Shown piece after piece: positions 1 through 64,000 of a stretch of DNA of 64,000 nt. Location of the stretch: positions 37,670,068 to 37,734,067 of the forward strand of contig CM059566.1 in the NCBI GenBank assembly GCA_030386875.1. The letters are read 5' to 3'. Made by a program: the position numbers and the translations under genes. The stretch comes from Morinoia aosen. Lineage: Eukaryota > Arthropoda > Malacostraca > Amphipoda > Talitridae. A model generated the notes under the pieces. It was not told the origin of the DNA and made no database searches. It saw nothing but the letters and a program-made list of their open reading frames with translations. The first letter of the stretch is position 1, and every line of letters starts with the position of its first letter.

Positions 1-1261
1 AAGGATATGTCAGTTAGGGTATCGTACCAATTACCGCCCACTTACTGACCTTTGACCTATAACACCATCTAATTTCTTCCCGAATGCACCCAACTGAGCA
101 GACTACATTTCAACATTAGCACAAAAGTTCATGCTTAGCTACGTTACTCTCAGAACCTTATCATGTGGCAAGGAATAAATGCGATAAATTTTTTATTGCG
201 AACGATTTGGAACTGCATAATTCTACTGTTACCGCCCAGTGTTTGATGCCTCCCTTTGAATCGAATGTAAAATATAGGGTAATTCATCAAATATCAAACT
301 GAACTGATTATCGAACAACTTTGGAAATATGCGCGTAATAAATTTAGTAAGCATCCAAACTTGCTCAGTGCCAGTGATCTTACATCTAAAACTCCTATTT
401 TAGTGATAAAAACTCATTTCTGTGATCTGCAAACTGCTACCAGCTGTTGCGAACGCATTTTCTGTACGACCCTTACAAATTGGTCGAATTTTTTCACTCG
501 AAAAATCTTACGCACCTCGGGAAAATTGCGACGGTTTAATTGTTGTTGGGTCATCGTCAACCTCCCGTCATAACTAGAGAGTAGTGTTATATGATGTTCT
601 GTTACTGTATTTTTTTCTTTTCCGCCAAAAACTTGATAATTATTCCATGTTCGACATTCAGTTCCTTTTTCATGTCAGTATTAAATACTGAACAAAGGTG
701 TTCGAATCAAAATTCCTTAGAAATCATGAATTTATGCCTCGAACAAAGCTTTTCGATTCTTAATTCTTTTAAATAACTGAATCGATCTATTGAATGCCTG
801 TTTTATTTCATTAAAATATTGTATTAACGCTTGATAATAACATTGAATAGTTGAAGATGGGAATTCTGGTGAGGGGCTATCAATCATCTGCTGGTGTTCC
901 AAAGCCCTCAAGATCATCAATGATTCGTCTGGCTACATTTACTGATGATCAATCCCTTGCCAAGAAAATTGATGCAAGCATCAATAATAATTCATTGACC
1001 AGTGCTTTACACTCTACTCCAAAAAAGGTCACACAGGTTGATGATCACAATGATGGTTCAACAAACACTGCAAATGAAACATCGACATCATATTCAAATT
1101 TTGATAACTCTCCATTCAAATGCATCTTGAAAATAAGTAATGAGACAGTTATTTCAAACAAACAAACAAAACAAACATCGGCATCTTTGGGATGCTTTAT
1201 TTCCAATCAAGCCTGATACAAATGATCTTAAGCATTGGTTTTTTGAATGTCTTATAACTAA

Positions 1262-1465
1262 CACTATATATAGGACACCATGACGGTTCCCCCGTAAAGC
1301 CGGTACCCATTTCCGACACCTGGGTCGAGTGGGGTATTGTGCTTGAGCTTTCCCTTATACCCAACGGGGAAAATCGCAGCGCCAGCGCCGGGATACGAAC
1401 CCGCGACTCCAACATACAAGTCCGATCCCTTAACCGATGTGCCACCGCGAGCACTTCCAAGAAAA
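1262..1465 (-). mobile_element. tRNA-derived SINE
   Basis: On the minus strand a box A-like promoter TGGCACATCGGTTAAGG (1444-1428) is followed by a box B-like GGGTTCGTATCCC (1402-1390). The 42-bp offset between them matches the A-to-B spacing of a tRNA gene. The sequence after box B is not tRNA-like, so this is a SINE with a tRNA head rather than a tRNA gene. It lies inside the pogo-like element. The 3' boundary near 1262 is approximate. Confidence 0.6.
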
Positions 1466-1949
1466 TCCAGTGCACCAAAGAAAAAAAGAATGAAAGAAAA
1501 ACGTTTATTTTCCAAGTGGCCACATGAGGTGTACAAATAGATAGACCATACGAGGCATATTAATGGACAAAATATACGAGGCGTACTAATAGACAAACCA
1601 TACGTGGCGTGCTAATAGTCTAACAAAAGTTCCATACGAAGAGAACTAATTGACAAACCATCCTGTTCGAATAAAAATTCTTGTTCGATTCCTGTTTGAT
1701 ATTGATGAAATTATGTTACTAAAGAATTCGATTTTTAGAACAATAAATACATTTCAATAATCTACGTTGTCTTTCAAGCGACATCACAGAACAAGAAAGC
1801 AACTGTTCAAGAATAACCTTGAGGCCCGCAAGAGTTATTCAGAGCAAAAGTTACCGATTTATGAAGGTTGTTTCTAGACACACGTGATTTCTGTTCGATA
1901 TTTGATGAATTACCCTAAGTGCGTTACGAATGAGCGTTAGAGGAATCAA

Positions 1950-2823
1950 TTAAAAAACTATTTGGGAACTAGGAAAGAAGATGTTTGCAAGCCACTCGAA
2001 GAAACAGTCGGCTGATATCCATCTGTTTTGGGAAGTGCCAAGAACATAATCCCGGGGATCGACGTCTTCCAAGTTGAACTTTGACCGAATCCCAGGGAAA
2101 ATGACGAAAGGATTGGAGAAGTCACCGGCAGCTGACACACAACCCAAAACTGTGACTTGCTCTTTTGTATCTGGGGCGAGTCTGTAGACGTTTTTAGCTC
2201 CTCTTGCAGAAATTATTTTTAGCTTTCCGTTTTTTCCTCCCAACGGTCGTCGAGGTTGAAAATTCTTGAGGAGTTTTCCTGGCAAAAGAAGGCAGCAGCA
2301 TTTATTCCATGCTGTTCTTGAAAAAACTTTTCAAGATTCTCAAACCACTTCCTTATCTTAGGCTCAGTGACATAAGATTGCTGATAACCCAAGTTCTCAG
2401 GTGTTCTTGGGCTGCATTCGGGGTTCCTATTCAAGAACCTGTAAATCCATGCCGTTGAGGGTTTATTTTCTTTGAATCTCCTTGTGTCCTCATTGTAAGA
2501 TACCGGATCATCCACTTCCGCTTTATCAAGAATTTCTTTCTCAAGCAATGCAACATCTTTTCTTGGAATGCCGTAGCCAATTTTATCTATGATAAAAAGG
2601 TGTTTTTCAGTATTCCTTCCTGCTCACAAGACAGTGTAGATGCAGGTCCAGGGAGGTGCTTCCAATCTGTATATCTTCCATGATATCTGTCTCTAACACT
2701 TTTTACTGGGACATTATACCTATCGCCAGCTTTTCTAAAAGACAGTCCAATTTTCACAGCAGCAACTGCCTCAATGATGTTCTGATCAGGATAATTTTTG
2801 CGTTTTTTCTTATCCTCCTCCAT
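1950..2823 (-). pseudogene. pogo/Tigger-type transposase remnant, frameshifted
   Basis: Three overlapping minus-strand frames must be stitched together to follow the protein. The first (2823-2587) is a basic N-terminus with a psq-type helix-turn-helix, including KAGDRYNVPVKSVRDRYHG. The second (2548-2219) resembles a CENP-B-type DNA-binding region with the motif STAWIYRFLNRNPE, and ends at the first catalytic aspartate of the DDE fold in FNLD. The third (2285-1950) holds the following core region, including GKNGKLKIISARGAKNVYRL, and then stops. The frame breaks within the first catalytic motif and at the HTH junction, and the downstream catalytic acidic residues are missing. No functional transposase can be made. 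Confidence 0.8.
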
Positions 2824-4014
2824 CAGAACCTGCCATCGTAAAAATAGATGAGGCTACAACCCTAATACATGAAAAATTAAGCTAAACAAACACAAAAACA
2901 AATAAAACAATACTAACATGAAAACAAGTAATAGTAAAGACTATAAGACTACTCTTGAAAAATAAATATAAATTACGGGCGGTATTTCTGTAAGACAGCA
3001 GTATTTTTATTAGTTGTATCTAAACACCGCCCACCAATCATCGCTCAGGGCGGTTTTTAAAGAATGACAATTTTCTTTCTACAATTACCACACACCCAAT
3101 AACTTAGCATTCTAAATTACTCAGCGTAAAATTAGTATCTCTCATCGTTCGTTTACGTTTCGATCGGTGTCTTGCCACAGGCAGCATGGCGGGAAAATGG
3201 TGAATGACTGTTTAATTTTACTTTCACGCAAGCTAGTTTTGTGCACGATTCGATTCTAATGCGGTCTGATACGTAGTTGCATACAATAACTATTTTCTTT
3301 CAATTCTATCATAAAACTTACGTGAAATCTGAGGAGATCGCCTGAAACTGGGGTTTGTATGGTTCGTACCAGCAAGTACATACTCAAGACACTGTGATCT
3401 GAAAGAAACTTAAAGCGTTTTGAATTTACGTGGGCGGTAGTGTGATAGTGGGCGGCAATTGTTACGGTACCCTATCGATTTTGTAAATTTTGATGCCTTA
3501 GCATAGTTAATTAGATCGAAATAAACAAGTTTTCTTTTATGCACTTTCCGTCTCAAATGAGTATTTTATTAGTTATAGCGGTAAATGACTTAAAGCAACT
3601 CCAGTGTTTGAAGCGGCAAGTAATTCAAGGAGCGCGTCGGACAGCAACACTGCAATGCGAACTCGCTTCCAGCGCGGTCGTCATCAAAGACGAAACCAAA
3701 CCTACCGCTATACCTCGTTAAATACTCATTTGCCGAAAAAAGTGTTTAGAAAAAAAGTTGTTTATTATTACCATGATTCAAGCAACAAAAATTCGAAAAT
3801 CGATGAGTAGCTGTTTATTCGAGCGCATTCGTAATCAGAGACGAAACTAAACTTACCGCTATAAATCGTAAAATACTCATTTGAGATGGAAAGTGTATAG
3901 AAGAAAACTTGTTTATTTTGATTGAATTAATTAGGTTCAGGCACCAAAAAGTGAAAAATCGATAACTGACATATCCTTCAGATTTACCAAAATCTCAAAA
4001 GCATGGATTCATAA

Positions 4015-4694
4015 GGGGGATGCTCTCCTCAATGTTGTCAACGAATTTCATAATTTCGTAGGTATAGATAGGTAATATAGTCGATTTTAAGACGTTTTAC
4101 AAGAATGACATTCTGCCCGGTGATGCGTTATTTTTGAATTATTCAACTTTGAGGCTGGCTTCTGCGCGCCATGGAAGCGTGTGCGGCTAGCGTATTTTGA
4201 TCAATAACGGAAGCTAACCCCCTATTACAAACGTAAAGAGGTTAGGTCGTGAGGGGTAGCCACAGTTCTTTTAGTGAAAAGTATAAATAAAGCTTCTAAC
4301 CCACCAGTTATTGTGACGATCGCAATCTTGTTTACATCGGCACCAAGATGGCGGCGCCCATGGCAGCATCCATCTTCCAGTTGATGTAAACAAACTTCAC
4401 TAGAAACCTTTATTTATAATTTTCACTAAAAGAACTGTGGCTTCCCCCCACAACCCAACCTCTTTACGTTTGTAATAGAGGTTAGCTTCCGTTTTCATTG
4501 CAAAAACAATGACTGTTTTTGCGCAAATAAGGCCGTTCAGGAGTGCTGCGTAACTTCAAACTTAAATAACTCAAAAACTAAGCATTTCCGGGCACATTGT
4601 CATTCATGTAAAACGTCTTAAAATTGACTATATTACCTGTCTATACCTACAAAATTATGAAATTTGTTAACATTAAACTCAATATTGACCATAG
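4015..4694. repeat. Fold-back repeat family B, copy 1
   Basis: This nested palindrome has outer inverted arms (4028-4130 and 4590-4680; motif TAAGACGTTTTAC and its complement). An inner palindrome at about 4205-4497 starts CGGAAGCTAACC and ends GGTTAGCTTCCG, centred on a GGCGGCGCCCATGG-like core. No reading frame is present. It is non-autonomous transposon debris related to 5442-6127. Confidence 0.65.
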
Positions 4695-5017
4695 CTCCTT
4701 GTTCATTGATTAATTCAATTAATAACACAACCATAGAAGATTTGGTTAGCATTGTTATGAAGGATATACTTTTAAAAACAATGAAACATAGGCTGATGAT
4801 TATAGAACAAATTTAAACAAATATGAAAGTTTATTTTTTGCAGGGTATGTTCCATTATTTGAATTGTTTCTCATTATCGTACAGAAGGCATTTCTATTGA
4901 AATATCACTACTAGTTGTAAAATGTCAAAAGTATGTTACAGGGTTCACCCTCCACTAGCTATCTAATACTTGTAGTGTTATTTCTGTATGAATGGTATTT
5001 GGGTAAATGTGTAGCTT

Positions 5018-6229
5018 TGGTCAGTAATCGATTTTCCACTTTTCGGTGCCTGAGCCTAATTAATTGAATCAAAATAAACAAGTTTTCTTCCATGCACTTT
5101 GTCTCAAATAGTATTTTACGATTTATAGCAGTAGGGGCCTAAGTTTAGTTTTTTCTTTGATTACGAATGCGCTCGAATAAACAGCTACTCGTCGATTTTT
5201 TAATTTTTGTTGCTTGAATCATGGTAATAACATCAAAAACAACTTTTCATCTATACACTTTTTTCGGCAAATGAGTATTTAACGAGGTATAGCGATTGGT
5301 TTGGTTTTGTCTTTGATGACGATCGCGCTGGAAGCGAGTGCGCATTGCAGTGTTGCTGTCCGACATGCTCCTTAAATTACTTGCCGCTTAAAACACTATA
5401 GTTGCGGTAAGTTATTTGCCGCTATAGCAAATAAATTACTCGGTCAAATTTTACTTTGATGTTGTCAACGATTTTCATTATTTCATTGCTATAGATAGGT
5501 AATTTAGTAAATTTTAAGACGTTTAACACAAATGACAATGTGCTTGCAAATGCTTAGTTTTTGAGTTATTTAAGTTTGAAGTTATACAAATGGCACTCCT
5601 GAATGGCCTCTTTTGCACAAAAGCAGTCATTGTTTTTGCAATAGAAACGGAAGCTAACCCCCTATTACAAGCATAAAGAGGTTGGGTCGTGAGGGGTAGC
5701 CACAGTTCTTCTAGTGAAAATTATAAATAAAGGTTTCTAGTGACGTCAGTTTATATCGACTCCAAGACGGCTGCCGCCATCTTGGGTACCGGGTGGCGCC
5801 ATGGCGGCAGCCACCTTGGAGTCGATGTAAACGGACGTCGCTAGAAACCTTTATTTATAATTTTCACTAGTAGAACTGTGGCTACCCCTTGCAACCCAAC
5901 CTCTTTACGTTTGTAATAGGGGGGTTAGCTTTCGTTATTAGTTGAATGACGCTAGGCGCGCATGCTTCCCTGCAGCGCACAAGCCAACTTCAAAGTTGAA
6001 TAATTCAAAAATAACGCATCAGCGAGCATAATGTCATTCATGTAAAACATTCTTGAATGTGTTCCTTTATTGATTCTTTGCAACCAAATTTGGAAAATTG
6101 TTCACAGCATTAAAGTAAAATTTGACCAAATACTCTCGTGAGACGGAAAGTGCATTAAAGAAAACTTGTTTATTTCGATCTAATCAACTACGATTAAACA
6201 CCGAAAAATGGAAAATCTATAACTGACCA
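5018..6229. repeat. Palindromic repeat family A, copy 2, interrupted by repeat B
   Basis: The two halves (5018-5441 and 6128-6229) match repeat A in the orientation opposite to copy 1. Left end ATCGATTTTCCACTTTTCGG pairs with the right-end complement. The repeat is interrupted by family B copy 2. No gene is present. Confidence 0.65.
5442..6127. mobile_element. Fold-back repeat family B, copy 2, with clear termini
   Basis: The termini are inverted: GGTCAAATTTTACTTTGATG on the left and its near-perfect complement on the right. Flanks AATTACTC and AAATACTC suggest an 8-bp target duplication with one mismatch, as hAT-type elements make. Inside is a palindrome of about 290 bp (5648-5940) centred near GGGTGGCGCCATGGCGG, with arms containing AACCTCTTTACG. 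At 686 bp it has no coding capacity, so it is a MITE-like element whose superfamily is only suggested by the duplication length. Confidence 0.65.
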
Positions 6230-6270
6230 ACGCTACACATTTACCGCTATTTGTGAGAAATGGTTGGTAT

Positions 6271-6806
6271 TTCTGAAGGATAGAACAGTAATTGATTTCC
6301 CACTTTTTGGTGCCTAAATATAATTAATTTAATTTAAATAAATGAGTTTTCTTCTATGCACTTTTCATCTGAAATAATTAAATTACGAGTTATAGCGGTA
6401 GGTTTAGTTTTGTCTTTGATGACGAATGCGCTCGAATAAACGGCTACTCGTCGATTTTTTTAATTTTTGTTGCTTGAATCATCGTAATAACATCTGAAGA
6501 AACCACTTTTTTGCTATACACTTTTTTCGTCAAAAGAGTATTTAACGAGGATTAACGTTAGGTTTGGTTTCGTCTTTAGTGACGAGCGCGCAAGAAGCGA
6601 GACTCCATTGCAGTGTTGCCAACCATGTGATTGATAAATTTCTTTCCACTTCAAACACTGGAGTTGCGGTAAGACATTTACCGCTATAACTAATAAAATA
6701 CTCATTTCAGACAAAAAGTGCGTTGAAGAAAACTTGTTTACTTTGATCTAATTATCTATGTTTAGGCATCAAAATTTACCAAATCGATTACTGTTCTTAC
6801 TTTCAG
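6271..6806. repeat. Palindromic repeat family A, copy 3
   Basis: An uninterrupted copy of repeat A in the same orientation as copy 2, from CTGAAGGATAGAACAGTAAT to the inverted end near TCGATTACTGTTCTTACTTT. No gene is present. Confidence 0.65.
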
Positions 6807-6984
6807 AATACCGAATGGTCAAAATAATGTAGCTTAATCATATTATATGAATATTGTAAGTATTGCGGAGGGAATTGTAGGATGTTATTAAGGCCCCAAT
6901 GCTGTCAGCCTTCAACTTCAAGATCAGTTTATTGAAACACCAGACAAATTGTTTTTAAAAAAAGCAATTCCCTTCTTACGGTAA

Positions 6985-7518
6985 ATCTGAAGGATATGAC
7001 AGTTATTGATTTTATGAATTTTGATGCCTAAGCATAGTTCATTAGATCAAAATAAACAAGTTTTCTTCTATGCACTTTCCATTTCAAATGAGTATTTTAT
7101 TAGTTATAGCGGTAAATGACTTACCGCAACTCCAGTGTTTGAAGCGGCAAGTAATTCAATGAGCACGTCGGACAGCAATGCGCACACGCTTCCAGCGCGA
7201 TCGTCATCAAAGACGAAACCAAACCTACCGCTATACCTCATTAAATACTCATGTGACGAAAAAAGTGTATAGAAGAAAAGTTGTTCATTTCGATGTTATT
7301 ACCATGATTGTAGCTACAAAAAGTTGAAAATCTATGAGTAGCTGTTTATTCGAGCACATTCGTCATCAGAGACGAAACTAAACCTACCGCTCTAAATCAT
7401 ATAATACTCATTTCAGATGGAAAGTGCATAGAAGAAAACTTGTTTATTTTGATTCAATTAATTAGCTTCAGGCACCAAGAAGTGGAAAATCGATAACTGT
7501 CATATGCTTCAGATTCAT
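6985..7518. repeat. Palindromic repeat family A, copy 4
   Basis: An uninterrupted copy in the orientation of copy 1, from AATCTGAAGGATATGACAGT to ATAACTGTCATATGCTTCAG. It is the best reference in the window for the undisrupted sequence around the pogo insertion. No gene is present. Confidence 0.7.
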
Positions 7519-7559
7519 CCTTCTTTCTATTGGCTAGCAAATATCAAAATCAGTGGTCA

Positions 7560-8580
7560 GTATTTACTCAAGTGCGGTCAACAATTTTTAAAATTTTGTT
7601 CATATAAATCAGTATTAGGATACACTTTAAGATATTTTAGACTAATGGTGTTTTGCTTTCAAATTAATTTTTGAGAAATAACATTAATAATTTAATAATG
7701 TGCAGGTAAGATTAATATTATATAGTCAGCTGCGTTGTTGCTACGTTGTTGAAACACGCATGGTTTTTTTGGTGCAAAACATCAATTTCAGAATGGCCAA
7801 GTCAAGTTATTTTAGGTTAGGTTATTTAACTGACCTAACTTAACCTAAACTTGCCTATTGCTACGTCAATACTGTATAACAGCATATTTATAGGTCTTGT
7901 TTTTTCACTTTTATATACAACATTCTCATAACTTCGTAGTTAAATATCTCATCTTTGTCGAAGATGCCTATAACAAAACAAACAAAAGCCTTACTCAAAA
8001 CCAAGTGTTTGCTATTTTTGTTTGAGTTTAGTTAGGATGAAATTTCAGTATTAAAGTACAATAGGCCTATTAAAAAAGATTTCAAAATTATCCCTATCTG
8101 TCATAAGAATATAGTTGAATTTTACTTTCATGGGCTCAAAGATGTTAATTAATAATTTTATTCCCAAGAATCTATAATAAACATTTAAAGACGTTTTACC
8201 TGAATGACATGTTGCTCGCTAATGCGTAATTTTTGAGAAATGACATTAATAACGATTTGGTATGAATAACATAATATAGGCGGCTGCGTAATTGCCGCAT
8301 TGTTGGAATACCCGCAGATTTTTGGCAGGAGAACATTATCCTTGGGATGGCTAAGTTTAGTTATTTCAAGTTTATTTAGGTTAGTTTACTTAACTAATCC
8401 AACTTTACCTAACCTAAGCTATCCTTATATCAATACCCTATTATAGGATATTTACGGGTCCATTTCTTCACTTTCATATACTATGTTCTTGTAACTTCAA
8501 GATTGAATAGCTCAAAAATTCTGTGCTGCCAAGCAAATTGTCATCCCTGTAAGATGTTCTTAAATGTCATTTTTTCATCA
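7560..8580. repeat. Two diverged copies of a repeat related to family B
   Basis: About 7590-7930 and 8170-8560 repeat each other. Both run from a TTTTGAGAAATRACATTAATAA motif, through a short palindrome built on TTAGGTTAGG and CCTAACCTAA, to a TATTTAYRGGTC motif. The arms resemble the outer arms of repeat B. The TTAGG motifs match the arthropod telomere unit only in short palindromic form. No coding sequence is seen. Confidence 0.45.
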
Positions 8581-9498
8581 ATTACAGTACATTTAAGTCT
8601 CTTTGAACTGAATTTATATTAGTGCTCCACTCAATTTGCTTTATTTCTTAATCAGGAATGAATAAAGTAAACGGGAGTATAAGTGATAAGAAACTTACTG
8701 AATCTCAGTGCAAGACTAATGGGCTCATCCTCAACAAGCAATCTTCATAAGTTGACTTGGTTTGGTATTCACAATATTGTGCATCATTTGTCAAAGAAAA
8801 GGCAGAATCACTGCATGCTTAAATTGTTGATTGAGAAAATGGCTCAAAATACAAGAGAAATCAAGCAACTTATAGGAACTGGTAATATCGGTAAAAAACT
8901 TTATCACACTTTTTTGACAGTTCCTTGATGCTTTAAAAGTATGCATTTCAAAAGATAGTTGTGTATGAAGATAAATTATTACTCCAATGGTGTCATTTCC
9001 TATACTACTTTATGTAGGAATGTCCTTCAGGACATTTGGTAATAGTACTTGTACATTTTACATATGCTTGACTTCTATGAATTGAATAGAAACATCCTTA
9101 TCTATTTTATGCTGTTTAGTTGAAAATATTTTTTTCTTTGTGTTAGGTTGTAGTGCTTTACGTTATGAGCGCATCATTGAAAGAAATTTCAAACTCACTG
9201 TTTGAAATGTATTCAAATTGTGGGTATTGTCTATATAGATCTACAGTTTTAGCTTCTCATGGGCATACTCAAGATTTCGGTATAGAAAATGAAAATGTGT
9301 AGCATCCTGTATGACATGTATGTAGTTATATATTTTTTATTCTTTTTCTAGAGTATGGCATCAATTCTGCTCATCTTATGGCTTATTTCATTCATATTTT
9401 ACTGTTGACTGTATTACAAGCTTGTAAAAGCATGAAATTTACATGGAATGAATTGACCTCAGTAGCTGCAACATTGAGAAATTGTTCATCTTTTGCAG
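8581..9498. other. Region upstream of the first recognised CSTF3 exon
   Basis: No convincing exon is present. One weak candidate for the CSTF3 start is ATG AAT AAA at 8658-8666. It is preceded by an acceptor-like pyrimidine tract ending AATCAG (8655) and followed by GTAAAC, and would join in phase 0 to the exon at 9499. The true first exon could equally lie outside the window. Confidence 0.2.
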
Positions 9499-9690
9499 GA
9501 GTTTGGTACAGACAAACTACGGAGAGCATGGAAGGCCACACTGAGCAACAACTATGACATGGAGGCCTGGAGTCTCATCATTCGTGATGCTCAGAACAGA
9601 AACATTGAGGAGACCAGGGTTATTTTTGAAAGGCTGGTCACCACTTTTCCTACTACTGGCAAATTTTGGAAAATGTACATTGAGCAAGAG
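9499..9690 (+). CDS. CSTF3: CSTF3 exon 1 of those in window
   Basis: The acceptor is CATCTTTTGCAG. The exon encodes 64 residues from [11 protein letters not shown] to FWKMYIEQE, the first HAT repeats. The donor is GAG|GCAAGT, a non-canonical GC donor. The reading is fixed by alignment with human YIEAE|IKAKNYDKVEK; the nearest GT would add 4 nt and break the frame. Confidence 0.93.
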
Positions 9691-11530
9691 GCAAGTTACT
9701 GTTATTGATACCTGTTACAAAATTCCATTGGTAAGATTATATTTTTCTATATTGGATTAATTTCTACTGATCAAATTATTTTCTCATTTTTTTAGAAATC
9801 AGAATGCTGTAGGTACTGAATAGATAATTGACAATTAAAGCACCCAATGTTTGAGGTATAAGCTGCATTTCTTCTAATCAGTTATTCTAGTTTTTCATTT
9901 TTTTAGCCATGTACTGTACATTTATTAAAATTACTTCTGTTTTCTGATACTGAAAATTTTTTCTTCTGTTCATTTTGAAATTACGTATATTGAAGCAGGT
10001 ATAATGGATACATCTGAATTGGTATTTTTGATCTTGAAACTGTTGTTAGTTTTTCAATGTGTTACAAGTTGTATTTGAGAACAATTTTTTTGAAATGTTA
10101 CCCACAGTTGATCAATATTTCATGTTTGAAGAATTTTACACCTGTTTAGCGCTTTGACATGCTAAATCTTTTTTTATATTACAGATGAGAGCTTACAACT
10201 TTGAAATGGTTGAAAAGGTGAGTGCAGTCTGAAATAGTTTTGAAGGTTTATATAAGTTATTCAGTAGAAACTTACACAAAAATATGTTATTGTATTTCAG
10301 TTGTTAGTCAGTTAGCCACTGCATCTTATGCTTTAGTTAGGGCATCTTCTTACCTAATAATATCCTTCGTGCGTTTGTTTGGAGTCTGCTTCTTGCCCCT
10401 CTTGGTGACTCCCATAACGATGCCTAATGACTGAAAACTGTGATACGAGTTTCACCAATGCACAAGTACAAGAATATTTTAATTGTGGGTACTATTAGGA
10501 TGGAAATACAGTATGTCCCAAATATACCTGAACCGAAGATTTATTTTCCCGTATCAGTATTATTATAAGAATACCCTTTTCAGTAATACCATCATAATTT
10601 TTTTGGCAAGTAAATGTTTATGGTATTCTTATGAGGTGTTACTGATACGGGGAAATGAAAATTCAGTTCGGGATTTTTGTGAGACATACTGTATTTTTTT
10701 TTGGCATCCACATCTACAAGATTTATTCAAGCAAAATATTGAATCCCCTCATTTTTGACAAGTTGTGTACACTAGTTATTAAATTAAATATTCACTTAGA
10801 GGTGGAGATGAATACTTCATCTACAGGAAATTTGCAAGGGGAAAAGAAGAAGTCCTGAGCAGAAGCTTGGGTAGGCCTTTCTTTTGTTCAAATGAAACTT
10901 ATTTTCTTGTGGACCTTTTTTTTTTGGCTCACTACTATCTAGTTTTTCAGTGTTTTTTAAATTTTTCTCCAACTTCTATTGTTTCATAAACTTTTTACTT
11001 GACCCAGTATTTCTATGCACAGATCTTTTGTAGTAATACACCTTTTGCATAATTCTTCATTCCCTCACTCCATTCTAAATATTGCTTTTATCCTCCCCCT
11101 TTGGAACCATTGTTGTGGTTAAGGAGGCTCAAACAGACTTATGCTTTTTTTTTTTTTTTTTTTTTTTTGTGTTAAGGTCCCCCCTCAGGGGGGATACAGG
11201 TATTGTATCTATGGGAATTAGCGCTCCCAGAGGGACTGTGTGAGGGCCTGAGCTAAGGATTAGGTAGGCTTCCTTTTGTTGTAATAAAATAGGTTTTTGT
11301 TTTGTTACGGACCATCTTTTTTCGGTCCACTGCTGTCCTGTTTTTCAGCACCTACTACTTTCTTCTTCAACTTTTTTCTTGTTTCATGAACTTCTTTCCT
11401 AGCTTACTGTTTCTGTGCACCTTGTGCATAGATTCCGCGTTCCCTCAACTCCATACTAAATGGTGCCTTCCTCTTTCCTCTCTTGGAACATCTTTGTCGT
11501 GGTTAAGGGAGGCTAAAACTTTCTTATATA

Positions 11531-11578
<48 letters not shown>

Positions 11579-14500
11579 TGTTAAGGTCCTTCTTTTTTTT
11601 CAGTTTACTGCTGTCCAGTTTTCCAGCACTTACTACTTTCTTTTTCTGGCTTAATAAACTTCCTTCCTAACTTACTGTTTCTACATGTAGGGGATCTTCT
11701 GCAGGAACGCACCTTGTGCATAATTTCCTGTTCTCTTAACTTGGTATTAAACGGTGCTTTCCTCCTTTTTCTCTTTTGAAGAAATACCTTTGTTGCGATT
11801 AGTGAGGCTTGAACCAACCTACCGATTCTCTCAAATATTCTCAAAAAATTTGGAAAGAGGGTCCTTGGTAAGGCAAATTTTATTGAGTTATGTGGTTCAT
11901 TGTCTTTTAGTGTGGATTTGCTCTATCATTGATTTTTTTCCCTCATGCACGTTGTTTTGAGAATATGTTATAATTTAATTCATATCTTTGTCTCATGAAG
12001 AGCTCTCAGGTGGGCTGTTCTGCCTTCTACTTCTGAACTCTCTAGTTATGCTCCTATAAACCATGAGCTAAATGTTGACAGTGCATCAGACAATCATTTG
12101 AGAAAGTTTTACCAGTTTTGAAGACCTTTAAAACCAACACAGCATAAAACATCTTTTATATATACTTTTCAAGTAGAGACTAACTTGAAATATTTGTTAT
12201 GTCAGCATTATAAGCACAAATAACTTGAAGCATTTGTGGTATGCTTCCCTTCAAACAACAGCCTGGAAATCATGTTTCATGCTTCCTTTTAAACAGAATA
12301 ATTTGAACCATCGGTTTTATGTTTCTCTTCTAACAGAATAGTGTGAAACATGTTTCATAAATGCCTTTCAAGCACTGTATCATACTGAAAGTTTGTATAT
12401 TTCAAAAAGTTCTATTAAAGTTATGTTATTCAAGTGTGCTCAGCTGTTTTTTGTTTTTACAGTTATTCCAGCGCTGCCTCACCAAGGTACTCAACATTGA
12501 GCTGTGGCGTCTTTACATCACCTATGTCAAGGAAACAAAGTCCAGTCTCCCCACCTACAGGTAGGGGTCTACAAGGATCTATATCTTGTGTTTGCTGCTG
12601 CAGTTTTTGCTTCTTTTCAACGCATGACATCTTGGGTTATAAAAGGTCTACAAGAATCTATTTCTTGTGATTGCTGCTGCAGTTTTTGCTTCTTTTCAAC
12701 ACATGGCATCTGGGGTTATTAAAGGTCTACAAGAATCTATTTCTTGTGATTGCTGCTGCAGTTTTTGCTTCTTTTCAACACATGGCATCTGGGGTTATTA
12801 AAGGTCTACAAGAATCTATTTCTTGTGTTTGCTGCTGCAGTTTTTGCTTCTTTTCAACGCATGACATCTTGGGTTATAAAAGGTCTACAAGAATCTATTT
12901 CTTGTGATTGCTGCTGCAGTTTTTGCTTCTTTTCAACACATGGCATCTGGGGTTATTAAAGGTCTACAAGAATCTATTTCTTGTGATTGCTGCTGCAGTT
13001 TTTGCTTCTTTTCAACACATGGCATCTGGGGTTATTAAAGGTCTACAAGAATCTATTTCTTGTGTTTGCTGCTGCAGTTTTTGCTTCTTTTCAACACATG
13101 GCATCTGGGGTTATTAAAGGTCTACAAGAATCTATTTCTTGTGTTTGCTGCTGCAGTTTTTGCTTCTTTTCAACACATGGCATCTGGGGTTATTAAAGGT
13201 CTACAAGAATCTATTTCTTGTGATTGCTGCTGCAGTTTTTGCTTCTTTTCAACACATGGCATCTGGGGTTATTAACCCGCGCACGGTCGCGCATCCCTCA
13301 GAAAAGTAGTCAATTTACCCGCGTTACTCTGCCGTTCCCTGTTCACTTACCGTAATAGGCAGAGATGTAAAAATATGAAGTAATGAGTAAAAAATGTTGC
13401 TTTACACTTTGATGTTGTCAGATTTTTGATAACTTGAACCGTTTCTTTGTAATATGGAGTCAAACTCCGAAGATTTTTGCACAACATTGCTTCAAAGAGA
13501 TCAATGGCCATTTTTGTGTTTTGGGAACAATGTAATGTTTTTCACTGCTATTTTATGCAGAAAATCCTTCCAAACCTGCTGATGTTTTTATTTTTCCTCT
13601 ACAACAATTAGAAAAAAAGTTATGACCATTTATGTCTACTAGGTGTTATCCATTCTTCGTTTTAGTTCCTACATAAATGCATGTTTGCATGTCTGGTTAT
13701 ATTACTGTAAGTATAGTGTTTCGAAACTTGTAATTTTCACACAATATGAATAAAATACTGCTCTACACGCTACTGACTTCAGATTTGTCTTATTTGCCAT
13801 TTTTACGAAATAAGGCGAAATAAGGCCCTGAGTAGTTTCGCTGGTAACTGAGGCTGCCACTGACTGTTCGCACGCACACCCTCTCACGGTCGCCTCATTT
13901 ACCACACTGACTGTGCTTACCCCTCCCAACTTCCAAGTGGTTGGAGCTCTGCCTTAACCCCCACAATGTGGGGGTTTCTGGCTCCAGCTGTGTAGCACTC
14001 GCTGAGACGATCATTTTGGTGTATAACAACTTGGGGTTATGCCTTACGTCTGGCAACCAGTGAGCCTGGTAAATGAGGCGACCAGTTACAGTGCGCGGGT
14101 TAAAGGTCTACAAGAATCTATTTCTTGTGTTTGCTGCTGCAGTTTTTGCTTCTTTTCAACACATGGCATCTTGTGTTATGAAGGATGTTCCCTTGTATAA
14201 AGTCTCACTGGGGTTTAATGCAGTTGTAGATAAAAATTGGATGAATTTTTATGAAAATTTTATTTCGGAATAAGTAGAATCACTTACTAGTCCTGCAGTA
14301 TATTGTAGGGTCATCTTTCATTTGCATATACCATAATCATTTTATCTGAAATAATTTCTCTAGGATATTTTTAATCAGACTTTTCATCTCTTGTAATTGG
14401 GTCTCCTTGGATGTATGCAGCTGTTGTATCCATGGAAATTAGCCCTCCAAAGGAAAGATATGAGGTCCTAAGCTGAATGTTAGATAGGTCTTCCTTTTAT

Positions 14501-17500
14501 TCAAATGGGATATATATGTATTTTTTTTCACTGCATTTTACATTTTTCTGGTTCACTGATGTTTTTTTTTGTCAGCACTTGGTAATTTCTTCAATGTTGA
14601 TCTTGTTTCATAAACTTTCTTCATTCTTCCTGTTTCTATGCACAGAGGGCGTGGGACACACCTTGTACATAAATTCTTCATTCTTTTATTTTTATACCTA
14701 AGGGTGTGCCTTCCTCTCTTGGAAACAGCTTTGTTGTGGTTAGGGAGGCTTAAACTAGCTTATAAGGTAATTGATTGTATCTGCATTTCACAATAAAATA
14801 TCTGTTGTCAATGTGAACCTCATTTATGTGTAAGCAAATCTATTATTCACTTCTAATCCCCGATGTGAACTTTTTTAGACTAAAGCTGTGAATAATTTTT
14901 GCTTGGGCAAATCAAAGGTTTGTTTTTATAATTTTGGCCCATTTTTACAGAGAAAAGCTGTCCCAGGCATATGAGTTTGCCATAGACAAAATAGGCATGG
15001 ACTACAACAGCTACGGTTTGTGGAACGACTACACGCAGCTACTGAAAAACGTTGAAGTCGTTGGTTCTTATGCTGAAAATCAGAAGATCATGGCTGTCAG
15101 AAAGGTAATTATGATTTATATGACTCATAGCCACACCTGGGCAATTTTTTTATTCTACATGTGGGAATTCTTATAGTAATCATCATCTTATTCACCTTGA
15201 TTTTATTTTTGCCTGAAGCATTTGTGTAGTATGCTGGAAAAGATGATTCGAATTCCATGTTTTGCATAAATTCACCCAAGCCGGTTTTGAATCTGAATAA
15301 ATGAGTAAAAGATTTTGAGTTCAGTAGTTTCAAAGTCCTCGTGATTTTAGATTAAAAGTAGGCGAGTTCACTTTGTGTACTCTTTTTTTTTTTTTATCAC
15401 AAAATCTGTTATTTAATTGTAACTGAATGTGATTTTTTCTGTTATTTCTGCAGTTTTTCTCCATGATACTAATGCTTCATAAGGAAAGCTTTGAACATGT
15501 GTTAGAGACTTAGCGCTCTTTGAAGATACAGTAGATAAATACCATAGCGTCTCTAAAAGTAGATTTGTCTATCCTAATCTGTATCTTTTGTTGACTAGGC
15601 TTTATTTTTTGGAAGTAACCCTTGCTACCCAGAATGCGTGCAGCAACTTCAGCTTCTTGGTACCAGTGATTATTCTTTCTAGCCATAAAACCATTATGTT
15701 CAGCTTACCTTCCTCTTATGAGTAGTTGAATTTTGTGCTTTCAACCCCCTGCTAAATTAGTTTAATGCAAAGGCAAAAATGTGTACTTCAGATATTCTTC
15801 CCGTTTAGATCCTTTGTCTCAGTTTAAAATCTCCGGGCATGGCCACCAATGTAAAGCAATAAATTCTGAAGTAAGTGGTGCTACATTTTCTCTTCAGGTT
15901 TACCAGCGTGGTGTCGTCACTCCAATGGCCAATATTGAGACATTCTGGAAAGACTACCTTGATTTTGAGCGCAACATCAACCCCATCATTGCTGAAAAGG
16001 TGAGTCTTGTGCTCTTGTTACTTGTGCTAGCAGGAAACTCGATCTACAAACTCCATTTGAATCACTTGTCCGAGATAACGGAACATTGAGTCGACCTATT
16101 GAGATATTTCTGTGTGTATGTATGTGGAGTGTGTTTGCGCGCGTCTGTTTGTCAGGTTCCTATATGTAAATGTATGAATGTATGTGCTTGTGAAAGGGTG
16201 GGTAGGTGAGCCAAGAGAATGATCGTTTTTACTGCATTTGAATGAGAAATAGGATTTAAGTTTTATAGATGATTGTTTACTTATTTATCATACTTTTTAA
16301 ACTTCTCTGTATTTTAATTTTTTTTACCTCTTTGTATGTTTTTCAGCACTGAAGATGGCATTTTAACATTCTGAAATGTTTGCTAAAAACTGCTGCTTGG
16401 CATAATCATTGACATACTCATTTTGCTTTCAGATGAACATTGAACGAGGCCGGGACTTCATGAATGCAAAACGTGTGGGCAAGGAAATGGAGGGCGAAAC
16501 GAGAGGACTCAACAGGAACCTACCTAGCGTCCCACCCTCTGGACTGCCTGAGGAAACAAAGCAGGTAATTTTTTCTTGGAAAACAGATTTGCGTCGTACC
16601 GAGTCAAAAGCATTAATCATTTCAGAATGCTTGATGCTACCAAAGTGCATTATCTGGATTTTTGTATAACACTTTCTTCTAATTCACCGTTTGGTGTAGC
16701 CACTATACCACGGGCTTTTCTTGAAGTTTTATTTTCCATCTTTTTTTGTATAATAGTTCCTTATCTTCATACTGAATGGTGCCTTCTTCCCTTTGGAACG
16801 TTTTTTTTAGGGGTGAGGGAGGCTTAATCTAACATCTAATCTAATCTGTATAATAGTTCATGAGTCCTTTTCCTGACTTGAACAGGTTGAAGTATGGAAG
16901 CGCTACATCCGCTGGGAGAAGGACAATCCGCTACGCACCGACGACCAGACGCTCGTTACAAAACGGGTGCGCTTTGCGTACGAGCAGTGCCTGCTGTGCC
17001 TTTCCCACCACCCTGACATCTGGTATGAGGCAGCCCTCTACCTCCAGGAGTCCTGCAAAATACTCTCAGAAAAGGGGGTGAGTCTCATTTATTATTGCAT
17101 TCTTTTCATCTGTGGAGATTTTGGTCTTGGTAAATGATGTCTAAGCTCGTGGTCGGTGTTTCTTTAGCTTAAAGAGATCGTTGTGTGGCGATAGCATTTC
17201 TGCAAAGCCAGCAAATTTTCATATCAAAAACACATGAAGGATTAAGGACACAACTCACCAGTAGCTGCTAGTGTTTTTTATGTTGTTTTAGTCAAGGAGA
17301 TGTTACTTGCCATGAAGTTATCCGTGCAATAATGCTTTGGAACGTGCTAGTGCGATATGGCTTCATTTTTGTTGTTTTTCAAGTGATGAAGTGGAAAGAG
17401 ACAATTATTCATTTTGAATATTATCAATTTATAAATGAATTGCATTTGCTAAGTGTGCTGTATCAACAAGCCTATGTTGGTTTTTATCACTCAAAGGCTT

Positions 17501-20500
17501 TTCTTTTAGCAGACATAAACTGAGGCAACAGTTGACCTGTTGTACCACAATATCTCCTAGTCGTAACGAGTGAACTGTTGCACACAATATCTCCTAGTCG
17601 TAACGGGTGAACTGTTGCACACAATATCTCCTAGTCGTAACGGGTGAACTGTTGCACCACAATATCTCCTAGTCGTAACGGGTGAACTGTTGCACCACAA
17701 TATCTCCTAGTCATAACAGTTGAACTGTTGCATCACAATATTTCGTAGTCCTAAACTGTTGCACCACAATATCTCCTAGTCGTGACAATTTAACTGTTGC
17801 ACCACAATTTGTACTAGTCATAACAGTTGAACTGTTGCGTCACAATATCCCCTAATCTTTCCCGTTTCAGGACGTGAATGCAAGCAAAATATTCAGCGAA
17901 GAGGCTGGTCAGATCTACGAGCGCGCCATCTCGGGGCCGCTACGTAAGAACCAGTTGCTCTATTTCGCCTACGCCGACTTTGAGGAGTCGCGCCTGCACT
18001 ACCAGGAGGTGCACAAGATCTACCAGCGCTACATCAACATGCCCGATGTGGACCCCACGCTGGTGAGGTGGTGTGGTAGTGTCTTGCAAGTTCGGCTATT
18101 GGATCTATGGGAATTATCTATTGGATCAATGGGAATTGGCACTCCCAGGGGGAAATGTGTGAGGGCCCAAGGTGGGAGTTAGGTAGGCCTTCTTTTTGTT
18201 GAAATAATGTTCTTCGTTATTTTAAGGACAGCCTTTTTTGGTTCACTGATGTACTGTTTTTCAGCACCTACTACTTTCTTCTTCTTCTTCTTCAACTCTT
18301 ATATTGTTTCGTGAACTTCTTACTCAATTTACTGTTTCTATGTTCCTTCTGCATAGATTCTTCATCCCCTCATCTCCATACTAATTTGTGCCTTTCTCCT
18401 TTCTCTCTTCGTAATGCTTGTTTTTTAGCAGTCAGATAAGCTTGAACTTATGTCTAATCTAATCGGTCTTTCAAGTGTTAGGGCAGTCGAGGAATGTAGG
18501 GGCTGATCCCCTGCTGTAAATAGACTGGTGTCCTGGATTTTACAGGAACTTTTGAAAGTTCACATAGAGAAATTTTGGGAAGCATCTGAGAGGCATTGGT
18601 TGCTGAAGTTTGGCATGGTGTGAGGCACGGGAAGGTAGAGCTTAGGCCCATTTCACACTGAGCTAGCAAAGCATCTAGTAGGCCCGCATGAGCTATCTAG
18701 CAGACGGTCTGCGAGACTGGTAGTTAGGAATAGCTTTTTCACCTTGGATGCTGGATAAAACGTGCGTGTTCAGTATGAAGGCAACGGCTCGTGATAGTGC
18801 TATTCCTACCTTCCAGTCTCGGGAGACCGTCTGCTTGATAGCTCATGCGAGCTTGCTAGATACTGCTGCTGCTTTGCTAGTTCTGTGTGAAATAGACCTT
18901 ACACTGGTCAAACACATGTCACAACTTGCTGGGTCATGAATTTGATCACAGAAATTTGTGAGATGTTTTGGGTGTATGAACACTCAATGTTGCAGAATAT
19001 TTTAGATGTGCAAATGACGCTCAGCTAAACGTTATTTGGGTATACTTGCAATCTATGGTTGGGGAGATTTTTTACTTGCTGTGTAAATTATTACGTGTAT
19101 TTTTTAGTAAAGTATAACGCGATATAGCCTAGAATTCTTCACCCCTTCACTAACCATTATCCTCATGTGTTTTTGGACCACTATACAATGGGCATCTAGC
19201 ATAGAAACTGCTCATTTTATTGCACTAGTGACTTCTATTGCACTAATTATTTGTTCTCTACCTCTCGAATGATGGGAAGAAAATAGTCAAATCGTGAGAC
19301 GACACTTTACTCGACGTCTGTGCAAAGAGATTTTGTGTTATCATAAATTCACGTGTACTTGTGCGTGAAAATTTGTGATTGTAAATTTATTTTGTTGGTG
19401 CCCCTACGTCATAGGTGGTATCTTAGGTCTTAGACAACCCGAGAGCTCTTGGCTTTTTCTGTTACTCTTTTCTGTACTATTCTATATTGGAAAAACGCAG
19501 ATCATAGTAACATTTCTGATTCTGCTCTGTACTATTCTATATTGGAGAAGATGCAGATCAAAATAACATTTCACATCCTGCCCTACACTATTCAATTTTG
19601 GAGAACACTTGGATCAAAGTAAAATTTCTCCTGCTTATTTGCATGTTACAATTCTCATTCTTGTATGCATGCCACAGGCCTACATCCAGTACATGAAGTT
19701 CTCCCGCCGCGCTGAGGGCATCAAGTCTACACGCGAGGTGTTCAAGAAAGCACGTGAAGACTCGCGCACCCAATTCCACGCGTATGCCGCAGCTGCGCTC
19801 ATGGAATACTACTGCAGCAAGAACAAGGAAATTGCCTTCAGGATATTCGAGCTCGGCCTCAAGAAGCACCCTGACAATCCCGACTATATAATGTCTTATG
19901 TGGACTATTTATCGCATCTTAATGGTGAGTTCTTCTGGGGTGGTCTCTGTTTTTAGTTGCGATTGAACTGCTTGTTTTCCTCAATGTCGTGGGTTATGTT
20001 TGTTGCATTATATGTTCTAGTTCTTAACTGTGTTTTTCTGCCTATTTGTGTATGTGATCATAAGAGGGAATGCTAATGTTAACAGCTGAAATTACGTGAG
20101 TTATGTGCGTGGTAATTAATTGTGTGCGAGTCCTATACACATTTAGTTCGAGCCAGTTAGATGAAAGAACTTTGGAAACTGCTAAAATATGTTGATTTAC
20201 TCACGAGCGAAATTTTTGAAATGAGTGACACGAGACAGTTAATCAACTTAGATATATTATTTTTAGTATTTAAGGTATTTCTGAAGCAAGAAATTATTTC
20301 AAATGCGCTCTATCTCGTGTTTTTTTTACACATTCTTTTTCATATTGTGTAGAAGGGAAGGTGAAAATAGATTTGGGGGCTTCTGTCTCGGAGCAAACTT
20401 TCAATTTCTTACTCTTTTAAGTTACCAGTGGGTGATCTATTGGGAAATATTACTAATAAGCAGGGGGAAGTTTCTGCAGTTCACACTTTTCTTCTCCACT

Positions 20501-23500
20501 CCGAATCCCCTTCACACGTATAGCAATGCATGGGAGAATTCGAAATACGTTATCCACAGTGAACATGATTACCAAAAATACATAGTATACAAAGTCCACA
20601 GTAAACTTGAGCTAATCGGTAGGCCTGGAATGTGTGGCGCTAGTAACAACCTTCTTGCAAACTATTACTACTACTATTACTCTAGCTACACAGGATTTTT
20701 AAAATAATACAGAGCTGGCACCTTGGCGATCCGGCCGCCAAGGATGCCTCTAATATCAATGAAGATTTGAGACTCACTAACGTGTTGCAGAGGACAACAA
20801 CACCCGCGTGTTGTTCGAGCGCGTGCTGTCATCAGGACAGCTGAAGAACGAGGACACGGTGGGGCTGTGGAACAGATTCCTCGAGTTCGAGTGCAACGTC
20901 GGCGATCTCGCCAGCATCGTCAAGGTTGAGAAACGGCGAGCGCACGTGCTTCAAAAGGTAACCAGTGGTTCATTTTCCTTTTTTGTATCCCCTCAAGGGG
21001 CAAATGATATGTGGTAGGTCAAGGTAGCTAAGGTTGTCTACCTTGCGTTACGGGTAGTGACACCCCTAGTGGGATACTATTGGGTTACTTCAGTTATAGA
21101 TAGGCTTTCGTGACTTCTGTCTTTCAAGCCCATTTTACCTGTCAGTTTTATGCATTCTTTGCTTTCTCTCCTATTTTTCTTCATTCCTAACGTACTCCAG
21201 TGCATAGGTATTCTGTGTTCGTAATAATTCTGCAAAGTTGAGCCATTTATGTGGTCAGTCCACGATTGGGTCGTAAAAAGTCTCAGTACAAAAAAAGCTG
21301 CATCTTTTATCATGCGGCTCAGAGCAGCCGGTTCAATAATTGTGAAAGCGTTCTACATGAAGAATTCTAAGCCAGACTTCTGTGAGAAACGTCTTTGTTC
21401 GTTGATAATTCGCAAGACCTGATATAGGGGGAGTTCTGAAAAATCTATTGGAGAAATTTGATCTATTGGAAATCTATTGGAAAAATCTTGATGTGAACTG
21501 GCAATAATGTTATTCCAAATACTAAACAGCATGCATGCGGCGACCTCATGTGTAAAGCTTAATGTACGTTTCCAGCTGCAAGAGTTTGAAGGAAAAGATA
21601 CAGCCCAGCAGGTCGACCGCTACAAGTTCATGGACCTCTACCCCTGCACGCCTGATGAGCTCAAGTGAGTGACGGTGTCGTCCGTAAGTCATTGTTAACT
21701 GATAAATGTTTGTGTTACCCATCCTGCAAAACTCTTAGAGAGGGTCAAGCGTGCATTTTAGCTCCCTAGCAGCGCTAACAGCACTAAACATGTTGTTGAA
21801 GTAGCCACAACATGAGGTAGCTAATGATGTTGAAGTTGCCTCAACATGAAGTAGCTAACGAGAGCATTACACACAGCAGCCACAGCGCCCCACCACTAAT
21901 GTAATCACCTGCACTTCACAGAGCCATTGGTTACCGAGACATCAGCACGCACGTGACCATCAGCAACCCGCACATCCCGCGCGGTCTGCTCAGCCACGAG
22001 GCGAACGAGAAGGCGTTCGCCAGGCCAGACTTCTCGCAGATGATCCCCTATAAGCCCAAGATCAAATACGTCCCTGGCGAGCATCCCATTCCGGGTATGT
22101 CGGTCCCTCTTCACTATCGTGGCGTGTTTGTGTTGTGAGGAGGGACGTTTGTTATGTGATATTTTAGGAGTTTTTGTTGTGGGGGGTTACATGTGATATT
22201 TTAGGGGTGACGTTTGTGATGTGATATTTTAATCCCATTCCAGGTATGTCGATCTCTCGTCGCTATCATGGCGTGTTTGTGTTGTGGGGGTTAATGTTAG
22301 TGAAGTTTTAGGGGTTTGTGGTGTGAGGGGTGACGCTTGTTATGTGATATTTTAGGGGTTTGTGTTGTTACTGGTGACGTTTGTGATATTTTTGGAGTGA
22401 TTCGTTCTTTTTAGGTGTTGAAATGGTTGGCTTATGGGATGTATGCGCTTCTAGTGATTTGTCTTAAAATAACACAACTGCCTATGTGCAACCTTAATCA
22501 TTTTTGCATTCGGCTAATAATATCGGTAACATTAGCCATTTGCAATAAGAGTTTGCTGGCCTCACGTCTTTTTATCTCAATTCGTTTATGGCTTTTTGGG
22601 TAATACGTTCCTAATTAGCAAATTTCCTAAAAGCTCATGGCACAAATGCTGTGGCCCTAAATATTAAAATCGATGTGGCATAGCAACGGTTTCATTTGAC
22701 AGTGTGATGCTGGTGAGCAGGCTTAATGCGAGCTTCACATCTATTCTCTAAACATGTAAATATAAGGAACTTCCAGTTAAGAAGTTCCGGTGATTGCGGA
22801 TATGCCGAAAAAATTTGTAAATAGATGTAAAATTTGTAACGGTGTCATTCACGCCTGATTGCCAACATCGCTACTCCAGATCAAAATGTCGTCACATCAC
22901 ATTGACAGGGGAGAAAAAGCAGTTGAGTATAGAGAGAGACGAGTTAGGGTCTGAGTATCACACGTTTATCGCATGTAATCGCGACTCGTTTAATCAAATA
23001 GTAGGGAGGCTTAAACTAAGTTATTATTTAATATAATCAAACAAATAGTGCACTTGGTATACAATTATTTTATGTAAGTGAATACTGGGTATGAATTTTG
23101 TGTGTGTAATTCATGCCTGGTATACACTTATGTATGCAAGTGAATACCGAGCACGATTTTATGTGTGTAATTCATGCCCGGTATGCACTTGAACTGGAAA
23201 GGCTATACCTAGTCCAAAAATTGTGTTATGAATTCCTTGTAATCAACACATACATTACGGACTGCCATGGGTAAGGCTGACGGTGTGAGGGATATATATC
23301 CTTATTATTGGGCGTCTGTGTACGCTGACAATTAAATAAGGTTATTGGCTCCCTGAGGTCTTTCTTCCTGGTCCGAGTCAACTTGGATAAAAGAAAATAA
23401 AATTTGGCGTAGGAATTCTTGAACTCTGGCTTTAATCTTCAAAATTCTGCCTTGGTCCCCAATGTAGACCCACTCCTCAGGGAGGTACAGCTAATGCATT

Positions 23501-25428
23501 TATGGAATTCAGTGCTCATGAAAAGATGAGAGGTATCGAGCTGATGGCTTGGTAGGCCTTCCTTTAGTTGAAAATAGAGTAATTTTTATTTCTTGTTTAG
23601 ACCATCTTTTTTCGATTTCTCTTAGGGAAATACAATTATTGTATGTATGGGAATAACCACTCCAAGAGGCAAAATATGTGAGGGCCCGAACTGAGAGTTA
23701 GGCCTTCTTTTGTTGATTTTTGTTAGGTAGGCCTTCTTTTTATTGAAATAAAATGTTTTTGTTATGTTAAGGATCGCCTGTTTTCGGTTCACTTCTGTCC
23801 TATTTTCAGCAGCTACTACTTTCTGTTTCAACTTTAATCTTGTTTCATATTCTTCTTTCTCAACTTATTGTTTCTATGTCTCCTACTGCATAGATTCTGC
23901 ATTCCCTTCTCTGTATACTAAATGCGGCCTTCTTCTCTTTAGCGCGCCCGGCCACATTGCAGTTTTTTGATGTGGATGACCAAAAACTGCAATATGGCCA
24001 GGCGCGCGCGTAGATGCCTCGGGGATTTCAGCGTGAGCTGGGCGCCCGGCCGTAAATGGGTGGGCAGCTGAAATACCCTACGGGGTTTTGGCTGTCCTGT
24101 GCTTGCGGATTGTGCGTGGCTCTATGGATGGTCTTTTGGAGACCAGCTGGGCTCTTATTATGATGACTATAACAATAGTGAGGGTGACAATTGAAACGGT
24201 TTTTGTGATGGCTGTGACTGTGTTTCGTAATGGTAATTGTGACAAGTATTGGACAACAAATATATAGTATGCTTTTGCTGAAATGATGTTATGTTTGTTT
24301 TTGAACTGTGAGACCTACGGCGCGGTATAGTACGAACTACTGCAGCGCTAGCAAATCAACGCTAATACTTCTACTACCTTCTTCTATTTGGAATGCTATT
24401 TTTTTTGTCGGTTAGGGAGTCTAAAACTAACATTAAATGTAATGTTGACTAGGCGGCAGCTTCCCGCCTCCCCCCACCGTGTCCAACCTCCTCTCCATCT
24501 TGCCCCCGCCGTCGTGCTTCAGGGGCCCCTTCGTCAGGGTCGAGGCGCTCATCGAACTCATCCTCAGGATAAACCTGCCTGAATCAAGTACGTTTTCCTT
24601 CATGTTTGACGCGTTGACTGCATATTGGGACTTATGTGTACCCCTAGTTAGATTGCTCATTTACGTACCGGCATAAATGAGTAGTGTTTCAATTAAACCC
24701 CTGTATTTTTCAAAAACTGTTCTTAGCGCACAAGCTAGACTATTATTGTGCAATTATATTTTTTATGCTTTGAAATGACAGGAATGTATTTGACCTGTAA
24801 AGGCGGTTTTCAGAGTTACTATTTGCAACCTAACCTAATCGCCTGTCGCAAATTTAATCAACGTGTAAGAGTTTGACTGCGATGGGTTAAACTGTGATGG
24901 GATCATATTTGTTGCAGATAGGGAGGCTTAAACTTACTAATAATTTAATCTAATCTTTCTCGAGCTGAAATTTTTACATGAAATTTATTTGTGAACATAA
25001 CGCTGGAACTGAAGCACCCCACTCTCCCTACCTAGTATTAATTATTATTTTCGTCACATATAACTCAAATCATACTTGTACTTTCACGCACATATTTTTT
25101 CAGTAAAGTCGTAATGTAAATACGTTATCTTTTTTTACAGTATAACTTGTGTAAATGCTCTTCCTTATATATTCGTCAAGACTTTCATTTCTGACCGGCC
25201 TGTGCAGGTGACCAATGGAGTGGAAGCAGCAAGCACAACATTCGCCTGTTCGATTTGTCGAAGTCGGTGCACTGGGTCACGGACTCTACGACGGGCGAGA
25301 AGAAGCGCAAGCTTCTCGTGACAGGTTTTAATGGTGCAGGGGCAGGCAGCGACGACGAGGATGCTGACAACAGGCCTAACCTTGCCAACGACATCTACTT
25401 GGCTCGACAGCACAAGCGCATGAGATAG
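9499..25428 (+). CDS. CSTF3: Cleavage stimulation factor subunit 3 (CstF-77, suppressor of forked), 14 exons, N-terminus missing
   Basis: Recognised by homology over its whole length. Exons: 9499-9690, 10185-10217, 12463-12560, 14951-15104, 15898-15999, 16433-16564, 16886-17077, 17871-18062, 19678-19924, 20791-20957, 21576-21664, 21922-22094, 24453-24587, 25208-25428. All phases join and sum to 708 codons plus stop; human CSTF3 has about 717 residues. HAT repeats fill most of the protein (for example VEKLFQRC, YSYL-like helices, [13 protein letters not shown]). A proline-rich hinge follows (exon 13, [12 protein letters not shown]), then the conserved C-terminus [11 protein letters not shown]. 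CstF-77 is the nuclear scaffold of CstF: it dimerises, holds CstF-50 and CstF-64, and contacts CPSF during pre-mRNA 3'-end cleavage. Only about ten N-terminal residues are missing. Intron 1 has a GC donor. A second reading frame follows 6 nt after the stop. Confidence 0.97.
10185..10217 (+). CDS. CSTF3: CSTF3 exon 2 (33-nt microexon)
   Basis: The exon lies between TTTATATTACAG and GTGAGT. It encodes 11 residues, [11 protein letters not shown], phase 0 at both ends, aligning with IKAKNYDKVEK of the human protein without gaps. Confidence 0.93.
10509..10691. mobile_element. mariner/Tc1-type MITE
   Basis: The inverted termini are CAGTATGTCCCA and, from the right, CAGTATGTCTCA, each flanked by TA. 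The arms extend about 75 bp (for example TTTTCCCGTATCAGTA on the left, complement on the right), so the whole 183 bp folds into a hairpin. It is non-coding. Confidence 0.75.
10850..11140 (+). repeat. Dispersed ~350-bp repeat (family S), copy 1, 5' truncated
   Basis: The diagnostic order is GTAGGCCTTTCTTTTGTT, a TTTTTTTTTGGCTCACTACT-type block, TTTTTCAG, a stretch of TTC/AAC, TCTATGCAC, TTGCATAATTCTTCATTCCC, and an end GTGGTTAAGGAGGCTCAAAC. It lies sense to CSTF3. Confidence 0.7.
11175..11580 (+). repeat. Dispersed repeat family S, copy 2 (nearly full length)
   Basis: It starts with the small palindrome CCCCCCTCAGGGGGG and ATTGTATCTATGGGAATT, and passes through TGTTTTTCAGCACCTACTAC and TGTGCATAGATTCCGCGTTC. 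It ends GGTTAAGGGAGGCTAAAAC, followed by an (AAT)14-like tract at 11531-11577. This is the best reference for the family. A 3' microsatellite tail suggests spread by reverse transcription. Confidence 0.75.
11583..11835 (+). repeat. Dispersed repeat family S, copy 3, 5' truncated
   Basis: It starts in the CTTTTTTTTCAGTTTACTGC block and ends at AGTGAGGCTTGAACCAACC. It directly follows copy 2 in the same orientation, sense to CSTF3. Confidence 0.7.
12463..12560 (+). CDS. CSTF3: CSTF3 exon 3
   Basis: The acceptor is TTTGTTTTTACAG. The exon encodes [19 protein letters not shown] through SLPTY and leaves AG for a split arginine codon. The donor is CCTACAG|GTAGGG. Three bases into the intron the 79-bp minisatellite begins. 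Confidence 0.95.
12561..13275 (+). repeat. 79-bp minisatellite starting at the exon 3 donor, 9 copies
   Basis: The unit runs GGTCTACAAGAATCTATTTC, TTGTGATTGCTGCTGCAGTT, TTTGCTTCTTTTCAACACAT, GGCATCTGGGGTTATTAAA. The first, most diverged unit includes the donor itself (TAGGGGTCTACAAGGATCTA). One further unit lies at 14104-14180, beyond the element at 13276-14099. Two unit types alternate (TTGTGATT or TTGTGTTT; ACGCATGACATCTTGGG or ACACATGGCATCTGGGG). Confidence 0.95.
13276..14099. mobile_element. piggyBac-like MITE inserted in the minisatellite
   Basis: The 824-bp element is flanked by TTAA on both sides (13272-13275 and 14100-14103). Its ends are CCCGCGCACGGT and, inverted, CCCGCGCACTGT. Removing the element plus one TTAA restores an exact 79-bp unit boundary (GGGGTTATTAAAGGTCTAC). 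A second inverted pair, GGTCGCCTCATTTACCA (13888-13904) and its complement (14067-14083), lies subterminally, as piggyBac ends often show. No transposase is present, so it must have been moved in trans. Confidence 0.88.
14104..14180 (+). repeat. Last unit of the 79-bp minisatellite
   Basis: One unit displaced from its array by the piggyBac-like insertion. It ends in ATGGCATCTTGTGTTATGAA, after which unique intron sequence starts. Confidence 0.9.
14395..14765 (+). repeat. Dispersed repeat family S, copy 4
   Basis: A full-length, diverged copy, from GGGTCTCCTTGGATGTATGC and TTGTATCCATGGAAATTAGC to GTTAGGGAGGCTTAAACTAG. It is sense to CSTF3, 185 bp upstream of exon 4. Confidence 0.7.
14951..15104 (+). 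CDS. CSTF3: CSTF3 exon 4
   Basis: The acceptor is CCATTTTTACAG. The first A completes the split arginine codon, followed by [15 protein letters not shown] through [14 protein letters not shown]. The donor is AAAG|GTAATT. The segment aligns with human EKMAQAYDFALDKIG. Confidence 0.96.
15898..15999 (+). CDS. CSTF3: CSTF3 exon 5
   Basis: The acceptor is TTCTCTTCAG and the donor AAAAG|GTGAGT. The exon encodes 34 residues, [20 protein letters not shown] through INPIIAEK, in phase 0, aligning with human [20 protein letters not shown]. Intron 4 (15105-15897) holds nothing recognised. Confidence 0.96.
16433..16564 (+). CDS. CSTF3: CSTF3 exon 6
   Basis: The acceptor is TTTTGCTTTCAG and the donor AAGCAG|GTAATT. 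The exon encodes [20 protein letters not shown] through LPEETKQ, 44 residues. It includes the conserved GLNRN and PSVPP segments of CstF-77. Confidence 0.96.
16720..16856 (+). repeat. Dispersed repeat family S, copy 5 (3' fragment)
   Basis: Contains CATACTGAATGGTGCCTTCT and ends GTGAGGGAGGCTTAATC with a TCTAATCTAATCT tail, 30 bp upstream of the exon 7 acceptor. Sense to CSTF3. Confidence 0.7.
16886..17077 (+). CDS. CSTF3: CSTF3 exon 7
   Basis: The acceptor is CCTGACTTGAACAG and the donor AAGGGG|GTGAGT. The exon encodes [20 protein letters not shown] through CKILSEKG, 64 residues, aligning with the human segment [20 protein letters not shown]. Confidence 0.96.
17528..17866 (+). repeat. ~38-bp minisatellite ending in the exon 8 acceptor
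   Basis: About nine units of CTGTTGCACCACAATATCTC plus CTAGTCGTAACGGGTGAA, some shortened. The last unit, CACAATATCCCCTAATCTTT, grades into the acceptor CCCGTTTCAG of exon 8, matching the unit at about two thirds of positions. The array therefore appears to include the splice site. Confidence 0.85.
17871..18062 (+). CDS. CSTF3: CSTF3 exon 8
   Basis: The acceptor is TCTTTCCCGTTTCAG and the donor ACGCTG|GTGAGG. The exon encodes [20 protein letters not shown] through PDVDPTL, 64 residues with the conserved [14 protein letters not shown] family S repeat begins about 25 bp into the following intron. Confidence 0.96.
18085..18465 (+). repeat. Dispersed repeat family S, copy 6
   Basis: A full-length copy with a partly duplicated 5' part (two CTATTGGATC..ATGGGAATT blocks), CTGTTTTTCAGCACCTACTA, CCATACTAATTTGTGCC, and a tail GTCTAATCTAATC. 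Sense to CSTF3, starting right after the exon 8 donor. Confidence 0.75.
18645..18898. mobile_element. Hairpin MITE, possibly PIF/Harbinger type
   Basis: The inverted ends are GGCCCATTTCACAC and, from the right, GGTCTATTTCACAC. Both flanks read TTA (18642-18644 and 18899-18901), a 3-bp duplication as Harbinger elements make. Arms of about 95 bp include CTATCTAGCAGACGGTCT and its complement, so the whole element is a stem. It is non-coding, and the superfamily rests on the short duplication alone. Confidence 0.65.
19455..19640 (+). repeat. ~60-bp tandem repeat, 3 copies, before exon 9
   Basis: Three diverged units of CTGTACTATTCTATATTGGA and CAGATCATAGTAACATTTCT, the last only 37 bp from the exon 9 acceptor. 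It is non-coding. The rest of intron 8 (18899-19454) shows nothing recognised. Confidence 0.7.
19678..19924 (+). CDS. CSTF3: CSTF3 exon 9
   Basis: The acceptor is GCATGCCACAG and the donor AATG|GTGAGT. The exon encodes [20 protein letters not shown] through VDYLSHLN, with the conserved ALMEYYCSK and IFELGLKKH. It ends in phase 1. Confidence 0.97.
19925..20790 (+). other. CSTF3 intron 9
   Basis: No repeat or gene is recognised in this intron apart from a short TAC/TAT-rich tract near 20660. Confidence 0.6.
20791..20957 (+). CDS. CSTF3: CSTF3 exon 10
   Basis: The acceptor is CGTGTTGCAG and the donor CAAAAG|GTAACC. The exon encodes [18 protein letters not shown] through [25 protein letters not shown] is identical to the human stretch. 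The splice phase (1 in, 0 out) fits both neighbours. Confidence 0.97.
21576..21664 (+). CDS. CSTF3: CSTF3 exon 11
   Basis: The acceptor is ACGTTTCCAG and the donor CTCAA|GTGAGT. The exon encodes [20 protein letters not shown] through PDEL plus two bases of a lysine codon, aligning with human [13 protein letters not shown]. Intron 10 shows nothing recognised beyond a faint family S-like GTATCCCCTCAAGGGG start at 20986. Confidence 0.96.
21922..22094 (+). CDS. CSTF3: CSTF3 exon 12
   Basis: The acceptor is TGCACTTCACAG. The exon encodes (K)[18 protein letters not shown] through EHPIPG and ends in phase 1 at CCGG|GTATGT. The donor and the last 12 exon bases are repeated 149 bp downstream. It matches the CstF-77 linker before the proline-rich hinge (QMIPYKPK). 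Confidence 0.94.
22083..22400 (+). repeat. 149-bp tandem duplication carrying the exon 12 donor, plus GT-rich sub-repeats
   Basis: ATCCCATTCCGGGTATGTCG at 22083 recurs as ATCCCATTCCAGGTATGTCG at 22232, followed in both by a matching TATCRTGGCGTGTTTGTGTT stretch. Sub-repeats with GATATTTTAGGGGT follow to 22400. The downstream copy contains an intact donor-like AG|GTATGT. Confidence 0.85.
23480..24445 (+). repeat. Dispersed repeat family S, copies 7-8, split by an insertion
   Basis: A partial copy (23480-23620) and a second copy from TTAGGGAAATACAATTATTG (23624) run to CTTCTCTTT at 23940. The matching 3' end, GGTTAGGGAGTCTAAAAC (24412-24429), appears after about 450 bp of foreign sequence. The tail ends 8-10 bp before the exon 13 acceptor. 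Sense to CSTF3. A further 3' fragment lies at 23004-23034. Confidence 0.65.
23941..24392. mobile_element. Unclassified insertion with a GC-rich hairpin end
   Basis: It splits a family S repeat. It starts with a hairpin, GGCCACATTGCAGTTTTT and complement AAAAACTGCAATATGGCC (23950-24000), bounded by GCGCGC. It is richer in GC than the surroundings, has no long reading frame and no obvious target duplication. It could be a truncated retroelement or a DNA element. Confidence 0.4.
24453..24587 (+). CDS. CSTF3: CSTF3 exon 13 (proline-rich hinge)
   Basis: The acceptor is AATGTTGACTAG, poor in pyrimidines and lying right after a repeat tail. The exon encodes (G)[35 protein letters not shown] and NLPE. 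In the family this segment binds the hinge of CstF-64. It joins in phase 1 on both sides. Confidence 0.93.
24588..25207 (+). other. CSTF3 intron 13
   Basis: The intron contains a short family S 3' fragment (24905-24955, AGATAGGGAGGCTTAAAC with TTTAATCTAATC tail), sense to the gene. Nothing else is recognised. Confidence 0.6.
25208..25428 (+). CDS. CSTF3: CSTF3 exon 14, C-terminus and stop
   Basis: The acceptor is CGGCCTGTGCAG. The exon encodes (S)[19 protein letters not shown] through a glycine/acid tract [13 protein letters not shown] to [12 protein letters not shown] and TAG (25426-25428). The conserved ending (human DIYRARQQKRIR) shows that the stop is genuine. The exon runs on into the downstream reading frame without a splice signal. 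Confidence 0.96.
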
Positions 25429-25434
25429 AGCAGC

Positions 25435-26943
25435 ATGGGCACTGACGCGAGGACTGGCAATTTGGCGCACTCTCACGGCACGCAACACCAGGCGTTTACA
25501 CGTGGTCGCAAGACCTTAGTTGAAGGTGACTATTTCCAGCAGAGATTTTTCCGCTCACCGGAACAGACGTCTGTAAGATCGAGGTTTGGGTCTTACCAAA
25601 GTCACGAAAATGCAGAGTTAGGGTTTAGGACATCCACCGAGGGTATCGTTTCTGCTGACAGAGACGAAGAAGTTGTGTTTCCAGGAGGGAAGCTGCAGTC
25701 CAAATGTGTTACGTTCGCTCAGAATGAGGAAACGGACTGCGTTTTTCCTGATCCACCTGAAAATTACGAAGTAGCAACACCGTATAGTGACCCTGCGTCT
25801 GAAGGTGACCATGACGAAGCAGCCCGACGTTTGTGGAGTGCTGTTGAACCTTCCCCTACCTACGGACCCAAAATTGACGAAGAGCCGCGGTTCTACTCCG
25901 TCTGGGGAAATAATCCCTATGGAGATAAGGATCTCAAGCTAACTTCTTTGACTGACGAGGGTAATCATCTTATTGACGAAAATAACAACTACAACGTATA
26001 TAGTTCTTCTGACTTGCAGCTTATGAACGATTTTAATGAAGATTATCTGAAATTGTTGGGAGTAAACGCCCATAATTCTCCGGCTGGTAACGTTAATGGT
26101 TACACAAAGCCTGGTATGTCTGCTAACCTTCACGATCAGTACTGGGGTCCGTTAGGTTCATCAGGACAGAATTGGATGCTTCCATCGCAAAACCATGATT
26201 TCACTTTACCCTCGTATGCTCCGAACCTAGAAAGCTGCTACTCGAACCAACACAGTATGCTACCACTCTCGTCATACCCCACATACGCGAACGTTTCTGC
26301 CAGCATGCCCCAAACATCGAACTTCATAAACTCTTTCTCCAGAGGTATGAATTCATTTTATTCGTTTCCTCAGAACACGAGCTCCTTATCAGCGGTTCAT
26401 CATCCACTGACGTCGTACGCATCGGTCGCTCGTAACGCGAGTTTCAACCCTTATTCCGCCGCTCAGAACGTGCACTCGTATTCCACTGCTGTGCAAAACA
26501 GTTTCTCACCGCTTGAGAATTTATCCTTGAACAAGAGCTCGTTTCCAAATACCCTTAACAATAGTTTGGTGCCTCATACTGCGATGAAAATGAGTGCATG
26601 TTCTGGTGCTCGATCGGACATGCTTCATTTCCCCAACTCAAACAACATCAATGGATTTCCTCTCCCCCAAAACATGAGTCATCTAGCATCCCCTGTGGAC
26701 CACTCCTGGAACAACAATGCCATCTATCCTAAAGAATTGCCGACTGCTCTGCGGAGCGCTGAATCACCAGGTCAGGTTATGTTCTGTAACCCGAATGTGA
26801 CGTACGATTCTGACGTACCTCATTTGTCTGCTGCTGACTGCTCCTTCCTCGGACGTAACCAAAACGCCGACTACCGACGAGCTGTCGCTGGACTGGCATC
26901 GTCATTCTCGAACTTGGACATCGATGATGGCGTGGGACTGTAA
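25435..26943 (+). CDS. Uncharacterised 502-residue protein, second cistron behind CSTF3
   Basis: The frame begins with ATG at 25435, two codons after the CSTF3 TAG and in the same frame, and ends in TAA at 26941. The start context AGCAGCATGG has A at -3 and G at +4, a favourable initiation site. The frame is far too long to arise by chance. I do not recognise the family. The N-terminal third is acidic and charged, with a possible conserved block RRLWSAVEPSPTYGP followed by EEPRFYSVWGNNPYGDKD. The middle and C-terminus are rich in Ser, Asn, Pro and Tyr, probably disordered, with repeated SYPTYANVS-like and NSFSPLENLSL-like segments. It ends SSFSNLDIDDGVGL. No signal peptide or membrane segment is seen. 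It probably shares the CSTF3 transcript; alternatively it is made by stop readthrough or from its own transcript. Confidence 0.88.
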   Translation: MGTDARTGNLAHSHGTQHQAFTRGRKTLVEGDYFQQRFFRSPEQTSVRSRFGSYQSHENAELGFRTSTEGIVSADRDEEVVFPGGKLQSKCVTFAQNEETDCVFPDPPENYEVATPYSDPASEGDHDEAARRLWSAVEPSPTYGPKIDEEPRFYSVWGNNPYGDKDLKLTSLTDEGNHLIDENNNYNVYSSSDLQLMNDFNEDYLKLLGVNAHNSPAGNVNGYTKPGMSANLHDQYWGPLGSSGQNWMLPSQNHDFTLPSYAPNLESCYSNQHSMLPLSSYPTYANVSASMPQTSNFINSFSRGMNSFYSFPQNTSSLSAVHHPLTSYASVARNASFNPYSAAQNVHSYSTAVQNSFSPLENLSLNKSSFPNTLNNSLVPHTAMKMSACSGARSDMLHFPNSNNINGFPLPQNMSHLASPVDHSWNNNAIYPKELPTALRSAESPGQVMFCNPNVTYDSDVPHLSAADCSFLGRNQNADYRRAVAGLASSFSNLDIDDGVGL

Positions 26944-28160
26944 GGACTTATCCTCTCGTACAGTATTTGCATACATCCGAAGGAAGGCAGGCACTCTCAA
27001 TCTTATTATTTTCTTACAAGTAGTGATTCACGCTAACTCCTAATTTACTTCTCTAATTCATTCACGTTGATGACTAAGTTTATTTTAATCATAGCGAAGT
27101 ACGCGGTTCTTCCCGAGCTAGAGTTTCGTTGTCAATTCATTTAATGGAACTCCATTGAACGAGGAATTATAATTTGCAATACTTGTGATAAGCGTATTGT
27201 TCTAATATATTTCTTACGAGCTCAAGGTTACATATGTACCAGGTTTTTTTTTGCTCGTTTGAAATTGCCATTCCCATTCCCGTGTTCATCCATTGAATGG
27301 TAGACTTAAGTGCAAGCGATTTGTGTGCTCTAGACTACTGCTATTTGTTCACCCCTGGATTCGCCCAAAGTGCGTATCGCCTAGACAATTTATCGATTTT
27401 ATCAGGGAATTTGAATCAGAAAAGTTAACTTATATCAGTGTGCTGCTCAGAAGCCCGTGCTGGTGCTCCATCTCACATCGTGTGTGTTCGCTGCGTTTCG
27501 AGTCTGTCGGTCCTTGCATGTATATTTTTCATACCTTTATACTGGGTTCTGACATGCACTGCTCATTCAGGGCTTTGTGTGTGTCGGTATTCTCGTCTCT
27601 GCCGCCTTCTGTTGTTCCGCCTGCTCAGGGATGATCGAACCGACGGCCGTTCTTGCTAAGGCGCGGAAAAAGTTGGGTCATGATTTGTCAGGTGGGTTGT
27701 GACTAACATTCATCACAACCTACGGCGCTTTTCGTACCCTTGCGAGTTTGGTGGAATCTTGTTTTATCTCTATTGTACGCAATGGGTTAAGGTCACGTGT
27801 AGTTATTAGCCGAATGCAGTGAACGTCATGAAGTTTCGTCGGTCGTAATTCCTCGTTTGTTGTAACGATGTGTGCCCGTCCTTATTGAAGACAACACCGC
27901 CGATGTGGCGTTTGCTTCTTGCTGACGTCTTCTGATGAAGTTCAACAAATTCCCCTAGCTTTAGTTGTAAACTAGCTATGTTAAAAACTAGAATTTCTTC
28001 TAGATTGACTGTAAATATTTACTAGACTTGTGAATGATTTTAGGTTGGACATCTTTACGAAGTCGGAAGCTGCAATGGGTCAGTGTGGCGCCATTTGCTC
28101 TGTAATTTTTGTATCATAGCTTTGTCTTTTACCGTAATAAATGACTTAATTTATATTTTC
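26944..28160 (+). other. Shared 3' untranslated region
   Basis: No coding sequence or splice signal is seen. The region runs to the first good poly(A) signal at 28136. It serves both CSTF3 and the downstream frame if the mRNA is dicistronic. Confidence 0.65.
28136..28141 (+). terminator. Poly(A) signal AATAAA
   Basis: AATAAA is followed about 20 bp downstream by a T/GT-rich element (TTTTCGTGTGTTTT), the layout expected of a cleavage and polyadenylation site. It is the first such signal after the CSTF3 stop. Confidence 0.7.
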
Positions 28161-30224
28161 GTGTGTTTTAATGAGGCTTGAATTTATTCTACCTTGAGAT
28201 ATTGACTGTGCATAGCACGAGTAAGTTCGGATTCTCATTTTCCCTCTTCCTCTTTTTTGGGTGTGCAGGCGGAATCTTGGGGTCATTCTGTTAGGTATTT
28301 GCCTAACACTTGGCACCGAAACAGCTGTGACGGCACATGTATTTTCTTGAGGCAGCGCTGGCTATGATCGCACCGAGCTCCTCTCCCAGAGTTACTTACA
28401 CTTTGACCGCAATTGGTTAAACTGAAGTTCAATACTCAAGTATTAAGTCAATTGTAAGCAATTTTGGAAATAGCCACCATTAACTGGATCTTGCCTTCAT
28501 TTACCTTTAATTAAACGTTTATGAAAATTGAGCTTGTGACTACTGGTCGATTGGTGGCATGTTGAAACTCCTCCGTGGCCGCCGGTGGCGCGCGTTGCGA
28601 AGTGTTGAGGCATTTTTCATTTCACGAGCAAATCGCTACTTATCTTCGGTTTCTGTAGTTACTTCTATGTTCTCCAATTAAAGGATCCAATTGTCTGGCA
28701 ACGGCAACCCCGCCTTAACATGAGCGCGCAAAGTGAACGAGTGAAAGACGTTAAATAAGTTTTACTTTTAATTACAAATAATTACAGGCCTGTAAACGTT
28801 TCGGTGCTAACAAAAGTAAGGGCTCCCGTTTTCAAAAACCTATTCTATCGATTTATAGGGCAAAGTTAGAGTGAGAGACTTCTGAAGTTCAGGATGAGAA
28901 ATTAGTGTCATTTGAAGTTCGGAATGAAATATAAATTAGAGTGAGCATCTAGCGAAATTCGAAATGAAAGGTAATTAACTCAATTTTACGTTTGTGTTCA
29001 GTGTAATTATTGACCTGCACGTTAGTGACGTTACAGAACAGCCTCAACATAGCTAGTCAAGTACACGTCAACTTCCCGCGAAATCACGATTCCCAGAAAG
29101 CTGGGAATCGGTGGCAGCAAAGCTGTGTTTCTTTTGGGGAACTTTTATTCAAGTTTTAAGTCATTGTACGTTATGAAGTACATAAGCGCGCTATGCACGT
29201 CGAGTAGTACATAAAGTTTTGGTGAACGCGATTTTCCTCGTGTCAGTTATGAGTCAATTGTGATTAAACGAACACTATTTGGTCCATTTTAAAAATTTTT
29301 ACAAATACCAAGCAACACATAGTAAAGAAGACGAACTGTATAGGAGACTCTTCTTTCCACTAAACATAGTGAAAGACATTTTCAAACCAAACCATTAGGC
29401 TAATTGAAATGGAACTTCCTGTATACGATTTCCCTAAGTAAAACTGAGCATAACAAAGCAACTTTTACATGAATATTTTTTCACATATCTTATCATAAAC
29501 GAATTTTCATTTGAAACCATATTCGGGGTGCACACTTTTACTGAAAATAAGGATTCGCGGACATATCTATCAAATTCTTGAAATTTTAAGTCAAAAATAT
29601 GCATCACAGGAGGTTGACCTGCGCTTTTCTTAGCCGTGTTGCGGGTAAGTGGTGACCAATTTATTCGTCATTTTGGTTATAAAATGTCATATCACAGCAA
29701 CTTGCAATGACTGGACATGAGTTAGTGAAAAAGATTTGGGTAGTGCTACCGCGTTGTGGATTAGCTGTGACGTTCATTGGAACCTAATGGGCAAGAGTTC
29801 AAAAAAAAGTGGTTCATTTAGGTTTGTAATTAGTTCGGTCTCCTGTGTGGATGAAGAGAAGGGATAAGTTGTTCAACTGCATTGTTTTCAATTCTTCAAA
29901 TATTAGGCTCGACCAAGTTGTATTCTTTACAAGTTTACGAATGCCCAGGTGACGTTTTTTCCCTAGAAAGAAAGGTGTTATATAGTAGAGGGTGCGAAGG
30001 CTGTTAGAGGAAATGTTTTCAGTACATTACATTCTTGAAACATTTGTAATATTTTTCATGTCATATAACGCATTCAAAATACAATATTAATCCAAAAATG
30101 GAAAAAATACATAGTTGCTCTGCAAAATATAGCGATTTGGATATCAGTAACTTTTTACATGTTGCCAGATCATTTGTTTATAAGATTCGGTTGGAGCTAG
30201 AGGGATATGATGGCACGCTAAAAA
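28161..30224. other. No gene seen
   Basis: Unique-looking sequence without a supported exon, RNA gene or clear repeat. A short TTCCCAGAAAGCTGGGAA palindrome at 29090-29109 is the only local structure noted. Confidence 0.5.
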
Positions 30225-30545
30225 AAAGTGTTCCGACGAGAGGAACGCACCATTTAGTATGGAGATAAGGGAACGCGGAATCTATGCTGAAGAAGCATCG
30301 AAACAGTAAGTTGAAAAAGGAGTTAATGCAACAAGATAAATGTTGAAGAAATTAGTAGGTGCTGAAAAGCAACACAGCAATGAACCGAAAAAAAGTGATC
30401 TTTAATACAACAAGAAAAAACTTATTTCAACAAAAAGAAGGCCTACCTAACTCTCAGCTCGGGCCTCCACACATTTTCCCCCTGGGAGCACTGATTCCCA
30501 TAGATACAATAGTTGCACCCCCCCCTGAGGGGGAGGGACCATTGG
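30225..30545 (-). repeat. Dispersed repeat family S, copy 9
   Basis: A full-length minus-strand copy. On the plus strand it shows CACCATTTAGTATGGAGATA, GAATCTATGCTGAAGAAGC, AAGAAGGCCTACCTAACTCT, TTCCCATAGATACAATAGTT and the terminal palindrome CCCCCCCTGAGGGGG. Confidence 0.75.
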
Positions 30546-30764
30546 AAAATAACACCAGTTATATGAGCGGATTATCATGACTGAATCGCATCAGGACATC
30601 CGATGGAAGTAACATGTAATAATGGAGGCCAACTTGCATCACCAAAGACACAGGAAAGCCGTTTCAAACGTTCAACACTGTTCCCTAACAAAATAAAAAC
30701 AACCCGAACATGGCAGGCTTTGATTTTTCTCTGACAAAAACTTCGACCGTGATCAGAAAATTGA

Positions 30765-31125
30765 GATTATAAGTTAGTTTAAGCCTCCTTAGCCGCTACT
30801 AAAATAGAGCGTATCGAAGAGAGGAAGCAGGAAGGCACCATTTAGTATGGAGATAAGAAAATGAGGAATCTATGCTGAAGGGGCACAGAAACAGTAAGAT
30901 GAGAAAGAAGTTCATGAAAAAAGATGAAAGTTGAAGAAGAGTCAGAGGTGCTGAAAAAACAGGACAGTAGTGAACCGAAAAAGGTGGTCCTTAACATAAC
31001 AAAAAAAATTTTATTTCAACAAAAAGAAGGCCTACCTAACTCTCAGCTCGGGCCCTCAAATTTTTCTCCTGGGAGCGCTAATTCCCATAAATACAATAGT
31101 TGTATCCCCCTGATGGGGATCAGAA
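30765..31125 (-). repeat. Dispersed repeat family S, copy 10
   Basis: A full-length minus-strand copy, from TTTAAGCCTCCTTAGCCGC (its 3' end) to TTGTATCCCCCTGATGGGGA (its 5' end). Confidence 0.75.
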
Positions 31126-31464
31126 AATTAACTAAAAGACAAATATCTATGTGCAGATCCTTCTAAAGAACCCACGGTGACGCACACCAAATTTCAAACT
31201 ACAGTGATAATTTCAGGAGTTGTGAACAGCGAAAGTCATGCCATGACACTTCACATTTTCCCACATGGACTTAAAGTTAATGCTCCTGGATAGCTCGATA
31301 AGAACGGCTGTTGAGCCCTCGATAGATTAAGTATATAATGGAAGGTCATTTGTCTTCCAGCAAGACTCAGCGCCTTCTCACAAAGCTATAGTAACTCAAT
31401 ACTGGTAATCAAATAATTTTTACAATCATGTGACCCTCAAACTCACTAGGTTTAAATCATATGG

Positions 31465-31820
31465 ATTAGAGGAGATGTCAGCTTCAGCCTCAATAACCGC
31501 AATAAAGGCATTCCAAAAAGAGGAAGGAAGAAGGTACCATTTAATATGGAGTTAAGGGATGCACAGGGTACATAGAAACAGTAAGTTGAGAAAGAAGTTC
31601 ATGAAACAAGATATAAGGCGAAGAAGAAAGTTGTGAGTAAGTGCTGAAAAACAGTACTGCAGTAAACAGGAAAAATATGGTCCGTAAAAAAATGAAAACC
31701 TATTCTATTTTAACACAAGGAAGGGCTACCTAACTTTTAGCAGGACCTCACATATTCCTCCTGGGAGTGCTAAATCCCATGGATAACAAACGTTGTATTC
31801 CTGAGGAGATTTAAATTCTG
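31465..31820 (-). repeat. Dispersed repeat family S, copy 11
   Basis: A minus-strand copy with TGGATTAGAGGAGATGTCAG, TACCATTTAATATGGAGTTA and GTTGTATTCCTGAGGAGATT. Confidence 0.7.
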
Positions 31821-34800
31821 TGGGCTAGAACGTGTAGAACGTTACTGAAAGGGAGATTAATTGATGCCCTCATAGTACCATAGCTTCTCTGAAAGCCGCC
31901 ATTGTCAGGGTGATCTTCAAAATGAAAATGAACCACTCAATTAATTCCAATTTGCGAACGGTTTTGGACCCGAATAGAAGCATTCATTAAAGCCAAGGTG
32001 GTTTCATAGAAAATTTGATCAGGTATCCTCAAGGATATTTGTATAAATTTAATTTTAATGTACACATTTCTCGCTGAATTATTTTTAATTTTTTAACATA
32101 CTGAAAATGTCCTCAAATAGCCCTCAAGCCCTGTATAGGTAGAAAGCTCAAGATCGCAAGGGTAGATCATTTGAAGTAGTGTTGTAGAACGCTACTCGTA
32201 CATTTACATGTAACTCTAAGCATTTCATACCGAACCTAGCATGTGAACATGTTGAAAACTTTAAGTAAAAATATATCCCAAGGTTAGAACTAAATCTTCC
32301 TGAAGCCATGGTCAGCATTTGAACATACGTATATTTAGAACCAGAAAAAGCTGGCTGAACCTTTAGAATTTTCCGATGAAGCTGACCGTACCAGCACGGT
32401 TGATATGTCATTTGAAAACAAGTTCGAGTAGAAAAATTTCACTACCGAGCAGGCCCCTTCAAAAGTTCCATTAGTGTTCACGCTTATGAGAAATAATGAA
32501 GCTATTGTATTCAGAGCAACGATATAGCGCCGGGCGTTGTAACTCATGAAAATATGTTTCAAACGTCCAATTTGTAATAATCCTAGACAACAAAACAATT
32601 AAAATCTAATGAACCATGAATCTTTGAGCTTGAAATTAACAGCACAAGCTCAATGGATTCATAATTACGGAAATCATGATAATCACATGAACATAGTTAT
32701 AGTATGTATGCAATAAAGATATCTAGAAAACAGTCAACATGGAAATGACAGACTTCTTACGTGTAATTGCATATTGATTCAAAACTCGACTACGCCAACT
32801 CAAAAACGACTTTACAATATCGCTTTTACATCCTTTAAAGAAACATCCCATTCGAAGTGACTTTTCTCATTGCATCTTTTGGATATATCGTTGAATATTC
32901 AATAAACTTTCAGTCTACATTCCAATTGATGTAAGCTAGAAAGAATTCCACTGTGAAATACACAATTTGTGGCAGGAAGTAACATCAAACCTAAGATCGT
33001 CACAAACACCGTTCCAACAGAACTAAAAAACACGGATATACGAAGTCTCAAGTATTGTTAGCAGAGACATAGCTCAACAGCCGAAAGCTTAAAGCGCTCT
33101 TATGAGACGTAAACGAAGATATTGAGGAGGCCTCTATTAAATAATGCTTTCAAAAAGAGAGAATGGGAGCTACTCGAGTTTTATGCTTCGCTTATAGTAC
33201 CTCGTATCAAAGACTACGTTAAAAAAGAATCTAATCTATCGACAAGGTTAAACTATTTTTGATGTAAATATCCACATTTTTCAACAGATACTCCTTCACT
33301 CTCGTAACGGTCACTACACGTAACAAGACTTACGAATAAGGGCTCTTGCTTGGGGTCCGTCCAGTCGATCTTCTAAGGGTTGCATCAGTGGTAAGTTTTG
33401 CGTATTTGTTATGACGGAACGGCCATTGTGGGTCTGAACTCCCGTCTTAACGCTCCGAACGTGGAGATCTGGTAAACACGGCTGAAATCAAACAGTGCTA
33501 CGTCTCTCGTTTTCTTAAAATACTAATTGTTCAAGGGCAACTGCATGTAATTCGATTTTAAAATTGCGAGCAAGATTGGTAAAAAAAACCACACGTCTTA
33601 CTGTCTAAACTGACTTTCTCGAGAGACTGAAGCAGCAATGGCTCGCACCTTCAAATCACACTTTTAAAGTGCTCTGGCTTTGAAGTAGCACCCCTGGGCA
33701 CCCGATCTCCTTGTTCGAAAAGTTAGCAGAATAATTTGAACATCTTTTGCAGGAACTATTTATATACACCAAATTTAAGTTCTAAGTGCAACGTGTACGC
33801 TAAAACTTACCACTGAAAACCCTTTTTAAAAGTTCAAAGGAAGGCTGTTTAAAGGAGCTCCCTTCGTTCAAGAGACGTACTGCATAAATTCTGCGTAAGC
33901 AGATTTCCTATTGCACTTTTATATGCACGATCATTAGCCTATTATAATATTTTTTGACATAAGGGATGCATTCAGTGCCAGTATGCTGTCACAAGTTACC
34001 TCTATAGATAATAATTGACAAACAGGCTTAGCACATCGGAATCGTAGACCTGCCTACAACCCAGAGTAGCGATCACCGGTGGACACACGATCAAGCTCTG
34101 GAAGTGTTGGTAACTTACAAACTTTCACACTGCAGACACAAGTACTCGCTATTCGTAATCTCAAAATAATAGCCATTATTCCTAGAAGGTGATGTCAAAT
34201 GGACACATGAAAAACCAGCAGCGCACCTCCACAAGTAAAGGGAGAACTGGAGGCCATCCGTTAAATATCCTAGCCACTTTCGCAAGCGAATGTGTTCCAT
34301 GGTTCGGCCTGGGAACCCTACAATTTATGTCAATAATAGATATTTTGAATTATTCCTTCACGGGCTCAGCAACACAGAATTGGAGAATGAATTCAACGGA
34401 AATATCGCATTGAAAGTAAAAAGCGGTTATCCGAAAAATACGATTTTCATAGCTTAATTAAATTTTGGTGCACTGATTGAGAACCACCGAATTTATACTT
34501 ACAACAATGATATTCTGGAACGTATTCATTCTATTTAACTTCGGGATGAATGAAAAGGGAACTTGCAGAGCTGCCAAACCGAGCTTTGTTCATCTCAGTA
34601 CATGCTGTTGAAAACAAATGTTTTTTTCATGTAAAAGTTTGGGAGAAAATTTATCGAACGTTATTTGGTAGGAAAGAATCTGAACAACAAACTGCGCGCC
34701 GAGGCCTGCGCAGTTTCGACGGATTCATCAGTTAGGAATGACGGCTAAATAATAGAAAGAAGCTACAGCCCCGCACAGAGACTATTTAGACGAACACTCC

Positions 34801-35980
34801 TCTCAGCAGGAATGTGCGTTGATGACGTCAACTTGGCCGGACAAAGGATTTTTCTACCTACAGCGGCAATTTAAAAAGACAACATAAGTTCTTTCAATTG
34901 GGACTTAAACCCTCCATTTTTCGTCCAGAGTTGACGGCGCCGACGCATATTCTGTCTAAAAGGGATCGCGTGCTAAAGGTAAATTCAGCTATTGTTCAAT
35001 TACTAGGTAATGTCTTAGCTTAAGTAAAGTCTATATTAGTAACGAAGCGTAATGATGCTCATTTAAAATATCGAAGGATTTCACATGTACACGTTGGTCA
35101 GATGAGACTTACCGCGAATTACCATCCAGAACATTAGGCCGATATCAACGAACTACATTTCTCGTTGAACTGAAAATAAGGAGTGATCATGTTGAAAATA
35201 AGTTGATACAAAACCATTATCTCCAATTATTCAACCTAAGGCGTACTGGTTTTCGCGTTGATGATTCATAGAAATTTGGATGCCAGCGGTTCCTAACCTG
35301 TAAGGTTCCTGCCACATTGTGAGTCACGAACTGAGTGCTCTGCGTGCCCTAAAGAGAGTGGGCACACCCCACCGCATGCCTTTTGGGCGAACTGTATAAA
35401 ATCATCCGTTTACGTCACGTGATGAGAGCCTCGTTCTATTTTTTCCCGGGATATTTGCAGACAATGCTATTCAAATTTTTCAGACGGGCACGAGCTTCTT
35501 AAACTAATAAGAGTATACCTGTGAAAAACTACACAGCCTGCTTTTTTTGCTGAAAACATTGATGTATAGTCAACATAGGTAGATTAGATGGTTCCCGCAA
35601 ATAAGACTACCTTCGCTGCAAAATTTCTATGTGAACAATTTAGAAAACAACGGCAAATGAACTATATTCAAATTTTATAAGACTAATTTAATCAAGGAAG
35701 AACATAGTGTTCTTTATTGTATATGAGGAGGAATGAATGCACAAACTATTCAGCTTGTACGCCATTTTGTTAAGTAATCTGCACATCTGCATGTCTGAGC
35801 TGCAGTAGAGATACACAGCACGCGACTTCCAGACTTTGTCATATGAATGATGATCACACGTATTTTCTTCTATCTAAATTAAAGTTTAAATCTTTTGCTG
35901 CAGCATTTTATTTGGTTCACATTAATCTGCAGCTAGAAAATAACAATTATCACTTTTACGGTCATCCCACTTTCGATTTT
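31821..35980. other. No gene seen
   Basis: No exon, RNA gene or tandem array can be supported. Short reading frames here (for example near 32.2-32.6 and 34.2-34.7 kb) have no recognisable protein character. Confidence 0.45.
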
Positions 35981-35984
35981 AAAA

Positions 35985-36330
35985 AGAATATAGATCAGAT
36001 TCGATACGTCAAAAATAGTGTTCCCACGGAAGAGGATGAAAGCACCATTAAGTATGTAATAAAGAGAACGGAGAATCTACGCACAGGATGTGTCGTCATA
36101 CCCTGAGCAGCTGTAAGATTTAAAAAAAAGCCTAGTATGAAGCATGATGAGAGATGAAAAAAGTATATGTGGCTGAAAAAGGATAGCAGAAAAGATTGTC
36201 TAAGAGAAAACGATGAAATCCTTTCAATCACGACGAAAAAGGAAGCGCACCTAAGTTTAGTTCGGGACGACGGGCTAATTTCTATTCTAGCCTTTCTTCA
36301 TCGTAGTGTTTCGTTTCTAAAAACCAGGTT
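35985..36330 (-). repeat. Dispersed repeat family S, diverged copy 12
   Basis: The order of landmarks is kept (AAGCACCATTAAGTATGTAA, AGAATCTACGCACAGG, TAAGTTTAGTTCGGGAC) but with many substitutions, so this is an older copy. Minus orientation. Confidence 0.5.
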
Positions 36331-37045
36331 GCTAAAAAAATGGCATTGTCTTAGCGCTGCAACTGAGAGAGTAAGTTCTTTTGAGTATACTTAAGATAAC
36401 TTACGCAGCCAGCAGAACGCGACGACAGCGTAATTTTTTGAAAATCTGACAATCTTAGCAGCTGGGAATAAATATACTGAAGTCACGTGGGCTGAGGTGT
36501 GAGCGATTTTACGAAAGTGAAAATTCACATAACCGCTCATTCAAAATATAATAATAATAATTCTTAATTTACCGCCATTTTAAACGTGAAATGTTTAAAA
36601 TCTGGAAAACTGTAGAAATGAATTTTACTCTAAGTAGGAGTCAGTTAAGAACCGCTGGCGAAAGAAATTTACAGCTTAGAAATGTAAATAAAATCCAACT
36701 AAAGATTTCTCTAACTAAGTCAGTTTTTTATCGATTATCTCATTGTCAACAAACTTAGAATTCGCTCTTATCCCAATTGTACGCAAATTATATCAGTAAA
36801 TTTCACACAATGACGACAAAAAATATTATTGAATTTGACACCAAATGAACGCACAGTTACGTAAGTTGACATTCGCTACGAAATTTTCAAAAAATATTTT
36901 CTTTTAATAATGTTTCACACAATATTAAAACTCTACAAGAATAACACAGGAAAACCAGTGCGCAACAAAAGTTCTGTTTTTTTTCATGCGCGCGATGAAA
37001 ATAGCCAGGAGCATTGCAGCACTCATGGCCACCAAACAACTCGCA

Positions 37046-37315
37046 ATTAGCATATAATTTAATACAAGATTTAATTTAATCCAACACAATATGATTTATT
37101 TCATATAAGCTTTAATTTAACGCAACACAATATTATTTCTTTAATACAACTTTTTAATGCAACCCAATATGATTTATTTCATATAAGCTTTAATTTAATG
37201 CAACCCAATGCGATTTCTTTAATATAAGCTTTAATTTAACGTAACACAAAACGATTTATTTCATATAAGCTTTAATTTAATACAACACATCATGATTTAC
37301 TTGATATAAGAATTT
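37046..37315. repeat. AT-rich ~42-bp tandem repeat, about 6 copies
   Basis: Diverged units of TTTAATTTAACGCAACACAA and TATGATTTATTTCATATAAG, with an HindIII-like AAGCTT in most. It lies directly upstream of the candidate plus-strand exon at 37338. Confidence 0.8.
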
Positions 37316-37337
37316 TCTTTCTTTTTTGGTGGGCAAG

Positions 37338-37448
37338 AGAGATATTTTGGAACATGACCTCGAAGCAACGGAGCTGCCAGGATGCGAAGGCTCAGGCCTC
37401 ACGCACGACCTCGTCAGGCAAGCGACAACAATTCAAACAAGAAAATAA
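37338..37448 (+). CDS. Candidate coding exon, unknown gene
   Basis: A pyrimidine-rich tract, TTTTCTTTCTTTTTTGG, is followed by AAG and then 36 residues to a TAA: RDILEHDLEATELPGCEGSG and LTHDLVRQATTIQTRK. The composition looks like protein rather than AT-rich intergenic DNA. No upstream exon or family was recognised, and a shifted frame starting ATG at 37353 is also open for 35 codons. Treat it as an exon prediction only. Confidence 0.35.
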   Translation, partial: RDILEHDLEATELPGCEGSGLTHDLVRQATTIQTRK

Positions 37449-37582
37449 TTCCATATCGTAAATGACTTCAACTTACGCTAGGCAAATGCTATGATGCTTA
37501 TAATCAGTATATTTTTATATTAAGTAATACAATCAACCATCCTTCTCATCAGCAACAATCTATAATGGCTATTTTTTTACAG

Positions 37583-37696
37583 ATGAAGGTGGCTAACGTA
37601 GATACTTTGGATGATATAGAACAAGAAGAAGATATCATGAACAGGTCTCACATTGTGAAACCTTTGCACGACGCAAGCGCGCGTTCTTACGCATAA
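37583..37696 (+). CDS. Candidate terminal exon of an unidentified plus-strand gene
   Basis: A strong acceptor, ATGGCTATTTTTTTACAG, is followed by 37 codons and TAA: MKVANVDTLDDIEQEEDIMN and RSHIVKPLHDASARSYA. An AATAAA lies 225 bp after the stop, giving a normal last-exon layout. The 3'UTR holds a potential stem-loop (about 37727-37790, AAAGATT with AATCTTT and ACACCGCG with CGTGGTGT). It does not join in frame to the exon at 37338 by an obvious donor, so the two may be alternative ends. The family is unknown. Confidence 0.45.
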   Translation: MKVANVDTLDDIEQEEDIMNRSHIVKPLHDASARSYA

Positions 37697-37920
37697 GTTA
37701 AAAACGTCAGCTCAAATCGGCGCGTCAACCGAAAGATTAAAAGACAAACACCGCGTCACGCTCGTCCGTGGTGTCTCAATCTTTGGTGCCGTACATGTTA
37801 TGGACACAATTGTGGTGCTTCTCCTTCATTTCTTCCTTTAAAATGAGGCAAAATATTTCAAGGACTTAAAAAAAGCAAGCGAGCAAAATAGATGAAGTGA
37901 ATGTGTGTATGAATTCATGG

Positions 37921-37926
37921 AATAAA
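37921..37926 (+). terminator. Poly(A) signal AATAAA, plus strand
   Basis: AATAAAGTGTGAACG follows the candidate last exon at 37583-37696. About 30 bp further on, three AATAAA motifs read on the minus strand, so two transcription units appear to converge tail to tail here. Confidence 0.5.
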
Positions 37927-37952
37927 GTGTGAACGACGATTAGTCTCCATGT

Positions 37953-37973
37953 TTTATTTTTTTTTATTTTATT
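37953..37973 (-). terminator. Clustered poly(A) signals for the Shaw gene, minus strand
   Basis: Three minus-strand AATAAA hexamers (37968-37973, 37963-37968, 37953-37958) lie about 500 bp beyond the stop of the last Shaw exon. The tract is A-rich, so some could be chance. Confidence 0.5.
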
Positions 37974-38478
37974 TCTGAGTTTTAAACACACATCAGGAAA
38001 CAACAAAGGGAAGTCCAAACAAACTGAACCCGATAAACTTCACAATGTAAGAATTGTGATGACAGAAAGACAAGCCCAGCCTCGAATGAAAACTGGAACT
38101 AATCTATGATAAGTAGAGCTGCATGTGTCAATGTGTGAAGTATCGGTTGTAATCCAAAGCAATGAAAGTTCCATGACTGCTTCAGCAGGGCAGAGGTAAC
38201 TTACCTTGGCAAGATAATCGGCGACTTACAGCAGCCTACGAGCCAAAAATATAGAGATCTTTAACCTTACCAAATAGGAGGGAGAAATAGTAGCAATCAA
38301 TCAAAGTTCGCCCACTAACATCAAATTCACTTCATCACGGAACACGACAACAAACATCTATTGTGCGATCGTAAACAAATTCCTACAATCACTTCACAAA
38401 GAAAAACATCAATGATAGCTGAAAAGCAACATTCCAGAAATTAAAGCAGCTTTTAACTTATCTGTGAAGGTCTCTAAC

Positions 38479-39326
38479 CTAAACGATGATGGGCACCAGC
38501 GACTCATCACTTGCATCAGACGTTGGTGAGTGGACAATGTCTGACCCATCACCGGTTACTCTGCTATTTTTGCTACCTAATTCTCTGGCCGAGCGCACGT
38601 TATTGGCCGTGACCTTATGAGGGTGTGAGTGTTCCGACGACTGCTGTGAAGATCCGACTTGGTCACCGAGCCGTCTTGGTTGCGCTGAGTTGACTTCAGA
38701 GTCTTCGCCCACTCCGCTGTCGTCTGGCTTGGATTGCCAGTTTTCGCTCCTCATTCCCGTCGTCGAGGATTCGTTCGAAACCGACAAAATAACAGAATTA
38801 GGGGAAAGTCTAGCTTGCCCTTTTGACTCTAGGTTTCTGACACCAAGAGTCTGTACTTCTCCCTCGTTACTGACGCTAACAGCACTCACATTCAAGGACG
38901 ATTCTCCTTCAGAATAAGAGTCTAGTTTACTAGCAGTGCTCGGCACAACACTCGAAATTTTGTCAGCGGCAGAACTTGAAGAGTTTACAACCTGATTGCC
39001 TCTTAGTTCGAGCGAGTTTCTGACTGCACTATCGGAACTACTGAGTACTCCACTGATGCTCTTAACTGTTCCTCCAGCTGCTACTTTATCTTGTTCCCCA
39101 ACGATTCCGCCTCCAACGACTCCACCTCCAGCTCCGACGCTGGCCGCGACGGTGGTGGGACTTAACATAGACGCCATGCCTTGGTTGCCCTGCATGCTGC
39201 CGACAGCATTCACAAAGCCCCCTAATGCGTTGCAGGGGTAGGGGTCTCGAGCTAGCAAGGGGGCTTTCAAGGCTGTCTGCAAGCCAACACCATTCGGGTT
39301 CAATGATACAGAGAGGCCCATGCCCA
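38479..39326 (-). CDS. Shaw: Shaw distal C-terminal exon
   Basis: The acceptor is TGTTTTTCTTTTGCAG-like (minus strand) and the stop TAG is at 38481-38479. The exon encodes about 281 residues: [16 protein letters not shown], a glycine/valine stretch, then a Ser-rich tail with acidic patches, ending [13 protein letters not shown]. That ending resembles a C-terminal PDZ ligand (IIV). It enters in phase 1 and fits the 81-nt exon at 40507-40587 exactly. It is probably the cytoplasmic regulatory tail; the assignment rests on phase, orientation and open frame rather than on sequence homology. Confidence 0.75.
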
Positions 39327-42300
39327 CTGCAAAAGAAAAACATAAAACACATCTTACACTCAACACCAAGTGCTTCGGAAACATTAATAGCTACGAGTTT
39401 ACTTCAAATGCTATTTAAATGGTCATTAATAGTTCAATTTAAAAATCTTAGGTATAATTTTATATTTCGATGATCGTGTTTCAATCAATAGAAGTGATTA
39501 TCAAAATAATTAGTTTGGTCTGTCAAAATTGCTGCATATAACCAACCATTCACTATTTTGAGCCAATTATTCATTTTGATTATGAAAATGAGAGAGATGA
39601 CAAAATTACTTAGTTATTTACAACAGGATTTAAATTCCTTCATCACGTAGAACTATCATAACATCTTGAGAAATGACAAAGATTAAAATGGCGTTGAAGA
39701 TAAATCTTACACTTAATTAAGAAATGGTGAAAACTGAATTAGAAATTGTGACTTTAAGTTGATTTTCAAGAACTGACTATACCTCGATAAACATAGAACA
39801 ATAAAACTGGGAGAAGCAACATTCATGTACTTACGGTTCGAACAGTCATCGTTTTAAATTTTAACAATCAATATAAAGTATATAACCAACACTAAACTTG
39901 TGAACATTCAAGCGAGCGTAACAATATGGAACAAGAGCATGGCAAACATGAGACAGAACTGGTTTGGGCGTGACAACATGAAAAACATTTTCAATGCGAG
40001 CAAATATGTACTTGTAAATACAGAAACAAATGAGCATCTCAAGAGCGAGCACATGATATTGCAGGAACATGACTACACATGAACATTGCAGAACATGCTT
40101 CACTCACTAATAACATGAGCAGAATAATTTAAAAAATGACATCAAATGCTGAACGTGGGAGGCGAACATTAAGCATCTCGACAATCATGGGGAAGATAGA
40201 ATCCACAGCGAGCACCAGACAGCTACAGAGAACCAAGTATATTCAATGAGGTTGCTGTTGAAAAAGAGATCGTTAAAAACAAGTTAACGATTAAAGGGCG
40301 TGGCTGCACTGGACGATTACTGAACTCTGGAGACAATTCCAAGGAATACGAACATATGCACAGTTTCGAGGCAGTCCCTATGTTCGGCGACGACCCAAGT
40401 GCACTATTCACGTCACTCATGAACACAAGTCGATGAAATAAATTTAATTAGTTACGCTAGGGGAAATATTTGATGATGGTGGTGGCTGGCTTGAGTGTCT
40501 ACTCACAATATAAGCTCCCTGATCCATTCCACATGACAGAAACGGGAAACCCTTTGCTGCAGTTGTCTTCTTTCTGGCCACGATGGTCTGACTTATGCAA
40601 AGAACTTAGTTGAAGGTTCGATCAAAATCAATAAACGATGCAAATGCGAAGATAAAAAGAGAAATTTAAAGCAATAATTATGCACGAAATTTTGTATGCA
40701 GATTTCATTCCTAGACCGAAGCTGAAAGCAGAATTTAGATGATGCTATGTAAGAAAATGTCTATGCTCAGAAAATTAGAAAAATGCTTGAATCGGAAATG
40801 CTCGTAGGGTCCGATTGCAGGGATTTCAATTTTTAATTTTGAAGCACAAATTCAGAATGTAATGAGTTTGAACGGACGATGATTTTGAAATCCACTCGTA
40901 GGTGAAAATTTTTGGCACACTATGCAATCAATACAAAGAATTCAAGATGATATAAAAAGATTCCAAGACCAGAAAGGAAGGAGGATGAAAAAGGACACGT
41001 GAAGGAAGTCGGGACTCGTGCGTTACAGGCATACGAAATTCTTTCGATCGCTTCCACTTACGTCGCCTAGCATAGAGGTAGGGGAGGAGGCGCATCTTAC
41101 TGTCGCTAGCCTCACGTCTCCGAACGTAACGCACCTTTGTGCAGCGTGGGGTTTAGTTTTAGCTACACACACATACATCTCTTCTGAGTACTAGCAGGTC
41201 ACTATCTACGATGCTTAGAGTTGTAGAGTTCTACGGACAAATATTTAGAAAGACACTTCGTATCACTACTGACTGTAGATCATAGAGAGGTAAGACTTGT
41301 CTGGCAGTGAAGAATTCATTGCTTTAAGCACAACGAAATATTCTACTGGTCTCTGCGGGAACATTCAGCGAAAGCCTCAGTTATTGTTCGTGGGACGTAC
41401 GGAAATTTGAAAATATTTTCACGCTCCTAAATTTCAACAAGTTAACGAAATAAGTCGAGTTTTTCACTTTAGTGCTCAGTGATAGGTGCAATAAAAATGG
41501 TGCTCATGAAACACTGCCCAGAGTTCGACAGGATAGTGACGTAAGTGCGTCAATGTGCCCGTAACATCAAAAACGAATTGTGCACCTTTCCCCAGTTTAC
41601 GTATTCCAGTAAGAGGTTATTTTTTCCCTAACGTTAATGAACATCGTGAATGAAGTTATTGGATTTATAACGTTTAGTCGCAATTTTGCACTTTAACTAT
41701 ATTACTCAGTAGCGTTTCATTCGAACTGATTATTTTCGCAAAAGAAAATGGAACGCATCTGGTCTGAAAGTAACATTTTTACAAATTAAAATTTCGCAAA
41801 GTAACACAAATAAGAAAAATGTAAGAGAAAGACAACGTGACCAGGGTTCACTAAAATGCCCGGCCATTTTCCCGGAAAAAATAAGAGGACACTGGAGAAT
41901 GTTCTCTTGCTTCGCCCGATCCCTACCAGATAGTCGAATCCAGCTCAGAATGAGCGTTAAATGCCCCTAGTGCCAACTAGGACAGAAGCCAGCAGCTCAG
42001 TAACTTAAAAATCATAGCAAAACTAAAAAATTTGAGGTCAAAAACTTATTTCAAGATTTTCTGAGCTTAGCTAATGGCACTCGTAAGTGCGCATGAGAAT
42101 CACATGAGAATTCCTATCGAGGGTCAGGAATCGTGTCTTCCAAATTTTGGCGACAGATATTAATGCTCTCAGTGAAAATTAATGAAAAATGCGCAGGTTT
42201 AAATCAAATATATCTCATCAATTCGTTTGTAAAAAAATCGGCAACTGAAAGACGAAATAGTAAAAAAGAAATAACCTAACATTTCACGACGTTAGCTATA

Positions 42301-45300
42301 ACGTCGAAAGTTGACACGATGTAACAGTCATTCTCCTCAATGCTACTTGGTATTGACTTTGGAAAGATTCTATGGTGGACAACGAAAGCTGCCGACAGGA
42401 CAGACACTCCCCAGTCAAACTTTTTCGCCGAAGCATGCATGTTTTTCGCCGCATGAGCAATTTAATTACTTGGGCGGCGAAAAACATGCATGCAGGCGGC
42501 GAAGAAGTTAGACTGGGTAAGGGGGTGTTGAAAAGAAGGGTGCGAGCAGGACACATGTAACTCAAAGGGAAGGGTCACTATGCGTAGAGGCAACCATTGC
42601 AAGCACAACTTCTTGAGCTCTTTGAAGTACAGTTATAGTAGTAGTTATAGGAGTAATAGTAGGAATAGTAATTGCAAACACTACTCCTGCACACAATTCC
42701 AAGGAACTTCCTCACGGTACGCGAGGTTTATCGAACGACTATTTACACGGACGTGTCAAGCGATGCTACTTTAGTTAGTATTATATGATTTTTGTGTTTG
42801 CTCGATAAAATAACAGGAAGACGCTTGCTGTATTTACTGCAAAGAGTTGTGTGTTTATCCGTTGTTCGTGTGTAGCGTGAGAGCTGTCGTTGGGCAACCA
42901 AAGTTTGGAAGGCCGCTTTAGAATCCCGTAATTTTCAGTGCATCGCTACCTTTGGAAGTGCCATTAGTCGTGGAATTGAGGGCATCATTGCCTGAAACAA
43001 CAACATGGTCAAAAATCAAAAATTAACACCGAAAAACAAAACAACGAAGCACACTTAATAACTTGAGGTGCAACGGGCACCAAAAAAGGGATTAATATAA
43101 CACATTGAAATCTAAAGGAATAAAAAAACTCCGTTCGTTCAGCCTCCATGCTTCTGGATTGTAACACACGTAGTTTCTGGCAAGTGAATGTGGAGGGGAG
43201 GAATGAGGGACCAAAATTCTAAGTCACCTGGGATGGATACATTCATTCATAAGAACAAGAAAAAAACATCAATTGAAGTGGAAGATCAAACAAAGTGAGA
43301 AGTAAACTGCGGCTACGCACACAATATTTATAATATATATATATACGTAACTATACAGGACTTGCAACAATGACTTCGCCCCAGAAAACCAGACTCTGTG
43401 GCAATGCAGTCTACTTGAAACAAACAAATCTCACTACAGCTGCGACTCGTCAAAAGACTATCCTGTAACCAAACTCTCGCTCTTGCACGCTCGGGCACAC
43501 GCATCATTCACGAGCCTAGCACTCCAGCACAGGAACAACAACGTATATTAATACATTATTAATGAAATAAGAGCAGCTCAAATGAAAGTAAGCTCACACT
43601 GCTATGGGAGAGGCGTGCTCTAAACGGCTGCGAAACTCTTATCTGGATTAGGACAGCGATCATCTATATCTGTCAAAACCGACACAAAGAACACCAAAAG
43701 AACGGGCGTATTTCCTTAGAATAATAGTAATAGCAACAATAACAATGATAAAGAGGAGAGCTTGCAGGGTGTAACATGACTGGGGAGAGGCAAGCAATGC
43801 CTTAAATGAGTAGTTACATTTTCCCTCGCAAAATGAGTTGTTCTGCCAGAAGAGAAGCCTTCTTCAGCGTCCTCAGCGACGACCTTACATGTGGCTGTAT
43901 GTGTCCTATTGGCGCAAGTGACCTCATGGCATGTGTCAACATGTGGCCTGATGATTAGCATGTGTCAACGTGTGGCCTGATGATTAGCATGTGTCAACGT
44001 GTGGCCTGATGACTGGCATGTGTCAACGTGTGGCCTGATGACTGGCATGTGTCAACGTGTGGCCTGATGAATGGCATGTGTCAACGTGTGGCCTGATGAA
44101 TGGCATGTGTCAACATGTGGCCTCATGAATGGCATGTGTCAACATGTGGCCTCATGAATGGCATGTGTCCTATTGGTGCAAGTGACCTCATGGCATGTAT
44201 CCACATGTACCCTTATGAATGACATGTGTCAGCGTGTGGCCTAATGAATGGCATGTGTCAGCGTGTGGCCTAATGAATGGCATCTGTGTCAGCGTGTGGC
44301 CTAATGAATGGCATGTGTCAGCGTGTGGCCTAATGAATGGCATCTATGTCAATATATGGCCTAATTCGTGGCTTGTGTATCAACGTGTGGTCTAACGCAC
44401 GGCATCTGAATCAACATGCGGCCTAATGCATCTGAAGTCTAAAGGCATTGATGACCAATGTGCGTGAGTGCTATTGTTCCGTTTGTGGCCGCTTGTGGTC
44501 TGACCCAGAATCTTCTGAGTATGTGGCCCAGAGGATTCTGTGACGTCGTGTACCCCAATGACGTTTGTGGGGCGTGCGACTCAATGGCGTTTATCGATTT
44601 AAAGTGGAGTCAGTGACGAGTAATCTCCTATTATGAGTGTCTTAGTGATGCCTACACAAGTGGCAACTTCATGACATCAGAAGTAACTCGTGCAGTGAAT
44701 GCAACATGGCTTGGGATGGTGGTCGTAGTGACAGCTGCATAGTGGGTGTAGCTCGCTGAGAAAGCGTCTGACCGGGCACGTATTGTGTGTCTGAAGAAGT
44801 AGACGGGGGCGACGAGCGTAGCTAACACGGTGTTTGAGAGTAGCGAACAAATCAGAGTTAGAGAAGACAACGGACGTGGGGGAGAATGGCTAAAGTAAGG
44901 ATAGCTGGTAGAGATGTGCGTGAAAAGTAAGAGCAGTGCTAAAGCGACTAACAAAAGTGTGTGAGAGTGACCAAAACATGAGTGCGGAAGTTGCAAGGGC
45001 AGTGTCTGACGAGGGGTTGTGTATGTGAATGTGTGGCAGGATAAAACGATGTTTGAGAGAGACAAAAAAGTGTGCTCGAAGGAAAAAGAACCCATTGATA
45101 ATTAGGTGCGGATTGCGAGATTCTCATAACATAACTTTGAAATCTAATACTTTTAGAAAAATCCGTTAAGAGTCGTTTGTAGCCTGGAATGCGTCCGACT
45201 TACTGACAAGCCGATGGTGTTAGGGTGAAAATATGGATGGAGATAGCTTGGATCTGAGTGCACCGAGAAAAAAACTGCGCGTAGAATTACTCAAGTTTTG

Positions 45301-48300
45301 CTCACAGCTTAAAATCACACTCCGTAAGAAAGAATGAGACGGTAAGTAAAAGTGTAAATAGTAGACAATACGGCCCGGGGTGCGGGTTTTGCATGAGCAA
45401 CGTAAAGAACACTCGTTTCTTGAAACCAGATAGAAAAAGAGATGAGTGGAGTTATCGAAGAAATATACATTTACATGCTGCTGTACCGGCAGAGTTTCCA
45501 CAATTGAAGTGTAAGTTGAGCCGGAGATTTGTGTGCAACATCCATTTAATAATTATGAGCCAATGCAAAGTGTGCGGCGTTTGAAGTACAGCACAGAGCT
45601 AAGCTTCAATGATCAATGTTTGTGAGATAATCGAATTAAAAAATAATACATTATGTGGCAACGCAAATATTCATCGTGTGCTCGTAGATGGGATGCGAAG
45701 GGGAAAGGCTTTCAAGTGAAGTGAAGTTTTGAAAATTATATAAGTAGGCCCGCCGTTAAGGGAGGATTGAATTAGTGTAGTAAAAACTGATTTGTGGTTC
45801 TCTGTTGATGAAATTCCAGTGCCACACAATTCAAAAAAATATGAAAATCTCAAGAAAAAACGAAAAACGTACTCAACCGAGCTGAAAATAGCTGTACCTA
45901 AAACGAGCAGATACAAACTCCGCTCGCGGTATTTACTCGAAAGATTTGCGCGTTCGACAGACAGTTCTCCTGTCGTTTTAATTCATTAGATAGTTTGAAT
46001 ACCAGCTCCATCTTCAGAATTAAAACAGATGGCAATTGAGTTTTGACACCATAGGTGAACCTTCAGGCGGAAATTCGACGTAGATGCTACAGACTTTTTA
46101 GTTCAACAAGGCCAATTGCCATCCATTTTAGGAAATAAGAAAGTTCCTATAAAATCAACTGTCTTTGACGTCTATTGACAATTTATTTCTGTGCTGAAGA
46201 AGTCCGTTTAACACCAGCATGTTTCATCAGACTTTCTAATTTAGCAATAAAGTGATTTTGTTGCGATCAAAAGGTTTTCCAATCACTTGGTGCCCACTAC
46301 GTGCGTTGTACATAGATTATATGAGATGGGAGAAAAAGAGCTCTAAGTTTTGGACGAGTCATCAAATTTCTCAACCGGTTTCACATGAATTCGAAGCAGA
46401 ACCAGTCAAACCAAACTCTATTACAAAGTTTGGGTCAAGTAGGGATTCTCCAGTTGAGAAAATTTTTCAAACGATTCTTCACAGGAAGTATAGAGCGCGA
46501 CTGCTATACATTAGTATAGTTCACGATGTCGTTACTGCTAACAGCTCGAATCCAAGGCCAGAGCAGCGTGATTCAAATCGATTCTATACCAGTTGAGCAT
46601 TGTAACTTACTAGGCTACTTTACCTAGCATGTTTTTTAACTGCAGGTGTAGCTTATTCGAATTCAAATGTACAGCACATGAAGCAAGTCTTGCTTCAATT
46701 TTAGAGAATTAATTAGAGTTTCTCTTTATTTATTCGTTTCACTCTAGAGAAAATATAACATAGTTATATCAGCTATCGAGGAAAACGCTTCCTCATTACA
46801 TAGATGTGATATGCAATTTCTATATCTCTACTCAAGTAACTTAGTTGCCCAACACAGTTGGAAGGAAAATATACTTAAGTTACGCCATGAAATGCTCGGA
46901 GAAAAGTTCGAGCTCGTTAGAGGAAAAGAGAAAATATTCTAAATTATTAAAGTTCGTCGCAAGACAAACGTTCAAGAAGTCTAAGTCAACGACACAGATT
47001 GGTCTAAAACTGGAAAAATTTCCAACAATCAATGGCAGAAACTTTATTAAAAGCGTACGAGTAGGCAAAGGGAAGCATTTCTGATCAGTCGAGTTCATTG
47101 CGTGGAAAACAAGCAAGACTGCTCATTTACTGAACGATCTCTGGGCGGCTTTTGCGTTACATTACTAAGTTCTTATGAAGTTTGAACTTAGGGTGCCGAC
47201 GAATTCGAAGCTCATTGCTCTCGAAGCGCAGATTTCAGTTTTATGGATGCCGGTTTCCTAACTCCCTATTTAATATCGAATCTATATATAGCACGCACGA
47301 AACTATTGTATCTGTTTCACAATTCTTCAGCACCAACAACTATAGCAAGTAATATCTAATAGTCGAACGTTTTAACAATATCTTAAGAGCTTAATATTTA
47401 ATTGCTGAGGGATTTCTAAAATCCTAAAATAAAAGAAAAATAATGAAATGAAAGTAAACAGCTTAATGTGCGATGTAAGAGGCAGTGTCGGTAGTTATGT
47501 ATAAGTGTTCATGTTTGCTTGGGACGCAGAGCAAAGCTTTCGAGCTTCAATGATGTTCGACGCTGTTGCAGTGAGTGCTGAGGTTTTATGTTCACCAGAC
47601 TTAGAAATGGAAAAGCTAGCTTGTTTCTTCATGCTTGCCCTGAGGGATGCGTGTTTTCTAGCAGGAGGAGCGAGGTGGAATCGGCCTGAACCTGTGGAGG
47701 TAGTGGATTGCTGTTGCTGTGGTAGTTGCATAGTAGGAGACCGGCAGCCGGCACCACCGCCTCCTTCTAAATGATGGTTTAGATTGAACAAGTGCAGAGC
47801 CTCGGCGCCATTTCCTAGCAAATGCAACAAAAGAAAGTATATGGAGAGGCGTACAGAGAGAGATGGTCCTCTGCTGCGAGGATACAAGGGCTGCAGAAGC
47901 AAAAGACTGAATGGATCCTGGAAAGGTCCTCGCTATAACCATCGCGAGCAGCGTCAGGAGTTCAAGGGACAGAGTGGGAAAATGGACGGACAAAAAGGAC
48001 CGATTCCTCCGATTGTGGTTTGCGTTTAATTCTTTTAGGACCGACTCTGTCCACGTTCATTTGGGACTGACATCAAGTACGATAAACTCAGGCACAGCAT
48101 CACCGGCATATTTATGGATACCGATGTAGGTTCATTACAAGTGCGCTCATTACAATGGCTCGTATTTTTTAATGGAACCTTTCGGTGTCATCGGACCTTT
48201 CTGACACATGACAAGGCTTTCTTTCGCTGAGAGGGCAAGGCTCTTCGAGAAACATGAGAAATGAAAACACGGAGAAGTTTAGGAGCAAAATTTCAAGCGT

Positions 48301-51300
48301 TCGAGCTCTTTTGATATAGTTAAGAGAATAATAAGTTTTATGATTCAGCAAACTGATCAGTAGGAATAGCAACTGAAATAGCTCTGCGGGAGAAATAATA
48401 ATGTGAGTTTGAGTTGAGGCAAGAAAGTACAAAATTTCCCCGCAACAAGAAAACAAAGAAAGTATCTCCACCAGTATACAAAATAAAGGCAAATAATACT
48501 AAATTCATAAATTACAATGAGAGGGGAAAATCAAATCGGTATAACACGGGATCATGTCCGCCCCGTACCTGCATCGGCTACGGTAAGAAATCTGTAAAAG
48601 TACATGGACACTTACAACGAAAGTGTTGCAAATAAAATTGCAATACAAGTATACAAATGGTTGGAAAAGTTATGCCATTGAATCTCGATAAAAATAGACA
48701 CACTAAACGTGGAGCAGTAGTAAAATAGCGAGAGAATTCAATTGTGATGCCATTTTTTTCGAGTTGCTCTAAATTTGATGAAAATATCACCACGGAAGAC
48801 AATTTCCTGCATATAGTACAAAACAATCTCCATGACTTCATCTACAGAGAAAAGCTAGAATTAGCACAAGTACGAAGCGACGTAGGATGTCAATATTTTG
48901 TGGAAATGACGAATAAGTTTGAAACAAGAAAATCCTAATTAAAACTAGAAGGCATTATCTTGGGCTTGGATGGTATGAAATCCAGTTTTAGCACAAGCAT
49001 GACACTAGGTGAAGCGACAATCTAAGATTTAGTTGCTAAGCCTCAAAAATGCTTTACAACAGATAGAATTCTTCCGTACTTTCTGTGTAGCTATAGCTGA
49101 AGAGCGAATATCAGTTACTTTCACTACTCGTGACACACACGGTACTCATCGTATATTTTTTTCTGTATTGTGCTTGTCAATATATTATGCACAAGTTCTG
49201 AGCAACTTAATAACAATTTGGGTAGCATTCATAAGGGAATGTTAAAGTTATCACAAGATGAAATTCATCCTCGATGAGCTTGTCTTGCGTATTCTCATAA
49301 AATTAGAAAATTATTTTATCAACTCAACAAAAAAACTGGCAAAGTTAGGAGTGTATTTGGAGTCATTTAGGGGAGCTTGACATTTGCTGCAAAAAAAAAA
49401 AGTCGTTACAAAATTGAAACAAGGCTAGTCTCAAATTCTAAATTCCCTTTGGGAATTAGCTATAATAAATTTACGATACTAGCATCAATTTCAATGCCTA
49501 AATACATTACGTAGTATTGTTTTTCTCAAATTCTGGTGTTTCCTCAAAAGACTGGGAGGAGATATCACAATTTTCATAAATTATTGTTAGAAACTATGTA
49601 CATCTTGCTACATAATCTCCACCATGTCAAGTTTCAGAAGGAAATCAAAAGAAGCGAGAAATTAATCAAGTAAAACAGCGGTACTGTATCAATAGCCTTG
49701 ATTAACCGTCACTCAGACGCATATTATGATCAAAATAACAGCAATTGTAGTTAGAATAATATTAATAATTAAAATAATGTTGAAATAGCCTTGATTAACC
49801 GTCACTCAAACGCATTTTTGATAAAAATAACAGTAATTGTAGTTGGTATGATATTTATAATTAAAATAATGTTGAAGTGACTCCCTAAGGTCTGCCTAAG
49901 GGCCACGACTAAAGTCCTGACCAAGTCATGCACTTCTCGAACCTCAGGAATGAAATAAACAAATCAGGAGGGAGAAACACTACGGCTGCAGTTTCATGGA
50001 ATACTAACTGACTTTTTCAAATGGACTTTTGCGTTTCAAACTCGTACCTTGGACGTCCATGGCTAAACTTACACGAAGTAAATAGAAATAAAACTTAACC
50101 AATCGCCATTCTTACTTAGCACTCATAATTCATTGGAAGCTATGCACTTTTTAAAGCCGTACAAATAAAACTAAGGATCATATCTCGGCAATGATATACG
50201 CTCAGTGAAGCCTTCACAGCGTCAGGTTACGTGAGAATGTTCGCATGAAATCGACCGGCGAATTCCTCCCTCGAACTTTATCTTCTTGCCTCTAGCAAGA
50301 GTAGAATAATCTCCAAATGAAATAGTGAAAAATCATCTGTTCCACAGGAAGCTATTTACAGATGTTTTGTCTAGGAGCCATCGCTTTGAGAGGCCTTGAC
50401 AATTTTTGCACTCATGCACACTCAGAAGTATGAAACACTCAAAAAAATGTTTATCATCGGAAGTATTGAAGTATATTTGTTTACTTGACGAAGAGTGTGC
50501 GTACCAGAGAATTAGAAAGTAAGGTTTCTATGTAATCAAAAATGAAGGCAAGGATTTTAAAGATGGGCGTGCGCTGTTTTTTGCTTGTCATTTTTAAAAC
50601 ATCAATAGAGAGAAAAAAATGGCAAATTGACAAGTGAAGTATTCTGGTGCAGTGCCGGCTACAGCGTCACTTTTCATGTATTGTTTGTAACTGAATTGGC
50701 TTTCTGAAGTCGCTAGCCAGAATAGAACTCAAAACCGCAACGCTTTTAGTGAGCGCCGAATTGAAGGAAGCTTACCCATTTTGGGTCCTGGCCCTCTGTT
50801 CATGGCATTGGGGCCCCCCTGGCTGCGCTTAGCCCCAGGGGGCGCTGGGCCCATTCTAATGTGTTCGACGGGGCCAATTCTCCTCCTCTTCTTGGGGAGC
50901 TTGGCCCGGGCCTGCGTGTGGCTGTAGTACATCGCGAAGTTCGAGACGATCACAGGCACCGGCAGCGCGATCGTCAGCACACCAGCCAGGGCACAGAGGG
51001 CACCCACGAACATCCCGACGTATGTCTTGGGCACCATGTCTCCGTAACCCACCGTGGTCATGGTCACCAGCGCCCACCACAGGCCCAGTGGGATGCTGTT
51101 GAAGTCGTTATGTGGGTTGGCTTGTATTCTCTCCGCGTAGTACACTAATGAAGCGAATATCACAATGCCCAAGACGAGGAAGAAGACCAGGAGAGTCAAC
51201 TCTTTGGCAGAGGCTCTGAAGGTCTGGATGAGAATCTTGAGGCCAGAAGAGTGGCGTGTTAGCTTGAATAACCTCATTATCCTGATTATAGAGAAAAATT

Positions 51301-54300
51301 CTAATATATCTGCATTCTCCAAATGCGAGGCAAATTCTTGCAGGCAAATGTCCACGTAGAAGCTGACGGTGGCTATGAAATCGATCATGTTTGTGGACGC
51401 TTTCAAGAAAGCGAATTTATTGGGAGCGGATATGAATCTTATGAATATTTCAAATGTGAACCATGTGTTACAGATACATTCGATGTAGAAAAAGGCTTGG
51501 TGGGCTTTTGTCGCAGTTTTGTCGAGCGTCCACGCAGTTGTGTTGTCGGCAAGTTTGACTGTTCTGTTGCTTATTTCTGGCACGCGCATGTTGGGATGTG
51601 TCTTCAGACAGAAGGAGAGGATGGACACGCAGATGAAGAATACCGAGATGATCCCGATCACCTGAAATGCAAAACATCGTCAACTCTTTCATGGCAACAT
51701 AATTATTATTATTAGTGTATTAGTTAGTTTATGACTCCCTGGCCATAACAAAGGTGAAAAGGGGCCATTTGGTACAGATAAAAATAACCATGTACAGTAG
51801 GAAGTATGGTAGTTGTTTAAGGTTCCGTTTCCATTGCCCAAATTGTTCCAGAGAAGAAAGAGAAGATACCATTTAGTGTGGACTACGGAAAAACGAGGAA
51901 TCTATGCAGAAGTTGTGCTCCGACGCAAGATACCTTGCGTATAGGAACAGCAAGTTAGGAAGCTGGAGGAAGAAAGCCCAAAGAAGAGAAAGCAAAGGAG
52001 CTATGCAAACTGAAGGAAGCAAAGTAAATACGAAAGAGAGAATCCCCAAAGGCCTACCTAAAGTATAGTTGAAGTGAACAAACAGCATTCCCAGGGGGTG
52101 CCAGTCCCCATCGCATTTGATAAACCTAAAACAATTCGACGCCCTATGAAAAGTTTTACAACCCCGAAATAAATAGAATATATAATTCAAAAGGGATTAT
52201 ACACGCTTTAAAAAGTTAGAAATGGACAAATTTTTTACTATGGATATTTCACTATGGACTAAGGATATTTCACTCCAAAACGCAACAAAGCCATTCCATC
52301 ATCGCATTCAGAATTGATACTTTAACTTCTTGTATTCAAGTGCACAGCAAGGGCGCGGTGCATCTGTTTTTCGTTCGGCACAACTCTCTAGCCAGGCAAA
52401 AGATACCAGATAAAAAAGCATGTGAATGAGAACAAAAATAGAATGAGAAGAAAAATAGAATGAGAAGGAAAATAGGATGAGAAGAAAAATAGAATGAAAA
52501 GAAAAATAGAATGAGAAGAAAAATAAAAAAAGAAAAATAAAATAAGAAAAATAAAATGAGAATAGGGAATAGAAGACACTCGAGTAGAACATCGATAGTA
52601 CAATAAGCTGCCCTCTCCTACAAAAAAAAATACATATAAAAATAGTTTATTCCCAATAAAAATGATGCAAAAGATATCATTGGTTTTTGAAATATTTCAA
52701 AGCAAGGATCCTTAGTTTATACACACACGTGGATATCGTAATACCCATGTCAATGTTCGAAACAAATAATTGAGGGCAACGTTTTCCCTTTGTTGCTTTA
52801 TCTACGAGAAGAGACCTAAATGAAAATGCCATATTATTACAAATCTACACTTACGAGACTTCTACAAGTGCTACTGATTTTGTTGTGGGTAGTCAGGGTA
52901 GGTAGGCTCGAGTAACGCTAGTTCATTACTGTACACTCACGATGACAGATGCCATCAGCATACCTACCTGAGTGCACGTACTAGGTCACAGAAGCTTACA
53001 AATGTACTAGAAGTATACACTGTCGGACAAATTTTAACAGTGCACCTCATGGGAGAGTTTACTTTGTATGGTTAGATCATCAAGATAGGATAAGTGAAGT
53101 GCGAAAGTACATATAAACGATGGAAGCATAACAGGAGATGTATCGAAAAGTACAAGAATTATCTTACGAACTAATAATCGGTCACCCAACAGAAAATGGT
53201 ACAAAAAAGCGATACCAGAACCAATCTGCAGTATTGACAAAAATGTGCTGTCCTGGCTGGAATGTGACTAATGGGTGAATATGAATGGTATTAACAAAAC
53301 CACTAGCACATACTTCAAAATTCCTCTATGATTTCAGCAAACAAAAACCTACACTCTACAAACAATGTTGCATCAGTCGAACTCTAATTTTTGAAGGTCC
53401 AAACAATTTTGCTCATAATTGAATAATTTTATTCGTAAAGCACCCACTTAGCGCAAGCCCACTCAGAGCAAGGCTACTGCTAGCCCACCCACTCACATCC
53501 CAATAAATACCTCAATAGACCAAACCAACCCACACACAGCCCACCTATCCTCAGTCCACCTACCCACAGTTCACCCACACACAGCCCACCCACACACAAC
53601 CCACCTACCCTCAGTCCACCCACCCACAGTTCACCCACACTCAGCCCACCCACAGTTCACCCACACACAGCCCACCCACACACAACCCACCTACCCTCAG
53701 TCCACCCACACACAGCCCCACCCACACACAGCCCCACCCACACACAGCCCCACCCACACACAGCCCAACAAATACCTTAGCAGACCGAGAGGAGTATGGC
53801 TCGTCGAACAGCGACCACAGTTTAGGCTTCACTTTCTGCCACCAAGACAAGTTGCCGGAATGGAAGTCCTCTTCGAAGCCGAACTTTCTGGCGACCTCCT
53901 CGTCGTTCGGCTTGTCGATGTCCAGGTCGAGCCTGTCGAGCACGGCCAGCGTCTCTTGCGTGTCGCGATGCTGCGCAGCGGCGGCGGCAAGCATAGGTCA
54001 ATCTCATTTTTTTCAACAAAATGAGCAATTTGAGCAACTTTAGCAATTTGAGAAATTTTTAAAAATTTAACAAATTTAACAAATTTAAGCAAATTAAGAA
54101 ATTTAAGCAATTTAAACCATTTACCACAAGCGATAAAGAAAAAGATTATTAAGTCCGGTACAGTGGTGAAATTTGAGTCATTTAATAACGATTTAATGCT
54201 AATTGCACGTTAACACCTCGTTTGGTGTTCCATTATTTCATTTTGGGGATTAGATCAGATGTTAGTGTAAGTCTCCCTATCCAAGGCTAACGCCTTCCAA

Positions 54301-57300
54301 AGAGAGCAAGGAGGAAGGCACCACTTAGTATGGAAATGAGGGAATGCAGAATCTATGCACAAGGTTCAGAGAAACAGTAAGTTAAGAAAAAAGTTCATGA
54401 AAGAAGATAAAATTTGAAGAAGAAAGCAATAGGAGCTGGAAAACAGGACAGCAGTGAACCGAAAAAGGTGGTCCTTAACATAGCTAAAACATTTTATTCC
54501 AACACAAAGAGGGCATACTTAATTATTTGTTCGGGACCTCACTTTCCCCCCTGGGAGTGCAAATTCCCATAGATACAACAGTTGTATTCCCCTGAAGGGC
54601 ATGACAACGTACACTGTGGGCATGGCATCAGAGGCATGGCAATGGAGGCATGGCAACGGAGGCATGGCAACGGAGGCATGGCAACGGAGGCATGGCAACG
54701 GAGGCTTGGCAACGTACACTGTGAGCTCATCAGCTCATTTTCAGGATTCATGCTGCTCAATGCTGAGGCGCGTGCCTCAGAATGAAACTTGAGGCTAATC
54801 CGTGCTGATAATTTACACTTTGACTACGGCAGGCATAATTGAATTTCAGTATTCTACTTAAATTTAAAGTCACTCGTAGAGAGCGATATTGAAATAACCA
54901 ATCAGTAACTGGATCGTTTTTTCTTATAGTTTTGATTTAGTATTTTTTCAAATAGGGTATGTGACTACTGGTTGGTCAGCAGCATAATGAAAACTCCCTC
55001 TGTGACCAAATGTGGCTCATGTCGTAGCGAAAGTGTAAAGTAATTATAGGCTCGTAAAGTCATTTGTGCACGCTGCATTAAACGTTCAATAATCAGGGCA
55101 AATGCAATGTAGCGCTAAAAATAATTGAACTCAAGTCAGCATTATTCCTTACGTTGCCTTTCTTTCTGTTTACAAAATGCGAGTCTTCGCTGAATTATGC
55201 GAGCGGCCAGTAAAATATAACGCTACTATTAACTCGCCAAAAGTCGTCAAAGAGATTCAAATCCACAAGAATTTATTTCTTATTTGGCCAAAAACCCTCC
55301 GTGCTTCATGCAGCTTGTGTAGTGAAATATAGAGTTAAAAGTGACCCTCCTGAACATTTTATTGAACATCTAAACGTTCTTCCAATTTTAAAACCACGGT
55401 GTATATTTATGTTGCATTTCGAGTCCTAGTCATTGTCATAAATTTCGAATACTCGACACATACACAAGTTTCCGAACGAAAATTGAGAAAAAAAATCGCG
55501 TCAAAATTCAATTCAGTATTAAAACATGTTAGTTCCTTGATGAATGAAATTTGATGTTGAACTATGATCTACACTCACAGCAGCGTAGGTGATCCCTCCC
55601 ACAGCACCCCTCGCACAGCACCCCTCACACAGCACCCCTCACACAGCACCCCTCACACAGCACCCCTCACACAGCACCCCTCACACAGCACCCCTCACAC
55701 AGCACCCCTCACACAGCACCACTCCCACAGCACCACTCCCACAGCACCACTCCCACAGCACCACTCCCACAGCACCACTCCCACAGCACCACTCCCACAG
55801 CACCACTCCCACAGCACCACTCCCACAGCACCACTCCCACAGCACCACTCCCACAGCACCACTCCCACAGCACCACTCCCACAGCACCACTCCCACAGCA
55901 CCACTCCCACAGCACCACTCCCACAGCACCCCTCCCACAGCACCCCTCGCACAGCACCCCTCGCACAGCACCCCTCGCACAGCACCCCTCGCACAGCACC
56001 CCTCGCACAGCACCACTCACACAGCACCACTCACACAGCACCCCTCACACAGCACCCCTCACACAGCACCCCTCACACAGCACCCCTCACACAGCACCCC
56101 TCACACAGCACCCCTCACACAGCACCCCTCACACAGCACCCCTCACACAGCACCCCTCACACAGCACCCCTCACACAGCACCCCTCACACAGCACCCCTC
56201 ACACAGCACCCCTCACACAGCACCCCTCACACAGCACCCCTCACACAGCACCCCTCACACAGCACCCCTCACACAGCACCCCTCACACAGCACCCCTCAC
56301 ACAGCACCCCTCACACAGCACCCCTCACACAGCACCCCTCACACAGCACCCCTCACACAGCACCCCTCACACAGCACCCCTCACACAGCACCCCTCACAC
56401 AGCACCCCTCACACAGCACCACTCCCACAGCACCACTCCCACAGCACCACTCCCACAGCACCACTCCCACAGCACCACTCACACAGCACCACTCCCACAG
56501 CACCACTCACACAGCACCACTCACACAGCACCACTCACACAGCACCACTCCCACAGCACCACTCCCACAGCACCACTCCCACAGCACCACTCCCACAGCA
56601 CCACTCCCACAGCACCACTCCCACAGCACCACTCCCACAGCACCACTCCCACAGCACCACTCCCACAGCACCACTCCCACAGCACCACTCCCACAGCACC
56701 ACTCCCACAGCACCACTCCCACAGCACCACTCCCACAGCACCACTCCCACAGCACCACTCCCACAGCACCACTCCCACAGCACCACTCCCACAGCACCAC
56801 TCCCACAGCACCCCTCCCACAGCACCCCTCGCACAGCACCCCTCGCACAGCACCCCTCGCACAGCACCCCTCGCACAGCACCCCTCGCACAGCACCCCTC
56901 GCACAGCACCCCTCGCACAGCACCCCTCGCACAGCACCCCTCGCACAGCACCCCTCGCACAGCACCCCTCGCACAGCACCCCTCACACAGCACCCCTCAC
57001 ACAGCACCCCTCACACAGCACCCCTCACACAGCACCCCTCACACAGCACCCCTCACACAGCACCCCTCACACAGCACCCCTCACACAGCACCCCTCACAC
57101 AGCACCCCTCACACAGCACCCCTCACACAGCACCCCTCACACAGCACCCCTCACACAGCACCCCTCACACAGCACCCCTCACACAGCACCCCTCACACAG
57201 CACCCCTCACACAGCACCCCTCACACAGCACCCCTCACACAGCACCCCTCACACAGCACCCCTCACACAGCACCCCTCACACAGCACCCCTCACACAGCA

Positions 57301-58185
57301 CCCCTCACACAGCACCCCTCACACAGCACCCCTCACACAGCACCCCTCACACAGCACCACTCACACAGCACCACTCACACAGCACCACTCACACAGCACC
57401 ACTCACACAGCACCACTCACACAGCACCACTCACACAGCACCACTCACACAGCACCACTCCCACAGCACCACTCCCACAGCACCACTCCCACAGCACCAC
57501 TCACACAGCACCACTCACACAGCACCACTCCCACAGCACCACTCCCACAGCACCACTCCCACAGCACCACTCCCACAGCACCACTCCCACAGCACCACTC
57601 CCACAGCACCACTCCCACAGCACCACTCCCACAGCACCACTCCCACAGCACCACTCCCACAGCACCACTCCCACAGCACCACTCCCACAGCACCACTCCC
57701 ACAGCACCACTCCCACAGCACCACTCCCACAGCACCACTCCCACAGCACCACTCCCACAGCACCACTCCCACAGCACCACTCCCACAGCACCACTCCCAC
57801 AGCACCACTCCCACAGCACCACTCCCACAGCACCACTCCCACAGCACCACTCACACAGCACCACTCACACAGCACCACTCACACAGCACCACTCACACAG
57901 CACCACTCCCACAGCACCACTCCCACAGCACCACTCCCACAGCACCACTCCCACAGCACCACTCCCACAGCACCACTCACACAGCACCACTCCCACAGCA
58001 CCACTCCCACAGCACCACTCACACAGCACCACTCACACAGCACCACTCACTGCAGTGTAGGTCATCCAGCAGCAAGGCTCCACTTGGTTCGAGTCGAGGC
58101 CCCAGAACTCGAGCTCCTCCTCGAACAGCGGCCCGCACACGTCGGTGGGGTAGTGCAGCTTGCCCGTCCTGTAGTAGTTGAGCAC
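38479..58185 (-). CDS. Shaw: Shaw-family (Kv3) voltage-gated potassium channel, 5' exon(s) outside window
   Basis: Exons on the minus strand, 5' to 3': 58185-58051, 53970-53776, 51661-50776, then C-terminal choices 47814-47495, 42991-42950 (or to 42918), 40587-40507 and 39326-38479. Homology to Shaw/Kv3 is unmistakable. The tetramerisation domain has the zinc motif H-x5-C-x20-CC (LHYPTDVC and PCCW), then [17 protein letters not shown]. All six membrane segments are in the 886-nt exon. S4 reads [18 protein letters not shown], the pore TMTTVGYGD and S6 [18 protein letters not shown]. The N-terminal half of T1 (ending about HPGVFAQ in homologues) must lie beyond 64000. Tetramers of this protein form a delayed, K+-selective channel in excitable-cell membranes. 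Introns are packed with minisatellites. Confidence 0.96.
39327..40506 (-). other. Shaw intron between distal exons
   Basis: Nothing is recognised in this intron. Confidence 0.5.
40507..40587 (-). CDS. Shaw: Shaw 81-nt C-terminal cassette exon
   Basis: The acceptor is TTTGCATAAGTCAG and the donor TATATT|GTGAGT on the minus strand. Phase 1 at both ends, 27 codons: (D)[17 protein letters not shown] and MWNGSGSLY(L). It is open across the junctions with both the pore exon (KMG becomes KMD) and the distal exon (LGMGLSV). Confidence 0.72.
40588..42917 (-). other. Shaw intron sequence with a long hairpin
   Basis: A hairpin lies at 42400-42540 and is listed separately. A donor-like GAC|GTAAGTGG on the minus strand at about 41060 follows an open stretch, but the phases do not fit the channel, so no exon is called. 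Confidence 0.4.
42400..42540. repeat. Long imperfect hairpin (MITE or pri-miRNA-like)
   Basis: The left arm (CCCAGTCAAACTTTTTCGCC, AGCATGCATGTTTTTCGCCG) pairs with the right arm (CGGCGAAAAACATGCATGCA, GGCGAAGAAGTTAGACTGGG). The loop is AT-rich, about 25 bp, and the arms about 50 bp. The outer CACTCCCC / GGGGGTG could be transposon ends. It lies in a Shaw intron. Confidence 0.65.
42950..42991 (-). CDS. Shaw: Shaw 42-nt cassette exon (or terminal exon to 42918)
   Basis: The acceptor is GTTGTTGTTTCAG and the donor AAAG|GTAGCG on the minus strand. Phase 1 at both ends: (G)[13 protein letters not shown]. If the donor is not used, the frame continues [10 protein letters not shown] to TAA at 42918, making a short alternative C-terminus. 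The phase matches the pore exon and the downstream exons. Confidence 0.6.
43913..44425. repeat. 29-bp minisatellite, about 16 copies
   Basis: The unit is CATGTGTCAACGTGTGGCCT plus GATGAATGG. Both ends carry a longer block, CCTATTGGYGCAAGTGACCT (43897 and 44169), so a segment of about 270 bp was itself duplicated. Later units degrade (GCGTGTGGCCTAATG, GTATCAACGTG). It lies in a Shaw intron. Confidence 0.9.
44426..47494. other. No gene seen
   Basis: A 147-codon minus-strand frame at 44652-45095 is open but low in complexity, rich in Leu, Ser, Thr and Pro, and without recognisable features. It is not called. No repeat is recognised in the rest. Confidence 0.45.
47495..47814 (-). CDS. Shaw: Shaw proximal alternative C-terminal exon
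   Basis: The acceptor is TTGTTGCATTTGCTAG and the stop TAA is at 47497-47495. The frame enters in phase 1 straight from the pore exon (KMG then [18 protein letters not shown]). It continues through [14 protein letters not shown] and [16 protein letters not shown] to [10 protein letters not shown], 106 codons. Basic and serine-rich [11 protein letters not shown] resembles a phosphorylation-prone tail. It is mutually exclusive with the distal exons unless it is spliced out. Confidence 0.72.
47815..50775 (-). other. Shaw intron after the pore exon
   Basis: A tandem duplication of about 95 bp lies at 49690-49880 (AATAGCCTTGATTAACCGTC twice). Nothing else is recognised. Confidence 0.5.
49690..49880. 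repeat. 95-bp tandem duplication
   Basis: AATAGCCTTGATTAACCGTC, CAATTGTAGTTRG and AATTAAAATAATGTTGAA occur in the same order twice. Confidence 0.85.
50776..51661 (-). CDS. Shaw: Shaw membrane-domain exon (S1-S6)
   Basis: The acceptor is TTTTGCATTTCAG and the donor ATGG|GTAAGC. Of 295 codons, S1 is [19 protein letters not shown]. The S1-S2 loop has glycosylation sites NRT and NTT. S2 is near [19 protein letters not shown]3 near [14 protein letters not shown], and S4 carries a reduced run of basic residues. S5 is [19 protein letters not shown], the filter TVGYGD and S6 [20 protein letters not shown]. The basic [15 protein letters not shown] follows, as in insect Shaw. It ends in phase 1, the hinge for all alternative C-termini. 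Confidence 0.98.
51840..52150 (-). repeat. Dispersed repeat family S, copy 13
   Basis: Minus orientation, sense to Shaw. Landmarks are ATACCATTTAGTGTGGACTA, GAATCTATGCAGAAG, AAAGGCCTACCTAAAGT and CCAGGGGGTGCCAGTCCCCAT. Confidence 0.65.
52425..52570. repeat. Purine-only tract of 17-bp repeats
   Basis: Units of GAATGAGAAGAAAAATA give an A/G strand of about 140 bp with very few pyrimidines other than T. It could form a triplex or affect intron processing. It lies in Shaw intron 3. Confidence 0.8.
53512..53769 (-). repeat. 16-bp minisatellite starting at the Shaw exon 3 donor
   Basis: Plus-strand unit AGCCCCACCCACACAC (variants AGTCCACCCACCCACAG and AGTTCACCCACACTC), about 16 units. Read on the minus strand, the donor GTATTTGTTGGGCTG passes straight into GTGTGTGGGTGGGGCT repeats, so the array begins within 10 bp of the splice site. 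It is G-rich in the RNA. Confidence 0.85.
53776..53970 (-). CDS. Shaw: Shaw exon 3 (end of T1 and linker to S1)
   Basis: The acceptor is CCGCCGCCGCTGCGCAG and the donor GCTAAG|GTATTT. The exon encodes 65 codons, [20 protein letters not shown] through [14 protein letters not shown], phase 0 at both ends, closely matching Shaw in insects. Confidence 0.97.
54000..54118. repeat. AT-rich ~9-bp repeat beside the exon 3 acceptor
   Basis: Degenerate units such as GAGCAATTT, TTTAACAAA and TTTAAGCAA lie about 30-145 bp upstream (minus sense) of the exon 3 acceptor. Confidence 0.75.
54245..54605 (-). repeat. Dispersed repeat family S, copy 14
   Basis: A full-length minus copy, sense to Shaw: GATTAGATCAGATGTTAGTG (tail), CACCACTTAGTATGGAAATG, GCATACTTAATTATTTGTTC and TTGTATTCCCCTGAAGGGCA. 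Confidence 0.75.
54618..54715. repeat. 14-bp minisatellite, about 7 copies
   Basis: Unit GGCATGGCAACGGA, with ACGTACACTGTG flanking both ends (54608 and 54711). It is next to the family S copy. Confidence 0.85.
54793..55591. other. Shaw intron 2 spacer
   Basis: Non-repetitive AT-rich intron sequence. No exon is seen. Confidence 0.5.
55592..58050 (-). repeat. 14-bp minisatellite of about 175 units ending in the exon 2 donor
   Basis: The plus-strand unit is CCNCTCNCACAGCA. Four main variants occur: A (CCCCTCACAC), B (CCACTCCCAC), C (CCCCTCGCAC) and D (CCACTCACAC). Their order is blocky: A, B15, one hybrid, C5, D2, A27, mixed, B19, one hybrid, C11, A27, D7, mixed, B23, mixed. On the minus strand the D unit reads GTGAGTGGTGCTGT, and the authentic exon 2 donor GTGAGT is the first bases of such a unit. 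Because the unit is 14 bp and stop-free, very long artefactual reading frames cross it. It occupies most of Shaw intron 2. Confidence 0.97.
58051..58185 (-). CDS. Shaw: Shaw exon 2 (zinc-binding half of T1)
   Basis: The acceptor is GGCTCACCCCGCAG and the donor ACTGCA|GTGAGT on the minus strand. The 45 codons, phase 0 at both ends, start [18 protein letters not shown] and end PCCWMTYTA. They contain the H-x5-C-x20-CC zinc site that drives subfamily-specific tetramer assembly. Its length and sequence match Shaw exactly. Both splice sites are embedded in minisatellite arrays. Confidence 0.97.
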
Positions 58186-60165
58186 CTGCGGGGTGAGCCG
58201 GGGTGAGGCGGGGTGGTGTGAGGCGGGGTGGTGTGAGGCAGGGTGGTGTGAGGCAGGGTGGTGTGAGGCAGGGTGGTGTGAGGCAGGGTGGTGTGAGGCA
58301 GGGTGGTGTGAGGCAGGGTGGTGTGAGGCAGGGTGGTGTGAGGCAGGGTGGTGTGAGGCAGGGTGGTGTGAGGCAGGGTGGTGTGAGGCAGGGTGGTGTG
58401 AGGCAGGGTGGTGTGAGGCAGGGTGGTGCGAGGCAGGGTGGTGCGAGGCAGGGTGGTGCGAGGCAGGGTGGTGCGAGGCAGGGTGGTGCGAGGCAGGGTG
58501 GTGCGAGGCAGGGTGGTGCGAGGCAGGGTGGTGCGAGGCAGGGTGGTGCGAGGCAGGGTGGTGCGAGGCAGGGTGGTGCGAGGCAGGGTGGTGCGAGGCA
58601 GGGTGGTGCGAGGCAGGGTGGTGCGAGGCAGGGTGGTGCGAGGCAGGGTGGTGCGAGGCAGGGTGGTGCGAGGCAGGGTGGTGCGAGGCAGGGTGGTGCG
58701 AGGCAGGGTGGTGCGAGGCAGGGTGGTGCGAGGCAGGGTGGTGCGAGGCAGGGTGGTGCGAGGCAGGGTGGTGCGAGGCAGGGTGGTGCGAGGCAGGGTG
58801 GTGCGAGGCAGGGTGGTGCGAGGCAGGGTGGTGCGAGGCAGGGTGGTGCGAGGCAGGGTGGTGCGAGGCAGGGTGGTGCGAGGCAGGGTGGTGCGAGGCA
58901 GGGTGGTGCGAGGCAGGGTGGTGCGAGGCAGGGTGGTGCGAGGCAGGGTGGTGCGAGGCAGGGTGGTGCGAGGCAGGGTGGTGCGAGGCAGGGTGGTGCG
59001 AGGCAGGGTGGTGCGAGGCAGGGTGGTGCGAGGCAGGGTGGTGCGAGGCAGGGTGGAGCGAGGCAGGGTGGAGCGAGGCAGGGTGGTGCGAGGCAGGGTG
59101 GTGCGAGGCAGGGTGGTGCGAGGCAGGGTGGTGCGAGGCAGGGTGGTGCGAGGCAGGGTGGTGCGAGGCAGGGTGGTGCGAGGCAGGGTGGTGCGAGGCA
59201 GGGTGGTGCGAGGCAGGGTGGTGCGAGGCAGGGTGGTGCGAGGCAGGGTGGTGCGAGGCAGGGTGGTGCGAGGCAGGGTGGTGCGAGGCAGGGTGGTGCG
59301 AGGCAGGGTGGTGCGAGGCAGGGTGGTGCGAGGCAGGGTGGTGCGAGGCAGGGTGGTGCGAGGCAGGGTGGTGCGAGGCAGGGTGGTGCGAGGCAGGGTG
59401 GTGCGAGGCAGGGTGGTGCGAGGCAGGGTGGTGCGAGGCAGGGTGGTGCGAGGCAGGGTGGTGCGAGGCAGGGTGGTGCGAGGCTGGGTGGTGCGAGGCA
59501 GGGTTGTGCGAGGCAGGGTGGTGCGAGGCAGGGTGGTGCGAGGCAGGGTGGTGCGAGGCAGGGTGGTGCGAGGCAGGGTGGTGCAAGGCAGGGTGGTGCG
59601 AGGCAGGGTGGTGTGAGGCAGGGTGGTGCGAGGCAGGGTGGTGCGAGGCAGGGTGGTGTGAGGCAGGGTGGTGTGAGGCAGGGTGGTGCGAGGCAGGGTG
59701 GTGCGAGGCAGGGTGGTGCGAGGCAGGGTGGTGCGAGGCAGGGTGGTGCGAGGCAGGGTGGTGCGAGGCAGGGTGGTGCGAGGCAGGGTGGTGCGAGGCA
59801 GGGTGGTGTGAGGCAGGGTGGTGTGAGGCAGGGTGGTGTGAGGCAGGGTGGTGCGAGGCAGGGTGGTGCGAGGCAGGGTGGTGCGAGGCAGGGTGGTGCG
59901 AGGCAGGGTGGTGTGAGGCAGGGTGGTGCGAGGCAGGGTGGTGCGAGGCAGGGTGGTGCGAGGCAGGGTGGTGCGAGGCAGGGTGGTGCGAGGCAGGGTG
60001 GTGCGAGGCAGGGTGGTGCGAGGCAGGGTGGTGTGAGGCAGGGTGGTGCGAGGCAGGGTGGTGCGAGGCAGGGTGGTGCGAGGCAGGGTGGTGCGAGGCA
60101 GGGTGGTGCGAGGCAGGGTGGTGCGAGGCAGGGTGGTGTGAGGCAGGGTGGTGTGAGGCAGGGTA
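58186..60165 (-). repeat. 15-bp minisatellite of about 130 units running into the exon 2 acceptor
   Basis: The plus-strand unit is GTGCGAGGCAGGGTG (or GTGTGAGGCAGGGTG). From about 58426 to 59605 some 78 consecutive units carry only a handful of substitutions. Next to the exon the units shorten to 10 bp (minus strand CCCCGCCTCA, CCCCGGCTCA, then the acceptor CCCCGCAG), so the splice site looks like a truncated unit. GT/GC variation sits at the single CpG. It is the 3' end of Shaw intron 1. Confidence 0.97.
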
Positions 60166-62042
60166 ATGTGCGTTGCCTCAAACATGCTCTAATGAAGCCC
60201 CATGTTACGCCTTCATGGAATCTACATGATTCCCCCCCGATTTCGTCGAGATTTCTCCTTTTTTCCTTCGTGATTCCTTTGTGATTTCGTTGGGATTCCC
60301 TTCCTTAACCCTTGCACCCAATTTCGTGCTAAGCGTATTCAATAATGGTCCCATGTTGAAATGCGACGAAAGTTAGCAAAAAAGAAACGAAGAAATATTA
60401 AGTACGGACCCGGGCAAAAGAGGAAGGTAGGTAGATTTCAGAATTGAAAGCTCGCCCAATTTATGCACGCGTTCAACCTCAAGCTATGAATGCTTAAGCG
60501 CCTGGCAGCGTTGTGAAACGACAAGATTCAAGTATTGGCCGAGACATTGAAAATTTCATATAGGTGAAAATTTCAGTTTTCAGCTTCTGTCTTTGCCGAG
60601 TCTCCGATTTGGACTTTCAATCTTTGTTCCTAATTTAAGAAAATTCTCATATTGAGGTTTAGTTTTTCAGCAAACAATAACGGATAATAGTCTAGCATGT
60701 ATCACAGATACCTGTCAATTTCTGTAATATCAGCAAGCGTCGGTGGTGAGGTGATAGCTGTCGCTTAGACTGGATGTTAGTTCAATAACCGCTAAACAAG
60801 AAAGCGTTCCGAAAAGAGGAAAGAACCATTTAGTATGGATATAAAGGAACGCGAAATCTAGGCAGATGGGGCACAGAAACAGCGAATTGAGAGAGAATTT
60901 CATGAAACAAGAAAAAAATCGAAGAAAGTAGTAGGTGCTGGAAAAACAGGACAGCGGTGAGCCAAAAAAGGTTGTACGTAACAAAATAAAAACCTATTCA
61001 GAGCTAATTCCCATAGATACAATAGTTGTATCCCCCTGATGGGTTGGTGATGGCAGTCACCTCGTAGCGTGCTTACAGTGGAAGAATATTCATGTCAGTG
61101 CCGAGAACTGAATAATGGAATGATCATGTGAACCAAAAAGTGCCCGAAACCAACCCCCACCACCGCCAAGCTCGGAGCAAAAAGAAGAAGCTCAATTATG
61201 TGCATCGTTCAGGTTTGGAAATGAGCTGACAAACGTTCGCTGAGATTTTTGAAAACCCTGTCGTTTGCGCTGGGTTTTGATGTTACAAATGTACTCTCTA
61301 GTAATGAAATACATGATAGTTATGGAATACATACATGATAGACAAACCTAATATCCTATGTAATTGACCTTTTGCCATGTTCCCTGAGGGGAATATAGAA
61401 TATATATTCTTTTTTTTAAGATTTGCTAATCGATTCATTGGTCTCTTGATTGTGAGAGTTGAAACAACACCAGAAACGATTCTAGAGTATAATACTCATC
61501 AGCAATGAGCAACTTCTACAGAGCTCAACAGTACTTCACAACTGCTGTACAAGCACACCGTACTGCACTACTGCAACTTATATGAAAGTACACTACTCTA
61601 AGGGGCTCTCTATAACCTGTGAAGCGGAGCTCAAGAAATGTTTGGGCGAACTACAGAGGTATGTTTAATCGTGCAACCTTGTATGAAATCTACACTCCCA
61701 GACGTCGCAGTGCTCCAACTGCGATCATTTTCTAGTACCCAAACTTTGTGTGGGCGTGTGGCAGGTGAGAAAACAGAGCTTCGCTCGAATCAGCTGTTAC
61801 TGATCATTTGCTTTTCATTTTCATGTCGTAAAACACTACACCTGGTATTGGCTCCAAGGCCTTTATTTCTTTATTCTTCTAGTTCCCCATGTGGTGAAAA
61901 TGAAAAATGTTAGGCAAAACAGAAACACTTCCCAGATTAAGTTTTCTGATCCTCAGGTGAAGTGCGCCAGTGAAGATAAAAGCCAGGAGAGGAAATTAAG
62001 GAACAGAGAAGGTGAGATATCGGAGGAAAAAAGTGAGAAAAG
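60166..62042. other. Shaw intron 1, mostly unique
   Basis: It contains a family S copy at 60735-61045. No first Shaw exon and no other gene is seen. Confidence 0.5.
60735..61045 (-). repeat. Dispersed repeat family S, copy 15
   Basis: Minus orientation, sense to Shaw: ACTGGATGTTAGTTCAATAA, AACCATTTAGTATGGATATA, TTCCCATAGATACAATAGTT and CCCCCTGATGGG, with part of the 5' region deleted. Confidence 0.72.
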
Positions 62043-62537
62043 TAAGCGAAACTGACATGGAGCTATTTTATGCATTGAGCGAAACTGACATGGAGCTATT
62101 TTATGCATTGAGCGAAACTGACATGGAGCTATTTTATGCATTGAGCGAAACTGACATGGAGCTATTTTATGCATTGAGCGAAACTGACATGGAGCTATTT
62201 TATGCATTGAGCGAAACTGACATGGAGCTATTTTATGCATTGAGCGAAACTGACATGGAGCTATTTTATGCATTGAGCGAAACTGACATGGAGCTATTTT
62301 ATGCATTGAGCGAAACTGACATGGAGCTATTTTATGCATTGAGCGAAACTGACATGGAGCTATTTTATGCATTGAGCGAAACTGACATGGAGCTATTTTA
62401 TGCATTGAGCGAAACTGACATGGAGCTATTTTATGCATTGAGCGAAACTGACATGGAGCTATTTTATGCATTGAGCGAAACTGACATGGAGCTATTTTAT
62501 GCATTGAGCGAAACTGACATGGACCTATTTTCAGCAT
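62043..62537. repeat. 33-bp minisatellite, 15 copies, nearly perfect
   Basis: The unit AGCGAAACTGACATGGAGCT plus ATTTTATGCATTG is repeated 15 times, with changes only in the last unit. A multiple of three, it stays open on both strands (plus SETDMELFYAL, minus MHKIAPCQFRS). It lies within the Shaw upstream intron without a known gene, so it is listed as a repeat. Homogeneity implies recent expansion. Confidence 0.95.
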
Positions 62538-63112
62538 TCATCCATCGAAGTCGTTGACGCAATAAGTACAATTCCCCACGCCAAAACCACAGTGCGGTGT
62601 AAACTTGTCAAATCTGATTCAAATTCAGTGAGCTGACTACGAAATTTGGCCAAGCAAACTCTGAAGTTTCGTCCATGCAAAACGATTGCCTTCGATATTC
62701 TTTCTATCGAACGTTATGTGCTGCATTTAACCTCGCGGACCTATTTATCTCCATTTTAGTACTTTAAAGCCACATCATATGACATCCACCCCGAAAACTT
62801 AATATGAAAACCATCAGGGGATCATTTCTTTGTACGTAAATCATCCAGCGTTTTACTGCCCGCACAGGGAAGCATCTTTGAAGACCAGAATAAATTGCCA
62901 GGGATCTGTTATTTTTACTCAAATTCGTAAGACAAGTACGACAGAAAACAAAAAAGTATCAAGGCTTACGTACCTCACTATACAACAGAACCCACAACAG
63001 ATTCGTACAGTGTGAGTTGCTGACTCAGCAAAGGTAGTTCGAGACCCAGCCAGAGAAGACAAACTGATCGGGTAGGCATGTTGAACTTCTACTGGTATTA
63101 CCTCATAGACCC
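62538..63112. other. No gene seen
   Basis: Unique sequence; nothing is supported. Confidence 0.5.
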
Positions 63113-63600
63113 TTTCTCAATTCCCCATTCATGAACACTCCCCTATTCCCCATTCATGAACACTCCCCTATTCCCCATTCATGAACATTCCCCTATTCCC
63201 CATTCATGAACACTCCCCTATTCCCCATTCATGAACACTCCCCTATTCCCCATTCATGAACACTTCCCTATTCCCCATTCATGAACACTTCCCTATTCCC
63301 CATTCATGAACACTCCCCTATTCCCCATTCATGAACACTCCCCTATTCCCCAATCATGAACACTCCCCTATTCCCCATTCATGAACACTCCCCTATTCCC
63401 CATTCATGAACACTCCCCTATTCCCCATTCATGAACACTCCCCTATTCCCCACACATGAACACTCCCCTATTCCCCACACATGAACACTCCCCTATTCCC
63501 CATTCCTGAACACTCCCCTATTCCCCATTCATGAACACTCCCCTATTCCCCATTCATGAACACTCCCCTATTCCCTATTCATGAACACTCCCCTACCCCC
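63113..63600. repeat. 25-bp minisatellite, about 19 copies
   Basis: Unit ATTCATGAACACTCCCCTAT plus TCCCC. Occasional variants are ACTTCCC, CACACATG and CAATCATG. Presumably in the Shaw upstream intron. Confidence 0.95.
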
Positions 63601-64000
63601 CAACACGCCCCAATAAATGCGCTAAATGACGATCCTTCCCGCGCTCTCCCTCAGGACTCGTCCTGGCATCCCAGTCACTGAACTCTGTCACATTATATCA
63701 CTAGCTGATGGCATCCTTATGGAAATGGACAAGCGTCTTAATAATTCCATGGATTTTAACACATTAAGCCTGTTAATTTGAAATGTGCACGTCATTTCGT
63801 GAGTTCATCTCGCTAACAAGGAATGATCGCTTATGAATATTATTTGCGAAAAATGCGCAATGCTGAACTCATTATTGCTAGAGCTATTTTACATTCACAA
63901 GCCACGCACTTTCTGAGGTCATTCGCAAGTGTTAAGAGCGTCTGTGAATCGAACACAGATTTCAAAATCGCACGTACCGAAGACGCGCACAGAAAAAAAA
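63601..64000. other. No gene seen at right edge
   Basis: Unique sequence; the missing Shaw 5' exon is not present on the minus strand here. Confidence 0.5.

Follow-up and report, generated by a model that had tools for sequence, protein, structure and literature searches.

FlyBase lists 159 dicistronic gene pairs in Drosophila (PMC4528330), and at fly loci whose transcripts are all polycistronic the intergenic gap ranges from -34 to 319 nt (PMC4528330). A second open region close behind a stop codon is also described for long readthrough of the kel/hdc type in flies, where an in-frame, low-complexity and disordered region follows directly (PMC4528330, PMC5100048), for spliced-leader operons of Ciona intestinalis that have no intercistronic region (PMC7986045), and for termination-reinitiation mRNAs (caliciviruses, influenza B, mouse embryonic GAD), in which stop and restart codons lie a few bases apart (PMC5972666).

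The window, a stretch of 64,000 nucleotides of the amphipod Morinoia aosen, contains CSTF3 followed in the same frame by an open reading frame of 502 codons, called ORF2 for simplicity (Table 1). As in the Drosophila pairs (PMC4528330), two closely spaced frames lie on one strand and apparently share one terminal exon and one poly(A) site, and the gap of 6 nt falls within the fly polycistronic-only range. The locus differs in belonging to an amphipod, in being known here from sequence alone, in having CSTF3 as upstream gene and in encoding an orphan of 502 residues as second protein, unlike the very small products over-represented in the Drosophila set (PMC4528330). The initial annotation considered an accessory protein co-expressed with a polyadenylation factor to be new; given the 159 Drosophila pairs (PMC4528330), a dicistronic arrangement as such is not, and no paper combining 'dicistronic' with 'CSTF3' was found in the literature searched. 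The geometry that it described (TAG, AGCAGC, ATG and a long frame in phase) was re-derived over 25426-26943 and is correct, as is its view of the initiation context as favourable, with A at -3 and G at +4.

Table 1. Coordinates of the features at the CSTF3-ORF2 locus (positions of the window).
Feature	Position	Strand	Basis or remark
CSTF3 (CstF-77, su(f)), 14 mapped coding exons	9499..25428	+	splice sites, frame, tblastn with P0001, 6uro_E
CSTF3 exons, first seven mapped	9499-9690, 10185-10217, 12463-12560, 14951-15104, 15898-15999, 16433-16564, 16886-17077	+	
CSTF3 exons, last seven mapped	17871-18062, 19678-19924, 20791-20957, 21576-21664, 21922-22094, 24453-24587, 25208-25428	+	
Two acceptor-like sites (exon start 25325 or 25340), candidate entry of an ORF2-only mRNA	25325..25340	+	acceptor scores
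CSTF3 stop codon TAG	25426..25428	+	C-terminal residue shared with T. longiramus P0001
Six-base spacer AGCAGC	25429..25434	+	read from sequence
ORF2, 502 codons, agcagcATGg to TAA (26941-26943); orphan, Ser/Asn-rich, probably disordered	25435..26943	+	
Putative shared 3' untranslated region, end probably near 28160	26944..28160	+	no period-3 signal, poly(A) hexamer at end
First AATAAA after the CSTF3 stop	28136..28141	+	GU-rich CGTGTGTTTT behind, at 28160-28169

The identity of the upstream gene is given by a PDB match to 6uro_E (E 8.2e-241, chain residues 87-716), which covers the HAT repeats and the C-terminus. The annotated CSTF3 of Trinorchestia longiramus (P0001), most likely a near relative among the talitrids, terminates with ...LARQHKRMR, identical to the end of the Morinoia aosen protein. 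Since the last residue is the same, the TAG looks real, in agreement with the earlier view of a genuine stop at a conserved C-terminus, and a sequencing error at this codon was dropped as an explanation. The N-terminal 20 residues of P0001 could not be placed in the window, so the terminal CSTF3 exon, initially numbered 14, is probably the 15th or a later one.

ORF2 is very probably a protein-coding frame. Its length compares with a longest open run of 309 codons in 2000 order-2 Markov sequences (3 kb, ORF2 composition), of 250 codons in a Markov control of intron composition (with one 33-nt exon still included in the intron set), and with other longest stop-free runs in the window, outside tandem arrays, of 316 and 303 codons. 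The period-3 signal was 10.45 for ORF2 and 32.7 for CSTF3, and in the controls 0.47 for the 1.2 kb downstream of ORF2 and 0.17-0.97 for eight intron pieces. Among 600 pieces of 1506 nt placed at random outside the mapped exons (overlapping one another, and not proven to be noncoding), no value came up to that of ORF2, the maximum being 5.2, which supports the second frame as coding, as first proposed. Counting against coding, the signal is uneven over six parts of ORF2 (1.09, 4.32, 4.33, 1.76, 2.2 and 2.59). In a codon likelihood trained on CSTF3, frame 0 scored best yet slightly negative (-4.5), with -46 and -33 for the other forward frames and -48, -26 and -60 for the reverse ones; on synonymous choice alone, frame 0 (-39) was no better than the other frames (-27, -28). 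GC3 amounts to 0.49 in ORF2, compared with 0.72 for CSTF3, 0.71 for the terminal exon of CSTF3 and 0.66 for the Kv exon; the low ORF2 value is as expected for a weakly translated or a separate gene. An antisense gene at ORF2 was dropped on the basis of the ORF list and the reverse-frame codon scores. Judged by frames, splice sites and period-3, both frames are on one strand and very probably coding, which is one feature of a dicistronic mRNA in the FlyBase sense; such an mRNA would in addition be a single processed transcript spanning the two frames, with the second translated from a start codon of its own.

Searches for relatives of the ORF2 protein were made with the whole sequence and with residues 93-245 against a database of 5.8 billion proteins, which does contain T. 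longiramus CSTF3; neither the 6021 nor the 324 candidates, respectively, included one at E<=10. The PDB search gave no match, six ORF2 peptide patterns had none in viral contigs, and nothing in Pfam exceeded the cut-off, a phage tail family (E 0.058, 14.1 bits, cut-off 24.4) being taken as a chance match. A single-sequence AlphaFold2 model had a mean pLDDT of 34.4 with no residue at or above 70, and the Ser/Asn-rich protein, of about 55 kDa as estimated from its length, is probably disordered, as judged from this prediction. The window holds no second copy (best other tblastn E 1.0), and a transposon origin was dropped in view of the lack of a repeat in the window and of a Pfam match above cut-off. 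The only Rfam match at gathering scores in the scan lies elsewhere than the CSTF3-ORF2 locus. When CSTF3 and ORF2 were used as one query (residues 400-1202), there were 331 matches; none of the 120 listed extends into ORF2, their coverage of the query reaching 37% at most and being confined to CSTF3. Of the initial proposal that arthropod CSTF3 mRNA is dicistronic or read through, both mechanisms stay among the leading options, and the extension to arthropods at large finds no support among these listed relatives.

We favour, at a probability of roughly 45%, a structurally dicistronic mRNA in which translation of ORF2 begins at an AUG of its own, with termination-reinitiation as the most likely mechanism. 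The CSTF3 pre-mRNA would be cut at a poly(A) site near 28160, and the mature mRNA would consist of CSTF3, the six spacer bases and ORF2 as a second cistron within the CSTF3 terminal exon. AATAAA and ATTAAA are both absent between 25208 and 28136; the first AATAAA lies about 1.2 kb past ORF2, so a CSTF3 mRNA using that hexamer carries both frames. A small share of the ribosomes finishing at the CSTF3 UAG may then stay on the mRNA and reinitiate at AUG 25435, and the output would presumably be a low, CSTF3-coupled level of a disordered Ser/Asn-rich protein. Reinitiation is the likeliest route because the AUG lies six bases beyond the stop in a strong context, and an own AUG on a shared mRNA is favoured since the nearest upstream in-frame stop is that of CSTF3 itself, for which an independent gene would have no need. 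Four folds around the CSTF3 stop (z +1.67, +1.79, -0.10 and +1.27) revealed no stable structure; the two directly after the stop (+1.67 and +1.79) are worse than those of shuffled sequences, which suits a start site. The locus differs from the known termination-reinitiation mRNAs (PMC5972666) in its six-base gap instead of an overlap, in its very long first frame and in the absence of an exact UGGGA (caliciviral TURBS motif 1) from 25200-25440. Reinitiation behind a long ORF is described as presumably very rare (PMC5972666), which, like the missing UGGGA, counts against it here. The lack of an ORF2 homologue, the synonymous choice unlike that of CSTF3 and the non-positive frame-0 score also weigh against the favoured reading, as do acceptor-like AGs upstream, which leave room for a separate mRNA, and variant poly(A) hexamers at 26035, 26061, 26325 and 27204, given which a part of the CSTF3 mRNA may terminate within ORF2.

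The foremost alternative, which we consider unlikely, is that ORF2 is expressed from a shorter mRNA of its own within the CSTF3 terminal exon, made by an internal promoter, alternative splicing or a spliced leader. The initial annotation saw no intron signal, promoter room or poly(A) signal between the frames; this holds for the canonical poly(A) hexamer, absent before and within ORF2. A usable splice acceptor may nevertheless exist, as the AGs at 25325 and 25340 in the last CSTF3 exon score like real acceptors (5.9 and 7.2, percentiles 96.0 and 97.4 among 1001 AGs; 14 real acceptors range from -9.3 to 10.8 when left out one by one). On an mRNA starting there, AUGs at 25331 and 25361 would open a short frame that closes at 25423, with 12 bases left to the ORF2 AUG. 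Dicistronic loci of flies frequently carry a separate downstream promoter for the 3' gene (PMC4528330). Together with the spliced-leader trans-splicing described for amphipods (PMC7986045), for which Parhyale leaders have been named (PMC5111886), the acceptor-like AGs make a separate ORF2 mRNA possible. Against this, a separate gene would not need to begin in frame 6 nt past the CSTF3 stop, and three Parhyale leader fragments had no exact match in the window, a result that does not extend to the rest of the genome. The likeness to Ciona intestinalis operons, which have almost no intercistronic sequence, is limited by the poor acceptor at the ORF2 AUG (AG 25434, -8.5, 25th percentile, yet one real acceptor scores -9.3), by an upstream gene without canonical poly(A) hexamer and by the lack of reported operons in amphipods (PMC7986045). 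A bacterial-type promoter scan (2 found, 2.1 expected) looks for bacterial sites and is uninformative for this eukaryote.

Next in likelihood, and also doubtful, is UAG readthrough into a CSTF3-ORF2 fusion of ~1,230 residues, for which the ORF2 AUG would be incidental. The shared frame and the stop-free spacer agree with it, as do the abundance of readthrough in insects and in Daphnia (PMC5100048) and the existence of fly extensions of more than 1000 residues, the long ones being low-complexity and disordered; the typical fly extension, on the other hand, has 8-300 residues (PMC4528330). The 8-mer CAGCAGCA is enriched near fly readthrough stops (PMC5100048); it does not occur in full in the region, and AGCAGCA, which misses a single letter of it, follows the CSTF3 stop directly and recurs at 25225. 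The region between the stop and the first in-frame ATG, in which coding conservation would mark functional readthrough, comprises two codons. Compared with the kel/hdc type, the locus has UAG (in the context UAG-A), used less than the commoner UGA (PMC4528330, PMC5100048), a strong-context AUG at the third codon and, in the folds made, no stable structure behind the stop. With 12 Met among 502 residues, one of the first three codons would be an AUG with a chance of ~7%, and less in so strong a context. Quite improbable is a relic or untranslated stretch (a decaying or very young gene) in a long CSTF3 3' untranslated region, which would explain the missing homologue, the codon use unlike CSTF3 and the uneven period-3 signal, and is opposed by an intact 502-codon frame with a period-3 signal unmatched in 600 control pieces.

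Beyond the favoured dicistronic mRNA itself, we suggest tentatively, and with more doubt, that an amphipod mRNA couples the production of CstF-77 to that of a long, disordered and lineage-specific protein, via reinitiation or via what would be the first amphipod spliced-leader operon. Natural mRNAs of cells in which a near-zero gap separates two long frames lend themselves to testing reinitiation behind a long ORF, an event that a review presumes to be very rare (PMC5972666). Should the arrangement prove real in several talitrids, a gene has been overlooked by annotation that allows one ORF per transcript, and the locus offers a simple test for coupling, for readthrough and for spliced-leader operons among Crustacea. 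If the coupling is true, retention or loss of the second cistron could come under the influence of the product of the first, a factor that selects poly(A) sites.

CSTF3 was mapped as a spliced gene with 13 donors, all of them GT except for a GC donor at 9690, behind exon 9499-9690 (GAG then gcaagt). The predicted protein matches the solved CSTF3 chain 6uro_E (E 8.2e-241) and agrees at 98% over the aligned part with P0001, the annotated Trinorchestia longiramus CSTF3, the next among the listed matches reaching 76%. The source is therefore most likely a talitrid amphipod near T. longiramus; differences from P0001 are scattered along the exons, which points to a relative and not to an identical record. 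No location was found for the counterpart of residues 1-20 of P0001. The two proteins end at the same residue. Beyond the stop, the arrangement described in the initial annotation was confirmed: TAG, AGCAGC and an ATG opening 502 codons (ORF2), all in one frame. A 79-bp repeat begins five bases past the end of CSTF3 exon 12463-12560.

ORF2 is longer than expected from composition, as the longest open run was at most 309 codons in 2000 order-2 Markov trials of 3 kb with ORF2 composition and at most 250 codons with intron composition. Its period-3 signal was 10.45, compared with 32.7 for CSTF3, 0.47 for the 3' region after ORF2 and 0.17-0.97 for eight intron pieces. Of 600 pieces drawn at random from the unmapped rest of the window, which overlap one another and are not proven to be noncoding, none reached this value (maximum 5.2). 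Counting against coding, the signal is uneven (1.09 to 4.33 over six pieces, lowest in the first). A codon score trained on CSTF3 was best in frame 0 (-4.5 vs -46 and -33), yet slightly negative, and synonymous choice alone showed no preference for this frame (-39 vs -27 and -28). GC by codon position was 0.50/0.45/0.49 in ORF2 and 0.54/0.36/0.72 in CSTF3. Overall, ORF2 looks coding, with codon use differing from that of CSTF3.

The ORF2 protein is rich in Ser (13.1%) and Asn (9.8%), with a mean hydropathy of -0.65 and an acidic segment at residues 95-245 (net charge -18). A single-sequence structure model gave a mean pLDDT of 34, which fits disorder, although a poor model is expected without an alignment. 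The protein database search found no relative at E<=10, but was seeded on shared 5-residue words, so that a fast-evolving relative could escape; Pfam gave nothing above cut-off and PDB no match. An annotated T. longiramus ORF2 protein, if any, would probably have turned up, since the CSTF3 of this species is in the database. The locus search may lack records from the genome of the window itself or from one very close to it. With CSTF3 plus ORF2 as query, 331 of 7989 candidates scored had E<=1, and the 120 matches listed covered at most 37% of the searched part, i.e. the CSTF3 share. The proposal that the arrangement is a property of arthropod CSTF3 in general is thus unsupported.

We favor, at a probability of about 0.45, translation of ORF2 by reinitiation on a dicistronic CSTF3 mRNA. 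Ribosomes would restart at ORF2's own AUG, which lies six bases past the stop in a strong context, as initially claimed. This reading was weighed highest because a reinitiating cistron would want a near, good AUG, the shared frame then being a 1-in-3 chance. The claimed lack of a poly(A) signal between the frames also held, as neither AATAAA nor ATTAAA was found from 25208 to the AATAAA at 28136, after which GU-rich CGTGTGTTTT follows; CSTF3 mRNA cleaved via this signal includes ORF2. Some CSTF3 mRNA may end inside ORF2, since variant hexamers occur inside or beyond it (26035, 26061, 26325, 27204).

It is less likely that ORF2 is made from an mRNA of its own. Two AGs resemble acceptors, one at 25325 (score 5.9, percentile 96.0 among 1001 AGs) and one at 25340 (7.2, percentile 97.4), the leave-one-out scores of 14 real acceptors running from -9.3 to 10.8. 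Such an mRNA would have AUGs at 25331 and 25361, which lead into a frame ending at 25423. The AG directly before the ORF2 ATG scores -8.5 (25th percentile), making an acceptor there unlikely though possible, and a separately transcribed gene would not need to start 6 nt past a stop and in frame. The available text of PMC7986045 describes spliced leaders in amphipods and reports no operons there. Slightly less probable still is UAG readthrough, which fits the shared frame, the disorder and the AGCAGCA at the stop; against it stand the identity of the stop, UAG, the absence of the 8-mer CAGCAGCA, and folds around the stop that are weaker than shuffles in three of four cases (z +1.67, +1.79, +1.27) and equal in one (-0.10). 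Moreover, a readthrough region would not need an AUG there, so that its presence as third codon would have to be put down to chance. That ORF2 is a non-functional stretch is improbable.

Dicistronic mRNAs are established in flies, for which PMC4528330 gives 159 pairs; in 45 of these, dicistronic transcripts are the only source of both products. ORF2 would add an amphipod example if the transcript exists. What is unusual here is that the partner is a polyadenylation factor and that the second protein is a long orphan.

Elsewhere in the window, a potassium-channel T1 exon occupies the 154-base gap between two differing minisatellites, and a match to a potassium channel RNA editing signal lies inside a voltage-gated channel exon. 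A 301-codon open frame could belong to a gene that lacks annotation, as one of its exons.

Features of the window (window positions)
Feature	Position	Strand	Remarks
CSTF3	9499-25428	+	14 exons mapped
79-bp unit x 9	12566-13275		
CSTF3 stop TAG	25426-25428	+	
ORF2	ATG 25435, TAA 26941-26943	+	502 codons
AATAAA	28136	+	
301-codon open frame	38479-39384	-	no Pfam match at E<=0.01
Voltage-gated channel exon	50729-51661	-	Ion_trans
RNA editing signal	50939-51052	-	Rfam RF00485, 92.5 bits
Minisatellite, 14 bp x 175	55596-58050		98% uniform
T1 exon (position of the gap that holds it)	58051-58204	-	BTB_2, E 2.2e-10
Minisatellite, 15 bp x 131	58205-60164		98% uniform
33-bp unit x 15	62045-62538		99% matches; crossed by one open frame per strand (181 and 194 codons)
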